Source: Sphaerolaimus hirsutus (taxonomy: Eukaryota; Nematoda; Chromadorea; Monhysterida; Sphaerolaimidae). From it: DNA of 64,000 nucleotides. The DNA is taken from assembly GCA_964036195.1 (NCBI GenBank), contig OZ038457.1:4374635-4438634 (forward strand), read 5' to 3'. The stretch's first letter is position 1; each line of letters opens with the position of its first letter. The translations under genes and the position numbers were made by a program. This document shows, one piece after another, positions 1 through 64,000 of this stretch. The notes under the pieces are model-generated. The model was not told the DNA's origin. It did no database searches and saw nothing but the letters and a program-made list of their open reading frames with translations.

Positions 1-250
1 GCGTGACAAATTCCTCAAAGCATTGCAAGTCGATTGCTGTGGTGAAAAATGTTGTCGATTGGTTTGTGAAGTGGATCCCGTCATGAGGCTTTTGCAGATC
101 TGACAAATGAGCTGCTCTAAGTCCAGAAGACTAATATCCACCCGATTAAGGCATTGGATGGTTATATTGCTGGTCTTTAATATCTTATAGGACCATCACT
201 CAGTTTACCTTAAAAAAACTAAGATAACATGGCGATAGTTTAATTCACTA
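1..250. other. No gene recognised at window start
   Basis: I read this stretch on both strands and found no recognisable domain, repeat end or splice-consistent exon. It may be flanking or intronic sequence of whatever lies left of the window. Confidence 0.3.
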
Positions 251-460
251 TTGCAATCAACTTTATTAACACGTATTTTTCTGTGTAATTACGAAAATGT
301 CGGAGATTGGGCAGAGCTAATATGTGAATCAGACACAGCATGGAATATACTTCCACATGCATGTCATGGTCACATGGAGCCAATAAATCGCTCTTCTTCG
401 ATATACGTAATTGGAGTAGAAAAGAGTATCAATTCTCTTTCCTGTTTATTAGTTCCAGGC
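251..460 (+). other. Possible coding fragment cut by a MITE
   Basis: An open frame on the plus strand reads through a mixed, protein-like sequence (YENVGDWAELICESDTAWNI). It runs directly into a hAT-like MITE at 461. After the MITE (800 onward) the duplicated flank resumes with a few more codons and a stop. I do not recognise the protein. It could be an exon, a transposon gene fragment or chance. Confidence 0.25.
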
Positions 461-799
461 AGGGTTGGTTTTATTAAAATTCTTTTTACTAAAATTGTAT
501 TTTATTTTTATTAAAATTGTATTTTATTTTAATTTTATTCTTCAATTTTCCATTTTATTTTTATTTTATTCTTCAATTTTTCATTTTATTTTTGTTTTAT
601 TTTTATTTTTTATAAAAGTTCGTGACCAGGATTGATTTAAGTAAAATTCTTTTTACTAAAATTGTATTTTATTTTTATTAAAATTGTGTTTTATTTTTAT
701 TTTATTCTTCAATTTTCTATTTTATTTTTATTTTATTCTTCAATTTTCTATTTTATTTTTGATTTATTTTTATTTTTTTCTGAGATTTTGCCAACCCTG
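461..799 (+). mobile_element. hAT-like MITE, CAGGGTTGG family, copy 1
   Basis: The ends are CAGGGTTGG and CCAACCCTG. The flanks gttccagg and tttccagg match at 7 of 8 positions, as expected of an 8-bp hAT target duplication. The interior is nearly all TTTTATT-type repeats, and one internal segment is duplicated. Other copies lie at 5548, 24663, 32708 and 51674. Confidence 0.8.
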
Positions 800-1174
800 T
801 TTCCAGGGCCCTGGTTGTATCTAGGTATACATTAGTACAACTTTATGTTTTTGTATCTCGTATGGATATTTAGCTTAACAGCATGAAACAGGAGTAAATT
901 TGTCAGGACTTTCCAAGTCCATTGATGAATTCTAAGTATCACCTAGCCAAATGTAGTGAGTACACTATATTTAAACACTACTAACCAATTGTATCTTTTC
1001 TTTTTGTATGCAGTAAATGTGACACAATCTTGTATTGATTAGCGTATTTACATTGCATGTGTTACACTGTCATTTTATTCTGTTTGTTTTTTATGTTGTA
1101 GAGCCAGCCGCAGTATGTGTGTTAAAAAAATAAAATAAAAAATCTGAGTCATCTATTCAATAGAAATTACTAAC

Positions 1175-1286
1175 AATCATAGCTTATGGGCTTATGTTCC
1201 AAACCATATGCTGCAAAAGTGGTCCAAACTATCAATCCATACAGGAGTACAATAAATTCCCACAATGTCACATGCATTTTTAGCAT
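1175..1286 (-). pseudogene. Copy of signal-peptide exon (paralog or orphan first exon)
   Basis: The exon is 112 nt, the same length and phase as exon 1 of the lectin-kelch gene (60282-60171). It starts with ATG, codes a hydrophobic signal-type peptide (EFIVLLYGLIVWTTFAAYG) and ends at a conserved donor, TATGATT then GTTAGT. The frame is intact with only a few substitutions against the 60-kb copy. It may begin a second gene that continues left of the window or be an orphan duplicate. The pseudogene call is provisional because no downstream exon is visible. Confidence 0.5.
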
Positions 1287-1499
1287 TTTATAAGCAGAAG
1301 AACAAAAATGCAATTGTAGGATATTGTGACTTCAATTCAAGTCACATTCAATGATGCATTTGTATACATTTCACCAGTTTGTCTTTCAATTTATAATTCC
1401 TCCTTTAACAAACTATCAATTGTTAATTCAAAATTGAACTGAACATTTCTATTTATTGGAGCCAGATCATTCGGTTGCCCAGCAGCCAGCTCAATGAAC

Positions 1500-2114
1500 C
1501 AGAGTTGTTAGAATTACTGAACTTTTTTAAAAGTATATGTAAACGTAAAGTATTTTTATTTTACTCACCACAAAGTACAGAAAACGTAAAATACTTATTT
1601 TCTACTCGTACGTATGCGTAAATGCGGGTACTTTTCTTGTGAGTGTAGAAACGACTACTCTTCTACATAGAATATGTAAAAAAGGCACTTTTCATATGTG
1701 TACAGCACAACGTATGTTTTTCTATAAGCAAATGATAGATAAAATAGTTTTCAAGGTCTCTTAGGTATGCTGGGAGATAAAAATCGCCGCTCTCCCGACT
1801 CGTTTCCACTTCTATTGTCTCCACAACCATTTCGATTTGGTTGCGATTTTTTTATTTTTAAAGGCACTACCCCTGCGTATCTTTAATATTCAACGGAACC
1901 ACTTCTCTAAATACATACATAGCAGAGTAGTCACTTTACAAATGTCCTACATTGAATTTTCTGAAATACGTTTTCCGTACGCGTATGCTTTGAAAATGTA
2001 CGCGTACAAGTGCGTACGGTATTTTTTTTAAGAGTATATGTAAATGTATTTACCGCGTACTCGCGTACGCGTATTTTTCGAGTAAACGTACGTATTTACC
2101 TTTTAACAACTTTG
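1500..2114 (+). mobile_element. hAT-like MITE, CAGAGTTG family, in duplicated promoter
   Basis: Termini are CAGAGTTGTTA and TAACAACTTTG, flanked by a perfect 8-bp duplication caatgaac. The inside is built of ACGTAAA and TACGT motifs shared with the elements at 4051, 18061 and 54148. The paralogous block at about 60491 lacks it, giving an empty-site comparison. Confidence 0.85.
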
Positions 2115-2706
2115 CAATGAACCCATCAAGTACTATCATCTCAATCAAAAATATTTGAAACGTGTTTGTGACAATGCTTATTCATACATGTATTTGAAAG
2201 TTGACACAGATCCCTGTCACAAACAATTTGTCTGAAACTTTTACCAGCTGTGAAAGTTTGATACTTGATGTTATGATTGTCAGAAAAATTTTCAGAGATA
2301 TTTGATTGGTAGATACATGTACCTCATGCCATTTCCTAAAGCAGCGTTTACTAGTGATGGAAAAGGGAACAGCTGAAAAATGGAAAAATAGCACCGGCAG
2401 CGCACCGAATAATTATCGGGTATTTACCTCGAGGCCACACCTTCGGAAGTGCATTTTTCCATGAATTCTCTATCGATTTTTATGTTTGAGCATTCAAAAT
2501 GATCAAAATGATGTGGCGGTCACTTTATGAAGCAATTAAAATAATTACTGTATTACCTCAAAATACCCGCATGGGGGTTTATTATTCTGCCAGCAAAATT
2601 TGAGGGGTGGGGGGTTAATTTGAGGGGGGGGGGGGGTTATTCAAGGGTTTTTATTTTATTATTTCGCCAGAAATTTTTGTGAAATTCATAGTAAAGAATA
2701 TACTTT

Positions 2707-3720
2707 TGTAAACTTCGGTGAATCGCACATGCAAGTTGCTTCCATTATGATTGAATTTAATGCCCTTATGGGCAGCAGAGGACACGTGACCACGGCACTT
2801 CAACTTCCAATAACCGCCTTCAACCCGAGCTGCTCGAACGTTTCATGGTGGACGACCTGCGTGGATCGATCAACATTGACCACCCAGGCATTGAAGGTTT
2901 TGTTAGTGCGCGTGAAGGTAACGTCTGTGTGACGGGGGAAAGTGTTTAGCTGGACAGTGAAATGTCGCCAGAGTCAGTGCCGGAGGTGGCGCAGAACGAT
3001 GGCGTGGACATGCCGCCAAGCGCTGAGACACAAAAAGATGAGCTGATTTCCACTCTGACAAAGTGCCAAATTTGACACGTCACATCAAATGGATGCATGC
3101 TTTTCAAGTAGAGGCAAAGGCCGCTGATTTATGTAGCTGCAAAGGGCAAAACTAACGCTGTCAAGCAGTTGCGTACACAAGTCACGGATTTCGACAAAAA
3201 ACTGGCTTCCATGGAGGCAAAAGTGTCTGCTTTTGAAGAATCACAAAAACAATTCTTCATAAAGTTTGACGTAGTTGTCGAGCATGTGTCAGCCGCGCTT
3301 GACAAACTCAGCTGCTTGAGGGAAAGGTTGGCCGCCTGTTAGAGCATTCTGAACAGGGGAATCAGGAGGGCGCAGATGCCGAACCGGAACCGGAGCTGGA
3401 ACCGGAATTAGAACAGGATGGAGAAAAAGAAAAAGTAGCCAGCATGGAATGTAACCTGGACCCTGAGGGTTTCCTAGAGACATCGGATGGTGGTGATAAG
3501 TGAATTTTGAAGATGCATGATGCGCGGATTGCATCGTGACAACTTGCATTTGGAGATTGTCTCTGGTAAAAGGGGGAATGTGTAAACTTCGACGAATCAC
3601 ACATGCAAGTTGCTTCCATTGTGATTGAATTTAATCCCCCTTATGGGCAGCAGAGGACACGTTACCACGGCACTTCAACTTCCAATAAACGTCTTCAACC
3701 CGAGCTGCTCGAACGTTTCA
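2707..3720 (+). mobile_element. TRIM-like miniature LTR retrotransposon
   Basis: Two direct repeats of about 140 bp (2707-2845 and 3581-3720) begin TGTAAACTTCG and end GAACGTTTCA. Directly after the first comes TGGTGGACGACC, a primer-binding-site-like start. Directly before the second comes a polypurine tract, AAAAGGGGGAATG. The 0.73-kb interior has a short charged, coiled-coil-like stretch near 3180-3340 but no reverse transcriptase or protease. It is therefore a non-autonomous terminal-repeat element. I could not define a clean target duplication. Confidence 0.8.
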
Positions 3721-4050
3721 TTTTTCTTACACAAGAATGGTAATAAATGTGAGAAAATAGGTTATATTGCGGCTATAGATGTACATCTGTACACAAATGA
3801 GTGTATAAGTGTAGCTGCGAATCAAATAAGTAGTAAAAAATACATCATGTATACATGATGTACATCTAGCATTTAAAAAATCACCCGTGATTTATATTTT
3901 CGAAAATCACAATAAATATAAATATATCAGTGATTTATATATATTTATATTTTTTTGAAATTCTGAGTGATATATTTACATATATTTTCCAAATTCAAGA
4001 AAAAAATCACTGAGAAAATCACTCATACTTGATAAATCGTGTCTTCTAAC

Positions 4051-4879
4051 CAGAGTTGTACAAATACTGGTATTTTTGGAAAACGTAAACGTAAACGTAA
4101 ATCCCTTGTCAAATCAAAAGTATAAATACTAAAACGTAAGGTATTTTCAAAATACCAGGGAAAACGTAAAATAAAACGTAAACGTAAAACTTATATTAAG
4201 TGCTTCCGCTATCAGAGAATACAAAAAAAACACAATGTTTTTTTTACAACATTATGGATGTTCATATGATCTCCATCGACATTTTCTGCTTACCTGTATT
4301 TTATATATATCTTTAGAATGATGGGATCGGGATATTGAATTGGGATTGGAGTTGACATTTTGCGTCGTTGTCAACTAGTGGGTGTAGGGCCTTAAGGTGC
4401 TAATTCCGTAACAGGAGAACTAAAAAAAATTATGAGTGAGAAGTAACGGCAGGTTGAAAGGCAAGTAAAAATTGAAAGAAAAATAAATTTGTAAGTGAAA
4501 TGGCAAGTTAAAAGACAAATGGCCAGTCATGAGAAAACACTCAAAATGACTTTTTATTTGTATTTCAGTTCTCCCTCACAAAAATAATTTCCTTCAACTT
4601 TTTACTTTTCACTTACAAATTGGTGTTCAAGTTCTCTAATCATGGAATTTGAACTCCTCAACATTAGAACATATTGAACTAATCATAATACACTACATTT
4701 GTCAAACAATACGGTTCCATGTAGCATATTTTTACGTTTTCTCTGGTACCCGGGTAATTGTGCCAGGAAAACGTAACAAAGCGTAATGGTATTTTTGGAA
4801 AGCGTAAACGTAAACGTAAGTATAAATACCCGAATAACCGGGTATTTCGGGTAAACGTAAATACGTTTTCGCAACTCTG
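4051..4879 (+). mobile_element. hAT-like MITE, CAGAGTTG family
   Basis: Inverted ends CAGAGTTG and CAACTCTG sit in a perfect 8-bp duplication cttctaac. Both arms carry repeated ACGTAAACGTAAACG. The element is nested inside the TAGCATT hAT element. Confidence 0.88.
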
Positions 4880-5304
4880 CTTCTAACTAGTGTAATATGC
4901 GCGAGAGATTATCTCCAGAAAATATCTTTGCACATTATTGATTGAAAATCGCTTTTCTGAGTGAATAAATGAGGTTATTTGAAAAATTTGTTTGCTCAAG
5001 ATTACCTCGTTGTAAAAAAAACATTATCGCCAGGATTATTTTCGTGGAGTTCCAAGACCAGATGAATCAGCTGATTCAAAATGGTGGCTAATTCTAACTG
5101 GTTCTGATTTTTAATCTATACTCGGCAGACATCACCGTTAGTATGAAAACCTACCATAACCCACCTGAATAATGAACCAAAAATTATACCGTTTTTCATC
5201 ATTTTATTTCTTATTTACTACGGAATAATTAATTATGAAATTCATCACAAGATTGTATTCATACTAAGTGTGCTGTCCGCCAAGTATTTATACCAATAAG
5301 AACA

Positions 5305-5424
5305 ATGTTTCCAAAACTAGGCAATTTCACCGTAAACTTGCTCAGTGTATTTACTTGCACTGGAACAAGTGTGGAGCGCCTCTTTAGTCAAACATCCATT
5401 GCCACAAATAGGTGCTATATATAA
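5305..5424 (+). pseudogene. hAT transposase dimerisation-domain remnant
   Basis: The plus-strand frame reads a short segment ending in TGTSVERLFSQTSIATNR, then a stop. This matches the hallmark of the hAT C-terminal dimerisation domain (T-S, then ERLFS and a short polar tail). About 200 bases upstream a tryptophan-rich piece (DSKWWLILTGSDF) resembles the WW stretch that usually precedes it. The rest of the reading frame is broken. This identifies the surrounding 2.98-kb element as hAT, in agreement with its 8-bp target duplication. Confidence 0.7.
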
Positions 5425-5547
5425 GTTGAGTGGAAAATGTCTGCAATGCGAAATGTGTTTGAAATTGTCATCAGGGTCATAGGTCGATTTTTTATGTTGT
5501 AATGGTTCATATATGTTTTTAACCTGTCAAATGTTGTATGTCATGAG

Positions 5548-6565
5548 CAGGGTTGGTTTTATAAAAATCATTTGTATACAAATTGTATAAAAATTGTATA
5601 AAAATGTATTTTATTTTTATTTTATTCTTGTTTCATTTTATTTTATTTTATTTTATTCCAAAATAATAATAAAATAATAAAATGGAACATTTTACAAAAA
5701 TTTTACAAAAATTTTACAGAAATTTTACAAAAAATCAGAATCTTGCATGCAAGGTCAGAAAAATGTGATAATTTGACCTAAACATGAAAAACATGTGACA
5801 AATTTTTCCATTACTTTGCAAAAGTTTGCATGCAGTAGGTATTATTAGCTAGTTGCAAGTGTTAAGTTACAATTATCGATAAGAATGATTTGCATTTTCA
5901 GTAGAAGGATTACTGGAGTGTGCTGGGTGCATTTGTAAAACATCATGCAAAGTGTCAATTGTCATGACAAATGTAGTAAAGAGTCAATTGGCAAGCAAAG
6001 TATAATTGTCATGACAAATGTCATGCAGAGTGTAAATTGTGTATCTGAATCTTATGCTTTGGTATCCAAACCTTATATTTTGGTATCCAAATCTTATGTT
6101 TTTGTATCCAAATGTTCACATAAGATTTGGTTACAAAAACAACAAGATTTAGATACAAAAGATAAGATTTGGATACAATTTGCTTTACAGTTTCCACTTT
6201 AATTTATATTTGTCATGACAATTGACACATTACTTAACATTTTCATGAAAATTGACACTTTCCATTCCATTTCATATGACATTTTGACACTTTATATGGC
6301 TTGGGACTGCCCCAGCTCCGTGAATGAACAGGTTGAACTATAAACAACAGAACAAAATTTTACAAAAAATATGAATTTTTATACAATTTTTACAAAAAAA
6401 AGAATTTGTATACAATTTTACAAAATTTTTACAAAAATTCGAATTTTTATACAATTTTTATTTTTATTTTGAAATTTTCCATTTTATTTTATTTTATTTT
6501 ATTCTTGAATTTTCCATTTTATTTTAATTTTATTTTTATTCTTTTCTGAGATCTTGCCAACCCTG
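5548..6565 (+). mobile_element. hAT-like MITE, CAGGGTTGG family, long form
   Basis: Ends CAGGGTTGG and CCAACCCTG are bounded by perfect 8-bp duplications gtcatgag. The 1018-bp interior has TTTTACAAAA and TTTTATTTTA blocks at the edges. In the middle are repeated ATCCAAATCTTATG and TTGTCATGACAA motifs. Near-identical long copies lie at 24663-25677 (inverted) and 51674-52705. Confidence 0.9.
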
Positions 6566-7009
6566 GTCATGAGTTTAAGGTTGGTTAAGAAAGAATAGAT
6601 GAAGTGTGGGATGTTTAAACACATTCTTTTGCTTGCAAGTGGTAAATAAAGGCCACAATATTGCTCAAAGTCGAAATAAAGCATGAGTGATTTTTTGTAA
6701 TTTGTTTTAGCTTTGAGTGATTTTTTCAGTGATTTATATATATTTTCTGTAAAGCTAGAGAGAGTTAAATATATTGATATTTTCAAAAAAAATCTGAGTG
6801 ATTTATTTATATATATTTTCCAAAAAATTGGTGATTTTTTCGAATGCTATGTACATCATTTCGGAGGGGGGGGGGTTATTATTTCCCCAGCCCATTTTGA
6901 GGGGGGGTTAATTCGAGGGGGAGTTAATTCAAGGGGGTGGATAATTCGAGGTAATACGGTACAAATGATAGCTCAATTATTTTATCTGCTCCAATACACA
7001 TACCGGTAG

Positions 7010-7800
7010 TCACTATTGTCTGGGGTGGATATTGTATAGGAACTGTTACTTTATTTTGTCAAATACTGACAACGAATTATGAACAAAATGTCAAAACAAA
7101 TGTAATATTTATGATTGAAGAAAACACAATCATATATTCCCTCTTCAGAAAGGTATGGCACATTTTCAAGTAAATTTGACGAGACATTTTTTCTAAAAAT
7201 GACTAAAAACGGTTGAATCTAGAATTTTGATCTTATAAATAAAAAATAAGCACATGCTGTTGACGAAGTTTGAAGTGCTGTAACTTTTGACTGGAATGAG
7301 ATATAGAAATAATTTTTGGGCCAGATTTCTTCTATTTGTCTAAAGTATATGAATGAATATAGCATCTTCAAAACAACCGTCTTTAAAAATTATTATTATG
7401 ACTATTTTTAATGTTGAAAAACCGTGTCAAATCGGCATACGGAAATTAGACATTACTGATTCGACCACAAAAATGGAATCTTCAGGTTGTCCAAATAATT
7501 TTAATTGTTGAATGATCCAAATCGGCCCAGAAATGGCCAAGTTATAAAACTTCAAAATAATGCGCAGATCGTATTGGGAGGGGGGGTTAATTCAAGGGGT
7601 TTGTCTTCATTTGTTTTGTGTTTTTACTTTTTTATTAAATGTGTGAAAGTGTAGAGTATTTCAAAACCCGACTGAATGTCGGAGTTAATCGCGCTAGTGG
7701 CGCTAATAGCGCACGGAGTTTATCACACAACTTTAAGTTAAGGTAAATAATACTGTGAAGTGACTTATGCAGTCCAGTCAGTATACAGTAGAAAATTGCA
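7010..7800. other. No gene seen
   Basis: This stretch is AT-rich sequence without a recognisable coding region. A G-rich tract near 7580 resembles the subterminal blocks of the ACCGTATTACC MITEs, but no second end could be paired with it. Confidence 0.35.
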
Positions 7801-7895
7801 TATACCGTAAATACTCTATTAGGCAACCCCCTCCAATAAAGCGACCCCGCCAATAGTGCGACACCCAAAGAGAAAGTAAAAAACAAAAATCGACG

Positions 7896-8331
7896 TACCG
7901 TATTTCCTCGAACTACACCCAGGGGGTTTATTTTTTCGGAGTGAACATTTCGAGGGAGGGGTATTTCGAAGGCGGGGGCTTATTCGAGGGGGGGGGGGGG
8001 GGGTTATTATTTCGTCTGAAATTTTCGCGAAGTCCATAGTAAGGAACACGTGTTTACATACCTAAAACCGGAACTAAACGTGACTAAATAGGATAAATTG
8101 GGACATTCATCATACATCCCTATACAAACTAGTGTGTCAGTGTATCTGAGATGCAAATAGGCAGTAACACATAATAAATAAATACATCATGTGCATTGCA
8201 TACATGATGTACATCATTCCAGACGGGGGTATTTCAAGGGGGGGGGGGTTAGTTTGTCTCCAGCTCGAAAACATTTGGGCGTATTTCGAGGGGGGGTTTA
8301 TTCAATGGGGGTATTTCGAGGAAATGCGGTA
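7896..8331. mobile_element. ACCGTATTTCC palindromic MITE
   Basis: The left end taccgtatttcctcgaac pairs with the right end ttcgaggaaatgcggta. It has strong G-run subterminal blocks and the family arm carrying tacatcatgtgcattgcat. Confidence 0.65.
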
Positions 8332-8430
8332 AGTAAATTTTTGCGCAATCTTCGGATGCTGCTAATTCGGCAGACAAGGTGGCGCGTCGAGTCGCGATTT
8401 AGGTGGCCAATTTTGTGACTTTATGGTGTT

Positions 8431-8851
8431 TACCGTATTACCTCGAATTATCCCCCCTTGAATTACCCCCCCTCGAAATACCCCCCTAAAATTCAGCTGA
8501 GGAAATAACCCCCCCCCCCCTCGAAATACCCCCCTAACATTGAGTGTTAAGAGAACGTACATAACAAATACCGCAGTTTGTGATCTGTACAATGCAGAAC
8601 ACACGTTAAAACTGAAGATTGAGTGACGTTAGGGAAGGGTTTATGTGTATATACAGTTAATATATACCTATAAAGACATATACATCTATGTAATTGTTCG
8701 ATTTTTCTACGTCCGAGTATGGGGAATTTCCGAAAATTTCTGGCGAAAAAATAGACACCCCCCTCGAATAACCCCCCCCCTCGAATTATCCCCCTCAAAT
8801 TTTGCTGGCGAAATAATAAACCCCCTGGGGGTATTTCGAGGTAATACGGTA
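8431..8851. mobile_element. ACCGTATTACC palindromic MITE
   Basis: Ends taccgtattacctcgaatt and atttcgaggtaatacggta are inverted. The C-run block is followed by the family core and mirror-image C-rich blocks. It closely resembles 53656-54089. Confidence 0.75.
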
Positions 8852-9059
8852 TTTCTATACGATATTGCTTTACAATGTCACGTTCACACTAGAGTTACCT
8901 GGACAGTCGAGTTGTCGTGTTGATGAAAAAAAGCGACCCCGTCTAATAATCCGCTCCAACGGTGCGACCCGCAATAATGTGCTGAAAACAATAATGCGAC
9001 AGTCGCATTAATAGAATATTTACGGTATAGCTAACGATGGCAAACCCTCTGAAAAAAAA

Positions 9060-9290
9060 GCATTTAAATTTTTAAGTGTTTTTTTCTAACATAAGTTTTC
9101 AAATTTTTTTACAATTTTATTTTTGATTTTCAAATTTAATTTTCGAATTTTCGAATTTTCAAATCTTTTTGGGCAATTTTGGAATTTTTTTTGGTAGTTT
9201 TCGAGTTTTTTAAAATACTTTTTGAATTTGTTTTGGAGAAATGTTGAATTTAAAGCTTTGAATGTCATATTCATATAGTTTTAATGGTTG
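9060..9290. repeat. Low-complexity TTTTCAAATTTTCGAA tract
   Basis: The tract has an irregular repeat of TTTTCAAATTTTCG-type units. Open frames on either strand are only by-products of the composition. Confidence 0.5.
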
Positions 9291-9671
9291 GATTACTTTT
9301 TAAAATTACCATATTTCTCCAAAATATCCCCCATCCTCCTTGAATTAGCACCTTCACCACAAAATACCGCCGGGTCAGGCGCCCACTCTGAAAAGATAAA
9401 CACTCTGAGTGGGTATTTTGAGGAAATACCATATTTTCACTTTGATTTGGTATACCATATTTGCTTGAATAATCCCCCTGGGGGATTATTATTTCATCAT
9501 ACTTTTTTGAGGGGAGGGGGGTATTATTATTTTGTCAAAGTTTTTGAGCATGTTTCTGTCAATTCATTATGCAAAATATGCTTTAGTAGCAAGATAACAT
9601 GATATTTTTGTTAAAAGTGCACACAACAAATTTATCAAGTGCCTAAAATTCATATTCAATGGACTCAGCAT

Positions 9672-10229
9672 TAGGGTGTCAACTTTCCATTTTCCATTTT
9701 CCGTTTCCGCTTTCCGCAGGCAAATTTTTTTCCGTTTCCGTTTTCCGGCTGCTAAATTTTTTTTCCGTTTCTGTTTCCGTTTTTCCAGCTCATTTTCTGT
9801 TTTCCGGCTAAATTTTCAGTTTTTCCGGCTTTTTTTCAATTTTCCAGTTCAATTGTCTGTTTTTCCAACTTTTTCCACTTTCTAGCACAATTTTATGTTT
9901 TCTGTTGTAGCCAAACTGGTAAACATGCATGCAGGTTCTCAATTATGTGAATTTTTTCTGTTTCTAGTGATATTTCTGCAAATTTCCGGATAAATTTCAG
10001 CAAATTTTTTTCCGTTTCCGGCAAAATTACAGCAAATTTTTTCCGTTTCCGGCATACTTTCAGCAAATTTTTCCGTTTCCATTTCCGTTTTCCGGCCTTT
10101 TATTTTTCCGTTTTCCGTTTTCCTGCAAGTGCCAAAATTTTTCCGTTTCCGTTTCCATTTTCTGGCAAGTGCCAAAAATTTTCCGTTTCCGTTTCCGTTT
10201 TCCGCCAAAAAGTTTTTGCTGACACCCTA
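9672..10229 (+). mobile_element. hAT-like MITE, TAGGGTGTCAAC family
   Basis: Ends TAGGGTGTCAAC and GCTGACACCCTA sit in perfect 8-bp duplications ctcagcat. The interior is almost entirely TTTTCCGTTTCCG repeats. An inverted relative is at 19074-19647. Confidence 0.88.
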
Positions 10230-10292
10230 CTCAGCATCAGCGTACATTCATTGTGTACAATGTATACATACAAACAGACACATCACATGTAT

Positions 10293-10430
10293 ATTCCAGC
10301 GACATTACACCTCACAATGAAATCTACCATATCGCATCTGAATAAAAGAACAAACACAAAAATATTTTCATTATAGTTATCAGAGCAATTTGATATGGTT
10401 GATATTGTAAGGTGTAATGTCGCTGGAGTA
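10293..10430. mobile_element. Foldback MITE, CCAGCGACATTACACC family
   Basis: The left arm (ccagcgacattacacc, caatgaaatctaccatatc) is mirrored by gatattgtaaggtgtaatgtcgctgg. A sister copy is at 54676-54861. Both are flanked by TATA-type bases, consistent with a TA target. Confidence 0.65.
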
Positions 10431-10845
10431 TATTTATGTTCTGTCTCCGATGGTAGCACATTCCATTGCGTTGCTGCACATTGGATGTATCGCTTTCCAT
10501 TTGATGAATCAAACGGGGGGATTATTCAAGGGGGAATCATTTTTTCCTCACACGTCTAACAGGGGGGATTATTCGAGTGGGGGATTATTCAAGGGGGAAC
10601 TATTCAAGCAAATACGGTAGTTTGGTAAATTTGCCATTTTCCAGAGCATTTTCCATGACATTTGACACTCTACAGAACATTTTACACTATCTGGAACTGG
10701 AAGTGGAATTGATGGACTTGTTGGACAGTGCTCTGTTCAACAACTTGCAACAACAACACAAGACCGCTTTTTTGACATTTTTCTCCATTACATTACCGTT
10801 TTTGAGATACACCTCAGATCACTTGTTGATTGAACTGCTCACATC

Positions 10846-11543
10846 GGGTGGGCGCGACAGCGCCATCCCTCGCTGCCGAGGGAGGGCGCAAGCGTCCCAC
10901 CCATAATATGGTCAGACACACCTAAATGCGGAAATTCGATAATTGAAATTAGAATAACGGCAGAATGCCATGAGCTATAATAAAACCGTTTATACCGTTG
11001 GAAAGCCCGTGTCGAGAAGTACCATGTCTCCAATTTTAAGACCAATTGGTTGAGTTTCAAAAAAGTTATTCAACATTTTCTTTCTGAGAGGCTGTTCTTG
11101 TTCTTGTTGTTGTTGGGATGAAAAACTTCAAAGTGTAATAACTTCTCTAAAACACAACCAATCTTCATGGGTGATGGCTCATATGAAAGAGCATTTGATG
11201 CAATTTATTATTTTATATAAAAAAATTGTTACAGGCTCCGCCCACTTTAGGACTGTAGTTGTTTGAAGTTTTCAAACATGAATAAATAAAAAAATTGAAT
11301 ACAAACAAGGGAATAAAAAAATTTTGTTGATGTGCGCAGGGACAAGGGCTTTCAAATGAGCCCAATTTCACCAATTTTGGTTAAGATTTAGAAAAGTTAT
11401 TCAACTTTGCGTGTTTTGTGTAAAATGCGCATGAGTGATGAATGTGCTGCTTGATACTTCATCAGTAAAAAAATGGCTAAAGCCAAACAAAAGATCGGCA
11501 GCGAGGGATGGCGCTGGCGCGCCCACCCGATAATTGCTTGATA
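10846..11543. mobile_element. Long-TIR MITE with TCGGGTGGGCGCG ends
   Basis: The first about 37 bases (TCGGGTGGGCGCGACAGCGC and on) are inverted at 11506-11543 with about one mismatch. The core (10900-11500) has no recognisable coding region. I saw no clean target duplication. Confidence 0.65.
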
Positions 11544-11609
11544 CTCTCACCATGTGGTTTTTCAAGGGTTATGATACCAAAGTGTGCCATCATGGAGTGG
11601 CACCATTTA

Positions 11610-13140
11610 TTTTTTAATTTTAAAATTTTATTTTAAATAAAAAATTTTTAAATCATTTAAAATTTTATTTTGATGTTTTTCTATTATATATTTTTTCAAT
11701 TTTAATTTTAGTTTTTCACGTTTAATATTTAGATTGTTAATGTAATTTAAATTGGTATTAAAAAAATTTGGAAAAAAAATTGTTGATTTTTGTTTGAAAA
11801 TATAAAAAGATAAATTATTTTATATTATATTTTTATATCTTCATAGCTTTATATCTTTATATCATTTTAAATTATTTGCTTTTTAATTTTATTCTTATCT
11901 ACTTCATTTTTATAATTTTATTTATATTAAAATCAAAATAGATTATTTTTATATTTTAATTTACGTTTTGTAATATTTATTAATTTGGGTAAATTTTTTA
12001 ATTTGGGTAAATTTTTATTTATTTTGATTTTTAGGTTAAATTTATTTGTATAAAAAATGGAAACAATTGATTTTTTAAACAAAAAGAAATAAATAATTTT
12101 TTTATATTTTCATATCTTTATAGCTTTATATCTTTATATCATTTTAAATTATTTGCTTTTTAATTTTATCCTTATCTACTTTATTTTTTTAATTTTATTT
12201 ATATTAAAATCAAAATAGATTATTTTTATATTTTAATTTAATTTTATTAAAAAAAATTTATTTTGGTAAGTTTTTATTATTTTGATTTTAGGTTAAATTT
12301 TTTTAAATAAAAATAAATAATTTTTATTATATTTTTATATCTTTGTAGCTTTGTATCTTTATATCATTCTAAATTATTTGCTTTTTAATTTTATTCTTAT
12401 CTACATTATTTTTTTCATTTATTTATAATAAAAACAAAATAGATTATTTTTTCATTTTAATTTAATTTTTGTAGTATTTTTTTATTTTGGTAAGTTTTTT
12501 TATTATTTTGAATTTTGGTTAAATTTATTTGTATAAAAAATGGAAACAATTGATTTTTTTTTGAAAATTAAAATAATTTAAAAAAAAATATTTTTATGTC
12601 TTTATAGCTTTTTATCATTTTAAATTATTCACTTTTCAGTTTTATTCTTATTTACTTTATTTTTATAATTTAATTTTTTGATTTAATAAATAATCTTTAT
12701 ATTAAAATTTAATTTTTGTAATATTTTTATTTTGGTTAGTTTTTATTATTTTGATTTTGGTTTGAATTTATTTGTATTTCAAAAATGGAAAAAAAATTAT
12801 TATTTTTTGTTTGAAAATTGAAATAAATAAATATTTGTATGTATTATATTTTAGCTTTTTATCATTTTAAGTTATTTGCATTATTAATTTCATTCGTATC
12901 TACTTTTTTATAATTTAATTTACATGAAAATCAAAATAAATGAATTATCAAAAAATTTAATTTTTGTAAAAAAATTTTATTTTGGTTTTTTATTTATTTT
13001 GATTTTAGTTTAAATTTAATTTTTATAATTTTATTTTTATTCCAATTTTTTTTAACACAATTTCTGATTGGTGTTAAATTTATTGCTATTATTGATTATT
13101 GATTTTATTTATTTTACTTTAATTTTTTTTGTTTAAATTT
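11610..13140. repeat. AT-rich degenerate tandem repeat, unit about 250 bp
   Basis: The block is over 85 percent A+T. The phrase atcattttaaattatttgc recurs near 11861, 12141, 12365, 12614 and 12861, spacings of roughly 220-280 bases. Other shared phrases are attttattcttatctac, aaaatcaaaatagatta and aaatggaaacaattgat. No gene is visible. It abuts the assembly gap, which fits a repeat that stopped the assembler. Confidence 0.75.
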
Positions 13141-13235
13141 TACATTATACTCTAGTTGCTGGCTTATAATAAAATTCAGTAATGTTATTTATCTTCCAAT
13201 TACATTTTCCAATAATTACGATAGCTTTCACATCA

Positions 13236-13435
13236 NNNNNNNNNNNNNNNNNNNNNNNNNNNNNNNNNNNNNNNNNNNNNNNNNNNNNNNNNNNNNNNNN
13301 NNNNNNNNNNNNNNNNNNNNNNNNNNNNNNNNNNNNNNNNNNNNNNNNNNNNNNNNNNNNNNNNNNNNNNNNNNNNNNNNNNNNNNNNNNNNNNNNNNNN
13401 NNNNNNNNNNNNNNNNNNNNNNNNNNNNNNNNNNN
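13236..13435. other. Assembly gap, 200 N
   Basis: A run of exactly 200 N. The round number suggests a placeholder of unknown true length. Any exons of the minus-strand secreted-protein gene downstream of 13549 may lie in it. Confidence 0.95.
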
Positions 13436-13548
13436 TATTTCGAGCAAAAGCAAAAGACCTGGGAGTATTTCGAGGGGGCGGGGGGTTAGTTCAAGGGGGG
13501 GTTCAAGGAAATACGGTAGGTATAAAAAATGAAACGTGCCCCGCCTAC

Positions 13549-16500
13549 CTGCAGCCTGCAGCCAATACTCCATTCTCTCCGCGAATTTTTGCATTCCAGT
13601 CGGACAGACTTAATCCCCCCTGGTGCCACTCCCAGACCCTGTAAAATGCCCTGCGAAATGTCTGATGTCAAACGATGGCGAATGTTCATGAAAAAAGTGT
13701 TAAAATTTTTGTTTTCTTTTTCTAAAATGGCTTTCGAATTTTGTTATTTTTCGTCACCTTTTTTGCAGTGTCGCAATGAATAGGTCGATGTGAAATTGAT
13801 GCTTTAAATAGTTCTTCTGCTTTTTTATACAAATTTTTTTTGAAAACATTTTTGAAAACTTTAGAAAATTTGCATGACATTTAACATTTTACATGACATT
13901 TCACAGGGTCCGGGAGCGGCACTTTTTTGTATTCCTCGTCGATTTGTTTCGAGACCTGTTTCCTTTCCTTGTGCAACCGGTCGCAAGTGAGGTTGTTCGC
14001 TTTGATGTAGTGTCTGTAGCCGCTGAGCATCCAGTCCTTGTCCCATGTCATGTTCGCGAAGCATTGCAGCATGGCCGTCGCATCTGCTCAGGCCTTTGGG
14101 CATGGTCATAGAAGAGAACATAAGTTTAATAAAACCTCTCTATGGTGTTTCGATGTAAAAAGCGCCAGATTTTTAGTGTGATGGCCCTTTTCCATCACTA
14201 GTGGTTTTCCACAAATTTGTGGGTTTTTTATATTTGAAAAAGCTCAGAAAATAAAAAATCTTATATTTTTGTATGTACATTTACTATATCTCTTCTAATA
14301 GGAGAGCGCCGTTCTATTTTTTCGTCAACTTTTTTTACCTGCCGTTCTTTTGAAGGTGCCGTTCTATTGGAGGCTGTCGTTCTTTTTTACACCAATTTTT
14401 TTCCACAGCTCTCTCATTTCAACATACTTTATTTTTTTTATGAAGCTATATTTTAATATCAGCGCGTCAATTTGAACGTAAACACCTATTTAAATGCTTT
14501 GAACATTCTCACCATCCATTTTTCATTTATTTTTGTGTTTTGGCACACTCCCAGCATAATTTCTACGGCTCCGCACCTGTACGCACAAACGCCCCGCGCG
14601 CACAAACGCCTGGCACGCACAAAATGAAAGTCCGGTACGCACAAACGCCCGGTATGCACAAAACTGTAGCTGTGTGCGTGCCGCACTGTGCGTGCCAGTC
14701 GTTTGTGCACGCCGGTCATATGTGCATATATGTCATATCATTGTTTTAAATGAGACTCACAACAATCAAAATGAGAGAATGAAATAAAAACATTACAAAT
14801 CAAATTATATCAGTTAAAAATATGAACTGTATTTAAGTGTCTGCTGAATAATTTTCCAACTAAGGGTAGCCGGCTTATATTTTTGAAAGGTTGTCATTAA
14901 TAATAAAAACAGCCGAAAAATTTTAGCCATGCTGCCATGCAAAGGTTTGATGAAATTGCTTCCTCATGCTGCAGTTTGCTGTGTTAGTAGTAGGGTTGGA
15001 AAAAAAACGTTTTTTTTTAACTCGATGTTTTTTTTAAAAAAAAACGTTTTTTTTAAAAGCTCCCAGATATGACCTAGTGTCAACATATATAGGTATATCA
15101 GACACTGGCAATACTCTGTGATGTTAAATATGACCATATAATGGCTGTGGAGCCATGGGATAGCATTATAAGTGGTGATTTGTGTCAAAAATATCCATTT
15201 TTCGTCGACATATTGTTTGTATATCGCCTTATAGTCGAATGTTCGAGACTTCAGGTAAAGTTTGGCACGAAATGGTGATCAAACAAGGTTATAAAAGGAG
15301 GTTGTTACTTTGGGAGTGAAGTTACACACTGTGGAGGTACATGGAAGCACATTACCTCAATATTATATATTACAGCAACATATGTCGGCTTATTCACCCA
15401 TGGTAGCACATAGAAATGGATGTTTTGATACTAAAAATGCAACAAAACCAATGAAAACAACCACCAATGTCAATTTGTGTGTGAAATTGCGCGCTTGCGT
15501 GCAAAAATTTTGCAAAATACCCAGTGCTTAGTACTAAAAATTTCGGCCGATGTTTTTTTTAAAAAAAAAACATTTCGGACGTCATGTTTTTTATATAAAA
15601 AAAAACGTTAAAAAAAAAAAAAAACGTTTAAAAAAAAACATCGGCCAACCCTGGTTAGTAGCCTACATTTTGTTAGGATGTGTATACATTACCAGTGAAA
15701 TGATATCCTACTTTTGATAGCTCAATGTGAAAATGGTATGGTATTTATATGATATATTACTTTGTGCATTCAAAAGCATACACATGTTTTGCTGCAGCGT
15801 CCAATTTTTGTTGGCTTCAGCCATTTTTGGGGGATCACAAATATGTCAAAACGACTGTCAGAATATCGAAAAAATGGTCGATATTCGATATTTTTTTAAA
15901 ATTTTCGATATCGATATTCGATATGAAAAAATGGTCGATATCCGATATTCGATATTCGATACGATATTCGTCCCAACCCTACCGGTACGCACAAATGCCC
16001 GGTATGCACAGAGCATCAGATTTGTGCGTACCGGGCATTTGTGCATGGCGGGCTCAATTTTGTGCGTGCCGGGCGTTTGTGCGCGCCGGGCGTTTGTGCG
16101 TAGGAGGCCTGGCCATTTCTACCTGCCGTTCTATTGGAGGCGCTGTTCAATTGGAGGCTGTCATTCTATTGTTTTCATTGCGCAAAAATGTGCCAAAACC
16201 TGCCGTTCTATTGGAGGTGCCGTTCTATTGGAGGTATGCCATTCTAATAGAATAGATACGGTATATTTTTGCGGTAATTTCCTATAATAGAGGGATTCGC
16301 TTTTGCATATTTCTTTTTGATAAATTTTCTGAGATAATTAATATTTCCAAAAATCACTCATTTCTGGAACACTTATCACTACCCAAGCCCTGTTAAGTGT
16401 CAAGTTAAGTGTCAAATGCATTTGACTTTACACTTGACACTTCACTTTACACTTGACACTTCACTTTACACTTTACAGGGCTTGGGACTGCCCCCAGGTG

Positions 16501-17472
16501 ACCTTGTCTCCTCTGGTTGCACAGGAAGTCGTAGGTGGGCAGCGCGAGCGTGGCCCAGGGGCTGTTCTCGGCCGCCTCTGGGCACGGGTCCAGGCAGCGG
16601 CCCCCGGGCGCCATCTCCCTGCTGAAAAACCTGTAAGGGGCATCCGCTGTGCTCGACAGTTTTTCACGCGACTTATTGACGTATCCGCTAAAGTGATTAT
16701 ATCGTACTGAAATATCTTTGTTTTACCTGGGTCTACCTACTCCCAGAGGCTGTGAAATGTTCTGTAAGATGTCAAATGTCATGCAAGGTGTCAAAGGCCA
16801 TGTGAAATGCCCTGGAAAATGCCAAATTTTATTTGGTTTATGGATGTTTGACATTTTACATTTGACTTTTCAAACTCTGCATTACATTTTACATCACATT
16901 TTACAGAGCCTGGAAGCGACACCTTGAGTAGACTGAGATAACTGACTGGCAGGCGTCATCCACTATGCCTGGCAATGCTCTCTGCAGCTCCGTAAGGGCA
17001 TCCAAATCGCTGTTGTACATATCGTAGTATCTACTCATCTCCTCCCTCCTGGGGCAGTCCCAAACCCCGTGAAATGCCCTGCAAAATGTCAAATGTGATG
17101 CAAAATGTCTGAAGTCATGTAAAATGACATGGAAAATGTAAACTGTGATGCTAAAGTCATGTAAAATGCGCCCGAATCAGGCAAATGTACATTTGCCGTT
17201 TTCCAACGCATTTTACATGTCTTTCGACACTATACATGGTACTTGACATTTTGCAGGACATTTTACAAGGTCTGGGAGTGGCACCAGAAAGTGTTTAAAC
17301 GGTTGTTCATGCAGACCATCGCGTCCTCGCACAGGCCCGGCATGCGGTACATGAGCCAATTGAAGGCCGGCCTCCGCACGGCCCGCAGCATGTCGCTGTA
17401 TGGATCGGCGCTTGCCATTGTAGCCAGCGCCATGACAATGGCACACGAAATGGTGTGACTAGGTGCCATCAT
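13549..17472 (-). CDS. Secreted cysteine-bearing protein, five exons, 3' end not found
   Basis: Five minus-strand exons join in phase: 17472-17285, 17048-16923, 16630-16503, 14083-13923 and 13619-13549. They code about 224 residues. The start is the ATG at 17472, because it opens an ideal signal peptide (TISCAIVMALATMASA, then DPYSD). The mature part has about ten cysteines (LCED, VCMNN, DACQ, RCLDPC, FLCNQ, LQCF, LTCD, AAGC). It also has charged helical stretches such as HKERKQVSKQIDEEYKK. I recognise no domain family. Every intron starts GT and ends AG and every junction keeps the frame, which chance would rarely give. Introns 1 and 4 are short TIR elements. The last visible exon ends AG at a GTAGGCGG donor, so more exons are expected toward or beyond the gap. 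A MITE sits directly against the start codon. Confidence 0.7.
13620..13922 (-). mobile_element. Introner-like TIR element forming intron 4
   Basis: In gene sense the intron begins GTGCCGCTCCCGGACCCTG and ends CAGGGTCTGGGAGTGGCACC then AG. The two ends are inverted copies, and subterminal parts repeat AAATGTC and CATGACATTT. The element end supplies the GT donor, and the acceptor AG lies directly beyond the other end. The 303-bp intron contains nothing else except an AT-rich middle. Confidence 0.7.
14991..15653 (+). mobile_element. hAT-like MITE with TAGGGTTGG and CCAACCCTG ends
   Basis: The ends are bounded by perfect 8-bp duplications gttagtag. The outer parts are AAAAAACGTTTTTTT palindromic runs. 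The inner 0.5 kb is unique, without a gene I recognise. Confidence 0.85.
15855..15980. repeat. CGATATTCGATA simple repeat
   Basis: An array of GATATTCGATAT-type units ends in cccaaccct. It is probably the decayed end of another CAGGGTTGG-type MITE. Confidence 0.5.
16384..16500 (-). mobile_element. Introner-like TIR element at start of intron 3
   Basis: In gene sense the intron starts GTCACCTG and then enters the element end GGGGCAGTCCCAAGCCCTG. The other end is CAGGGCTTGGGTAGTG, inverted. The middle is AAGTGTCAAGTG repeats. The intron extends a further 2.3 kb beyond it. Confidence 0.6.
16736..16922 (-). mobile_element. Introner-like TIR element at start of intron 2
   Basis: The intron donor is the element end, GTGTCGCTTCCAGGCTCTG. 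The opposite inverted end is CAGCCTCTGGGAGTAGG. About 105 further bases separate it from the CTTACAG acceptor at 16631. Confidence 0.6.
17049..17284 (-). mobile_element. Introner-like TIR element forming intron 1
   Basis: The whole 236-bp intron is the element. It begins GTGCCACTCCCAGACCTTG and ends GGGGTTTGGGACTGCCCC then AG. Inner arms repeat AAATGTCAAATGTGATGC. Donor GT is the first dinucleotide of the element, and the acceptor AG is directly outside the other end. Confidence 0.72.
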
Positions 17473-17480
17473 GCTGCGTG

Positions 17481-17742
17481 TAGTGATGTAAAGGCACCGG
17501 GGCACCGGTGCCCCGGTGCTGGGCACCGAAGGGCACCAGCACCGGTGCTGGTGCGGTGCCATTGCAATCTTCAGGGGTGCCATGCCGGTACCGGTGCCAT
17601 TTTTACCAAAAGGCACCGGTGCCGGTGCGGTGCGGTGCCATTTTCTGGCCGGTGCCCCGGGGTGCCAGGTGCCCTTTTCATGCGTTGGCAAAGGTGCTGG
17701 TGCGGTGCGGTGCCATTTTTCCCGGTGCCTTTAACATCACTA
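17481..17742 (+). mobile_element. hAT-like MITE of GGCACC units, abutting a start codon
   Basis: Ends TAGTGATGTAAAGGCACC and GGTGCCTTTAACATCACTA are inverted, and both flanks are gctgcgtg (8 of 8). The inside is short overlapping GGCACCGGTGCC palindromes. The left target copy touches the ATG at 17472 of the secreted-protein gene. The MITE therefore lies immediately upstream of its coding start, where it must contribute leader or promoter sequence. Confidence 0.9.
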
Positions 17743-18327
17743 GCTGCGTGTGCTGTTGGAATAGTTGCGCCCGCGCTCCTGCTTCTTAAATCTGAAAATC
17801 CAAAAAAACGACAACAATAACGAATTGTTTAACATGGATAGACTGGTGTTTTTATGAAGTGATTATTTATTATTTTGCTCACGTCGACAGACTTTCAGAT
17901 ATAGATTTCTTAGTATACTCAGCGGACATGATACTCTGCCCTCGCACTCATTTATGTCTCACGTTGGAAGCGTGCCAATGATGACAAAGCGTGCGATTTT
18001 TGTATAAAAGATGAAAAACTCATTGTTGTGAAAAAATTAACATATAGCGTTATAACAGAGCAGAGTTGTGCAAATACTGGTATTTTTGGAAAACGTAAAC
18101 GTAAACGTAAATACCTTTTCCAAATCAAAAGTATAAATACTAAAATGTAACGTATTTTTAAAATACCAAGGAATACGTAAAAAAACGTAAATGTAAAATT
18201 TTTACACATAGTATTTGCCATTGTGCTTTGGAAAATACCGTTATTTTCACCTTTAGATGGGTAAATCGCCCCATCTGCACGACTTTCTGTTTTAAGTGTG
18301 GCGAAATCCAACTATGCTGGTGATTCT

Positions 18328-18523
18328 GGGTGAGTCCCAGCCAGACCCTGTAAAATGCCTTATAAAATGTCAAATGGCATGCAAAGTGTCTAAAGTCATG
18401 CAAACTGCCCTGGAAGGTGGCAAATCTTTGCAATTTTGCTGGGCATTTTACATAAGTTTTGTCATTTGCATGAAACTTTACATTTTACAGGGCATCCTAC
18501 AGAGTCTGGGATTGGCACCATAG
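18328..18523. mobile_element. Introner-like TIR element inside a transposon
   Basis: Ends GGGTGAGTCCCAGCCAGACC and GAGTCTGGGATTGGCACC are an inverted pair with AAATGTCAAATGGCATGC subterminal repeats. This is the same family as the introns of the secreted-protein gene. Here it lies in a hAT-like element, showing the family is mobile outside genes. Confidence 0.6.
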
Positions 18524-18948
18524 CTTGCACGCCCTGCTAGTTTCAAAACGTGTGCTACTCACAGTTGTTGCAATTGGCGGCGTCGGAATTCATCACAAAA
18601 AAAAATTATAAACACAAGGCTTCACAAACAAACAAAAAGTGTTCAGCATTTGAACACATTTATGAATATGTACCCAGTATTCCATGTGTAAGTGCAAGCG
18701 TGCAGTCACTTTTTTGTATGCATACAGATTAAGTTTATGCAAAAACATAAGAATATTGTTGGCTGCAGGTGGTGCGGCCCATTTGAACATGTGCACGTGT
18801 GAACGATCACGTTTTTTTTACGTTTTCCCCAGTACCCGGGTATTTTGGTCAGGAAAACGTAACAAAACGTAATGGTATTTTTGGAAAACGTAAACATAAA
18901 CGTAAGTATAAATACCCGAATAACTGGGTATTTCGGGTAAACGTAAAT

Positions 18949-20079
18949 ACCGTATTACCACGAAATACCCCCATGGGGGTTTATTATTTTGCCAGCAAAA
19001 TTTGAGGGGGGGTTAATTCGAGGGGGGGTTTATTATTTCGTCAGTAATTTTCGTAAGGATCGTAGTAAATAGTTAGGGTGTCAACAAAAACTTTTTGGCG
19101 GAAAACGGAAACGGAAACGGAAAAAAATTTACACTTGCCGGAAAACGGAAACGGAAACGGAAAAAAATTTGCACCTGCCGGAAAACGGAAAACAGAAAAA
19201 TGAAAGGCCGGAAAACAGAAACGGAAACGGAAAAATTTGCTGAAATTATGCCGGAAACGGAAAAAATTTGCTGAAATTTTGCCGGAAACGGAAAAAAAAT
19301 TCCAGAGATTTATCCAGAAATCAAAAAATTTGCAGAAATCTTGCTAGAAATAGAAACAATTCACATAATTAAGTACCTGCATGCATGTTTACCAGTTTGG
19401 CTGAAACAGAAAACAGAGATTGAGTCAGAAAATGGAGAAAAAAAGTTGGAAAAACAGACAATTGAGCCGGAAAAAGGAAAAAAGGCGGAAAAACTGAAAT
19501 TTTAGCCGGAAAAAGGAAAATGAGCCGGAAAAACGGAAACGGAAACGGAAAAAAAATTTAGCAGCCGGAAAACGGAAACGGAAACGGAAAAAAATTTGCC
19601 TGCAGAAAGCGGAAACGGAAAACGGAAAACGGAAAGTTGACACCCTATAAATAGTAGGCATTTGCGTACCCAAAATAGGTAATAAATGTGTCCAAACAGG
19701 ATATATTTGGACATAAAAACGTAGATAACTACACAAACTACCGTATTACCTCGAATTATCCCCCCCCCTTGAATTAACCCCCCCCCCTCGAATTAACCCC
19801 CCCTCAAATTTTGCTGGTGAAATAATAAACCCCCATGGGGGTATTTCGAGGTAATACGGTACTCTATGTGTAGCTGCAACTTGTGTATGCAATGCAAATT
19901 AACAGTAATATACATCATGTACATTACGTACATGACGTATTTATTATGTACATGACGTACATCATTCCGAAGGGGGTATTTCGAGGGGGGTTTATTTTTT
20001 CCCCAGCCCATTTTGAGGGGGGGTTAATTCGAGGGGGGGGGGTTAATTCAAAGGGGGGATAATTCGAGGTAATACGGTA
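18949..20079. mobile_element. ACCGTATTACC palindromic MITE, opened by insertions
   Basis: The left end accgtattaccacgaaatac is inverted against the right end attcgaggtaatacggt. A complete second copy of the same family (19740-19860) and a hAT-like MITE (19074-19647) lie inside. Confidence 0.7.
19074..19647 (-). mobile_element. hAT-like MITE, TAGGGTGTCAAC family, inverted copy
   Basis: Ends TAGGGTGTCAAC and GTTGACACCCTA sit in perfect 8-bp duplications taaatagt. The body is CGGAAACGGAAA repeats, the complement of those in 9672-10229. Confidence 0.88.
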
Positions 20080-20349
20080 CGTTTTTCCAACTCTGTAACA
20101 GAGATGACTGTCAACTTTTTATGAAGATCGCATGCGTAAAAAAAATCGTTGGCACGCTTCCAGCGGAAACCACGCGTGCAGGGTGTAAAGTGACTTGGGT
20201 ATAATGAGACAGTCCTTTTATGCTGCCAGATTTACCCTAGGTAATTCTAAACTTTTAAACTTAATGTAATGTGATGCGAGTGGCCTTTGCGTAGTTTTTA
20301 GCTGGTATTTAGTTTACACAGTTCTAATAAACGTAAACTAGTGAGACCT

Positions 20350-22023
20350 GGGGCCAGATATTATTCTCCCTACAGATTTGTAGGGTAGGGCGTACGCCCG
20401 ATAGATTTTTTAAGTTCAGCCGCATCGACGCACATGCACTGAGAGCAAGGCGCTTTGTAAAATACACGAAAATATCCTTTAAGGTCACCGATATTGCAAT
20501 ATGACGTATATCACTTCGATTTTGGCCCGGAAATCACGATTTCGTCATTTCTTGGCCGTGCGCCAATTCGTTCTTTTTCGATTTTGTCGGGCGCATTACT
20601 CGCATAAGTCGCGCTTTTGTATAGTCACGTGGTCACTTTTTTAGTGTTCACTGCCTTCAACTGAAACCATGACGGCAGCGACAAGAAAGAAATGCCTGCA
20701 TGAGCATACAAAAGCGCGAACTTATGCGAGTAATGCGCCCCATAGGCGGCATAAGTGCTTGCGCGCTTTTAGCGGGATTTTTGGTGTCACAAGCAGAAAT
20801 TTCACTGCCACATTGTGACATTCACAAGCGCATATTGTACAAACAATAGTAAAAGCTCAAAATTAGCTCAAGATCGCTAAAATTTGCTCCATTTTGCCAA
20901 TTTTCTCCTTTATAATCACTATGTTTATCTATATACATGGTTATATGTTTATTTTAGTTATATTTATAGCGATTTCGAAATTTTTGGCTGGCTGCCAACT
21001 TCACATAAGGGCTCCAAAAAAAGGTGTCACAAGGTGAAAATTTGGATAATGTGAATGTCACAAGCGCAAATTGGCAGAGTTGCGAAAGTGTATTTACACT
21101 CACCCGAAATACCCGGATAAATGGGTATTTATATTTACACTTACACTTTTATAAAATACCCTTACACTTTTTTTACACTTTCCAAGCCAAATTACTAGGG
21201 TAATAAAAGTGTAGAAAGAATTTCACATGGGCCAGTTCTACACCTTGAAAAAGTGTAAAACTACAAAAGAAATTGAATGAGAACTGGTGTCAAAAAAACC
21301 CTGCACATGTGCAATAGCTCACCGAAAAAAGAGATCAGGATTTCGGCACACACCAACAACGGCCAGAAATGACACCAGAAATGGCCGCTAATAGTTGGAG
21401 ATGGAAATATCCTGCACACTAGTTGACACATGTGTGTCAACTGGTCTGTGTCAACTAAGATTTCGGCTTTCGTGTTGCAGAGCGATCTCCAAATGCACTC
21501 CAAATGCGCCTGTTTGTCATCGTTGGCGACAGTGTATTTCTATTCATTTCAATTAATTTCAGGTGTATCCAAATCTGTTGGTGTCTTGCCAAGTCCTCAT
21601 ATGGCATGAAATTTTTACACTGACAGTTTTTTTTACACTTTCCTAGGTATTTTAAAAATACCTTACACTCACAGTATCCATGCACAAAATTTTGTAAGTG
21701 TATTTACACCTACATTTACACTTTCTAAAAATACCAGTATTTTAACAACTCTGCAAATTGGGACCTTGCGCCGCCTATGATGCGCCCGACAAAATCGAAA
21801 AAAGAACGAGTTGGCCGATGGCCAAGAAACGACGAAATCGTGATTTCCGTGCCAAAATCGAAGTGATATACGTCATATTGCAATATCGGCGACCTTAAAG
21901 GATATTTTCGTGTATTTTACAAAGCGCCTTGCCTTCAGTGCATGTGCGTCGATGCGGCTGAACTTAAATAATCTATCGGGCGTACGCCCTACCCAAATCT
22001 GTAGGGAGAATTAAATCTGGCCC
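20350..22023. mobile_element. Foldback element with long inverted arms
   Basis: About 240 bases at each end are inverted copies (GGGCCAGAT, CTCCCTACAGATTTG, GGGCGTACGCCC, CCGCATCGACGCACATGCA). Sequence further in (about 20530-20760) is also partly mirrored near 21770-21830. The core holds a nested hAT-like MITE. No coding region was recognised. Confidence 0.75.
21075..21753 (+). mobile_element. hAT-like MITE, CAGAGTTG family, in foldback core
   Basis: Ends CAGAGTTG and CAACTCTG lie in perfect 8-bp duplications caaattgg. Arms are rich in GTGTATTTACACT and ACACTTTT. The middle 0.35 kb is unique. Confidence 0.88.
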
Positions 22024-22332
22024 TGTGTTAGTTATGTTTTGTTATAGCGCTTTAACGCTTTTCACACTTGATGTTTAAATTTCTGTCTAAGAAAACACAA
22101 TGGCGCTTTTGGTGCTGGCGCCATCTTACAGCTGGCGCTATGTAGCATAAAAATTATCACCGAAAAAGCATCATAGGTGGTCATGAGAAAAAGTAAAAAA
22201 ATTACTTTACGTTTTCTGTACTCAGGGGACGAGTATAAAGAATGATTTACGTTTACGTACACTTCCAATTTTTTTCGACATTTAACATCTCCGGTTTACT
22301 CGTTACTTTACCCTATTCGTTAATGCTGCGAT

Positions 22333-22516
22333 TAGTGATGGAATGGCGCCATGGCGCTGGCGCCATTTGAGGGCGCCAAAGGGCGCCGCGCCATGGCGCC
22401 ATTGGCGCTTGGCGCCCTTTTTCTGTGGCGCCCTTGGCGCCTGGCGCCCACATTCTGAAAGGCGCCATGGCGCCCTTGGCGCTTGGCGCCCTTTTTCTGG
22501 CGCTTTTCCATCACTA
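22333..22516 (+). mobile_element. hAT-like MITE of GGCGCC units
   Basis: Ends TAGTGATGGAA and TTCCATCACTA are flanked by perfect 8-bp duplications gctgcgat. The inside is nearly all GGCGCC and CCATGGCG palindromes. It shares its TAGTGATG end with 17481, 50007 and 55687. Confidence 0.9.
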
Positions 22517-22670
22517 GCTGCGATTACAGCTCAAAAATTCTGGCGTAAAATAGACATATTTAGGTATGTTAAATTGCAGGAGAATGCATACAGCTGTGTC
22601 GTTTCGCTCAAAGAAAGGCGACACCGAGACGCTTATAGCGTAAACATTTCGTTAATTTATTTCTATCGAT

Positions 22671-22796
22671 TAAGCAGTTATTTATTTTACCACAAATCTT
22701 TTTTTTAATTTACGCTCGAATTATGCGCTCGAATTTCGCTCACGCATAATTCGAGCGCAAATTCAAAAAAGATTGTGCGAAAATCAATAACTGCTT
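22671..22796. mobile_element. Small palindromic element
   Basis: Left arm (aagcagttattt, cgctcgaattatgcg) is mirrored by cgcataattcgagcg and aataactgctt, giving a hairpin of roughly 125 bases next to the following MITE. Confidence 0.6.
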
Positions 22797-23216
22797 ACCG
22801 TATTTCTTCTAAAAGAAGAGCGCCGTTCTATTTTTTCGTCAACTTTTTTTACCTGCCGTTCTATTAGAGGTGCCGTTCTATTGGAGGCTGCCGTTCTATT
22901 TTTTCCATCATTTTTTCAGAGATTTCTCATTTCAACATAGGTAGGTAGCTTTATTTCTCAATGAACCTTCAGCAATATTTTCATATCAGAGCATCAATTT
23001 GAGATTTAACACTTATTTGAATGCTTTGAATGTTCCCATCATCCGTTTTTGTTTCATTTTTGTGTTTTGGCACACTCCCAACATAATTGAACCTGCCGTT
23101 CTATTGGAGGTGCCGTTCCATTGGAGGCTGCCGTTCTATTTATTTCGTGAATGCAAAAACGTGCCAAAACCTGCCGTTCTATTGGAGGTATGCCGTTCTA
23201 TTAGAAGAAATACGGT
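22797..23216. mobile_element. MITE with GCCGTTCTATTGGAGG repeats, compact copy
   Basis: Left end accgtatttcttctaaaag and right end attagaagaaatacggt are inverted. Both sides repeat GCCGTTCTATTGGAGG several times. Confidence 0.7.
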
Positions 23217-23224
23217 AATCAATA

Positions 23225-23276
23225 TACCGTATTTCCTCGAAATACCCCCCGGGGGGTATTTCGAGGAAATACGGTA
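23225..23276. repeat. Perfect 52-base palindrome
   Basis: Twenty-six bases starting TACCGTATTTCCTCGAAATA are followed by their exact reverse complement, centred on CCCCCCGGGGGG. It is the two ends of an ACCGTATTTCC MITE joined without any interior. Confidence 0.9.
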
Positions 23277-23404
23277 CATCTAACAACAATAACAATAACT
23301 ATAGATATTCATCCAGTCCAGGCACACTAATATCGCAGTGCATAGTATAGCATATTGGAGCTACTTGTCTGTTAAATCAAATTATTCTTGATCAACTTGT
23401 TCAC

Positions 23405-26400
23405 TCATTCAATTGGAATCACAGCCCTCCACATTCTGGGGGTAACCATGGATGTATTCAAAAGTTCCCACTGAGCTTGACCTTGTGAACTCTCATTCAA
23501 AACTTGGACATTGAGCCCTCCTTTGCTGGATCCATCACTATGAATGTGCCTTCCATCAAACCAATACAGAGTGTTGTTCAATGTGACCATACTTCCTCCC
23601 ATACCAGGCCTCACCAGGGAGTAGATCACAGTATCCCATGCATTGGATGTAGGATTGAATCTGCATGCAAGCAGCCTCAATTAGTGGCTGTCATTCATGG
23701 ATTCTTTTAAAATAAGCAAAAGATCCAACAATGTTTGTTTTTGGAAGGGGGTCTAATTGAAAAAATAGTCTGAATATGTGTGCAATGAAAAACCACATAC
23801 AGATATGCTAGAATCGCGTATTTCCAAATCATTTGTTATCATTTTTTTGTGGTTTGGTACTGTCAAAGTCATGTGCTGGCGGACTTTTTGATAATATATC
23901 CTAGGTATGTGAAATTTATGTCACCTATTTTGCACAATTTTGCTGCCACTTCAGTCATGTAAATGAAAATGTAGTGAAACAGCCTCACATGTCATGCAAC
24001 AGGTCATAAGTAGTCACAGCAAAAAATGGGGGTGTGATGTGTGGTGAAGCGTGATTTTTGGTGAAGTGTCTTCGGCCAAAATTTCATGAAGCGCGCTTCC
24101 CGATGCTGACACAGTGAAGACACTTCACAAACATTGTGTAGCATCGTTGACGCATGTCTGTGATGTGAAGTGTCATCACATTCAACTTCGTGAAGCGCCG
24201 GGAAGCGCTGACCAGCTTCGTGAAGTGTCAGGAAGTGTTGCTGTGAAGCCACTTCAAGACGCTTCACGACTCATCAAACCCCCATTTTTTGCTGTGAGTT
24301 GCAAAATGTCAGTGGTGGTCACAGCAAAAAATGGGGGTGTGATGAGTCGTGAAGCGTGCTGGATGCGCGTGAAGCGGCCTCTGTGAAGACACTTCCACAC
24401 GCTTCAACACGCTTCATGAGATTTTTGGTGAAGTGTCTTCCACACACTTCACCTAGCTTCACGATGGCCAAAATTTCGTGAAGCGCGCTTCCCGATGTTG
24501 ACGCAGTGAAGACACTTCACAAACATTGTGCATCATTGTGGACGCACGTCTGTGATGTGAAGGGTCATCACATTCAACTTCGTCAAGCGCCGGGAAGTAC
24601 CGACCAGCTTCGTGAATCATCGGGAAGTGTTGCCGTGAAGCCAATTCAAGACGCTTCACGACCAGGGTTGGCAAAATCTCAGAAAAGAAGAAAAATAAAA
24701 TAAAAATAAAATGGAAAATTGAAGAATAAAATAAAATAAAATAAAGTGGAAAATTTCAAAATAAAAATAAAAATTGTATAAAAATTTGAATTTTTGTAAA
24801 AATTTTTGTAAAATTGTATACAAATTCATATTTTTGTAAAAATTGTATAAAAATTCAATTTTTTTGTAAATTTTTTTTCTGTTGTTTATAGTTCAACCTG
24901 TTCATTCGCGGAGCTGGGGCAGTCCGAAGCTGTGTAAAGTGTCAAAATGTCATATGAAATGGAATGGAAAGTGTCAATTTTCATGAAAATGTTAAGTATG
25001 TTATGTTATCAATTGTCATGACAAATATAAATTAAAGTGGAAACTGTAAAGCAAATTGTACCCAAATCTTATCTTTTGTATCCAAATCTTGTTGTTTTTG
25101 TAACCAAATCTTATGTGAACATTTGGATACAAAAACATAAGATTTGGATACCAAAATATAAGGTTTGGATACCAAAACGTAAGATTCAGATACACAATTT
25201 ACACTCTGCACAACATTTGTCATGACAATTATACTTTGCTTGACATTTGAGATGCCAATTGGCTCTTTACTACATTTGTCATGACAATTGACACTTTGCA
25301 TGATGTTTTACAAATGCCCCCAGCACACTCCAGTAATCCTTCTACTGAAAATGCAAACCATTCTTATAATACGATAATTGTAACTTAACACTTGCAACGT
25401 TTGCAAAGTAATGGAAAAATTTGTCACACGTTTTTCATGTTTAGGTCTAATTAGTATCACATTTTTCTGACCTTGCATGCAAGATTCTGATTTTTTGTAA
25501 AATTTCTGTCAAATTTTTGTAAAATTTTTGTAAAATGGTCCATTTTATTATTTTATTATTATTTTGGAATAAAATAAAATAAAATAAAATGAAACAAGAA
25601 TAAAATAAAAATAAAATACATTTTTATACAATTTTTATACAATTTGTATACAAATGATTTTTATAAAACCAACCCTGTTCACGACGCATCAAACCCCCAT
25701 TTTTTGCTGTGGGTATTCAAACTGACTTTACACAGCTGCTGTACATCTCTCTACTGAACATTTCTCCACCGCAGAGTATCAGCTGACCCCTGTGCACAGC
25801 ACATTTTGCCAGTACCCTGTCTTCTGGCAGAGATGTTTCAGTTTGCCAGGTCCATTTTGTGCCCATTGACTCAACAGCTGCAGTGTTATTTCAGTAAATT
25901 TTCAACTGGATACTAAACAGCGGACACGCCAGGTTCGGCACCTAATTTCTGAGTCAGTGCCGGACGCCATACACAGCAACTTCAGAAAAATTTATGTGAG
26001 TTTATGTGCCCATTTGTTTACTGTGCATAAATCTCACATAAATTTTACATCAATACATAAATCCCACATAAACTCACATAAATTTTTGTTGAGACGCATC
26101 AGCACTGTGGCTGTAACCTCTGATCTCAATAAAAAAATTTATTTGTCATAAGATCCGGTGTCATGGGAAAGTCTGTGTATATCAATTTTTTAATTGTTTT
26201 CCAGAATTGTCAATAATTATTTATTGTACACATTGCAATTCCCATATGAAATTGTAAAATTGATGTTATCATCATGTCAGTAGGTAAACATGCAAATGTA
26301 AAGATCAATTTCAATACGTCCATATAAAACTGATATTTCAATCTTGAACTTGATCACGCAGAAAAATAATCCTTGCATCATTGCATTTAATGTTCCAAAA

Positions 26401-29400
26401 AGATTTTTTTATTTTTTTATTATTAATAATATAAATCTACATAGATTTTTGGAACACTAATTGTATTGCAAACAATCATTGCATAATAAACAAAGAACGT
26501 GCAATGTATTCATTATGTCATGCCTGAGGCCTAGTGTCAACAATAGCAATGATAAAAACAATAGCAATGACAAAAACAATAGGAATGCCATCAAGCTTGC
26601 TTGCTCCTTGTGTTTTTTGAAATTTTTTCGGTACATTTTGTGAATGAGAGCTTCCTCTTAGCACATTTTGTTTGTTTGGTTGCACTCCGGAGCTGTTTCT
26701 CGCTGTGAGTTGAGCTGGGTGCCACATTGTCAATGTCCTGTGCACTGGTGCCCTGGGCCATGGATGCTGGTGCTGCATGTGAATGGCCAAATGTATTGTA
26801 CACATTTAAATACCAAAAAAATTTTGAAAATTTAAAAGTGCATTTCATTTCAGAGTACAAAAGTGCATTTTTAAGTGAATGCAACAGACTTTTTGATGTG
26901 CTCTTGGGCCTGCCCTTCCTACCGTTGGCCATTTCTCCACTCTTAGGTGGCGTCCTAGAATTTGAAGATGGGGCACCACCTTGATTGCGCAGCTGTAGTG
27001 ACCTTGGTATCTTGTATTTTGGAACAACCCTCTGAGAACAGTGTTTGAATGGTGGCCCCTGCTCGCGCTTCATGTACAAAAATTTCTTCATATTCCCATC
27101 GTGTCTATGAGTTCAAGGGTAAATCAAAGTAATATTTTGTCTACAACTTTCGTCAATACTAATGCCTCACCCCATCTTCAGGTCCAGTTTTCGCTTTGCA
27201 TCATTAGCCCACTTTCCCAATCCGTCAATGTGATTTACATGAAAAGATTTGACAATTTTTCCATCAGACTCCTGCATAACAGAAAATGTAAGTGTAAGGT
27301 GTTATACAGAACATTTATCAGCACATACATGATTTTTATTGCACATAAAAGAATTTTAATGGCACATAAATACAGTCTTATGTGTTGTAACCACAATACA
27401 TATGTACTAAAAATTTATATAATTTGTGGTTACAACACATAAGACTTCATTTATGTGCCATTAAAGTTCTTGTATGTGCAATTAAAAATGATGTATGTCA
27501 CATATGAGTGTATGTTGTGGAAAGGAAAATATATCATTTGTGCTGTCACTAACTACATCTGTGCTTGATTCCTCACTGCTGCACAAATCATAGCAATTAA
27601 ACAGCTCATTAGCAATGTTCCTGCTGCTGCCCTTGAGAAATAACTGGTCACCATGCTGCTGCATGAATTCTCTCCTTTTCACAAATTTCTGCAGTACAGT
27701 TATACATGTATAAGTTTTAAGTCTCATAAAAATCTATTATGTGTCATGTTTTGCTATATAGGTGAACAATCATGTGTGTTTAAGTGTTTTAAAAAATGTA
27801 CATGTGCAATAAGTAAGTTTTGGCTGTAAAGGTTACTGTAAAAATTTTTTGTCAATTATGTGTCTCCACACTGATTTTGTCACCAGTTATGGTCACAACA
27901 ATACCTGAATGGTTTTCTACAGAAATACATTTCCCTTATTGCACATCAACTTTTTTTAAAACACTTAAACACATGATTTTTCACATATTATCACATATTA
28001 TACATTTTTATGACACATAAATATTGAAAACAAAGTGAAATATGAATAAGCAAATCTCACCTCACGCCTCCTCCTGAGTTTTGCCTCCCTTTTCAACTGT
28101 GGTCTGGTCAATTTGTTCCTGTGTTTCATGTTGTTCTTGAACATGCGAATTTTATCTGTAAGTGTAAGTAATTATTTGGGTCAACATATTTTGTACAGCA
28201 TAAAAAAATGTCATAATATTGTGTACAATAGAAAAAAATGTCAAAACATTATTCACAAACATACATGTAAAGTCAGGTTTGCAGAAGCCATACTCCTGGG
28301 TGAATGTTGTATTCTCCATACAGGCTGACAACAAAGCATCCCTGGCCTGACCATTGGAATCAGAGTCCAGGCTGTATGTGAATAAATATGTATAGCAAAT
28401 ATAGAAACTTTTTGTGTCAATAGTATGAAAATCTGAAAAATGACTGACCGTGCAGCAAAATCAAACTTCAAATCAAGATCTGTGTATTTTTTGCGCAAAA
28501 ACTCCAACACATACTTCATGTGCTTTTCATTGTATCTCTGATCAGAAGCAACCTGCTCCAGTTTGCTTGGGCCACCTTCAGAGTCAAGAACACCTTCACC
28601 ATTGTCATTTGCCTCCAGTTGCAGTAGTATGGAAAGTGATGTGGAAAGTTTGTCATCAGATGAAAGTTGGTTTTGTTGGCACGGTATTTTAGGGGTATTT
28701 TTTAAAGGAAATTTTTGCTCATTTCTGTGCAAATTTACAAATGCAAAAAATTATGATCACACTTAATGAAAGTATATTTGACATAAGTTTTACACTTATG
28801 CCACATAAATAAATGTATGTTCTGCATAAATGGAAATTTATTTCACATAAATTTATACACTGCATACATAACTGTGCCGTTTACTTGTCGCTTTTGGTTC
28901 TGGTCACCATTTCACATGAGCCAATATGGTGCCAAATTGTTGTCACTTTTTCAATCATAACACATGAGCACCTATTTCATGATTGCAGGTGAAATTGAAC
29001 AATCAACAGTGTCTAATTTCATCGCCGCTGGATTGAGGAAGGTGTTTCAGTGGGCACTCCAATATTCCATTCCAATCAACCCCATATTTGTACTTTTGAC
29101 TCGAATCAAGCTGTTGATGGCCAACTATCCATGGATTGCCAATTATGCACACTATATTCCAACATCGCCAGCAGCATTGACTAAGTTTGGTGCAATGCCA
29201 TTGTTGAAAAAGTATGCTGTTTGCAGTGCCTGCGAGCAGATTTTTGAATTGGATCGCATGGATCAGGTAAAATGTATTTTAAAAAACGATAGTCATTAAT
29301 TGACATTTAAAAATTGATGAAGGTATCGTGTCCAACTGCTGACTGTGGGAACACACTTGGCACACTTCAGAGTGGCAAACTCATTCCAAAGTATCGCTAT

Positions 29401-32400
29401 GAGGTGCTGTTGCCAACTGATGCAATTAACAACTTATTAAAGCGGGATAACTTTGTTTATTTGGCAAATAAATGGCATGATCATGAGTGGACCCAATCAC
29501 AATTCACTGATGTTTTTGATGGGGCAATTTGGCATGATTTCATGTCAACAAATGTATGTGTTGCAGTCACAAAATATTTTATCAATATTCCCTTTTTCAA
29601 TGTGGATTAATTAACATAAACTTTCCAGGATGAACCTGAAACATTGAAGCTTGCATTTGCACTGAATTTTGACTCATTCCAAGCTTTTTCCCGTCGTCAA
29701 TACAGTGTTGGTGCATTCTATTTGCAATGTCTGAATTTGCCTGGCGCGTGCAGAGGCAAGGTCAGTAATAATTAATTATTGCTTTTGTCAAAAAAATACA
29801 TAAGCATAATTACTTGCGAAAATTACAACAGACACAAAATGCAATGAATGTGGGCAACATACCATCCGCAGCTGGGAAAGAAATGAAGCCAGATGCATTT
29901 ATTGAACCCATTGTCAAGGATTTTGTTAACCTGCAAAATGGTGTTGAATTTACTACCTCTGATCAAACAACAATCAAAGTGAAGGGTGAGTCAAACACCA
30001 TAATCAAATCCTTCCAAATCATTTTCTATGTTTGAATGGAACATTCCTTTCAGCTTATTTGCTGCATGTCACTTGTGATATCATGGCTACTCGTGCACTG
30101 TGCGGCTTCCCATACCCATCATCGTATATGGGCTGCAGCAAGTGTGAATTACAAGTGATAAGACAGCAAGAACATAAAAGGAAACATCTTGGAAATTGGG
30201 GACATGGGCTCCAGTATCTACAAGCTGCAAGCACACCTGAGGGACAGAGCCTTGACTTGCCTGGTCAGTCAGTCATTTGACTATGCCATAGTTGAAGAAT
30301 AATAAATTTTTAAGTGTTTTAAAAAAGTTGATTTGCAAAAAGAGAATCTTATCTCTGTAGAAACTGCCATGTAGAATATTGTTGTGATTATAACTGGCAT
30401 TTTTTATGGCACAAATTTCTCATCAGTAATATCTGCCAACCAGCAGTATTCAAAGAATTTTTTTCAAATAAAAATGTGTTATGTGTCATGACATGCAATG
30501 TAGTTGAACAATAATATGTGTTTAAGTGTTTTAAAAAATGTTTATGTGCAATAAGTAAGTCTTGGCTGTAAAGATTACTGTATTTTTTTTGTCAATTATG
30601 TGTCTCCACACTGGTTATTGTCACCAGTTTTGGTCACAACAATACCTGAATGGTTTTCTACAGAAATAAATTTTCCTTATTGCACATCAACTTTTTTTAA
30701 AACACTTAAACACATGAATTTTCACATATTATTACATATAATACATTTTTATGACACATAAATATTGAAATTGTTATGTGTCATGACATGCAATGTAGTT
30801 GAACAATAATATGTGTTTAAGTGTTTTAAAAAATGTTTATGTGCAATAAGTAAGTCTTGGCTGTAAAGATTACTGTAATTTTTTTGTCAATTATGTGTCT
30901 CCACACTGGTTATTGTCACCAGTTTTGGTCACAACAATACCTGAATGGTTTTCTACAGAAATAAATTTTCCTTATTGCACATCAACTTTTTTTAAAACAC
31001 TTAAACACATGAATTTTCACATATTATTACATATAATACATTTTTATGACACATAAATATTGAAATAAAATTTCATCATATAAACATTTCCATTTACATT
31101 TTCATTTGTTATATCTCATATTTGTAATACAGAATGTTTATGTGCCATACAAGAAGTTTATTTTGTTTTAAATTGATGCTGCTGCAATCTATTCATATTT
31201 TCATTTAAATGCATGTTCAATTTTACAGGTGAATGGCAGGCCAGGACAGACAAGAAACACAGATTAGCAAGAGAAAAAATCATTTCACAATCTGTGGAAA
31301 ATCCAGCACTGAACAAAAATGCTCTGGGGCTGCAGTTAGGATACAAGTTGACTGCCTTACATGAGTTGGATTACTTTGACACAGTGAGGATGCACTGCAT
31401 TGATTCCATGCATTGTCTTAACCTGGGTATTGCTAAACGTGTAGTATCAATCTGGAATGAATGTAAAAGTGTGAAATTAGAGAAATTTGATGGGATTTTG
31501 GCAAAGATGCAACCCGTGATGGGTAGTGACAGAATCCCATCAAAGTTCACTGGTAACTGGACCACATTTAAAGCAATTGAGTGGCAGCACTTTATACTGA
31601 ACTACTCTGCACTGATCGTCACAAATGAGCTGTTTAGCATGCCAATTGTTACATACTGGAGACATTTTCGTTCAGCCTGCAAGGCATTAACTAAGGCTAG
31701 TATAACAACAACTGATTTGAGGATTTATGTTTGGCATATGATTCACTTTGTGAAAGGATTTATCATTGTTCATGGACAAGCTGCATGTACATCAAATTTT
31801 CACTTGGCATTTCACATCCCGCAGTGTGTGTTAGATTTTGGCCCAATACCTGGTTTTTGGCTGTATCATTATGAAAGGTTGAATTATGTTTTGGCGCGAA
31901 TTCCGACAAATAATAAGTTGGACATCAATTGTCAAATGATCAGGCGATTTAGCTACTTTTCATGTTTTTTGAATGTTGAGATTGATATTGGTGATTTTGA
32001 TACATCGTGTAGGCGTGCGAAATTGAAAAAATTGCAAAGTTCACCTTTGTTTGACGTTGATATTTTGAGTGACATGGGTGATGTGATGTGTGTGGGTAGG
32101 TGTAAAAAATGTGCACTAACAGACACAAATTCGTTGCATCAGCAGTTCTTTAAAATGTACAGGAAGTTTTTTGGGCAAAATTTTACCACTGATTGTATGA
32201 GTTCTGACATTACTGTTTATCAGCGTGTGGATTTTTTTGGTCTGTCATTTGTAGGTAAGGATGCTACTACAAATTGTGGTTTTTCCAGGTGGGTTGTAAC
32301 ACTGTCTCATGAAAACAATCGCTTCATCAATAGGGTGGGTTGTGTGACAAAGTTTTTCAGACACTCTGTTCAGTTTAACAGTAATGAGTACACTTTCATT

Positions 32401-35400
32401 TTCGCTTGTGTGCAGCACTACAATTTGGGTATGTATTGCAGATCGATAGGTCCGTACACAGTTGATTCTTTTGTTATTAACACTGAGAATAAGCACGGTG
32501 ATGCTCCTGTTATTATTCCGATACAGTTTGTTATTTCCAGGCTTCTTATTGGAGAGTTTGCAGCTAATGGAAAAGCTATTGATACATGGCTTGTTGGCGT
32601 TCCATATGACACAATTCACAACTTGTAATGGTGAAACTTGTTGTTTGAATATTGGTGCATTGAATAAATTGAATTGAAATAGCCTTGATGACAAATACAC
32701 ATACAAACATGGTTGGCAAAATCTCAGAAAAAAATAAAAATAAAATATTAATTTAAGAATTGACATGAGACTTGACATTTTGCATGAAAATTGACACTTT
32801 ACTTTACGTTTGCATGACACAAAATAAAATAAAACAAGAAAAAAATTAAAATAAAATACATTTTGCTACAATTTTTATAAACAATTTGTATACAAATAAT
32901 TTTTATAAAACCAACCTTGCATACAAACAACATAAATAAATAATTATGATCGTGTGAAAACTGCATGTATCACTCATACACAGATTCTCGAGACACCGGT
33001 TGTGACCACAACTCACATAAATGCTTTTTAATAGAATTCACATAAAATACATTTATGTCAAATCCGTTAAAAAATTTATGTGTCGCTGAACTGACATAAA
33101 TACACATAAATTTTTTTGAAGTTGCTGTGATATCTTCAGCTGTAGTGGGGGGATTTATTTGAAATTTTGAGATTATATACTCGACTTCCCCCTAGTACTT
33201 TATAGGGGCTGCGGAAGGTCAGCGACCCACCTGAGTGTGGACCGCCGTATACATGAATATTATTTTTTGAAAAAATCGCCGTCCACGCGAGGTCCGGCAC
33301 CCAGGTGTTTTTACAGTATAACGTGCTGCCAATCTAAAACTGTTCGGGGGAATTGATCGAAATTTTGAGGGGTGTACACGACACACCCCACTACTTTTCA
33401 CGGAAGGTTGAGCCCCCTGGCGACCCCCCTGAGAGTGGACCGACAGAAAATAAACTGATATTTTTGAGAATTCACTGTCCAGGTTTGGCACTGGACACCA
33501 AAAATTGAAATTACATTACAATGTCCCTTAGAGGACTATGTATACCACTGTAAAAAGTGTGTATTTAAAAAGCAAATTTTCAAACGAAAATTTGAACTGG
33601 TATGCAAATGTATTTGACACCCATACACAAGTTCCAGATTAAATTTAGATGCAATGTTGTTTATGCGAATTTTTACCTTTAATCATCTCCTAGAGGACAT
33701 CGTAAACCAAAAGTGTGAAGTGCTTATTAATGTTTTGACTAAAATCGAAATTTTATCTAGAACTTGTGTATGGGTGATGAATACACTTTCGTACCAGATA
33801 AAATTTTTGTTATAAAATTTGCTTTTTTAGTACACACTTTTTACAGTGGTATAGATTGTCCTCTAATGAACATTCTAATGTAATTTTTATTTTTGCTGTC
33901 CAGTGCCAAATCTGGACAGTGAATTCTCAAAAATATCAGTTTATTTTCCAGCTGTCCACACTCGTCGCCAAAGGGCTTGACCTTCCATGAAAAGTATTGG
34001 AGGGTGTCGTGTACACCCCCTCAAAATTTCTGTCAATTCATCTCAACAGTTTTAGATTAGCAGCGCGTTATACTGTAAAAACATGGGGTGCTGGATCTCT
34101 CGTGGACACCTGTTTTTTTCAAAAAGAATTCACATATACAGCGGCCACACTCAGGTAAGTCGCCGGGGCCACCCCTGCAGTGTATAGTCGAAGGGGTATA
34201 TTCCGAAGTGGTATTTAGAGTATATTCCCCCAAAATTTCTAATTTTCAACCCCCCTAGAACCGGAGTTATAGGCTCCATAACCGACTCAACTTTTGGGTG
34301 CCGGACCTGGCGTGTCCCCTGTTTACAATGTTCCTGGTAGTCATATCCTGTGCTAAGACTACAATCAACATGATGATGCTCAATATATATTGACTAGCGG
34401 GATTCTCTCCAACCTTCGGTCAGTATTCGCAGTATTCTACACTTCTTCAGAATAAATGTTTGTAGAGTTCAAATATGTAGGTGGAAATATGGCTAACCAA
34501 TCAGGCGTAAAAACGTAACGACAATTCTGTGTAGACACTCCGACGACTCGAGGATGACCATGTGTGACCGAATGACGGCCCGCGGTGCACAGGGAAGTTA
34601 CAGTGAACGTGCGGTTCGCTGTGCACTGCAAATCCACCAACGAAGCCGCAGCCCCAGGACGGTACGCCCGAATGGACACTACTGCGGCCATGAATTTATT
34701 AATTAATTTCTTTTCCGTTAATTACGTATTTACTTTCCGTGTGATGCTAATTTTTCATTTCATGTTTCATTAATTAAGCTAATTAGGTTACCCGCACTTT
34801 CGGTTAATTGAGTGATTACTTTCGTTTTTCTTTAAATGCATTTTCCAACATGTAATTTTCGAATGTTATAATTTTTAGGTTTTTATCAAGTTTACATATT
34901 TGGTCAAAAGGGTGCAGTGTCTGGGAATGGGTTAGAAAAGCTTAAAGTTTCTTGTTAAGCTAAAAGGTGTTGACTCTGTTAAACGCCTAGACGCCCCGAT
35001 AGATAACATTCAGAAATTTACCCGACCAAGTGCATTTTTATTTAGGACTGGGTAATGGGTGGAAAAGTGGCTAACGGCAATTATTGTGACATGCGACTGC
35101 AAGACACATGCAGAGCACAGTTTACAGTGAAGAGCACAGCAGTGCCAATCAATTATTCCCATCACCTAGGGTGATTGGCGAACTCACAAGTGCTAGTGTT
35201 TTTGCAGCGTGTGTTCAGGCCCAAAGTTCCAACCCTTACCCGGCAATGCAATAACCTTGAACAACCCCCGCAAATGAGCGTTCTTTCTGTGGCCTTGGTC
35301 GGGCGCGCCATAAAATATTTTTCAACTAAAGGGGCGCAGGTTGATAACACGTGTCACACCACCTGCTCTAGAATGTACCGTAGTCTTTGAATAGAAACCC

Positions 35401-38400
35401 AGTTTATGACACTCACCTTTGAGATAATTTGCATTTTAATTACGTCATTGATAATCGCAGTTACTCCACGTCTGGTTTAATTTACGTTTGTACCCTTTTT
35501 TTTAATTATTTTTCCCGCATTTAATTAAATTGCTTGTGCCTTGTACGCTATGTTAACAGTTTTCCAGTGATCATTGAATTCGCCTTATATTTCGCTCATT
35601 ATGGTTAATTGTTGTGTCTCAGATTTAGTATTCATTTCTATTATGGTAGAGTTTTGGTGATTATAAAATGCGCTGATTTTACATTTTTTTTACCCACTAG
35701 AGGCTATACGACTCACTTGAGCTATTGTGAAATTGACTCTGATAATATTGCTAAATAAAGTTCCCGTGAACCCAACTTGGTCCCCCTGAAGCATACTAAC
35801 TGCTTGAATTTTAATTAGAATTTTATTAATTACGGCTTTATTTTTATTACGGCTTATTAACAGTTAATCGAAGTAAACCGCCGGCTGCAGTTACGAAAGG
35901 GATTGGTAAGTTGCTGTGTCCGTCCTCAGGAACTGTCAGGACCCCAAGGGGTACTGGCGCCGTTCCTGATTTGCGTGTAAAATCCCCGTACCATACAAAC
36001 AAACATTTATTTAATTACGCACGCAATTAGAAGCGCAAAGGGACCGGAATTTACAATTCTCCGCCGCGGCAAAATTCGACGAGTGACGTATTTTTGTGGT
36101 AAAAACGGAAATTAGTAAAATTAGTAAAAACGTAAAATATCTGACAAATATACTTAGCCAGTTGGCAATTCACAGCACAAACTCATTGTTGCTATTGTTG
36201 CGGATATGATATTGGGTGGCAAAATTTTTTTGGATGAAATGTTAACAACAAACAATTGTTTTGTTGATAAAATGTTGCTTTTACAAAAACGTTTTTTGCA
36301 GATGGTTTTGTTACAAGCGTGAACTTGGCCGTGTAGTTACGCTTGCTAGAAAGTTGAAGGGCTGAAGCGAGAAGACGAGACGAGGGTGTCGAGTCGAGCC
36401 TCGTTTCCTACACCCGTCTTACACCTTCACCACGATGATGTAATTCTACTCCAAAAACCGCTTCATATGCAAATCCGTAGGTGCGCAAATAGACAGCAGT
36501 AATGGGTGCCTAAGTAACAGCCTAAACAATTGAGTTGGCCTAGAGCACAACTGATCTGAACAGACAACAAGGGCTGCTTATATATCACCAGTGAAACACC
36601 TAAACCTACTGCACAGCCCTCTAACATGGATTACACATACTTTCTTAAATAGGGAAATGCACTGCACTAACAGATAACCTATGTGCAGTACATAACGAGT
36701 GATAGGTAAAGTGTAACTAAATAATAGGGCGCTCAACAGATAACATGCGCTCCCGCAACAACCCCCTCCAGGACGCCTGCACAGCAGGGGGCTGACTAAC
36801 AAAGTGAAAATAAATTGACCCGCGTAATATGAATTTTGAAAAACTTTGGAAACCTGAGAAAGTGTAAAATGCCTAAAAACAAAATCACTACGCATCTACA
36901 AACTGCCCTGCCGTAGCAAATCTTCACCGCGCTGACAAACGGATTTCAAACCCTTCTTCGAGTGCTTTCCGCCAGCGGGCTGGCGCGGGGTGCGGGCTGG
37001 AGTCACCGCGGGCTCGCACAACTGCTCGAGCAGCGCGCTGGCCGGGTCCGTGCCGCTGCACTCGCTCCCGGACAGGTACAAATCCGATGGCGCGACCGCG
37101 GTGCTGCGGCCAGAGGCCGCCGAACTGGTGCCGCCGCCCAGGGCGTCGTCGACCACTGTGTTGTCGTTGCCGGAACTGGCACTGCCGCCGCTCACTCGCT
37201 GCTCCCGAAGCGCTTCCGCGTGACTGCGGCGGGTCAGCTCGTTGGCGGGTCGCATCAGGACAGCGGGCAGCTTACCCGGGCGCCACTGGGTGCCTGGTCC
37301 GGTGACCACGGGCTGCCGGTGCGTCGCCAATTCCACGGAGGTGCGCAGCTGAGTCACCTTGGTCCGCAGCGCGCTGATTTCGCTGCGCAGCTGTCCTTCC
37401 AAGTTGAGTGACCACTGCAGGAGCGAAATTGCTTCTTGGGGGTCGGTTTGGACCTGATCCAAACTGGCCTGCAGGAGCCGATTCTGCTCCTTAAGCGTCG
37501 ACACTTCGTAGCGGGCGGCGATAAGTTCAGACGCCTGGCGATCAGGATTGTAGGCAGCCTGCAGTAGGTCGGCCGCGGCTGGCCCGGGCGAAATCACCGG
37601 CACCAGCCGCTCGCGCGCGCGCTGCTGCTGGTCGCCTGCGCCGGTCGTCGCCGCGCCGCCGCTAGTCGCGTCGCTAGCGGGAGGCGCGGGCACGTCACGC
37701 GGCGGGTCGCTGCCGCGCTGCACGTTGCCGGTCGGTGCGTCGCGCTGCTGATGTTTGTGCCGCCGCTGCTTGCTGAGCGGCCGCCCGCTGCGCGGCCGCG
37801 TTGCCGCCGCCGCAGGGTTATGTTCTTTTTCTGTCGGTTCCCGGGCCTCAGGCACGCCAGCCCTAGGTGCGTCGGTGTGCGTCGAGTCGGTGCCGCCGGC
37901 CAAACTGCACAGCTGCTCGCCCTGCCGGCGCAAGTCGGGCGGCCCGTTGAACTGCTGGCCGCCATGCGGCCGTGTCAGTCCCCTGGAATTGACGGTGTCG
38001 CTGTTCATTTCTAGAACGGCCGGCGAAAAAGCACTTTCGAAAAGTTCGACGGACCTGCGTCGGTCCTCGATGGGCTGCGGCCCGCCGGCCATGTCGTGCA
38101 GGGGCCCCGTTCACTGCTCGTGCCGCCGGACGCGTGACTGCTCGCGCCGCCGGCTGCGTGACTGCTCGCGCTGTCGGTCGCGTGACTGTTTGCGCGGACG
38201 GTCGCGTGACTGCTCGCGCTGATGGTCGCGTGACTGCTCACGTCGCCGGCTGCGTGACTGCTCGCGCTGCTGGCTGCGTGACTGCTCGCGCTGCAAGCCG
38301 CGTTGCTGCTCGCGCCGCCCATCGCTCGGCGGCTCGGGTCCGCCTGGTTCCGCCTGGCCCCTTTGCTGGTCGCCGGTGGTGTGGTTGTCGGCGGGCTCGG

Positions 38401-41400
38401 TGACGGTGCGCGTCCATGATCGTGGAGCGTCGCGGTCGCGCTGCAGGCGCGGGCCGTCGCCGTAGCTGTCCGAGAGCAGGCCAAGGGTGGCGGTGACTTT
38501 CTGCAGGCTGGCGACCAGCTGCAGGTTCTGTTGTTGGGCCTCGGGCGTCGCGAAGTTGTCGCGGTCGCGGGCGTCCTCGGCCTGTTGCAGCTGGGCACGC
38601 ATTTCGGACGCTGCAGAGTGTCGCTCGTGGCGGCGCCCGCGTACGGCGGTCGGAGTCGGCTCGTGGTCGGTAGTCGAGCCGGCCACCCGCTTCGCTGACG
38701 GACGACCGGCCGCCGGGCTGGTGGAGTGCTTGCTGGCGCGCTCCATTCGCAGTGGTTGTGCTTCTGCGATGGGGATTTTTCCGCGGGTGAGGTCCGTATG
38801 GGCCCGAATTTTCCCCATAAACGAGTGCACCATGTTTACGTTTTCTGGGCGCAGTGCCAAAATCGCTGTATTTACTTGGCATGGCGCCAAAGTTGAGATA
38901 TCGCTCTGGCGTGATGCCAAAATCACGGTACTTACTTGGCGCGGTGCCAACGTGGAGATGTCGCGCTGGCGTGGTGCCAAAATTAGATGGGAATGCGGCA
39001 CTCGTACCAGTTTCCCGCAAATGTCCAGAATAGCGATAGATTTATCGATTCCCACGATAGTGTGGGGGCCTGTGCAAAGGGGTTGGATTTTTTTCTCTAC
39101 CGATAAGTTGAAATCGTTCTTTTTATACACCGCATCGCCCACGCTCAGCGGAAAACGAGCTTTCTTATTGCACGCTGCCTTATAACGCATTTGCGCATTT
39201 TCGAGGCAGTTGCGGGCTTTGCGCCACAACTTGCCCAGTTCACCAGGACGCTGGGTAAGTTGCAGTAACTTGGCGCTAAGTGCCTACAATTTTGCTTTGA
39301 GTCAAGTGTTACTGCTGGGGGGGCCGATGGTCAAGTTTGGTGAATTCAGTTTTCGGTGTGAATCGGATTGAATCGTGTCAAGTCGAGTCGAGTCAAATTG
39401 AGTTGAGTCAGGTTGAGTTGTCGAGTCGGAATCGGTTTTGACGAGCCCCACCCCCTCCAAGAGGGATGGTAGGTACCCAAACATGAGCTCAAATGGTGGG
39501 TGTGCGACATCCCGATTGTAAGCGACATTCATGCGCAAAGCTATCTCTGGTAGCGCTGATGGCCAGTCGCGTGATCCCGCGTTCTGGGCCGACCACTGCC
39601 GTGTCAACTGCTCTACGCTGCAAATCGCACGTTCGGTTAGGCCGTTGGATTGAGAATGGTACGGTGTCGTGCGGCGTAACTTGAAACCCCATTTTGCCGC
39701 TAACGCCTCCATCTCCTTGTTGGCAAATTCGGTGCCACTTTCGCTTATAAGCTCATGGGGCGGCCCGAACTGGAAAATCACACCCCGCTCGATTGCCGAG
39801 GTGACTTGTTTTGCCGTCAGCTGTCGCAGCGGTGCCAGTACCACCGCCTGGGTCAAATAATCAATGAGCACTAGCAAGTGTCGATAGCCGCGAAACTTGG
39901 GCATTGGAGTCGTGTCTGCCGCCACCTTTGCCCAAGGGCGAGTGCCCGGTTCTACGGGGAATAGGGGGCTTACGCAGTGCCGCTGCACATCCTTGGTCAA
40001 TTTGCAAATGCGGCAGGAAGCCACAAAATCCGCTACACTCTGTCGCATGCCAGGCTAAGCGCAGTATTGGCATAGCCGCTGCATTGTTCGCTCGACGCCC
40101 CCGTGTGTGCCCGTTAGTCCGGCATGCGCGTTTTGGAGCAGGGTTTCCCGCAGTTTGTGTGGCGCCAGTGGCACGAATCCCAACATGCCGCGGTAATGCA
40201 TGATTTTGTCCTTGCAGGCAAACTGGGCCTGACCCAGAGTGCCTGCCTCTAGCTGCGTTTTCAACTTTGTAATCGAGGCATCGGTTGCCTGGGCTGCCGC
40301 CCAATCTATTGTCTGCGTGGTGGACCGCGCCATGTGGGGACACATTTTCTCCAACGGGACTCGAATCACTTCGCTGGCCCGTTGAAACGCCGCCTGGTCG
40401 GGATCGTTGATCGGATTCCTGCTAAGCGCGTCCGCCACGACATTCTGCTCGCCCGGGCAATACTCGATGACAAGATCTTTCAATGACAGTCGCACGGCCC
40501 ACCGGTGAGTCCAGCGTTCAATATTCCCATGCGCGGGTTTCGTGAGCGCATTCACGAGTGCTTTATGGTCCGTGCGCACGATCACTTTCTGCCCATCAAT
40601 AAAGTCGCCGAGGCGATCCAGGGCCCACGTGCAGGCAAGTGCCTCTTTTTCCACTACGGACCATGTTTTGTGTGTGGTCGGCAGTCTTTTCGAGACAAAA
40701 GATACAGGCTGCAGGACGTCGCCATGTTGCTGCATCAACACGGCGCCCAAACCGTAGTCACACGCATCTGTGTACAAATAGTACGGTTTTTCGCGGTCGG
40801 GATGTGCCAGCACCGGGGCGGTGCTTAGTCGGTGCAGCAGCAATTGATACGATTCCTGCGCCTCGTCTGACCACTGATCGAACGCGGGAATGGGGTCCGC
40901 TCCATTTACCCGGTAGTTGCCCTTCGCCAGCGCATTTAATGGCGCCGCGAGTCGATGGTAGCCTGGGATGTGCTGGCTAAAATAGCCCGCTTTCCCCAAA
41001 AAGGTCTTTATGTGCTGTTTCGTGGTGGGTGTCGGCATGTCTAGAATTGCTGCCACGTTGCTGCGTTTTGGGGCGATGCCCTTCTGGCTCAGCTCAAACC
41101 CCAAAAATTTCACAGTATTGCAAAAAAAGTAGCACTTTTCTGGCTTCAAACGGATGCCCGCCCATTGCAGCCGGTCAAATAGCTGCACCAGGTGCGTGAA
41201 GTGTTCGTCCGGATTGTTGCTTGCTACGAGACAGTCGTCAATGTACGCATAAAAGACGGGCTGCTTGGGTTCCTGGTTCAATCCTGCCAGAACACAGTCC
41301 ATGAGTCTCTGGAAACTGGCGCCCGCGTTTTTTAGGCCCAGTGGCATCCGCGTGTACGAGTACTGGCCCCGGCTACACACAAATGTGACCATGTCGCGCG

Positions 41401-44400
41401 TGTCCGGGTCAGCAATCGTCACATTGTAGTAGCCGAACGAGGCATCCATGGTCGAGAAAATGGCGCGTCCGCTCATTTGCTGGAACATGTTGCTGATGTG
41501 AGGCAGTGGGTAAGCGTCCCGCACTGTCAGTTCGTTCAGCTTTCTAAAGTCCAGACACAGCCGGTAGTCGTCTTTTCCCTTCAGAACGATAACCAGTGGG
41601 AATGCCCAGGGTGACGAGGAGGGCACAATAAGTCCCTTTTTCAACATCTCGTCAACCGTTCGCCACACAAATGCACGTTTTGGTGGCGATTCAAAACGGG
41701 CTGCGCACTTCACGGGTTTGGCCCCGGGTGTCAGTGTGATTTTGTGTTCTGTTACCTGCGTCTCGCCGATGTCGTAGTCGAACAAGCTGAACAGGCCGCC
41801 GCGTCTGGCTAAGAGTCGACGGAACTCCTCCTTCAAGTAGTCAGGCAACGCCGTGCCGCTTTCCGCAGGCAACCGGCCCCACACTTCCTTGATGTGGGCC
41901 TCTTCCGCTGCCGTTAGCGCGTGCCTGTCAGGTTTGTAGTCTGTTTGCGGTGGGGGCGGTGCCGGTAGTTCGAACGTGCCGCGAGCCACGTCAATCGGCT
42001 CAGTGTGCTCGTGCAAAAACCGCCGACACTCAAACACCTCTGCCACCTTTGTATCCGCTGGCAAGTATTGGTCAACGGCCGTCCGATTCACCACACACAT
42101 GGTGAACGACGATTCGTCCATCCAATCGCTGCGCGGGTGGAACACCGCATTACATGCCAGACCGGGGACAAATTCGACCAATTCCCCTTCCTCGTTCCGG
42201 GTGTACGGATCCAGCGCATACGCCACGGGTTCCTTTCCGGACGTGTGCGCCAAGGGGTCAGTCTTGTCTGTTCCTACCAGTATCTGGCACCGCTTGCCAG
42301 CGGGAACTACCGTTGTTGTCATTACGCACACGTCTGCCGTGCGCAGACTGTGCGCTGGTTCCTCGCCGTCTGCGCCTAGGGGCTTTCCCTTGCTGCCTGA
42401 AGTGCCGCTCTAGCCGGTCCAACTCGCTGTGGGCGTCCTGGACAATCTGCAGGTTACCCCAAATCGCCGCTCTGCCGAGGAGCAGGGGGTCTGAGGGGGG
42501 CACATATTTCATTAGTTTTACAACCGCAGGCAGCGTGTCCTCGTGCCATTGCCCATCTGGCGTCTGGTGGCGCACAGCCATGTCATACACCCGCAAGTGC
42601 TCTCCGGGAATAGCCAGGCCCGATGTGCGTACGTGCGACAGGTGATATTCCCTATATTTTGCTCGCTTGGTCTGCGCATCGGCACCCGCTTTCTGCCAGA
42701 TGTCCTCCAGTGTGGTATCTTCGATATACAGGCCGATGTTGCAGCCTGTGTCAATCTGGCCCGTTATGGGAAAACCCATAAAATAAATCGTTGCCATTGG
42801 ATCGGCGGCAGTGCTCGTGCGTGCGCTTCTGCTGCCAGTGCTGTCCAGGGTCCCCGCGGTCACGCCCGATGCTACCGGCCACCACGTGGCCACGTCTGAA
42901 TCGTAATCTTCGTCGCCAGGTTGCGGCTCCTCCGGTTCGGACTGGTCTTCTTCAGTGGCATCCATAGGCGCCGTCCAACGACTGGCCTGTCTGCGGTCGT
43001 TGTTGCTGGGGCCGCCCATGGGTATGCTCATCTCTTGGCATACTTGCCGCATGTTTTTCTTTGCGTCTTCTTCCGTTTTCCCGATGCGTTTCAAATTGTC
43101 ATTGCGCCGCTGCAGTCGTTCGGGCTGAAATTTGTCCGATTTCGGGTTTACGTAGCAGTCGGCAAACGCATGGGGCATTGGCGTTCTGTGCCAATAATTC
43201 GTGCAAAGTGGGCCTTTATGCGTGCGGGGGTCAAACGTGGGTCGTCCCGGCTGTGCTGACTGCCTAGCGCATTCTGGGCTTTCGTCCGCCCGCTGCGTTC
43301 GCTGGCTAGTCCCAGCCCCGCCCCGGCCCTGTTGCCGCTGCGGCCACCGCCATGGTCGGCGGTCCCTTGATTGCTGAAATTGTGTCTCCGGTCGGGGCGC
43401 TCTCGTGCGCTTGTCCTCCTCCCAGGCCATGTCCATTTTCAGGATGGCTACATCCAACGTGCACGTGCCCTCTTGCCATCGGTCCCGCCACGGGTACCAG
43501 CAGGCCTTCGGGAGCAGCTTGTGCACCTCCGTGAACAATTTGTCGCCAATCATGCGCTCTCTCTCACGATCAGGGATACTGTCACTAATGTGATGGAACG
43601 TTGCACATAGGTTGGCGTAGAGGTCGGCTACAGAGTCGCTTGGGTGCGCCTGCAGACTGTACCAGTCGGCCACGGAGTAAATTCGGTGCTCCAGGCGATA
43701 AACGCTGGCCAACCGATCGATAACGTACAGCACGTTATAGCGCTTTTCCATGCGCACGGACAGGTATCGCTTTTGTGCCTTTCCCTGCAGGCATTGCGCA
43801 AACACCATTGTCCAAAACATTTGTTGCTGCGGTCGGGGACATTCAGGGCGTACAGCATTGTCGTGTGGAGCCAGTGTTTAAACGAGCCAATGCAGAAGTC
43901 CCTCGATAGGGAATTGGCAAGCTCAGGGGGGACACCGATCTATATCGACTGGCGAAGAAATACCGATCTGCGGGCGTCAAATATGCAATGCTCAGAATGG
44001 CAGACGGTAAAATGGCACAAAGTGATGATCAGGTGGTAAGCGTACTCAAAGACTTCTGGGGCCGTATCCAAACACCGAACCCAATGTCAAGTGAGGTAAT
44101 GCTAGAACCTCTCATGAGGAACATCATTCTCTCACACGACAAGCCAGGGCTGTTCTCTGACATCGATGCCGCCGAAGTAAAGTTCTGCTGCAACAAACTT
44201 AAGTTGGGAAAATCGGACGGTACAACGCAAATTACGCACGAAATGCTACGCCATCCGGGGGGACATCTGCTGCATATATTACAGACTATATTCAACAGAT
44301 GGCTCAACGGGGAGGCAATACCTGAAGCCGCAAAAACATGCAAATTAATACTGCTGCATAAAAAAGGATCAAAAAGTGATGTCAACAATTACAGGACAAT

Positions 44401-47400
44401 CGGATTGCAATGCAACATTCTAAAGCTCTACTGCTCAATTCTGAACAGACGGCTATTGCGTGCGTTTGAAAGCGGCAACGGTTTTGGCGATATGCAAGGG
44501 GGTTTTAGAAAGGGACGGAGAACGACAGATAACCACATTGTGATGCAAGGGTGCCTATCGGAAACAAACAACCTCTCGTGCTGTTTTGTTGACGCAGTTA
44601 AGGCGTTTGACAGAGTACCGCGAGAACGTTTGTGGACAAAATTGGAACACTTCGGCTACCCCGGTAAATTTGTACAAGCTTTAGCGGGGACATATGCCGA
44701 CCAGAAGTGTTTCTTGCAATATGGCCACATCACAACAAACATACTAGAGTACAGATTAGGGGTTAGACAGGGGTGTTGCCTATCACCCAGTCTGTATGTC
44801 GTCTATATGGCGGATCTGAGGGTTGCTTTGGAGAAAACCGGGAAAGGGGCATTACCCGAAAACAGACAAGTACCAGCAGTCTTTTTTGTCGATGACATTG
44901 TGCTGATGGAAAATAGATCGCTGGACCTCCAGGGGCTCATGCACCAATTTTCACAGTGGGCTTGGGCTTCAGGGGTGGCAATCAGCCCTTCAAAAAGTCA
45001 TGTTTTACACTTCAGACAAAAAGCTGACAAGGAGAACATTTGGGAATTAGGTTATGACAAGCACAAAAACTTACAAAGAGTCATAGAGGTGGACGAGACG
45101 AAATATCTAGGACTAACTCTTACAAGCTCCAAAGACCCTTTCGACAAACAGAAACGACTCTATATAGAATGGGCCTACGGGGCGCGCGTATTGATCAACG
45201 AAATTGCCTGCCACAGCATGCGACCACTATGGGCGGTAAAACGCATGTGGACCCTCTATGCAGTTTCAAAGGTATATTACGGCGTGGAGATTGTAGGGCT
45301 GAACAAATCTGCACAGGACAAGCTAGTGTCAGTTGAGCTCTCGATATATCGGAAAATGATCGGGGCTCCAAGAGGTCTGACAAACAGAATGCTCGCCATA
45401 GAAGCAGACATGATATCAATGCAAGGCTGGTTTGCAATAAAAGTAATGGAGATGGACAGATATGTAAGAAGCGGAAAAATCTCATCTACAACGAGGTTAG
45501 CGGCACAAGTTTGGGGTAGAACAAGAAATGGTCAAAATCGGAAAAACAGCATCTCCGGACGGGCGCATGAGACGCAGAATTGGCTTTTCAAGGACAAATC
45601 GGCGGAAACAATTGTAACAAAAAACATGCTTAAGGATACAGCAAAATATGCAGCGTGGGAATGTCTATCTAGTCGAGCGACAAGCGGGAAAAACTCAAGG
45701 CAGCATGAGAGAGAGTGTTACGACCACATCTCACCGATCTGCCCGGACACACTGTCAGTGAAAGAAATCGAATGGTTTCTATTCCGACACGGCGTTCTGT
45801 CAAAACTGGATCAAATTGCTCTAAAACAGGGGTGCTATGTGTTGGATGTCATGCCCCCTCTGCAACAGCAGAGGTGTGGACCTTTGGCTAACAAACAAAC
45901 ACATCCTCGAAAATTGCCCTCACGACTCGACATTGATCTGGAGACAGCGGTTACTAGGTTCTCTTAGGGCGGATTGCTGTGAAAACAAGTGTAGAGATCA
46001 CGCTAGAGAAAACTTAAGCTCTACTCTATCGTCAACTGTTTGTCGGTTTACTCGAGCGACAGTGAGCAAATCGCTGTGTGAATTCGAGGAATACCTAGAC
46101 GACTTTGCGAAACAGCAGCATCCACATACGTCTCCGACAATAGCTTAGGGGTTGCTAAGGAAGTTTTAACCTCATGTAAGTAAATTTTTATATGACAGAA
46201 TTACTAACAAACTTCGTAACCCCATTAAGGCACTGAGCGTGCAGAGTTCGAATGAAAGAGGGGCATAGAGACACTTTCTCACAGCACTTGATACACTGAT
46301 TCTACTTGCGATCTCAATGATAATATGTGTATGACAAATGTGCATTTCTTTGAGTAAACAATGTTATGGCCTTTGTATCGTTATGAGTACATGTTATGTG
46401 ATTTTATTAGGGGGATTAAGGGGTCACTTATTAAAACGTGAGCTCTTGTCCCCATCGCAATTCATGTTGAAATATATTTGTTACATTTTTCGATACGCTT
46501 CGCATTTCGACGCCTGACTTTTTTGGTGGTGCTAAGTTACTTCGTTCTACGCGCTAGTGGCTTATTCTTTTTTGGTATTACCCTTTTGACGCGCGCCGGC
46601 AGAGCGGTAATAAAGTTGAATTGAATTGAGCCACTTGTGCCCAGTGGCTCCCCATCGAATTTGGGTAGCTTTGCTGCCATGCCTGGTACCGCCCCAGCGC
46701 CGACTTTGTCGTGGCGCGTCAATGCCGCGTGCGCGTTGCCCAGCGGCTGCAGCCCCTCCGTGTCGACTGTCACGAACATGTCGACATAATTCACCAGGCG
46801 CAACAACAGCGGGCCAATTACCACCAACGCGAGACGCTGCTCTGTGTCGAGTTCCCACACGTCTGCCGGGGTTGGCGCCGCCTGCACCGCTGGCGAGCGC
46901 GACGTCACCGACATCGCTCGAATTTCCAGCTTGAGCTGCTGCAGCTCTTTCTGCTGGGCCGCTACTGTCTTGTCCAGGTCGGCCACGTGCTGATCATATG
47001 CCCTCGTATGTGACGACACGCTGCTGCTCCGGCTGCGACTTCGATTGCGATCGCGTGGTGGAGCGTTCTGTGGCACGGCTGCTGACGACATGCGCATGGG
47101 TGACTGGGGCCTGTACGTCCTTTCCGAGTCTGCGTCAATGTCGCCCTCGTTGTCCGTGTCGACCGCCGCCGGGTCTTGCAGCGTGATTGTGACCTCTTTT
47201 GTGGCCTTGAAATGCTCGTCTACTAACCGCAGCACCTTTGTGACTAGTACCGTCGGTCGTAGCTGGGCCGGTGCAGGGAGCACCGGCCACCCTGGTTTCG
47301 CCAATCTGATGACCTGAAACAGAATGTTCAGGATCGCCACTTTATTAGGGGTATCCTCGCTTGCCCACGCGTTCAGCTGCGCCGCCAGTTCCTGTCGCGT

Positions 47401-50400
47401 AAACGAGACTGGGTGCTTTCCGTAGCTGGCCTGCGGCTGCTGCTGGCGGTTGTCCTCCGCTGGGGGCGGTGGCGAGTGAAACATCGTCGTTTACCTCTAG
47501 GGTGGTCACACGTGACGTGGAGCCGTGTCCTAGTGCGTTGCCATTTGCCGCTGGGGTGGTCTCACTCGAAGTGGAAGCCTTGTCCCGGGATGTAGTCAAT
47601 CGCCGCCGGAGTGGTCGCATTCGGAGTGGAGCCGTGTCCCGGGGCGTCGTTGCTGCAGCTCGTGTAGTCGTGGCTGCCGGGTCGAATCAAAGTACGATCA
47701 CCATGTTACAAGCGTGAACTTGGCCGTGTAGTTACGCTTGCTAGAAAGTCGAAGGGCTGAAGCGAGAAGACGAGACAAGGGTGTCGAGTCGAGCCTCGTT
47801 TCCTACGCCTGTCTTACACCTTCACCACGATGATGTAATTCTACTCCAAAAACTGCTTCATTTGCAAATCCGTAGGTGCGCAAATAGACAGCAGTAATGG
47901 GTGCCTAAGTAACAGCCTAAACAATTGAGTTGGCCTAGAGCACAACTGATCTGAACAGACAACAAGGGCGGCTTATATATCACCAGTGAAACACCTAAAC
48001 CTACTGCACAGCCCTCTAACATGGATTACACATACTTTCTTAAATAGGGAAATGCACTGCACTAACAGATAACCTATGTGCAGTACATAACGAGCGATAG
48101 GTAAAGTGTAACTAAATAATAGGGCGCTCAACAGATAACATGCACTCCCGCAACAGTTTGCTTACTAAAAATGGCCAATCTGTCCCCTTGAATATTCATT
48201 CAAGCACATTGGCCATTTGCCATTTAGATGTAGCAAAGACTAAATGGCAAATGGCCAATGTGCGGGAATGAATATTCACGGGACAAATTGGCCATTTTTA
48301 GTAAACAAATGGACAAACAAACCATTTTCATCTACGAGTTATAGCATAAAAAGGAAACGATGAATCCTAATTATGATTAGGTACTTTCTGAAACTATTCC
48401 AAAAATGAAATGCCGGACAATATACACAGCAATCATCGGCAAAGCAAAACATCGTAATTTTTCATGTTAGAGATGTACATAGGTTTCAAGTTTAGGTCTG
48501 AATTTAGACACACACACAACACATCGAATGCATGTGGGTGAAATTGCGTGTAAATTGCTGATACTACAAACCCTACGACACCACAAACTATTATTTTTAC
48601 TGATAATGAAGATGACGATTACTTTTGTGATCCCTAGCATGATCCCATCCACCGATCATCCACAATCTGCCATTGTATGTGCAAGCTGCATGACCAGAGC
48701 GTGCCACGTTCATAGAACTCACTGCTGATGGCCCATTTTGACCATCATATCTGCCAGTTGAAGACATTTGAGGTGCTCCTCGGCTATCAACATACAAAAT
48801 AAAGAAACAGATTGTATTTACTTGTAACATGTATCTGTTCTAACATCGGTTGATTTTGATTTCCCACCACACACAACAATGCTACCATTGGTTGCAATTG
48901 AACTTAATCTTCCCAATAAAATGCTGCTTTACATAGTAACAACGTTGATACTACAAATAGGTATATAGACAAATACTTACGTACTGATGAAGAGGTAGCG
49001 TCACTTCACATCCTAGTCATTTTACATCCTCTGTACTGCGACAGTTCCACAGTAGTGTGTCTACCACGCCAGTTTACACCCTGTAAAAAATTGTCGCATC
49101 CCACACGTTTTGTACAATTCACATTCCATTAAAAAGCGGAACTTTACATCCCATGAAAAAAACTCCAAATGTCAAGCAACAGAAGTCTATACTTGGCATG
49201 TGGCATCACGCAAAGGTCAATGCATATGCTAAGTGCTTGAATTAAGTTTATGGGGCAAGTTGTTCAATTGAAGTGTTGAATTATATGAATGAAGCATTTG
49301 AGGAGTTAAAGTTATATTTATGTACAACAATAGGTAATGCTCACGTTTGACTAACATCTCAAATGCGGAAATGTCAATTGAATGTGAGCATAGATCTATT
49401 GTTAAACACCTAAGCTTTGATGAGCTCAATAAAATATCTCAAGTGTGATACAACAGATGTGATGGGGGAAAATGGATTGCAGTTTGTTTGTGGAACCATT
49501 GGGGTCCACTTTACTGTGTAATCATGGATGAAAATGAGGCACCTTATGGTGCTATTCATGAGTATATCTCAGGTTAATCAACGAAAAATGGTGAAACTGT
49601 ATTATATTCCAAGTTGCCAAAATCCAAACCACTACTTTAAGGTATTTTAAAGGGACAATTATTTGTGATGGTAGAGTATCATGTCCACCAAGTATACATT
49701 TGTAGAATGTATAAAATCAACAATGAAACGTGGCATCTAAGATATGGCATCTGACATGAATATGTGTAACCATACACCAGGAGAATGTAAACTGAAGATG
49801 CACCTGTGGAATGTAAAGTGTCGCACGGGTAGAGGGTGGCACATTTTTACACAGAATGTAAACTGACGCATCCTAGAATGTAAACTGTCGCATTGTTGAA
49901 GAAACGTAAAACTTTTGTGCAAGAATGTAAACTGTGCAGAATGTAAAGTGGCCTGGCCTCTTGATGAATTACAATTACATTTTGTGTCAAAAATACCTAT
50001 CCTCAGTAGTGATGGAAAAGCGCCATGGCGCTGGCGCCTGGCGCTAGCGCCAAAGCAAAAAGCGCCATGGCGCTTTTGGCGCTTGGCGCTAAAACGCTCT
50101 GGCGCCATTGGCGCTTGGCGCTGGGGTTTGAGAAAGCGCCATGGCGCTTTTGGCGCTTGGCGCCATTTTCTGGTGGCGCTATTGGCGCCTGGCGCCGGCA
50201 TTTTAAATGGCGCCAAAAAGCGCCAACCATGATAATCAAAAATTGTTATAATACGGTGAAATCGACACTGCAGTTGATCAATTTTGAGGCAACTGAATAA
50301 ATATTGATTAATATTAGGGTAGACTTTATATAAAAGGTGTGATCATCGAATAAACGCAGAGGTGTTAAAATCGCGGTAAATCCCCTTTTATGCTTTGCTC

Positions 50401-53400
50401 CCAATTCTTTCTTACAGTCTAAATCAGGGGTTCAGTCTGGCGGGGGTTGGAGGGGGGTAGGGGGGTTACCCCCCAACAAACGCACCGGCTATCTATCTAT
50501 CCCTGGTGCCGCTCAGCTATCTATCTAACCTGAGGCTAAATTTTAGGCTAAAGTCGGCGGACATTTCACCCTACAAAATCGGAGAGTTAGAATTCGCTCG
50601 TGAATAGAGCGAACAACGAAACTTGTGTCCCACGCGGACGCTAGAAATTGAAAAAGAAAATCATATTAAAAGAAAAATGGACGTTTCGCTGCGTCCGTGC
50701 GTGCCACGCCCTAGTTATCTACATTTTTAACGTTGCTCGTAAAGAATTTGACCGTTAAACTACCGTTTTACCGTTCAAACTGCCGTTTTTGTTTTTATTT
50801 TATTTTTCATTCATTGGCTCCGTTCCAACAGAAGAGAACTTGGCAGCCGGCCAAAATTTCGAAATCCGCTATTAATATGAATAAAATGGGCTCACAATAG
50901 CTGTATAACCATGTATATAAACAAAAATAGCGATTATGAAGGTAGAAATTGGCAAAGCGAAGCAAATTTCAACGATTTTTAGCTAACTTTCAGTTTTCAC
51001 TCTCATTTGTATAACACGCAACTGGTAACTGGGGTAAGGGCCAAGTTTTCGTACGTGACCCGATCTATTCCAATGGTTAAAATATTGCGTCACAATACCT
51101 AATGCCGTCATGCACTCTCCACTGGAGAGACTGACGCAAATGTTTGTAGGGCGATACGTCTGCCGACTTTACTATCGCTCGAGCCCCACACCCCCCCCCC
51201 CCAAATCGACCAGATATGTATCTCTCCAGAGCAATTTTTCGAGAAATTTTGCCCTGATTTAGTGGTTGTTTGAATGGGCAAAAGTTGAATACCGTATTTC
51301 CTCGAAATACCCCCCCTCGTTTGACCCCCCCCCCCGTTTAAGGTATTTTAAAGGGACAATTATTTGTGATGGTAGAGTATCATGTCCACCAAGTATACAT
51401 TTGTAGAATGTATAAAATCAACAATGAAATGTGGCATCTAAGATATGGCATCTGACATGAATATGTGTAACCATACGCCAGGAGAATGTAAACTGAACAT
51501 GTACCTGTGGAATGTAAAGTGTCGCACAGGTAGAGGGTGGCACATTTTCACACAGAATGTAAACTGACGCACACTAGAATGTAAACTGTCGCATCGTTGA
51601 AGAAACGTAAAACTTTTTTGCAAGAATGTAAACTGTCCAGAATGTAAAGTGGCCTGGGGCCTGGCCTCCTGATCAGGGTTGGTTTTATAAAAATTCATTT
51701 TAGTAAAATTGTATAAAAATTGTATAAAAATTTTATTTTATTTTAATTTTATTCTTGTTTCATTTTATTTTATTTTATTCCCAAAAGTCATTAATAAAAT
51801 AAAATGACACATTTTACAAAAATTTTACAAAAATTTTACAAAATTTTTACAAAAAATCAGAATCATGCATGCAAGGCCAGAAAAATGTTATAATTAGACC
51901 TATACATGAAAAACCTGTGACAAATTTTTCCCTTACTTTTCAAAAGTTGCATGCAGTATGTATTGTTAGCTAGCTGCAAGTGTAAAGTTACAATTATTGA
52001 TAAGAATGGTTTGCATTTTCAGTAGAAGGACTAGTGGAGTGTGCTGGGCACATTTGTAAAATGTAATGCAATTTGTCAATTGTCATGACAAATGTAAAGT
52101 AAAGAGTGTCAATTGTCATGCAAAATGTCAAGTGTCATGTCAAATTTCAAGCAAAGTGGCAATTGTCATGACAAATGTCACATAAAGTGTAAATTGTGTA
52201 TCCAAATCTTGTGTTTTTGTATCCATAGTATGTGTTGTATCCAAATCTTATGTTTTTGTATCCAAATGTTCACATAAGATTTGGATTCAATAACAACATA
52301 ATTTGGATACAAAACATAAGATTTAGATATAAAACATAAGATTTGGACACAATTTGCTTGACAATTGATACTTTATTTTTTACATGTCGTGACAATTTAC
52401 ACTTTACCTTAGATTTGTCATGACAATTGACACTTTGCATGACATTTTACATTACATTTGACACTTTACACTTGGGACTGCTCCCAGATCCATGAATAAA
52501 CAGGTAGAAACTCAAGCAACCAGATAAAATTTTACAAAAAATATGAATTTTTATACAAGTTTACAAAATTTTTACAAAAATTCGAATTTTTATACAATTT
52601 TTATTTTTATTCTTAAATTTTCCATTTTATTTTATTTTATTTTATTCTTGAATTTTCCATTTTATTTTTATTTTATTTTTTTTTTCTGAGATTTTGCCAA
52701 CCCTGCTCCTGATGAATTACAATGACATTTTGTGTCAAAAATACCTATCCTCAGATATTTTGTCTAGCCTTTGAAAGAAAATATCTAAGCACAGAAAAAT
52801 GTTTAGGTGCCGATTAACTATATATACTGTATATCCTCAAATAAGTCCCAACGGAGTTATTTTTTTGTCAGAACTTTTTGAGGGGGGAGTTAATCAAGAG
52901 GGTAAGTTTTTTGAGGGGGGTATTGTTCATCAGACTATTAAGTAAAATGCATGATCAATATATTGTAAAGAGGGTTGAATTAATTGCATAAACCTGTAAG
53001 TCAGTATAGTAATTCATTAATTCATGCAATGAAATGAGGTAGTGAAGATACGCTGAAATATATACCTACATCCTTTTAGATAATACCTAAACACCTTCCC
53101 GGTCACGTCCGGCAGCCATTTTTTGATTTTACTTCTTATATCCTATCCCCAGTTCTACGGCGCCCCCAAGGCTGAAACTTGGGGGATACATTGGCGCGAC
53201 CCCCCCCAATTCATGCGACGTAGAGGGGGGTTGCGACAATATCTCCCCCAAGTTTCAGCCTCGGGGGCGCCCTAGAACTGGGGATAGGATATAAGAAGTA
53301 AAATCAAAAAATTGCTGCCGGACGTGACCGGGAAGGTGTTTACATAAAAACGTTGTTTTGTATATGGACATCTTAGTCACCCATTTAACAGGAGGGAGTT

Positions 53401-56400
53401 ATTCTAGAATGGGGGGGGGTTCGAGGGGGACTTAATCGAGGATATATGGTACATATATATATATTTATATATATATTTATTTATTTACTGTATTACTTTG
53501 AAATGTCCCCACAGGGGTTTATTTTTTAGCCAGCAAACTTTGAGGGGGGAGCTTTTTTGGGGGAGAGGGGGGTTATTAATTTTTCAGAAACTTTTCAAAG
53601 GACAGTAGTAAAGATTATGCTCTGACATACCTAAACCTGGTAAAAAATGTACCTACCGTATTACCTCGAATTCACCCCCCTCCTTGAATTAACCCCCCCT
53701 CGAAATACCCCCCTAAAATTCGGCTGAGGAAATAATAAACCCCCCTCGAAATACCCCCCCCCCTAAAATTGAGTGTAGAGAGAATGTACATGACAAATAC
53801 CGCAGTTTGTTATCTGTACAATGCAGAACACACGTTAAAACTGATGATTGAGTGACGTGAGGGGCAGGGTTTGTGTGTAAATATATACAGTTATGTATGC
53901 CTATCAACACACATACATCTATGTAATTGTTTGATTTTTCTACGTCTGAGTATGGGTAATCTCTGAAAATTTCTGGCGAAATAATAGACCCCCCCACCCC
54001 CCTCGAATAAACCCCCCTCGAATTATCCCCCCTCAAATTTTACTGGCGAAAAAATAAACCCCCTGGGGGTATTTCGAGGTAATACGGTATCCAGGTTACA
54101 TTTGTACATGCATACATGTATATTCACACAAAGTGGTCTATGTGTAGCAGTGTTGTTCAAATACTGGTATTTTTGGAAAACGTAAATGAAAACGTAAATA
54201 CCTTTTTCAAATAAAAATATAAATAATAATATGTAAGATATTTTTAAAGTAGCAAGGAATACGTAAAAGAACGTAAACGTAAAAAATATATACGCGTACT
54301 ATTTGCCATTGTACTTTGAAGAAAAAAAAACTATTTTTTACACCATTAGATGTGTCAAACATTGATTCCTTTGCAATATCTTCATTTTTTAGCACTACAC
54401 TACATGCTCACCATCATCAACAACCTTTAGTGTGACAACTCAAACAAATGATAATTATCTAACACAAACAACGATGAGATGAGCATAAAAATAGAGCAAA
54501 AATTACACCTTTTTGCAATTAAATCTGATAAACAACTCTCGCTCCAAGAATATTCAAAAACAGCAAAAACGGTCTACTTTACATGCTTGGCATATGACAC
54601 ATTACGTAATGCATTTTTATGTAGCCTTTTTTTCTGTATATTACTGCATGCATGCAGTCACTTTTTGTTTATATACTCCAGCGACGTTACACCTTACAAT
54701 GAAATCTACCATATCCCATCTGAATAAAAGAACAAACATTTAAAAAAAATTCATCATATTTATCAAATTGCTTTGATAAATATGATGAAATTATTTTATG
54801 TTTGTTATTTTATTCAGATGGTATATGGTAGATTTCATTGTAAGGTGTAATGTCGCTGGAGTATACACCCTTTTTTTTGTGCAAGAATGCACCAGTTTTA
54901 AACACGTGAACGTGTCATCGATGGGAATTTTTTTACGTTTTTACCATTACCCAGGTATTTCGGTCAGGAATACGTAACAATACATAATGGTATTTTCCAA
55001 ATACCGTATTACCTCGAAATACCCCCATGGGGGTTTATTATTTCACCAGCAAAATTTGAGGGGGGGGGGTTAATTCGAGGGGGGGTTTATTCGAGGGTTT
55101 TTTTTATCATTTCGTCAGAACCTTTCATAAGGATCGTAGTAAATAGTAGGCATTTGCATACCCAAAACAGGTAATAAATGTGTCCAAACAGGATATATTT
55201 GGACATAATAACGTAGATAGCTACACAAACTAGTCTATGTGTAGCTGCAATACAAATTAACAGAAATATACACCATGTACATTGCATACATGACGTATTT
55301 ATTATGTGCATGACGTACATCAGTCCGAAGGGGGGGGGGGGTATTTCGAGGGGGGGGGGTATTTTTTCCCCAGCCCATTTTGAGGGGGGTTAATTCGAGG
55401 GGGGGGGGTTTATTCAAGGGGGGAATAATTCGAGGTAATACGGTACGTAAACGTAAATATAAATACCAAAATACCCGGGTATTTCGGGTAACCATAAATA
55501 CGTTTTTGCAACACTGATGTGTAGCTTCTTGCATTAATTAATACGTCATGTATTTACATTGCATACATGATGTACAATACTCTAGATGGGGGTATTTCGA
55601 GGGGTTCTATTTTTTCCTCAGCAATACGGTACTCGCAGAAGTAAACGTGCTTGGAGAAGTAATAAAGATAGGTAAGTAATTCTGACTAGTGATGTAAAGG
55701 CACCGGGGCACCGGTGCCCCGGTGCTGGGCACCGAAGGGCACCAGCACCGGTGCTGGTGCGGTGCCATTGCAATCTTCAGGGGTGCCATGCCGGTGCCGG
55801 TGCCATTTTTGTCAGAATAGCACCGGTGCCGGTGCGGTGCGGTGCCATTTTTTTGCCGGTGCCAAAGGTGCTAGCACCAGGGCCAAAGTAAAAGGCACCG
55901 GAAAAGGCACCGGCCAAGGCTTTATGTGCCGTGAAATTTTGTCCATAGTATGTGCTTATTCATATTTCAAAAAACAGCGATACATTTACCCAACCGTTTT
56001 TGTCTATTTTGTAAACCTCCCATCAAATAAATCCCATCATCCGATCAAATAACCTCCCATCATTATACTGTGAAATCCATTATACCCGATACGTGATCTG
56101 ATGAACAAATCTAAAAGTTTGTTGAATTTTAAATCATTTTTATATTTTATATTTATCTTACTTGTTTGTTCAAAATCTGTTGTCAGTTTATGACAGAGAT
56201 AGTTCCATTCTCTGTACAGCAACCACTCCGATCAGTAGACAATAGTGGCTATGGACATTGCAGTGAATTAAATATTTTATCTTTCATTTGTCATCATTGT
56301 AATTGCTTCATAAAAGTGATTGCCACATCATTCTGATCATTTTAAGAGCTCAACCATCAAAATCGGTTGAAAATTCATGGAAATATGCACTTCCAAAGGT

Positions 56401-59400
56401 GAGACCACTGAGAAACTGCCCGATATTTACTTCAGAAATTCCAGCCCGGTGCGGTGCCTTTCGGTGCTAGCACCGGCAACCCGCCGGTGCCCTTCGGTGC
56501 CGGTGCCATTTTTTCCAAAAGGCACCGGTGCCGGTGCGGTGCGGTGCCATTTTCTGGCCGGTGCCCCAGGGTGCCAGGTGCCCTTTTCATGCGTTGGCAA
56601 AGGTGCCGGTGCGGTGCGGTGCCATTTTTCCCGGTGCCTTTAACATCACTAATTCTGACATAAATACACAAGTGATGATAAATGGTTAAATTGTGCACAC
56701 TGCACAATACACATCTCATCTTTGACTGCATTTGAAAAAGAGTCCAATTTACAGCTAGTAAAGCAACAAGAAGGGCAAAATTTCAGTGCATTTGTAACCA
56801 TTGAAGACGTCTCCAGCCGGCCACTGCCTGATCAAAATTTATGATTATATTGAATAGAGAGATGCATACTGATGTGCTAAAAATACAGAAATTGAAAAAC
56901 AACCTGAGATGCAAAGTAGTTATTGGTTCTGCTATTGTGTAATCATATGTTTTTGTGTCAATCTTATACACTGGTGATGGTGTGTAGCCTATTTACAAAA
57001 TGGATTTCAAAGTCTTCTGTACTGTCTTCTACATAACATGGACTTACCATCAAACACATATACAAATCCATCAACGTAAAAACCGACAATTGCATTCCAT
57101 TTTATAAGTGCTGTAGGACTCATTGTATCGTTCTTTGTAACTGCTGAAAGGCCATATGACATTATTTCCCAATTTGGAGCCCATGAGAATATCCAAAACT
57201 CTGCAATGTGGGTATACATAAATGTGTGCTTTCTTCGAATCACCTTGTGCCAATCCCAGTCACAGTAAAGTGCCCTGTAAAATGTCAAATGTAATCTCGG
57301 TTGTCATTTCACAGGGCATTTTACATGACTTTTGACACTTTGCATCACATTTGACATTTTACAGGGCACTTTACAGGGTCTGGGACTGCCCCCTTGTGCT
57401 TTAAAGCCTTATTTTCCACTTGACCCTCATACCCCTCATGGTGCATTTTTTGTCAGCTCCACCATTGCTCCATGTTTCATTGTGGATACATCTAGATTCA
57501 AAGTTGTTTGTGCCTGAAGCACGAATAGTTGCATCTGTATCACAAGTTACTTGCACAGTTGTGTTGTATGCATAGCCCGTGCCATTTGCCAGTGGGGTGC
57601 TATAGCTGATTGAACTAGTATTTGTACCTGTTGTATTTAATGGTGCACAATCTGCAACAAAAGTTTTTTTCTTGCTTTACAGCAATTATACACAAAAGAA
57701 AAACTCATGATGATGTACTTGCTACACAGATGCCACCAGTAATGTCATTATCCCAGGTGCTGTTAGGCTGGCACAGGGCACTCTTTGAGTTCACAAAAAT
57801 CTCTGTGTCAAAGTACCAGTCAGTGGGGCAGTATCTTGTAATTGTAGACCCATTTTGAAATGCATTTATGCTACTGTAGTACATAGTCCAGTCAGTTGTT
57901 ATGTTGCTCTGGTCATTGTTCGGAAATGCTTGCATTACACACCCTTCAAAAAAATACATTGCCCTTTGAATAAATGTAACACATATCTATGTGCAAAGGA
58001 ATTTTAATGCAACTACCAGATAAACCTACTGGGTAAACATGGGTGCTCTGTTATATCAAGATTCCATGTGCCATCTGCTTCACACTCATACTTCTTCAAT
58101 GTCTACGCAAGAAGTTTTTGGTTAAACACTGACCACTGGGTGAAAAATTTGTTAAATCAAAATGAATGACTGCCATATTTGCTATACTTTTGGTAGTGGC
58201 CAACAAAGATACTGTAAAATAAATACATAGAAAACTGTCTAATGAGGTCACATCATGAAAATATGGGTCAGTTTTGTTGATGTCTTTAAACAAGATCAGC
58301 AAATATTGTATTATCAGCTGATAAGTAATATCAGCAACACCTGGATCTAAAAACATTCAAACTTCAGAAAAATTAAAGGAAAATGCAAAAACAACATCAT
58401 AATAAGGATCTATATTTTGAATAGGTAGTATATACTTTAAGTAAATATTGATTAGATAGAGTTTGCAATGACCTGTGTGGCATCAGTTCCAATGATCATA
58501 TCTGTCGGGCACTGGTGTGTAGCAGTGGATCCAACAGTAACCCATATGTCACTATGGAGGCCACCCGTATATGTGAAATTCCCAGCATGGCTTGTCAGTG
58601 GATTGCAGGCTATGGAAAAATGTTTGATCCACATTGAACATTAGGTATATATAATTCTTACTCAAGTGAAGAATAAACTAGCCCTTTGCAAAAGGATGCC
58701 TCATAAATATGGTGACACCACTTGCCTCTATCATGTCACTCAAAATAGTGGATGCTGCAGATGAATACAGCTTACAGAGTAGTGTATTCATGTTCACTGT
58801 GAATGCAGTGCACTGCATCTGTTTTAGACAGTTGAATGCACAGTCAATTCCTGATTCCAAAGTCAGTGATTGTATTGGTGATGTGCTGGCCCCAATGTCA
58901 TGTTCATGAACCTTAGCCTCATAACGTTTTGCATGTGCTATATCTATGGTTATTAGTTCAATTTATTGGAATGATGATAAAAAATATTTTGAATGTAAGA
59001 ACCTTTTTGACACAAAGCTGGGTGTGTGGCATTTGTACTCACTCCAAGCAGTTCAAAGTTGTTTGAGCTCAATGCAATATATTGTTCATTGTAAACTGAG
59101 ATGTCAATCTTGAATATCTGTTCATCCACAGGTACCCCAACCTTAAAAATGATCATTCTTGTTATTACTGTCTAAATACATATTTTTTCTAAGATAGTAT
59201 ACTTCAAACATCATATAAAATTTACAGTGGATATTTTTACAGCAAAACTTCAAGATGTCAACTCCCCTTAATGACTTCCCCTGCTTACCACATGGGTCAT
59301 CGCCAGAAGTATCCATGGCACTTTTTGGCACAAACTTTTATGCCGGTGTCAGGTGCAAATGGTGCCACCAAAAATGGTACCCAAAGCGTCAAGCACCATG

Positions 59401-60282
59401 GAACCGATGTGTCACTAAACACAGGTACACAAAAGCATAGTTTAAACAAACATCATCTGAAAGGTCCTGCACCCATTGAACAACCATTGTCCCATCAATT
59501 TTTTTTGCTCCTACCCACAATTCTGCAGCCTAAGAGATAAAAGATAGGATTTCAAAGGTGGCAGTTGTCTATTGGTCATTACAGATTTTGGGTAGCCAGT
59601 TTCAATAATCAAAATACCTGTTCAATCAGATTGGCCTTTACTAAATGAACCAGTGTGTTGAGACCGTGCAAGTGTGCCAAATGTCCGCCTGTATTGCTCA
59701 TGTTGCAGTAGGTAAAGAATGAAGAATTCAATATTGGTTCATAGTATAGGAGGTTGTCATGATGCATGGTGACACCAACAAAACAAGACTAAAAAGTCTC
59801 AATAGATAATGTTTGTTTTTGTAATTGCTAGGGTTTAAGACAAATTCACTTTTATGGGTCACAAAATCCATGCATGACAAAATGCTTCTCACCCATTGTG
59901 CCGCAAAATGCCAGTGCATCATTGATTGTTAATTGACTGACACTTCTGTATAAACATTTGTTATTGATGAAAACATGCATACCTCCAGTGGAATTGCATT
60001 CAGATTCTAGTTTAGTGAGCATGGCTGCAAATCATGGATTTCATGATTTATCTTCAGTACTTTAATACTAAAAAGGCTTATGCAACAAATACATTTTTCA
60101 AATACAGCATTAGGTAAATCATGTAAGGCATTATATCTAATAAACTGATTTTTTAGTAGAAATCACTAACAATCATAGTTTATACGCTGATGTTCCAAAC
60201 CATATGCTGCAAAAGTGGTCCAAGCTATCAATCCATAAACCAGTACAATAAATCCCCGAAATGTCACGCGCATCTTTAGCAT
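23405..60282 (-). CDS. Secreted C-type lectin, PAN, CCP and kelch multidomain protein
   Basis: Sixteen minus-strand exons keep one frame: 60282-60171, 60024-59893, 59688-59618, 59529-59452, 59334-59289, 59167-59003, 58943-58719, 58609-58473, 58093-58030, 57943-57719, 57651-57425, 57243-57048, 56988-56904, 48783-48623, 25877-25727 and 23660-23405, about 776 residues. Exon 1 is a signal peptide (GFIVLVYGLIAWTTFAAYG). Exons 2-5 give a C-type lectin-like fold (NKCLYRS, ALAFCGTMGGHLAHLHG, ELWVGAKK). Exon 7 is PAN/apple (IDCAFNCLKQMQCTAF, LLCKLY). Exons 8-11 hold three CCP modules with paired cysteines and W. Exons 12-16 are kelch blades (VDGFVYVFDG, HAACTYNGRLWMIGGWD, GQLILCGGE, NPTSNAW). No membrane segment follows, so secretion is likely; ligand unknown. 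Exon 5 and the ends of exons 7 and 15 are the least certain. Introns 13-15 are filled with transposons. Confidence 0.75.
23720..24000. other. Intron sequence, nothing recognised
   Basis: This is part of the last intron of the lectin-kelch gene, upstream of the final exon. I saw no repeat end or exon here. Confidence 0.4.
24015..24296 (+). mobile_element. CACTA-like MITE, copy 1
   Basis: Ends CACAGCAAAAAATGGGGGTG and its inverse (CCCCCATTTTTTGCTGTG) are flanked by the 3-bp duplication agt. CAC ends, a 3-bp target copy and dense subterminal repeats (GTGAAGTGTC, CTTCACGA) are CACTA/EnSpm hallmarks. The first eight bases, CACAGCAA, are shared with the autonomous element at 25972. Confidence 0.82.
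24320..25711 (+). mobile_element. CACTA-like MITE, copy 2, with nested hAT MITE
   Basis: It has the same CACAGCAAAAAATGG ends as copy 1, with a 3-bp duplication ggt. A CAGGGTTGG element (24663-25677) is inserted near its right end. Confidence 0.82.
24663..25677 (-). mobile_element. hAT-like MITE, CAGGGTTGG family, inverted long form
   Basis: Ends CAGGGTTGGCAAAATCTC and TTATAAAACCAACCCTG lie in perfect 8-bp duplications ttcacgac. The 1015-bp body is the reverse of 5548-6565 with high similarity, including the ATCCAAATCTTATG and TTGTCATGACAA blocks. Confidence 0.9.
26590..28726 (-). CDS. Accessory protein gene of the CACTA element (function unknown)
   Basis: Minus-strand exons with good splice sites are seen at about 28724-28449, 28371-28265, 28155-28061 (basic: LTRPQLKREAKLRRRRE), 27688 to about 27510, 27271-27171 (HVNHIDGLGKWANDAKRKLD) and 27090 down to about 26590 in one or two pieces. 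The first four join in phase. The products are an acidic N-terminal part, a helical part (HMKYVLEFLRKKYTDLDLKF) and a lysine-rich C-terminal part (KQTKCAKRKLSFTKCTEKI). CACTA elements usually code a second, DNA-binding protein that binds the subterminal repeats (TnpA in plants), and the position and basic character fit that role. I recognise no named domain. No ATG is visible in the first exon, so an upstream exon is likely. Confidence 0.55.
27735..28020. repeat. Palindromic repeat inside CACTA element, copy 1
   Basis: The ends TTATGTGTCATG and TATGACACATAA are inverted. Inner arms GTGTTTAAGTGTTTTAAAAA and TTTTAAAACACTTAAACACA are also inverted. It lies in an intron of the minus-strand gene and is closely similar to the tandem pair at 30475-31070. 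Confidence 0.7.
28989..32628 (+). CDS. CACTA/EnSpm transposase (Tnp2 type)
   Basis: Six exons join in phase: 28989-29266, 29323-29553, 29629-29760, 29832-29985, 30054-30263 and 31229-32628. They code about 800 residues plus an unseen N-terminus (the first exon begins in phase 1). Tnp2-family landmarks are a zinc-type segment (CSACEQ, VSCPTADCG), the block LLHVTCDIMATRALCGF followed by GCSKCE, and further on HELDYFDTVRMHCIDSMHCLNLG, the conserved D-x-MH-x3-LG motif. The protein would cut and rejoin the element ends in the nucleus. The last exon is open to the stop with an AATAAA signal at 32662. No internal stop was seen, so the gene may have been active recently. The fifth intron holds a tandem duplication. 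Confidence 0.82.
30475..31070. repeat. Tandem pair of about 300-bp palindromic repeats in transposase intron
   Basis: Two nearly identical copies (30475-30776 and 30777-31070) lie head to tail in the intron before the last transposase exon. A diverged third copy is at 27735-28020. Each has inverted inner arms. Confidence 0.75.
32708..32919 (-). mobile_element. hAT-like MITE, CAGGGTTGG family, deleted copy
   Basis: Ends CATGGTTGG and CCAACCTTG (one change each from consensus) lie in perfect 8-bp duplications catacaaa. Only the two ends remain. It sits just past the transposase stop codon inside the CACTA element. Confidence 0.82.
34325..36308. other. Intron sequence without recognised gene
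   Basis: This part of the large intron holds AT-rich sequence, scattered TTAATTA, and a moderately GC segment near 35900-36100. A solo LTR is possible but I could not define its ends. No exon matching the kelch reading frame was seen. Confidence 0.4.
36309..36760 (-). repeat. Gypsy 3' LTR, 452 bp
   Basis: On the plus strand it runs TGTTACAAGCGTGAACTTGG to CTCCCGCAACA. It differs from the other LTR at only a handful of positions, which suggests a fairly recent insertion. Confidence 0.9.
36896..38092 (-). CDS. 3' ORF of Gypsy element, coiled coil and disordered
   Basis: A 398-residue open frame follows pol in the place where some elements carry env. It shows no signal peptide, membrane segment or glycosylation-rich ectodomain, so it does not look like an envelope. 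The N-terminal half is low-complexity and rich in R, A, S and P. The middle has a heptad-like coiled coil (STLKEQNRLLQASLDQ and LRSEISALRTKVTQL). It is in the same frame as the preceding open region and separated from it by one stop codon. Function unknown. A second gag-like or chaperone protein is possible. Confidence 0.5.
   Translation of the reverse strand: MAGGPQPIEDRRRSVELFESAFSPAVLEMNSDTVNSRGLTRPHGGQQFNGPPDLRRQGEQLCSLAGGTDSTHTDAPRAGVPEAREPTEKEHNPAAAATRPRSGRPLSKQRRHKHQQRDAPTGNVQRGSDPPRDVPAPPASDATSGGAATTGAGDQQQRARERLVPVISPGPAAADLLQAAYNPDRQASELIAARYEVSTLKEQNRLLQASLDQVQTDPQEAISLLQWSLNLEGQLRSEISALRTKVTQLRTSVELATHRQPVVTGPGTQWRPGKLPAVLMRPANELTRRSHAEALREQRVSGGSASSGNDNTVVDDALGGGTSSAASGRSTAVAPSDLYLSGSECSGTDPASALLEQLCEPAVTPARTPRQPAGGKHSKKGLKSVCQRGEDLLRQGSL
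38111..39229 (-). CDS. Integrase C-terminal part and repetitive linker
   Basis: It begins with a segment typical of the Gypsy integrase end (RFPLSVGDAVYKKND, then QPLCTGPHTIVG and HSHLI). Next come tandem repeats of LAPRQ-type units, an unstructured part, and at least ten copies of an arginine-serine heptad (REQSRSR, REQSRDR). It lies in another frame from the integrase core at 39302-40048. A frameshift therefore separates them, near a TCGAGTCGAGTC repeat at 39370-39420. Confidence 0.6.
   Translation of the reverse strand: MWRKARNCLENAQMRYKAACNKKARFPLSVGDAVYKKNDFNLSVEKKIQPLCTGPHTIVGIDKSIAILDICGKLVRVPHSHLILAPRQRDISTLAPRQVSTVILASRQSDISTLAPCQVNTAILALRPENVNMVHSFMGKIRAHTDLTRGKIPIAEAQPLRMERASKHSTSPAAGRPSAKRVAGSTTDHEPTPTAVRGRRHERHSAASEMRAQLQQAEDARDRDNFATPEAQQQNLQLVASLQKVTATLGLLSDSYGDGPRLQRDRDAPRSWTRTVTEPADNHTTGDQQRGQAEPGGPEPPSDGRREQQRGLQREQSRSQQREQSRSRRREQSRDHQREQSRDRPRKQSRDRQREQSRSRRREQSRVRRHEQ
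39302..40048 (-). CDS. Gypsy integrase core
   Basis: It continues in frame from the RNase H/zinc region but after a TAG stop at about 40055. The second half of the HHCC zinc site (CRICK) is here, followed by the catalytic domain: VAADTTPM supplies the first acid, ISESGTEFANKE the region of the second and SNGLTERA the third. The usual second aspartate (D-x-G-x-E-F) reads E (SESGTEF). This change and the upstream stop suggest that this copy is defective or uses readthrough. Confidence 0.75.
   Translation of the reverse strand: MRQSVADFVASCRICKLTKDVQRHCVSPLFPVEPGTRPWAKVAADTTPMPKFRGYRHLLVLIDYLTQAVVLAPLRQLTAKQVTSAIERGVIFQFGPPHELISESGTEFANKEMEALAAKWGFKLRRTTPYHSQSNGLTERAICSVEQLTRQWSAQNAGSRDWPSALPEIALRMNVAYNRDVAHPPFELMFGYLPSLLEGVGLVKTDSDSTTQPDSTQFDSTRLDTIQSDSHRKLNSPNLTIGPPSSNT
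40055..42331 (-). CDS. Gypsy reverse transcriptase and RNase H
   Basis: A 758-residue open frame. Reverse transcriptase motifs are LCLDFRKLNELTVRDAYPL, FSTMDASFGYYNV, MPLGLKNAGASFQRLM and the catalytic FYAYIDDCLVAS. RNase H follows with YLYTDACDYGLGAVLMQ, VEKEALACTWAL and VRTDHKALVNAL, all acidic residues present. The end holds the H-H half of the integrase zinc site (HAGLTGTHGG, then CQYC) and a TAG stop. Its start overlaps the gag-protease frame by 74 bases in a different frame, implying ribosomal frameshifting for pol expression or a mutation. Confidence 0.88.
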   Translation of the reverse strand: MCVMTTTVVPAGKRCQILVGTDKTDPLAHTSGKEPVAYALDPYTRNEEGELVEFVPGLACNAVFHPRSDWMDESSFTMCVVNRTAVDQYLPADTKVAEVFECRRFLHEHTEPIDVARGTFELPAPPPPQTDYKPDRHALTAAEEAHIKEVWGRLPAESGTALPDYLKEEFRRLLARRGGLFSLFDYDIGETQVTEHKITLTPGAKPVKCAARFESPPKRAFVWRTVDEMLKKGLIVPSSSPWAFPLVIVLKGKDDYRLCLDFRKLNELTVRDAYPLPHISNMFQQMSGRAIFSTMDASFGYYNVTIADPDTRDMVTFVCSRGQYSYTRMPLGLKNAGASFQRLMDCVLAGLNQEPKQPVFYAYIDDCLVASNNPDEHFTHLVQLFDRLQWAGIRLKPEKCYFFCNTVKFLGFELSQKGIAPKRSNVAAILDMPTPTTKQHIKTFLGKAGYFSQHIPGYHRLAAPLNALAKGNYRVNGADPIPAFDQWSDEAQESYQLLLHRLSTAPVLAHPDREKPYYLYTDACDYGLGAVLMQQHGDVLQPVSFVSKRLPTTHKTWSVVEKEALACTWALDRLGDFIDGQKVIVRTDHKALVNALTKPAHGNIERWTHRWAVRLSLKDLVIEYCPGEQNVVADALSRNPINDPDQAAFQRASEVIRVPLEKMCPHMARSTTQTIDWAAAQATDASITKLKTQLEAGTLGQAQFACKDKIMHYRGMLGFVPLAPHKLRETLLQNAHAGLTGTHGGVERTMQRLCQYCA
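42258..43888 (-). CDS. Gypsy gag C-terminal half and aspartic protease
   Basis: The capsid part (KAQKRYLSVRMEKRY, VADLYANLCATFHHISDS) is followed by a basic linker and a cysteine-histidine segment (LCTNYWHRTPMPHAFADC) that may replace a zinc knuckle. Next comes an aspartic protease with its catalytic triad in GFPITGQIDTGCN. The main frame is 43820-42258. The first 70 bases after the LINE junction continue gag in another frame (GSFKHWLHTTMLYALNVPD), so a small frameshift lies near 43840. Confidence 0.75.
43889..46627 (+). mobile_element. Non-LTR (LINE) retrotransposon inserted in Gypsy gag
   Basis: The insertion splits the gag sequence between GEPLGTSG and SFKHWL. The bases gagcc appear at both junctions, though the right copy partly overlaps the LINE tail. 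The 3' end is AATAAAGTTGAATTGAATT, an A/T-rich repeat tail. The element begins inside its coding region, so it is 5'-truncated. It is in the opposite orientation to the Gypsy host. Confidence 0.85.
43988..45967 (+). CDS. LINE reverse transcriptase, 5'-truncated
   Basis: A 659-residue frame carries non-LTR reverse transcriptase motifs in order: CKLILLHKKGSKSDVNNYRT, GGFRKGRRTTDNH, FVDAVKAFDRVPRE (motif A), GVRQGCCLSPSLY (motif B) and FFVDDIVLM (motif C). The catalytic core thus reads FVDD in place of the commoner YADD or FADD. After a thumb-like region the frame ends at 45967, but an overlapping frame (45837-46148) carries CPLCN, then HILENCPH, the C-terminal CCHC knuckle of many LINEs. A frameshift near 45850 therefore separates RT and knuckle. 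No endonuclease domain is present, so the clade is uncertain. Confidence 0.82.
   Translation: MLRMADGKMAQSDDQVVSVLKDFWGRIQTPNPMSSEVMLEPLMRNIILSHDKPGLFSDIDAAEVKFCCNKLKLGKSDGTTQITHEMLRHPGGHLLHILQTIFNRWLNGEAIPEAAKTCKLILLHKKGSKSDVNNYRTIGLQCNILKLYCSILNRRLLRAFESGNGFGDMQGGFRKGRRTTDNHIVMQGCLSETNNLSCCFVDAVKAFDRVPRERLWTKLEHFGYPGKFVQALAGTYADQKCFLQYGHITTNILEYRLGVRQGCCLSPSLYVVYMADLRVALEKTGKGALPENRQVPAVFFVDDIVLMENRSLDLQGLMHQFSQWAWASGVAISPSKSHVLHFRQKADKENIWELGYDKHKNLQRVIEVDETKYLGLTLTSSKDPFDKQKRLYIEWAYGARVLINEIACHSMRPLWAVKRMWTLYAVSKVYYGVEIVGLNKSAQDKLVSVELSIYRKMIGAPRGLTNRMLAIEADMISMQGWFAIKVMEMDRYVRSGKISSTTRLAAQVWGRTRNGQNRKNSISGRAHETQNWLFKDKSAETIVTKNMLKDTAKYAAWECLSSRATSGKNSRQHERECYDHISPICPDTLSVKEIEWFLFRHGVLSKLDQIALKQGCYVLDVMPPLQQQRCGPLANKQTHPRKLPSRLDIDLETAVTRFS
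46628..47484 (-). CDS. Gypsy gag N-terminal half
   Basis: The frame starts at the ATG at 47484 and is cut by the LINE at 46628. It has a helical N-terminal region (TRQELAAQLNAWASED), an acidic and then arginine-serine linker (RDRNRSRSRSSS), a coiled coil (DKTVAAQQKELQQLKLEIRA) and the start of the capsid (KLPKFDGEPLGTSG). Across the LINE the capsid resumes at 43888. KFDG followed by FKHWL is the usual beginning of a Gypsy capsid. Confidence 0.72.
47704..48155 (-). repeat. Gypsy 5' LTR, 452 bp
   Basis: Same sequence and length as 36309-36760 with few differences, and bounded by TGTT and AACA. In element sense it is followed by TGGTGATCGTACTTTG, the expected place for a tRNA primer site. Confidence 0.9.
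48159..48304. mobile_element. Palindromic MITE next to Gypsy insertion
   Basis: The left arm (ttactaaaaatggccaat, cacattggccatttgccatt) is mirrored by aatggcaaatggccaatgtg and attggccatttttagtaa. The Gypsy element inserted at its outer edge (gttt). Confidence 0.7.
48992..49965. mobile_element. Putative DNA element with GAATGTAAACTG subterminal repeats
   Basis: The left zone (about 49005-49155) repeats cattttacatcc and acaattcacattcc. The right zone (49780-49940) has the inverse gaatgtaaactgtcgca repeats. A short direct repeat tgatga lies at both outer edges. No transposase is recognised inside. Confidence 0.45.
49638..50006 (+). repeat. Direct duplication, copy 1 (copy 2 at 51338)
   Basis: About 0.37 kb starting aaggtattttaaagggacaa is repeated with over 90 percent similarity at 51338-51673 and, past a hAT-like insertion, 52706-52757. 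The right zone of the 48992 element is included. Confidence 0.75.
50007..50235 (+). mobile_element. GGCGCC-unit MITE, one end diverged
   Basis: It starts TAGTGATGGAAAAGCGCCATG and is composed of GGCGCC and AAGCGCC palindromic units. The right end reads gcgccaaccatgataatc instead of a clean CATCACTA. The second copy of the surrounding duplication (52706-52757) lacks it at the same point (after cctatcctcag). Confidence 0.7.
50240..51290. other. Intron sequence, nothing recognised
   Basis: There are short G-runs and C-runs but no transposon ends that pair, no exon and no RNA gene that I can see. A fragment of an ACCGTATTTCC MITE end lies at 51291-51335. Confidence 0.4.
51338..51673 (+). repeat. 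Direct duplication, copy 2
   Basis: It matches 49638-49980, then is interrupted by the hAT-like MITE at 51674 and resumes at 52706. Confidence 0.75.
51674..52705 (+). mobile_element. hAT-like MITE, CAGGGTTGG family, long form
   Basis: Ends CAGGGTTGG and CCAACCCTG lie in perfect 8-bp duplications ctcctgat. The body is closely similar to 5548-6565. Confidence 0.9.
52825..53450. mobile_element. MITE with a 250-bp internal hairpin
   Basis: Outer ends (actgtatatcctcaaataag and cttaatcgaggatatatggt) are inverted. Inside, 53092-53195 is mirrored at 53240-53345 (CACCTTCCCGGTCACGTCCG, ATCCTATCCCCAGTTCTA), a nested foldback element. Confidence 0.65.
53656..54089. mobile_element. ACCGTATTACC palindromic MITE
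   Basis: Ends accgtattacctcgaattc and gtatttcgaggtaatacggt are inverted. The core aatttctggcgaaataatag and C-runs match 8431-8851. Confidence 0.75.
54676..54861. mobile_element. Foldback MITE, CCAGCGACGTTACACC family
   Basis: Arms CTCCAGCGACGTTACACC and GGTGTAATGTCGCTGGAG are inverted, with TATA on both outer sides. It is a sister of 10293-10430. Confidence 0.75.
55003..55445. mobile_element. ACCGTATTACC palindromic MITE
   Basis: Ends accgtattacctcgaaatac and attcgaggtaatacggt are inverted, with the family arm containing tacatgacgtattta. Confidence 0.75.
55687..56651 (+). mobile_element. hAT-like element of GGCACC units with unique core
   Basis: Ends TAGTGATGTAAAGGCACC and GGTGCCTTTAACATCACTA lie in perfect 8-bp duplications attctgac. 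The outer 0.2 kb on each side are GGCACCGGTGCC arrays like 17481-17742. The inner 0.55 kb (about 55915-56445) is unique AT-rich sequence. Confidence 0.88.
57247..57392. mobile_element. Introner-family TIR element in intron 11 of the lectin-kelch gene
   Basis: Ends GCCAATCCCAGTCACAG and GGTCTGGGACTGCC form an imperfect inverted pair. Inner arms repeat AAGTGCCCTGTAAAATGTC. In gene sense its last bases, GGGATTGGCACAAG, provide the acceptor of exon 12. Flanks accttgtg and cccttgtg agree at 7 of 8 positions, a possible target duplication. Confidence 0.65.
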
Positions 60283-60760
60283 TTTATGAGCAGAAGTAAA
60301 AATATAATTGTAGGGTATTGTGAATTCAATTTAAGTCACATTCAACGATGCATTTGTATGTGTTTCACCAGTTTGTCTTTCAATCTATACTTTCTCCTTT
60401 AACAAACTATCATATGACAATTCAAAATTGAACTGAAAGTTACTATTCATTTGTGGCTATGATCATTTTGTTGCCCAGCACCCAGCTCATAAACACAGCA
60501 AGAACTATCATTTCAATTAAAAAGGATGTAAAACATATTTGTGACCATGTTTTTTCATACATGTATTTGACAGTTGACAATGGTCCCTGTCACAAACAAT
60601 TTGTCTGAAACTTTGACCAGCATGGGTTTGACACTTGATGTTATGATTGTCAATAAAATTGTCAGAGATATTTGATTGGTAGGTACATGTAAATTATGTA
60701 ATTTCCTAATAATCATACACACTTCCATTTGATGGCTTGTTCTGTACATGTGTTTCATTT
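60140..60760 (-). repeat. Paralogous promoter and first-exon block, original copy
   Basis: This is the counterpart of 1145-2400 without the MITE. The part upstream of the ATG at 60282 presumably holds the promoter and leader of the lectin-kelch gene. A frame at 60555-60758 is partly conserved in both copies (LVKVSDKLFVTG) but I could not place it in the transcript. Confidence 0.6.
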
Positions 60761-61010
60761 GAGTTAAGGTGGTGTTACAGGCTTACAGCTACTTGCATAA
60801 CGAAGGTTAGATAACGGAAAATTCACTGGAAAAAATGATTAGGTATATAATGTACATGATGATTGATGATGTAATACCGCCTTTGCAGTTCCCAAACAAA
60901 TGCACTTCAAAACAATTTATTATAAAAATAAACTCGATATGATACAAATTATGTAATACATAGGGTCGAAAAATGCCAAAAAGTACAGTAATCAGATTTT
61001 GGATGTACCC

Positions 61011-62106
61011 TGTAAAATAATACGGAACTTGTTGAAGTGACTTGTGAACCAGCTCCTATTCCTAACCGAGGAAGAGGACAAATGTGAACAAGTGAAAGTT
61101 GACGTGAAGCGTCGTCTCTAGTTGACGTTCCGTTATTTTATCAAATGTGATTAGTTGAGTTGAAGTGAATTGACGTGAGTTAGTGTGAAGCAAATTTAGA
61201 TTGTTTACCAAAGGTTTTGACGAACGTTTTTATTTAGGCGATTAAATACAAAGAATTAAATGTAAATAAAATATATATAAAAATATACGTAAACAAAGGA
61301 ATTAATTTACAACTAAATTAATTACTTAAATAAAACGTAAAAGAAGCTCTAATTACCGGAGAAATAAGGCAATTTAAAGAAAGCACTTAATTACGACAAA
61401 AGGCGAGAATTAAGTGGCGCGGTTGTGAATAAAGCACCTCAAACAGCGCTGATGTGAAACAAAGCACTGAGGTGACTTAGAGCACCAAGCGTTAAACTTA
61501 GCACCAAAAACAAGCGACTTAATAAAGTGACTACGGCGCTTATTTAGATCCTAGGAAGAGATTCGTGTGAAGTTGACGAGGTTGCAAACACTGCCGATTT
61601 TAGCTGTGAAATCGGCTTTTAAGGGCCAGACCGATGGCGATTGGTTTGGCGCCAATCGGTCGGCTCTAATCTCCGATTTTTACCCAACATTTCCAATTGT
61701 GAAAGTTCAATCCTTGCCCGCTCGCTTCTCCGATGAAAAGCGAGCTTTACTGGCAAGATAGTGAAAATGTGAGACAAGCCAGACAGCATTTGAAATGGCG
61801 CGCGGGCCCGGCGCCCCGCTCGGGGCGGGCCCGCCGCTTAACATAAACATGACGGCGTATTTGCGTGCTGCTTGTCAAGGAAATGTGGCGGAATGTGAGC
61901 AATGACTAAGATCTAAATATGTGAACGATGTGAAGCGCACGTTGTAAACAACATCGCTTGAGATATTAATTGGTGAAGGTGAAGATGTTAAAATGGGAAT
62001 GTAAATATGAATGAAATCTTGACGAGTTGAATTATTGAATATAAAAGAGAACATAAGAAAGTTAACTTAAATATTATAGGTTTTTACATTTTACGATAAT
62101 GTTACA
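61011..62106 (-). repeat. Putative 3' LTR of envelope-bearing retroelement, 1.1 kb
   Basis: The stretch after the envelope gene begins (element sense) TGTAACATTATCG and ends CGTATTATTTTACA, giving TGTAA...TTACA ends as LTRs have. It contains an AATAAA in element sense near 61230 and a strong GC hairpin at 61800-61845. The partner LTR would lie right of the window, so this is inferred from position and ends only. Confidence 0.5.
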
Positions 62107-62191
62107 CACTCCCGAAACTAGAATAAAAATTAAATTTAATTTAATTTTATCTCAGCCAATCTCGGCAAATTGATGTGAAACATAATCAAAA

Positions 62192-64000
62192 TCAAACGCC
62201 TGTGATACTCTCATCACTCCTGTGGTAGCAGATCGTCGGCATCTTCGACGCCGGCATTTTCCCGGCCCTCCTCATGATGCTCGTCCATGGGTTCGACGGC
62301 ATCCTCCTCAGGTTGGCTGCCTTCCCCGTGTCCGGGCGCCTGGTCTTCTGGGGCCCCCGCTGGTCGTCCCGGCCAGTTGGGGAGCTTCTCAGATTCCTCG
62401 GCGAGCCTCTCGAAGGCTTGTCGGAGCGCGTCGGTCTCGTCGACGATCGCCCTCGACGGCTCGGTGGGCTGCCATTGCTCCGATGCTGCAAGCGGTTGGC
62501 TTGATAGCAAGGGGACATGGGAGGTTGTGAATGAGGTCGTACACTGTGAAGTGATTGAGTTGAATTGGTCAAATGGTACGGTGGGGGATCTAGTTCTTGA
62601 TCGTGACTTTCTTCCATCTCTCCGAGCTCTATGTCGGACTGTGAAGGTGTTTGTCTGAGGAAGGTCACAGATCTTTTTAGATCGTTTAACTTTTGATTTG
62701 ACCAGTTTTTGATTGATGTTATTGAATTTGTGAAAAGTTTGGGGTATAAAGGAAAATGTTTTGTGTGACAATTTCTGCTCACCTGGGAGCCCTGCGACTC
62801 CAGCGAATCTCTTGAGTCGCTTTTGCAAGGGCTCGCGGTCAGGGATCGCGTCTTCCATTGTGACTTCCGTTGTGACAGGCTCGGTGACTGTGAATCTGGC
62901 GTTTGGTGACGAGCTCTGCGGTTGTGACTCGCAGGAGGGTGCAGGTTTTGTGACCCGGCGCGCCCCCGTCTCCATTTCGATTTCTTCGGCGCGTTCGGTA
63001 CTATAACCGATCGGGGGATCCGATCTAGGCTGTACCGTGCGTCCTGAAAGCCGTTTGAATGGAGAAACTCGTTTGAGGGGTGTGACAAACTTTGAAGGTA
63101 ACTGTGACGAACTTGATGATTGTGACGATTGTGTGACGATTTGGTTTGACAAAGCGGGTTTGTTGAAACCGCTTGCCGGCTTCTTCTGGCGGTTACGTCG
63201 CCGTCGCTTACCGATTTTTCCTTGTTGAACGGGCGGGGGCCCCTGTTGTTTGGGCTTCTGTCCCTTCTGCCCTTTCTTCGGAAAAAGCCCTTGATGTCTG
63301 GCAGCATACCCCTGCCGGTTACGAGCCGCCACTGCATGTAAACATAACCAATATACCCAATACAAGCAATTGTGATAATAATGAGTATGATGTTCACAGC
63401 TGTTTGAAGTGGCCCAGTAAGTAACGTGTCTAATGCAGACGCACCACCTGTGACACTACCGTGAATGATGTGACCCAATTCTTTTCCTACACCTTCAAAA
63501 TATGCACCAACCCCTTGGCCGATGCCAGCAATATATGCTTGCACTGCTTTAGGATCGTTGGATTTTGTTGCAATATAATCGACTGAACGTGTGACTTGTT
63601 GTTCTAGTCGTTGCAAATTTTGAAAGTGATGATGTGCAGCCATGATACTGAATGCAATGTCAGTCATGCTTACACCTGGTGACCCGGAAACATTTAGTGT
63701 GAATGGTTTCCACGAGCCAGCCCAAATTAATTCGATTGGGAGTTTTGTGACGTGTAAATTCGTTGGTCCATTTTCGTTGGCCCATGAATTATCATTTAAT
63801 TGATAATATTTGTGATCTTTCATGAGACAATGATCTATTGGTGAATGTGTGATCAGATCATTGGTGCCGGGAGCAACGAACATAATATGTGGGTGATTTG
63901 TGACCTTGACCGGCAGAAATTTATAACATGTATTGTTATATTCATGTTGAAAATAAATAATTTCTGCTGTGACTGGTTTACAATCCCAGAACATTAATAT
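62192..64000 (-). CDS. Viral-type envelope glycoprotein, C-terminal part (gB-like)
   Basis: The frame is open from the window edge to a stop at 62192, about 600 residues, with its N-terminal part off the window. Order seen: ectodomain end with NNTC and NVSG glycosylation sites; a glycine-rich amphipathic membrane-proximal stretch (IAGIGQGVGAYFEGVGK) at about 155-195; a transmembrane helix (NIILIIITIACIGYIGYV) at about 200-218; then a very long basic, serine-rich tail of about 380 residues with a PPPY late-domain-type motif near residue 470. The membrane-proximal pattern resembles herpesvirus gB-type class III fusion proteins. gB-like envelopes are known in some invertebrate LTR elements (the Tas group of BEL/Pao). 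A membrane fusion role is inferred. A second frame is open across the tail. Confidence 0.55.
   Translation of the reverse strand: MLMFWDCKPVTAEIIYFQHEYNNTCYKFLPVKVTNHPHIMFVAPGTNDLITHSPIDHCLMKDHKYYQLNDNSWANENGPTNLHVTKLPIELIWAGSWKPFTLNVSGSPGVSMTDIAFSIMAAHHHFQNLQRLEQQVTRSVDYIATKSNDPKAVQAYIAGIGQGVGAYFEGVGKELGHIIHGSVTGGASALDTLLTGPLQTAVNIILIIITIACIGYIGYVYMQWRLVTGRGMLPDIKGFFRRKGRRDRSPNNRGPRPFNKEKSVSDGDVTARRSRQAVSTNPLCQTKSSHNRHNHQVRHSYLQSLSHPSNEFLHSNGFQDARYSLDRIPRSVIVPNAPKKSKWRRGRAGSQNLHPPASHNRRARHQTPDSQSPSLSQRKSQWKTRSLTASPCKSDSRDSLESQGSQVSRNCHTKHFPLYPKLFTNSITSIKNWSNQKLNDLKRSVTFLRQTPSQSDIELGEMEESHDQELDPPPYHLTNSTQSLHSVRPHSQPPMSPCYQANRLQHRSNGSPPSRRGRSSTRPTRSDKPSRGSPRNLRSSPTGRDDQRGPQKTRRPDTGKAANLRRMPSNPWTSIMRRAGKMPASKMPTICYHRSDESITGV

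Follow-up and report, generated by a model that had tools for sequence, protein, structure and literature searches.

Short inverted-repeat DNA transposons as a probable source of introns in the nematode Sphaerolaimus hirsutus

Our analyses of a 64,000-nt stretch of the Sphaerolaimus hirsutus genome (the window), together with a genome-wide sample of related copies, point to a family of short elements that, judged from its sequence, is very probably an introner, a DNA transposon acting as an intron source. The element opens with a splice signal and duplicates the CAG or CTG at its landing site, and copies within genes therefore look removable as ready-made introns. With much the same confidence, we regard the elements as members of a single large family of short, non-autonomous DNA transposons, and the introner family is probably a NuwaI-like (PHIS) MITE. 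Intron-making by such elements is already known from other species, to which the host family would add a further case. An earlier note on this DNA had proposed a DNA transposon that makes introns, and the proposal is supported by a 3-bp CWG duplication and by conserved frames that are restored upon GT..CAG removal.

A search of the host genome (348.48 Mb in 762 contigs) with the element end, suggested in the earlier note and run here in part, returned 29,245 matches at three or fewer mismatches (14,677 + 14,568), versus 34 (15 + 19) for a control with the reversed end pattern. From 70 fetched loci we obtained 64 usable elements and 81 element calls, with a median element length of 188 bp. The two ends of the element, written GGGGCACTCCCAGACC and GTGCCACTCCCAGACC, are inverted repeats that give a fold-back structure, and a TTTTAC motif lies ∼20 nt from the element end. 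Just over half of the usable elements (34/64) combine a GT end with a GG end, with the consensus CWG|GTGCCACTCCCAGACC...GGTCTGGGAGTGCCCC|CWG; in all 34 of them the third base is G, the GT there being fixed by the selection of the class. GT was found at both ends in 5 of the 64 and GG at both in 3, the remainder being other mixtures. In viral contigs, one element pattern gave a single match, on a 152-kb IMG/VR contig in which the 1,001 bases around the match are without the element, and a second pattern gave zero matches; a third had zero matches in a genome contig collection. The COX1 of the host genome, judged by the best 120 of 7,999 listed matches, shares 64–67% identity with those proteins that have an organism name, almost all of them from insects, and 68–89% with the top five, which are without one.

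The CWG trinucleotide was identical on both sides in 42 of the 81 element calls, with the offset free by 1 nt and picked to favor CWG. At fixed offsets the duplication was present in 19 of 39, where 2,000 random pairings averaged 9.4 and never exceeded 17. The target duplication is 3 bp, CAG or CTG, and together with the inverted ends it provides the marks of a DNA transposon expected of an introner. A 3-bp CWG duplication is that of the NuwaI (PHIS) MITEs; it is neither the 8-bp duplication of hAT elements nor the TWA of PIF/Harbinger elements in the strict sense. For one insertion (L049), three paralogous empty sites were found, each with a single CTG; paralog comparison gives an empty site with a single CTG, a paralog of the element-bearing stretch in L049, at 21411–21498 on the plus strand.

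Within the window, a predicted gene of five exons on the minus strand encodes a predicted secreted-type protein (hydrophobic start, Cys). Exon 1 (17285–17472; GC3 0.76) is an open frame that ends CTG|GT. Intron 1 (17049–17284) has 236 nt that are exactly element Ed (17051–17284; flanks CTG and CAG) plus AG, with the edges CTG|GTGCCACTCCCA...GGGACTGCCCCAG|GAG, and the frame carries on in exon 2 (16923–17048; GC3 0.64). Intron 2 (16688–16922) has its donor (16922) at the first base of element Ec (about 16730–16922), an element flanked by AAG at the left and by CAG then GTAAAAC at the right; the intron 2 acceptor is uncertain, with frame-compatible positions at 16688, 16631, and 16622, and the choice among them sets the start of exon 3 (16503–16687; GC3 0.81). 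Intron 3 (14084–16502; 2,419 nt) contains Eb (about 16377–16496), which has a non-GT end in sense, and the intron 3 donor (16502) lies 5 to 8 nt ahead of Eb, depending on whether CTG is counted as element. After exon 4 (13923–14083; GC3 0.76), the 303 nt of intron 4 (13620–13922) are exactly element Ea (13623–13922) plus CAG, with the edges AAA|GTGCCGCTCCC...GGGAGTGGCACCAG|GGG, and exon 5 (13545–13619) contains the stop codon. Random 236-nt segments of the window combined an exact GT..AG with comparable open flanking frames in 31 of 123,458 placements, and random 303-nt segments did so in 63 of 123,190. The earlier description of introns 1 and 4 as the element, its first bases serving as GT donor and the AG lying directly past its other end, is confirmed. 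Introns 2 and 3 do start at or near an element, as had also been noted (Ec at donor 16922; Eb 5 to 8 nt in), but the intron 2 acceptor falls off the element end. Of these two introns, intron 2 outruns Ec, and intron 3 cannot have been made by Eb, given its non-GT end in sense.

It is unlikely, on balance, that this gene model is wrong and the family is an introner only elsewhere. The predicted protein (exons 1 to 4) has no homolog in the protein collection (175 candidates, none with E ≤ 10) and does not reach the cut-off of any Pfam family, so that frame and composition are what back the gene. Ambiguity in the frame of exon 5 and in the acceptor of intron 2 also favors an incorrect model; exon 5 is the weakest and least certain part because a second phase is likewise open on both sides of Ea (72 and 43 codons). 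Against this, the reading frames are consistent through all four introns, and each of exons 1 to 4 has its highest GC at position 3 of the predicted codons, with a bias common to all four in one frame (GC of 0.48/0.45/0.75 at the three codon positions).

Evidence from reading frames was also obtained for conserved genes. In addition to window introns 1 and 4, GT..CAG excision, that is, removal of the element and one CAG, joins the frames in seven conserved genes among the 64 usable elements: an SLC6 transporter, a lipase, an ANP-receptor-like guanylate cyclase, NAA35, PLC, GILT, and C2. Two further genes, encoding a DNA primase large subunit and an SLC35/TPT-like protein, have CTG at the right of the element, which gives no AG (2 of 9 cases). 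Of these matches, those to PLC, guanylate cyclase, and TPT do not reach the Pfam cut-off, and the SapA/GILT and C2 cases are counted without residue-level alignment. Once the element and one duplication are removed, colinearity is kept through the junction in SLC6, lipase, guanylate cyclase, and primase; in SLC6, 53 residues align to 53 profile positions over it. At the junction, the NAA35 alignment has a gap of one residue, and the PLC alignment has one of three residues nearby; the SapA/GILT junction is at the edge of SapA, ahead of GILT. The GT lies at the 5′ end in sense in all nine cases; two of the copies (L025 and L064) carry GT at both ends, and thus the informative cases are seven of seven (chance, 0.008). 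The GT-plus-CAG class accounts for seven of the nine (chance, 0.004). Of the 116 frames scanned, 10 had been selected by eye and were given longer scans than another 97, so that detection favored the eye-picked frames. Weak Pfam matches to ATG43, the IFT122 zinc ribbon, TraF_2, and a second C2 in L064 (E 0.01 to 0.1, below cut-off) were not counted. A comparison of open frames gave p = 0.022 for GT versus non-GT strands, although the paired comparison (24:19) was not significant, and p = 0.12 for GT/AG strands versus the rest.

A distinctly improbable alternative to excision at the element edges is splicing at sites inside the element, whereby end pieces would stay in the message; the arms would provide CT|GTAAAATG as donor and CATTTTACAG| as acceptor, or the acceptor would be the AG of GGGAG. 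By matrix score, donors at the element edges are weak in the window gene (1.2 to 4.5, versus 5.7 and 10.1 for two PAN-gene donors), and acceptors inside Ed and Ea outscore those at the edge (8.8 versus 7.1, and 7.0 and 5.5 versus 2.2, respectively). On inspection, one internal splice pair in Ed is also in frame. Internal sites would moreover explain the CTG copies, as the GGGAG acceptor leaves 9 nt, in frame, and its AG is present in L003, L006, and L016. However, the colinear SLC6, lipase, guanylate cyclase, and primase proteins need no extra residues, the absence of which from the message is unproven by the alignments.

Genome-wide, CAG|GT was found 754 times and CTG|GT 631 times (p = 0.001), an excess that could reflect insertion orientation bias instead of selection. 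We tentatively consider, as a possibility with less than even support, that the middle base of CWG is a switch: CAG copies would leave as exact GT-AG introns, and CTG copies in essential genes would be removed too. The latter would depart either as GT-TG introns or by use of a right-arm AG that leaves nine in-frame bases, the two routes together being held just as tentatively. At stake are the CTG copies in essential genes, those for DNA primase and the SLC35-like transporter, and if the switch operates, the host animal would have hundreds of non-canonical or residue-adding introns from the same transposon.

Less probable again is that the family is an ordinary MITE that landed in pre-existing introns or dead genes, its coincidence with splice sites arising by chance or from a CAG|G preference. 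Eb is a plain intronic insertion and so is Ef (57247–57392; CTT on both sides), which occupies an ordinary intron (57201–57432) of a PAN-domain gene, ∼40 to 45 nt from each splice site. Moreover, Ec is at CAG|GTAAAAC, which resembles an older donor, and conserved coding flanks were detected for only a minority of the 64 usable elements. These observations are set against copies within conserved domains whose flanks join without loss, the GT in sense in every informative conserved-gene case, and the genome-wide excess of CAG|GT. The Ef copy had been placed at an acceptor of a "lectin-kelch" gene in the earlier note; it is mid-intron, and the six frames scanned around it contain a PAN domain over the cut-off and no kelch domain. 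An 8-bp duplication of hAT type at Ef was rejected, since 107 of 3,000 placements drawn at random, with equal freedom, from the first 13 kb of the window gave repeats of at least 8, and the genomic copies have 3 bp. Reverse splicing is a proposed origin of fungal introner-like elements, and the element does contain a full set of splice signals, but RNA-propagated introns are very hard to reconcile with the target duplication and inverted ends, with copies in both orientations relative to CAG/CTG, with empty sites located in a repeat, and with the 3-bp duplications seen at non-genic copies such as L049.

Under the preferred introner reading, a transposase of the NuwaI kind, presumably PIF/Harbinger-related, would insert the element at CWG and duplicate the CWG. 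Where the gene strand has CAG and the GT end points toward 5′, the transcript would read ...CAG|GTGCC.....CAG|..., with the donor supplied by the element and the acceptor AG by the duplicated CAG. The TTTTAC motif may be the branch point, the long fold-back stem would draw both splice sites together in the RNA, and splicing would restore the original message. Introns 1 and 4 of the window would be older products with eroded duplications, an older intron 2 would have received Ec at or next to its donor, and an already existing intron 3 would have received Eb. The genome contains at least 163 DDE_Tnp_4 matches; the single copy compared (L073) has ends unlike those of the element, and its family was rejected as the autonomous partner on that ground. 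In that comparison of one among the at least 163, no autonomous element combining the same ends with DDE and Myb/SANT genes was found.

The introners of Micromonas pusilla and Aureococcus anophagefferens, reportedly described by Huff et al. in 2016, are said to be short non-autonomous DNA transposons with one splice site borne by the element and the other derived from the duplicated target. The host family would be alike in both respects and differs in its sequence, its 3-bp CWG duplication, its animal host, its very many copies, and in that most sampled copies are not in a recognized gene. The available portion of Gozashti et al. 2022 (PMC9860276) describes an introner class with its own 5′ splice site and a co-opted 3′ splice site (Chrysochromulina, Fig. 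2C), an arrangement that the host family would share. According to the same portion, inverted ends and duplications occur in some introner families, others contribute codons in some cases, and animals and land plants yield introners in two groups only, both animals; neither "Harbinger" nor "superfamily" occurs as a word in that part of the main text. The NuwaI group of PHIS transposons, as presented in the accessible part of PMC4482050, has CWG duplications and ends mostly starting GGG, and occurs in animals. Similar to NuwaI, the host family has the CWG duplication, an animal host, and, in just over half of its usable copies, a GG start at one end; in contrast, the other end of those copies starts GTG, and introns are not mentioned for NuwaI in that part of the source. 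For the Amoebophrya introner elements, the corresponding part of PMC7789003 describes inverted repeats forming a hairpin that draws the exon boundaries near each other, with short direct repeats there. The host family resembles these elements in its inverted-repeat fold and short direct repeats at boundaries, whereas they are defined, in the same part, among non-canonical introns and its main class is GT-AG.

How new introns arise has long been asked, and in the survey of Gozashti et al. 2022 (PMC9860276) introners come from just two animal groups. In the host genome the family is very numerous, its ends are near-identical, its insertion rule (CWG) is simple, and empty sites occur in the same genome. 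It ties intron gain to a recognizable transposon type. The family has copies in splice-competent and non-competent arrangements alike, and insertion survival versus splice signals is directly measurable in it.

Further copies and relatives are present in the window. Element Ee (18331–18518) lies in repeat sequence without a recognized gene, and the earlier assignment of the copy near 18328 to a hAT-like element was not confirmed. Three relatives are nested in copies of a 1.03-kb repeat that has ends of hAT type and duplications of 8 bp: E7 (5927–6313) in the copy at 5540–6573, E8 (52047–52485) in a second copy at 51666–52713, and a third (about 24933–25312) in a minus-strand copy at 24655–25685.

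The window occupies C13:4374635-4438634 in a genome assembly of 348 Mb. The element-end pattern CTCCCAGACCCTGTAAAATG, allowing up to three mismatches, matched 14,677 + 14,568 places in this genome, as against 15 + 19 for the reversed pattern. We sampled 70 of the first 100 listed exact places (30 loci and 40 stretches), which yielded 81 element calls; later counts used the 64 whose duplication was usable and left out 17. Identical CWG triplets (CAG or CTG) flanked 42 of the 81 calls when each end was given 1 nt of freedom and the offset favouring CWG was taken. With fixed offsets and good-core elements only, identical CWG flanks were found in 19 of 39, whereas 2,000 random pairings averaged 9.4 and never exceeded 17. 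The insertion at locus L049 is flanked by CTG on both sides, and three element-free paralogs (in the window and at L067 and L068) each carry a single CTG. Of the 64 usable elements, 34 pair a GT end with a GG end, GT stands at both ends in 5 and GG at both in 3, and the remainder are other mixtures. The 34 GT+GG elements have the consensus GTGCCACTCCCAGACCCTGTAAAATG...CATTTTACAGGGTCTGGGAGTGCCCC, and their duplications are CAG on both sides (16), CTG on both sides (10) or unequal pairs (8). When copies were folded, the fold-back arms base-paired along most of their length. These sequences show a mobile and very numerous family with inverted ends and a CWG duplication, often including one GT end.

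To locate insertions in genes, we excised each element with one duplication in silico and kept every frame that stayed open for 20 codons or more on each side. This gave 116 frames; in 34 of them GT is in sense and the right-hand duplication supplies an AG. All 116 were scanned against Pfam, as ten picked by eye, ten more and then 97, with one frame from locus L016 entered twice; the 97-frame scan was less sensitive because its frames were trimmed to 33 residues per side and concatenated with X. Nine copies lie in conserved genes. Pfam matches over the cut-off were to lipase (L021), Mak10/NAA35 (L022), SapA and GILT (L025), C2 (L064), SNF/SLC6 (L057) and the DNA primase large subunit (L006, element 1495-1671, minus strand). 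Matches below the cut-off were to PLC (L028), supported by solved PLC structures, a kinase-like region (L044), supported by the solved ANP receptor guanylate cyclase structure, and TPT/SLC35 (L003, element 1495-1677, minus strand; E 1.9e-5). In the alignments inspected the junction falls inside a gap-free block for SLC6, lipase, guanylate cyclase and primase, with a one-residue gap at the junction in NAA35 and a three-residue gap near it in PLC. SapA/GILT and C2 were matched through Pfam, and in L025 the junction lies at the SapA edge, ahead of GILT. A copy with GT and CTG at L052 interrupts a mariner transposase and was excluded from the nine, and a homolog search for L016 (also GT, CTG) returned none that was convincing.

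All nine conserved-gene copies carry GT at their sense-strand 5' end. Only seven are informative on orientation because both ends are GT in L025 and L064; the chance of seven of seven is 0.008. CAG is present at both flanks in 7/9, and the chance of this many falling in the GT-plus-CAG class is 0.004. L006 has CGG on the left and CTG on the right and L003 has CTG on both sides, neither with an AG at the element's right edge. These copies establish, as far as sequence can, that the element sits inside conserved frames in a splice-competent orientation. The GT of the element would act as donor and the duplicated CAG as acceptor, so that removal would restore the original message, and the paired fold-back arms would bring both sites to the base of one stem or close to it. 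The CAG-acceptor route would be closed to CTG copies, whose acceptor would have to be a TG or else the AG of GGGAG in the right arm, the latter leaving nine in-frame bases. The proposal that this DNA transposon creates introns is supported, with the corrections given below.

Open-frame length alone is a weak discriminator, because the comparison of GT/AG strands with all others gave p = 0.12 and, in elements with one GT end, the GT strand had the longer frame 24 times and the shorter one 19 times, with one tie; GT strands (n = 54) versus non-GT strands (n = 74) gave p = 0.022. The introner argument, as read from sequence, is carried by homology and not by frame length. Genome-wide, exact CAG joined to GTGCCACTCCCAGACC occurred 754 times versus 631 for CTG (p = 0.001); since CWG is self-reverse-complementary, equal numbers are expected under random insertion, barring an orientation preference of the transposase.

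The window gene is predicted on the minus strand, with open exons at 17472-17285, 17048-16923, 16687-16503, 14083-13923 and 13619-13545 that form a single unbroken frame with intron phases 2, 2, 1 and 0. Over exons 1-4, GC at the codon positions is 0.48, 0.45 and 0.75, position 3 being highest in all four. The window by itself is insufficient to prove a gene because the protein found no homolog in a search of the protein collection and no family over the cut-off in a Pfam scan. Introns were said to begin or end with the element; intron 1 consists of copy Ed plus AG and intron 4 of copy Ea plus CAG, GT being the element's own first bases in both. Intron 2 has its donor at the start of copy Ec, but frame-compatible acceptors lie ∼39-105 nt beyond it. 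In intron 3 (2.4 kb), copy Eb lies just within the donor side with its non-GT end in sense. Random segments had an exact GT..AG with open frames in 31 of 123,458 placements for Ed and 63 of 123,190 for Ea; a second phase is likewise open for Ea. With a hand-written scoring matrix, element-edge splice scores were modest, and in Ed and Ea internal acceptors outscored those at the edge. Right behind Ec (16720-16731, minus strand), CCAG/GTAAAAC joins an acceptor to a donor like a recursive splice site, and this CAG/GTAAAAC resembles an older intron's donor. The copy placed by the earlier note at an acceptor in a lectin-kelch gene, Ef, instead lies inside an intron of 232 nt in a gene with a PAN domain, ∼40-45 nt from each splice site.

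The mechanism is already known in other lineages, and the element family is a new member. Algal introners (Huff, 2016) reportedly follow the same logic, combining an element splice site with a duplicated target. A search of titles and abstracts, partial in that most subscription journals fell outside its coverage, returned no earlier description of the element. The consulted part of PMC9860276 describes an introner class that supplies its own 5' splice site and co-opts a 3' splice site; the element resembles it in the element donor and co-opted acceptor, with splicing here predicted from sequence. The element also shares the CWG duplication and GGG-type end with the NuwaI group of PHIS transposons, mainly known from animals according to the consulted part of PMC4482050. 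Membership in NuwaI is likely but short of established, because L073, the sole copy read among at least 163 DDE_Tnp_4 matches in the genome, has different ends. Together with many similarly scoring places, L073 seems to form a homogeneous, Harbinger-like family of DDE_Tnp_4 type, whose ends contain AGTTTACC and whose reading frame is cut by apparent short introns.

Elsewhere in the window, a repeat of 1.03 kb, by sequence a hAT-type MITE with CAGGGTTGG and CCAACCCTG at its ends, occurs at 5540-6573, 24655-25685 (minus strand) and 51666-52713. Its 8-bp duplications are GTCATGAG, GTCGTGAA and CTCCTGAT, and all three copies carry the same nested longer relative of the element. A 483-residue open frame at 31177-32628, which gave no match in a Pfam scan, resembles a CACTA/EnSpm-type transposase. 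A long open frame at 62195-64000 (minus strand) runs past the window edge and has a sub-threshold match to a viral fusion glycoprotein family (E 0.0043); it looks like the envelope gene of an endogenous element. COX1 on contig C762 contains 14 in-frame TGA codons. Its translation under the invertebrate mitochondrial code shares 64-67% identity with organism-named proteins among the matches listed, nearly all from insects, pointing to an invertebrate animal as the source. A GC-rich repeat of GGTGCCGGTGC-like words recurs at 17481-17742, 55687-55863 and 56486-56651, with some copies 95% identical.
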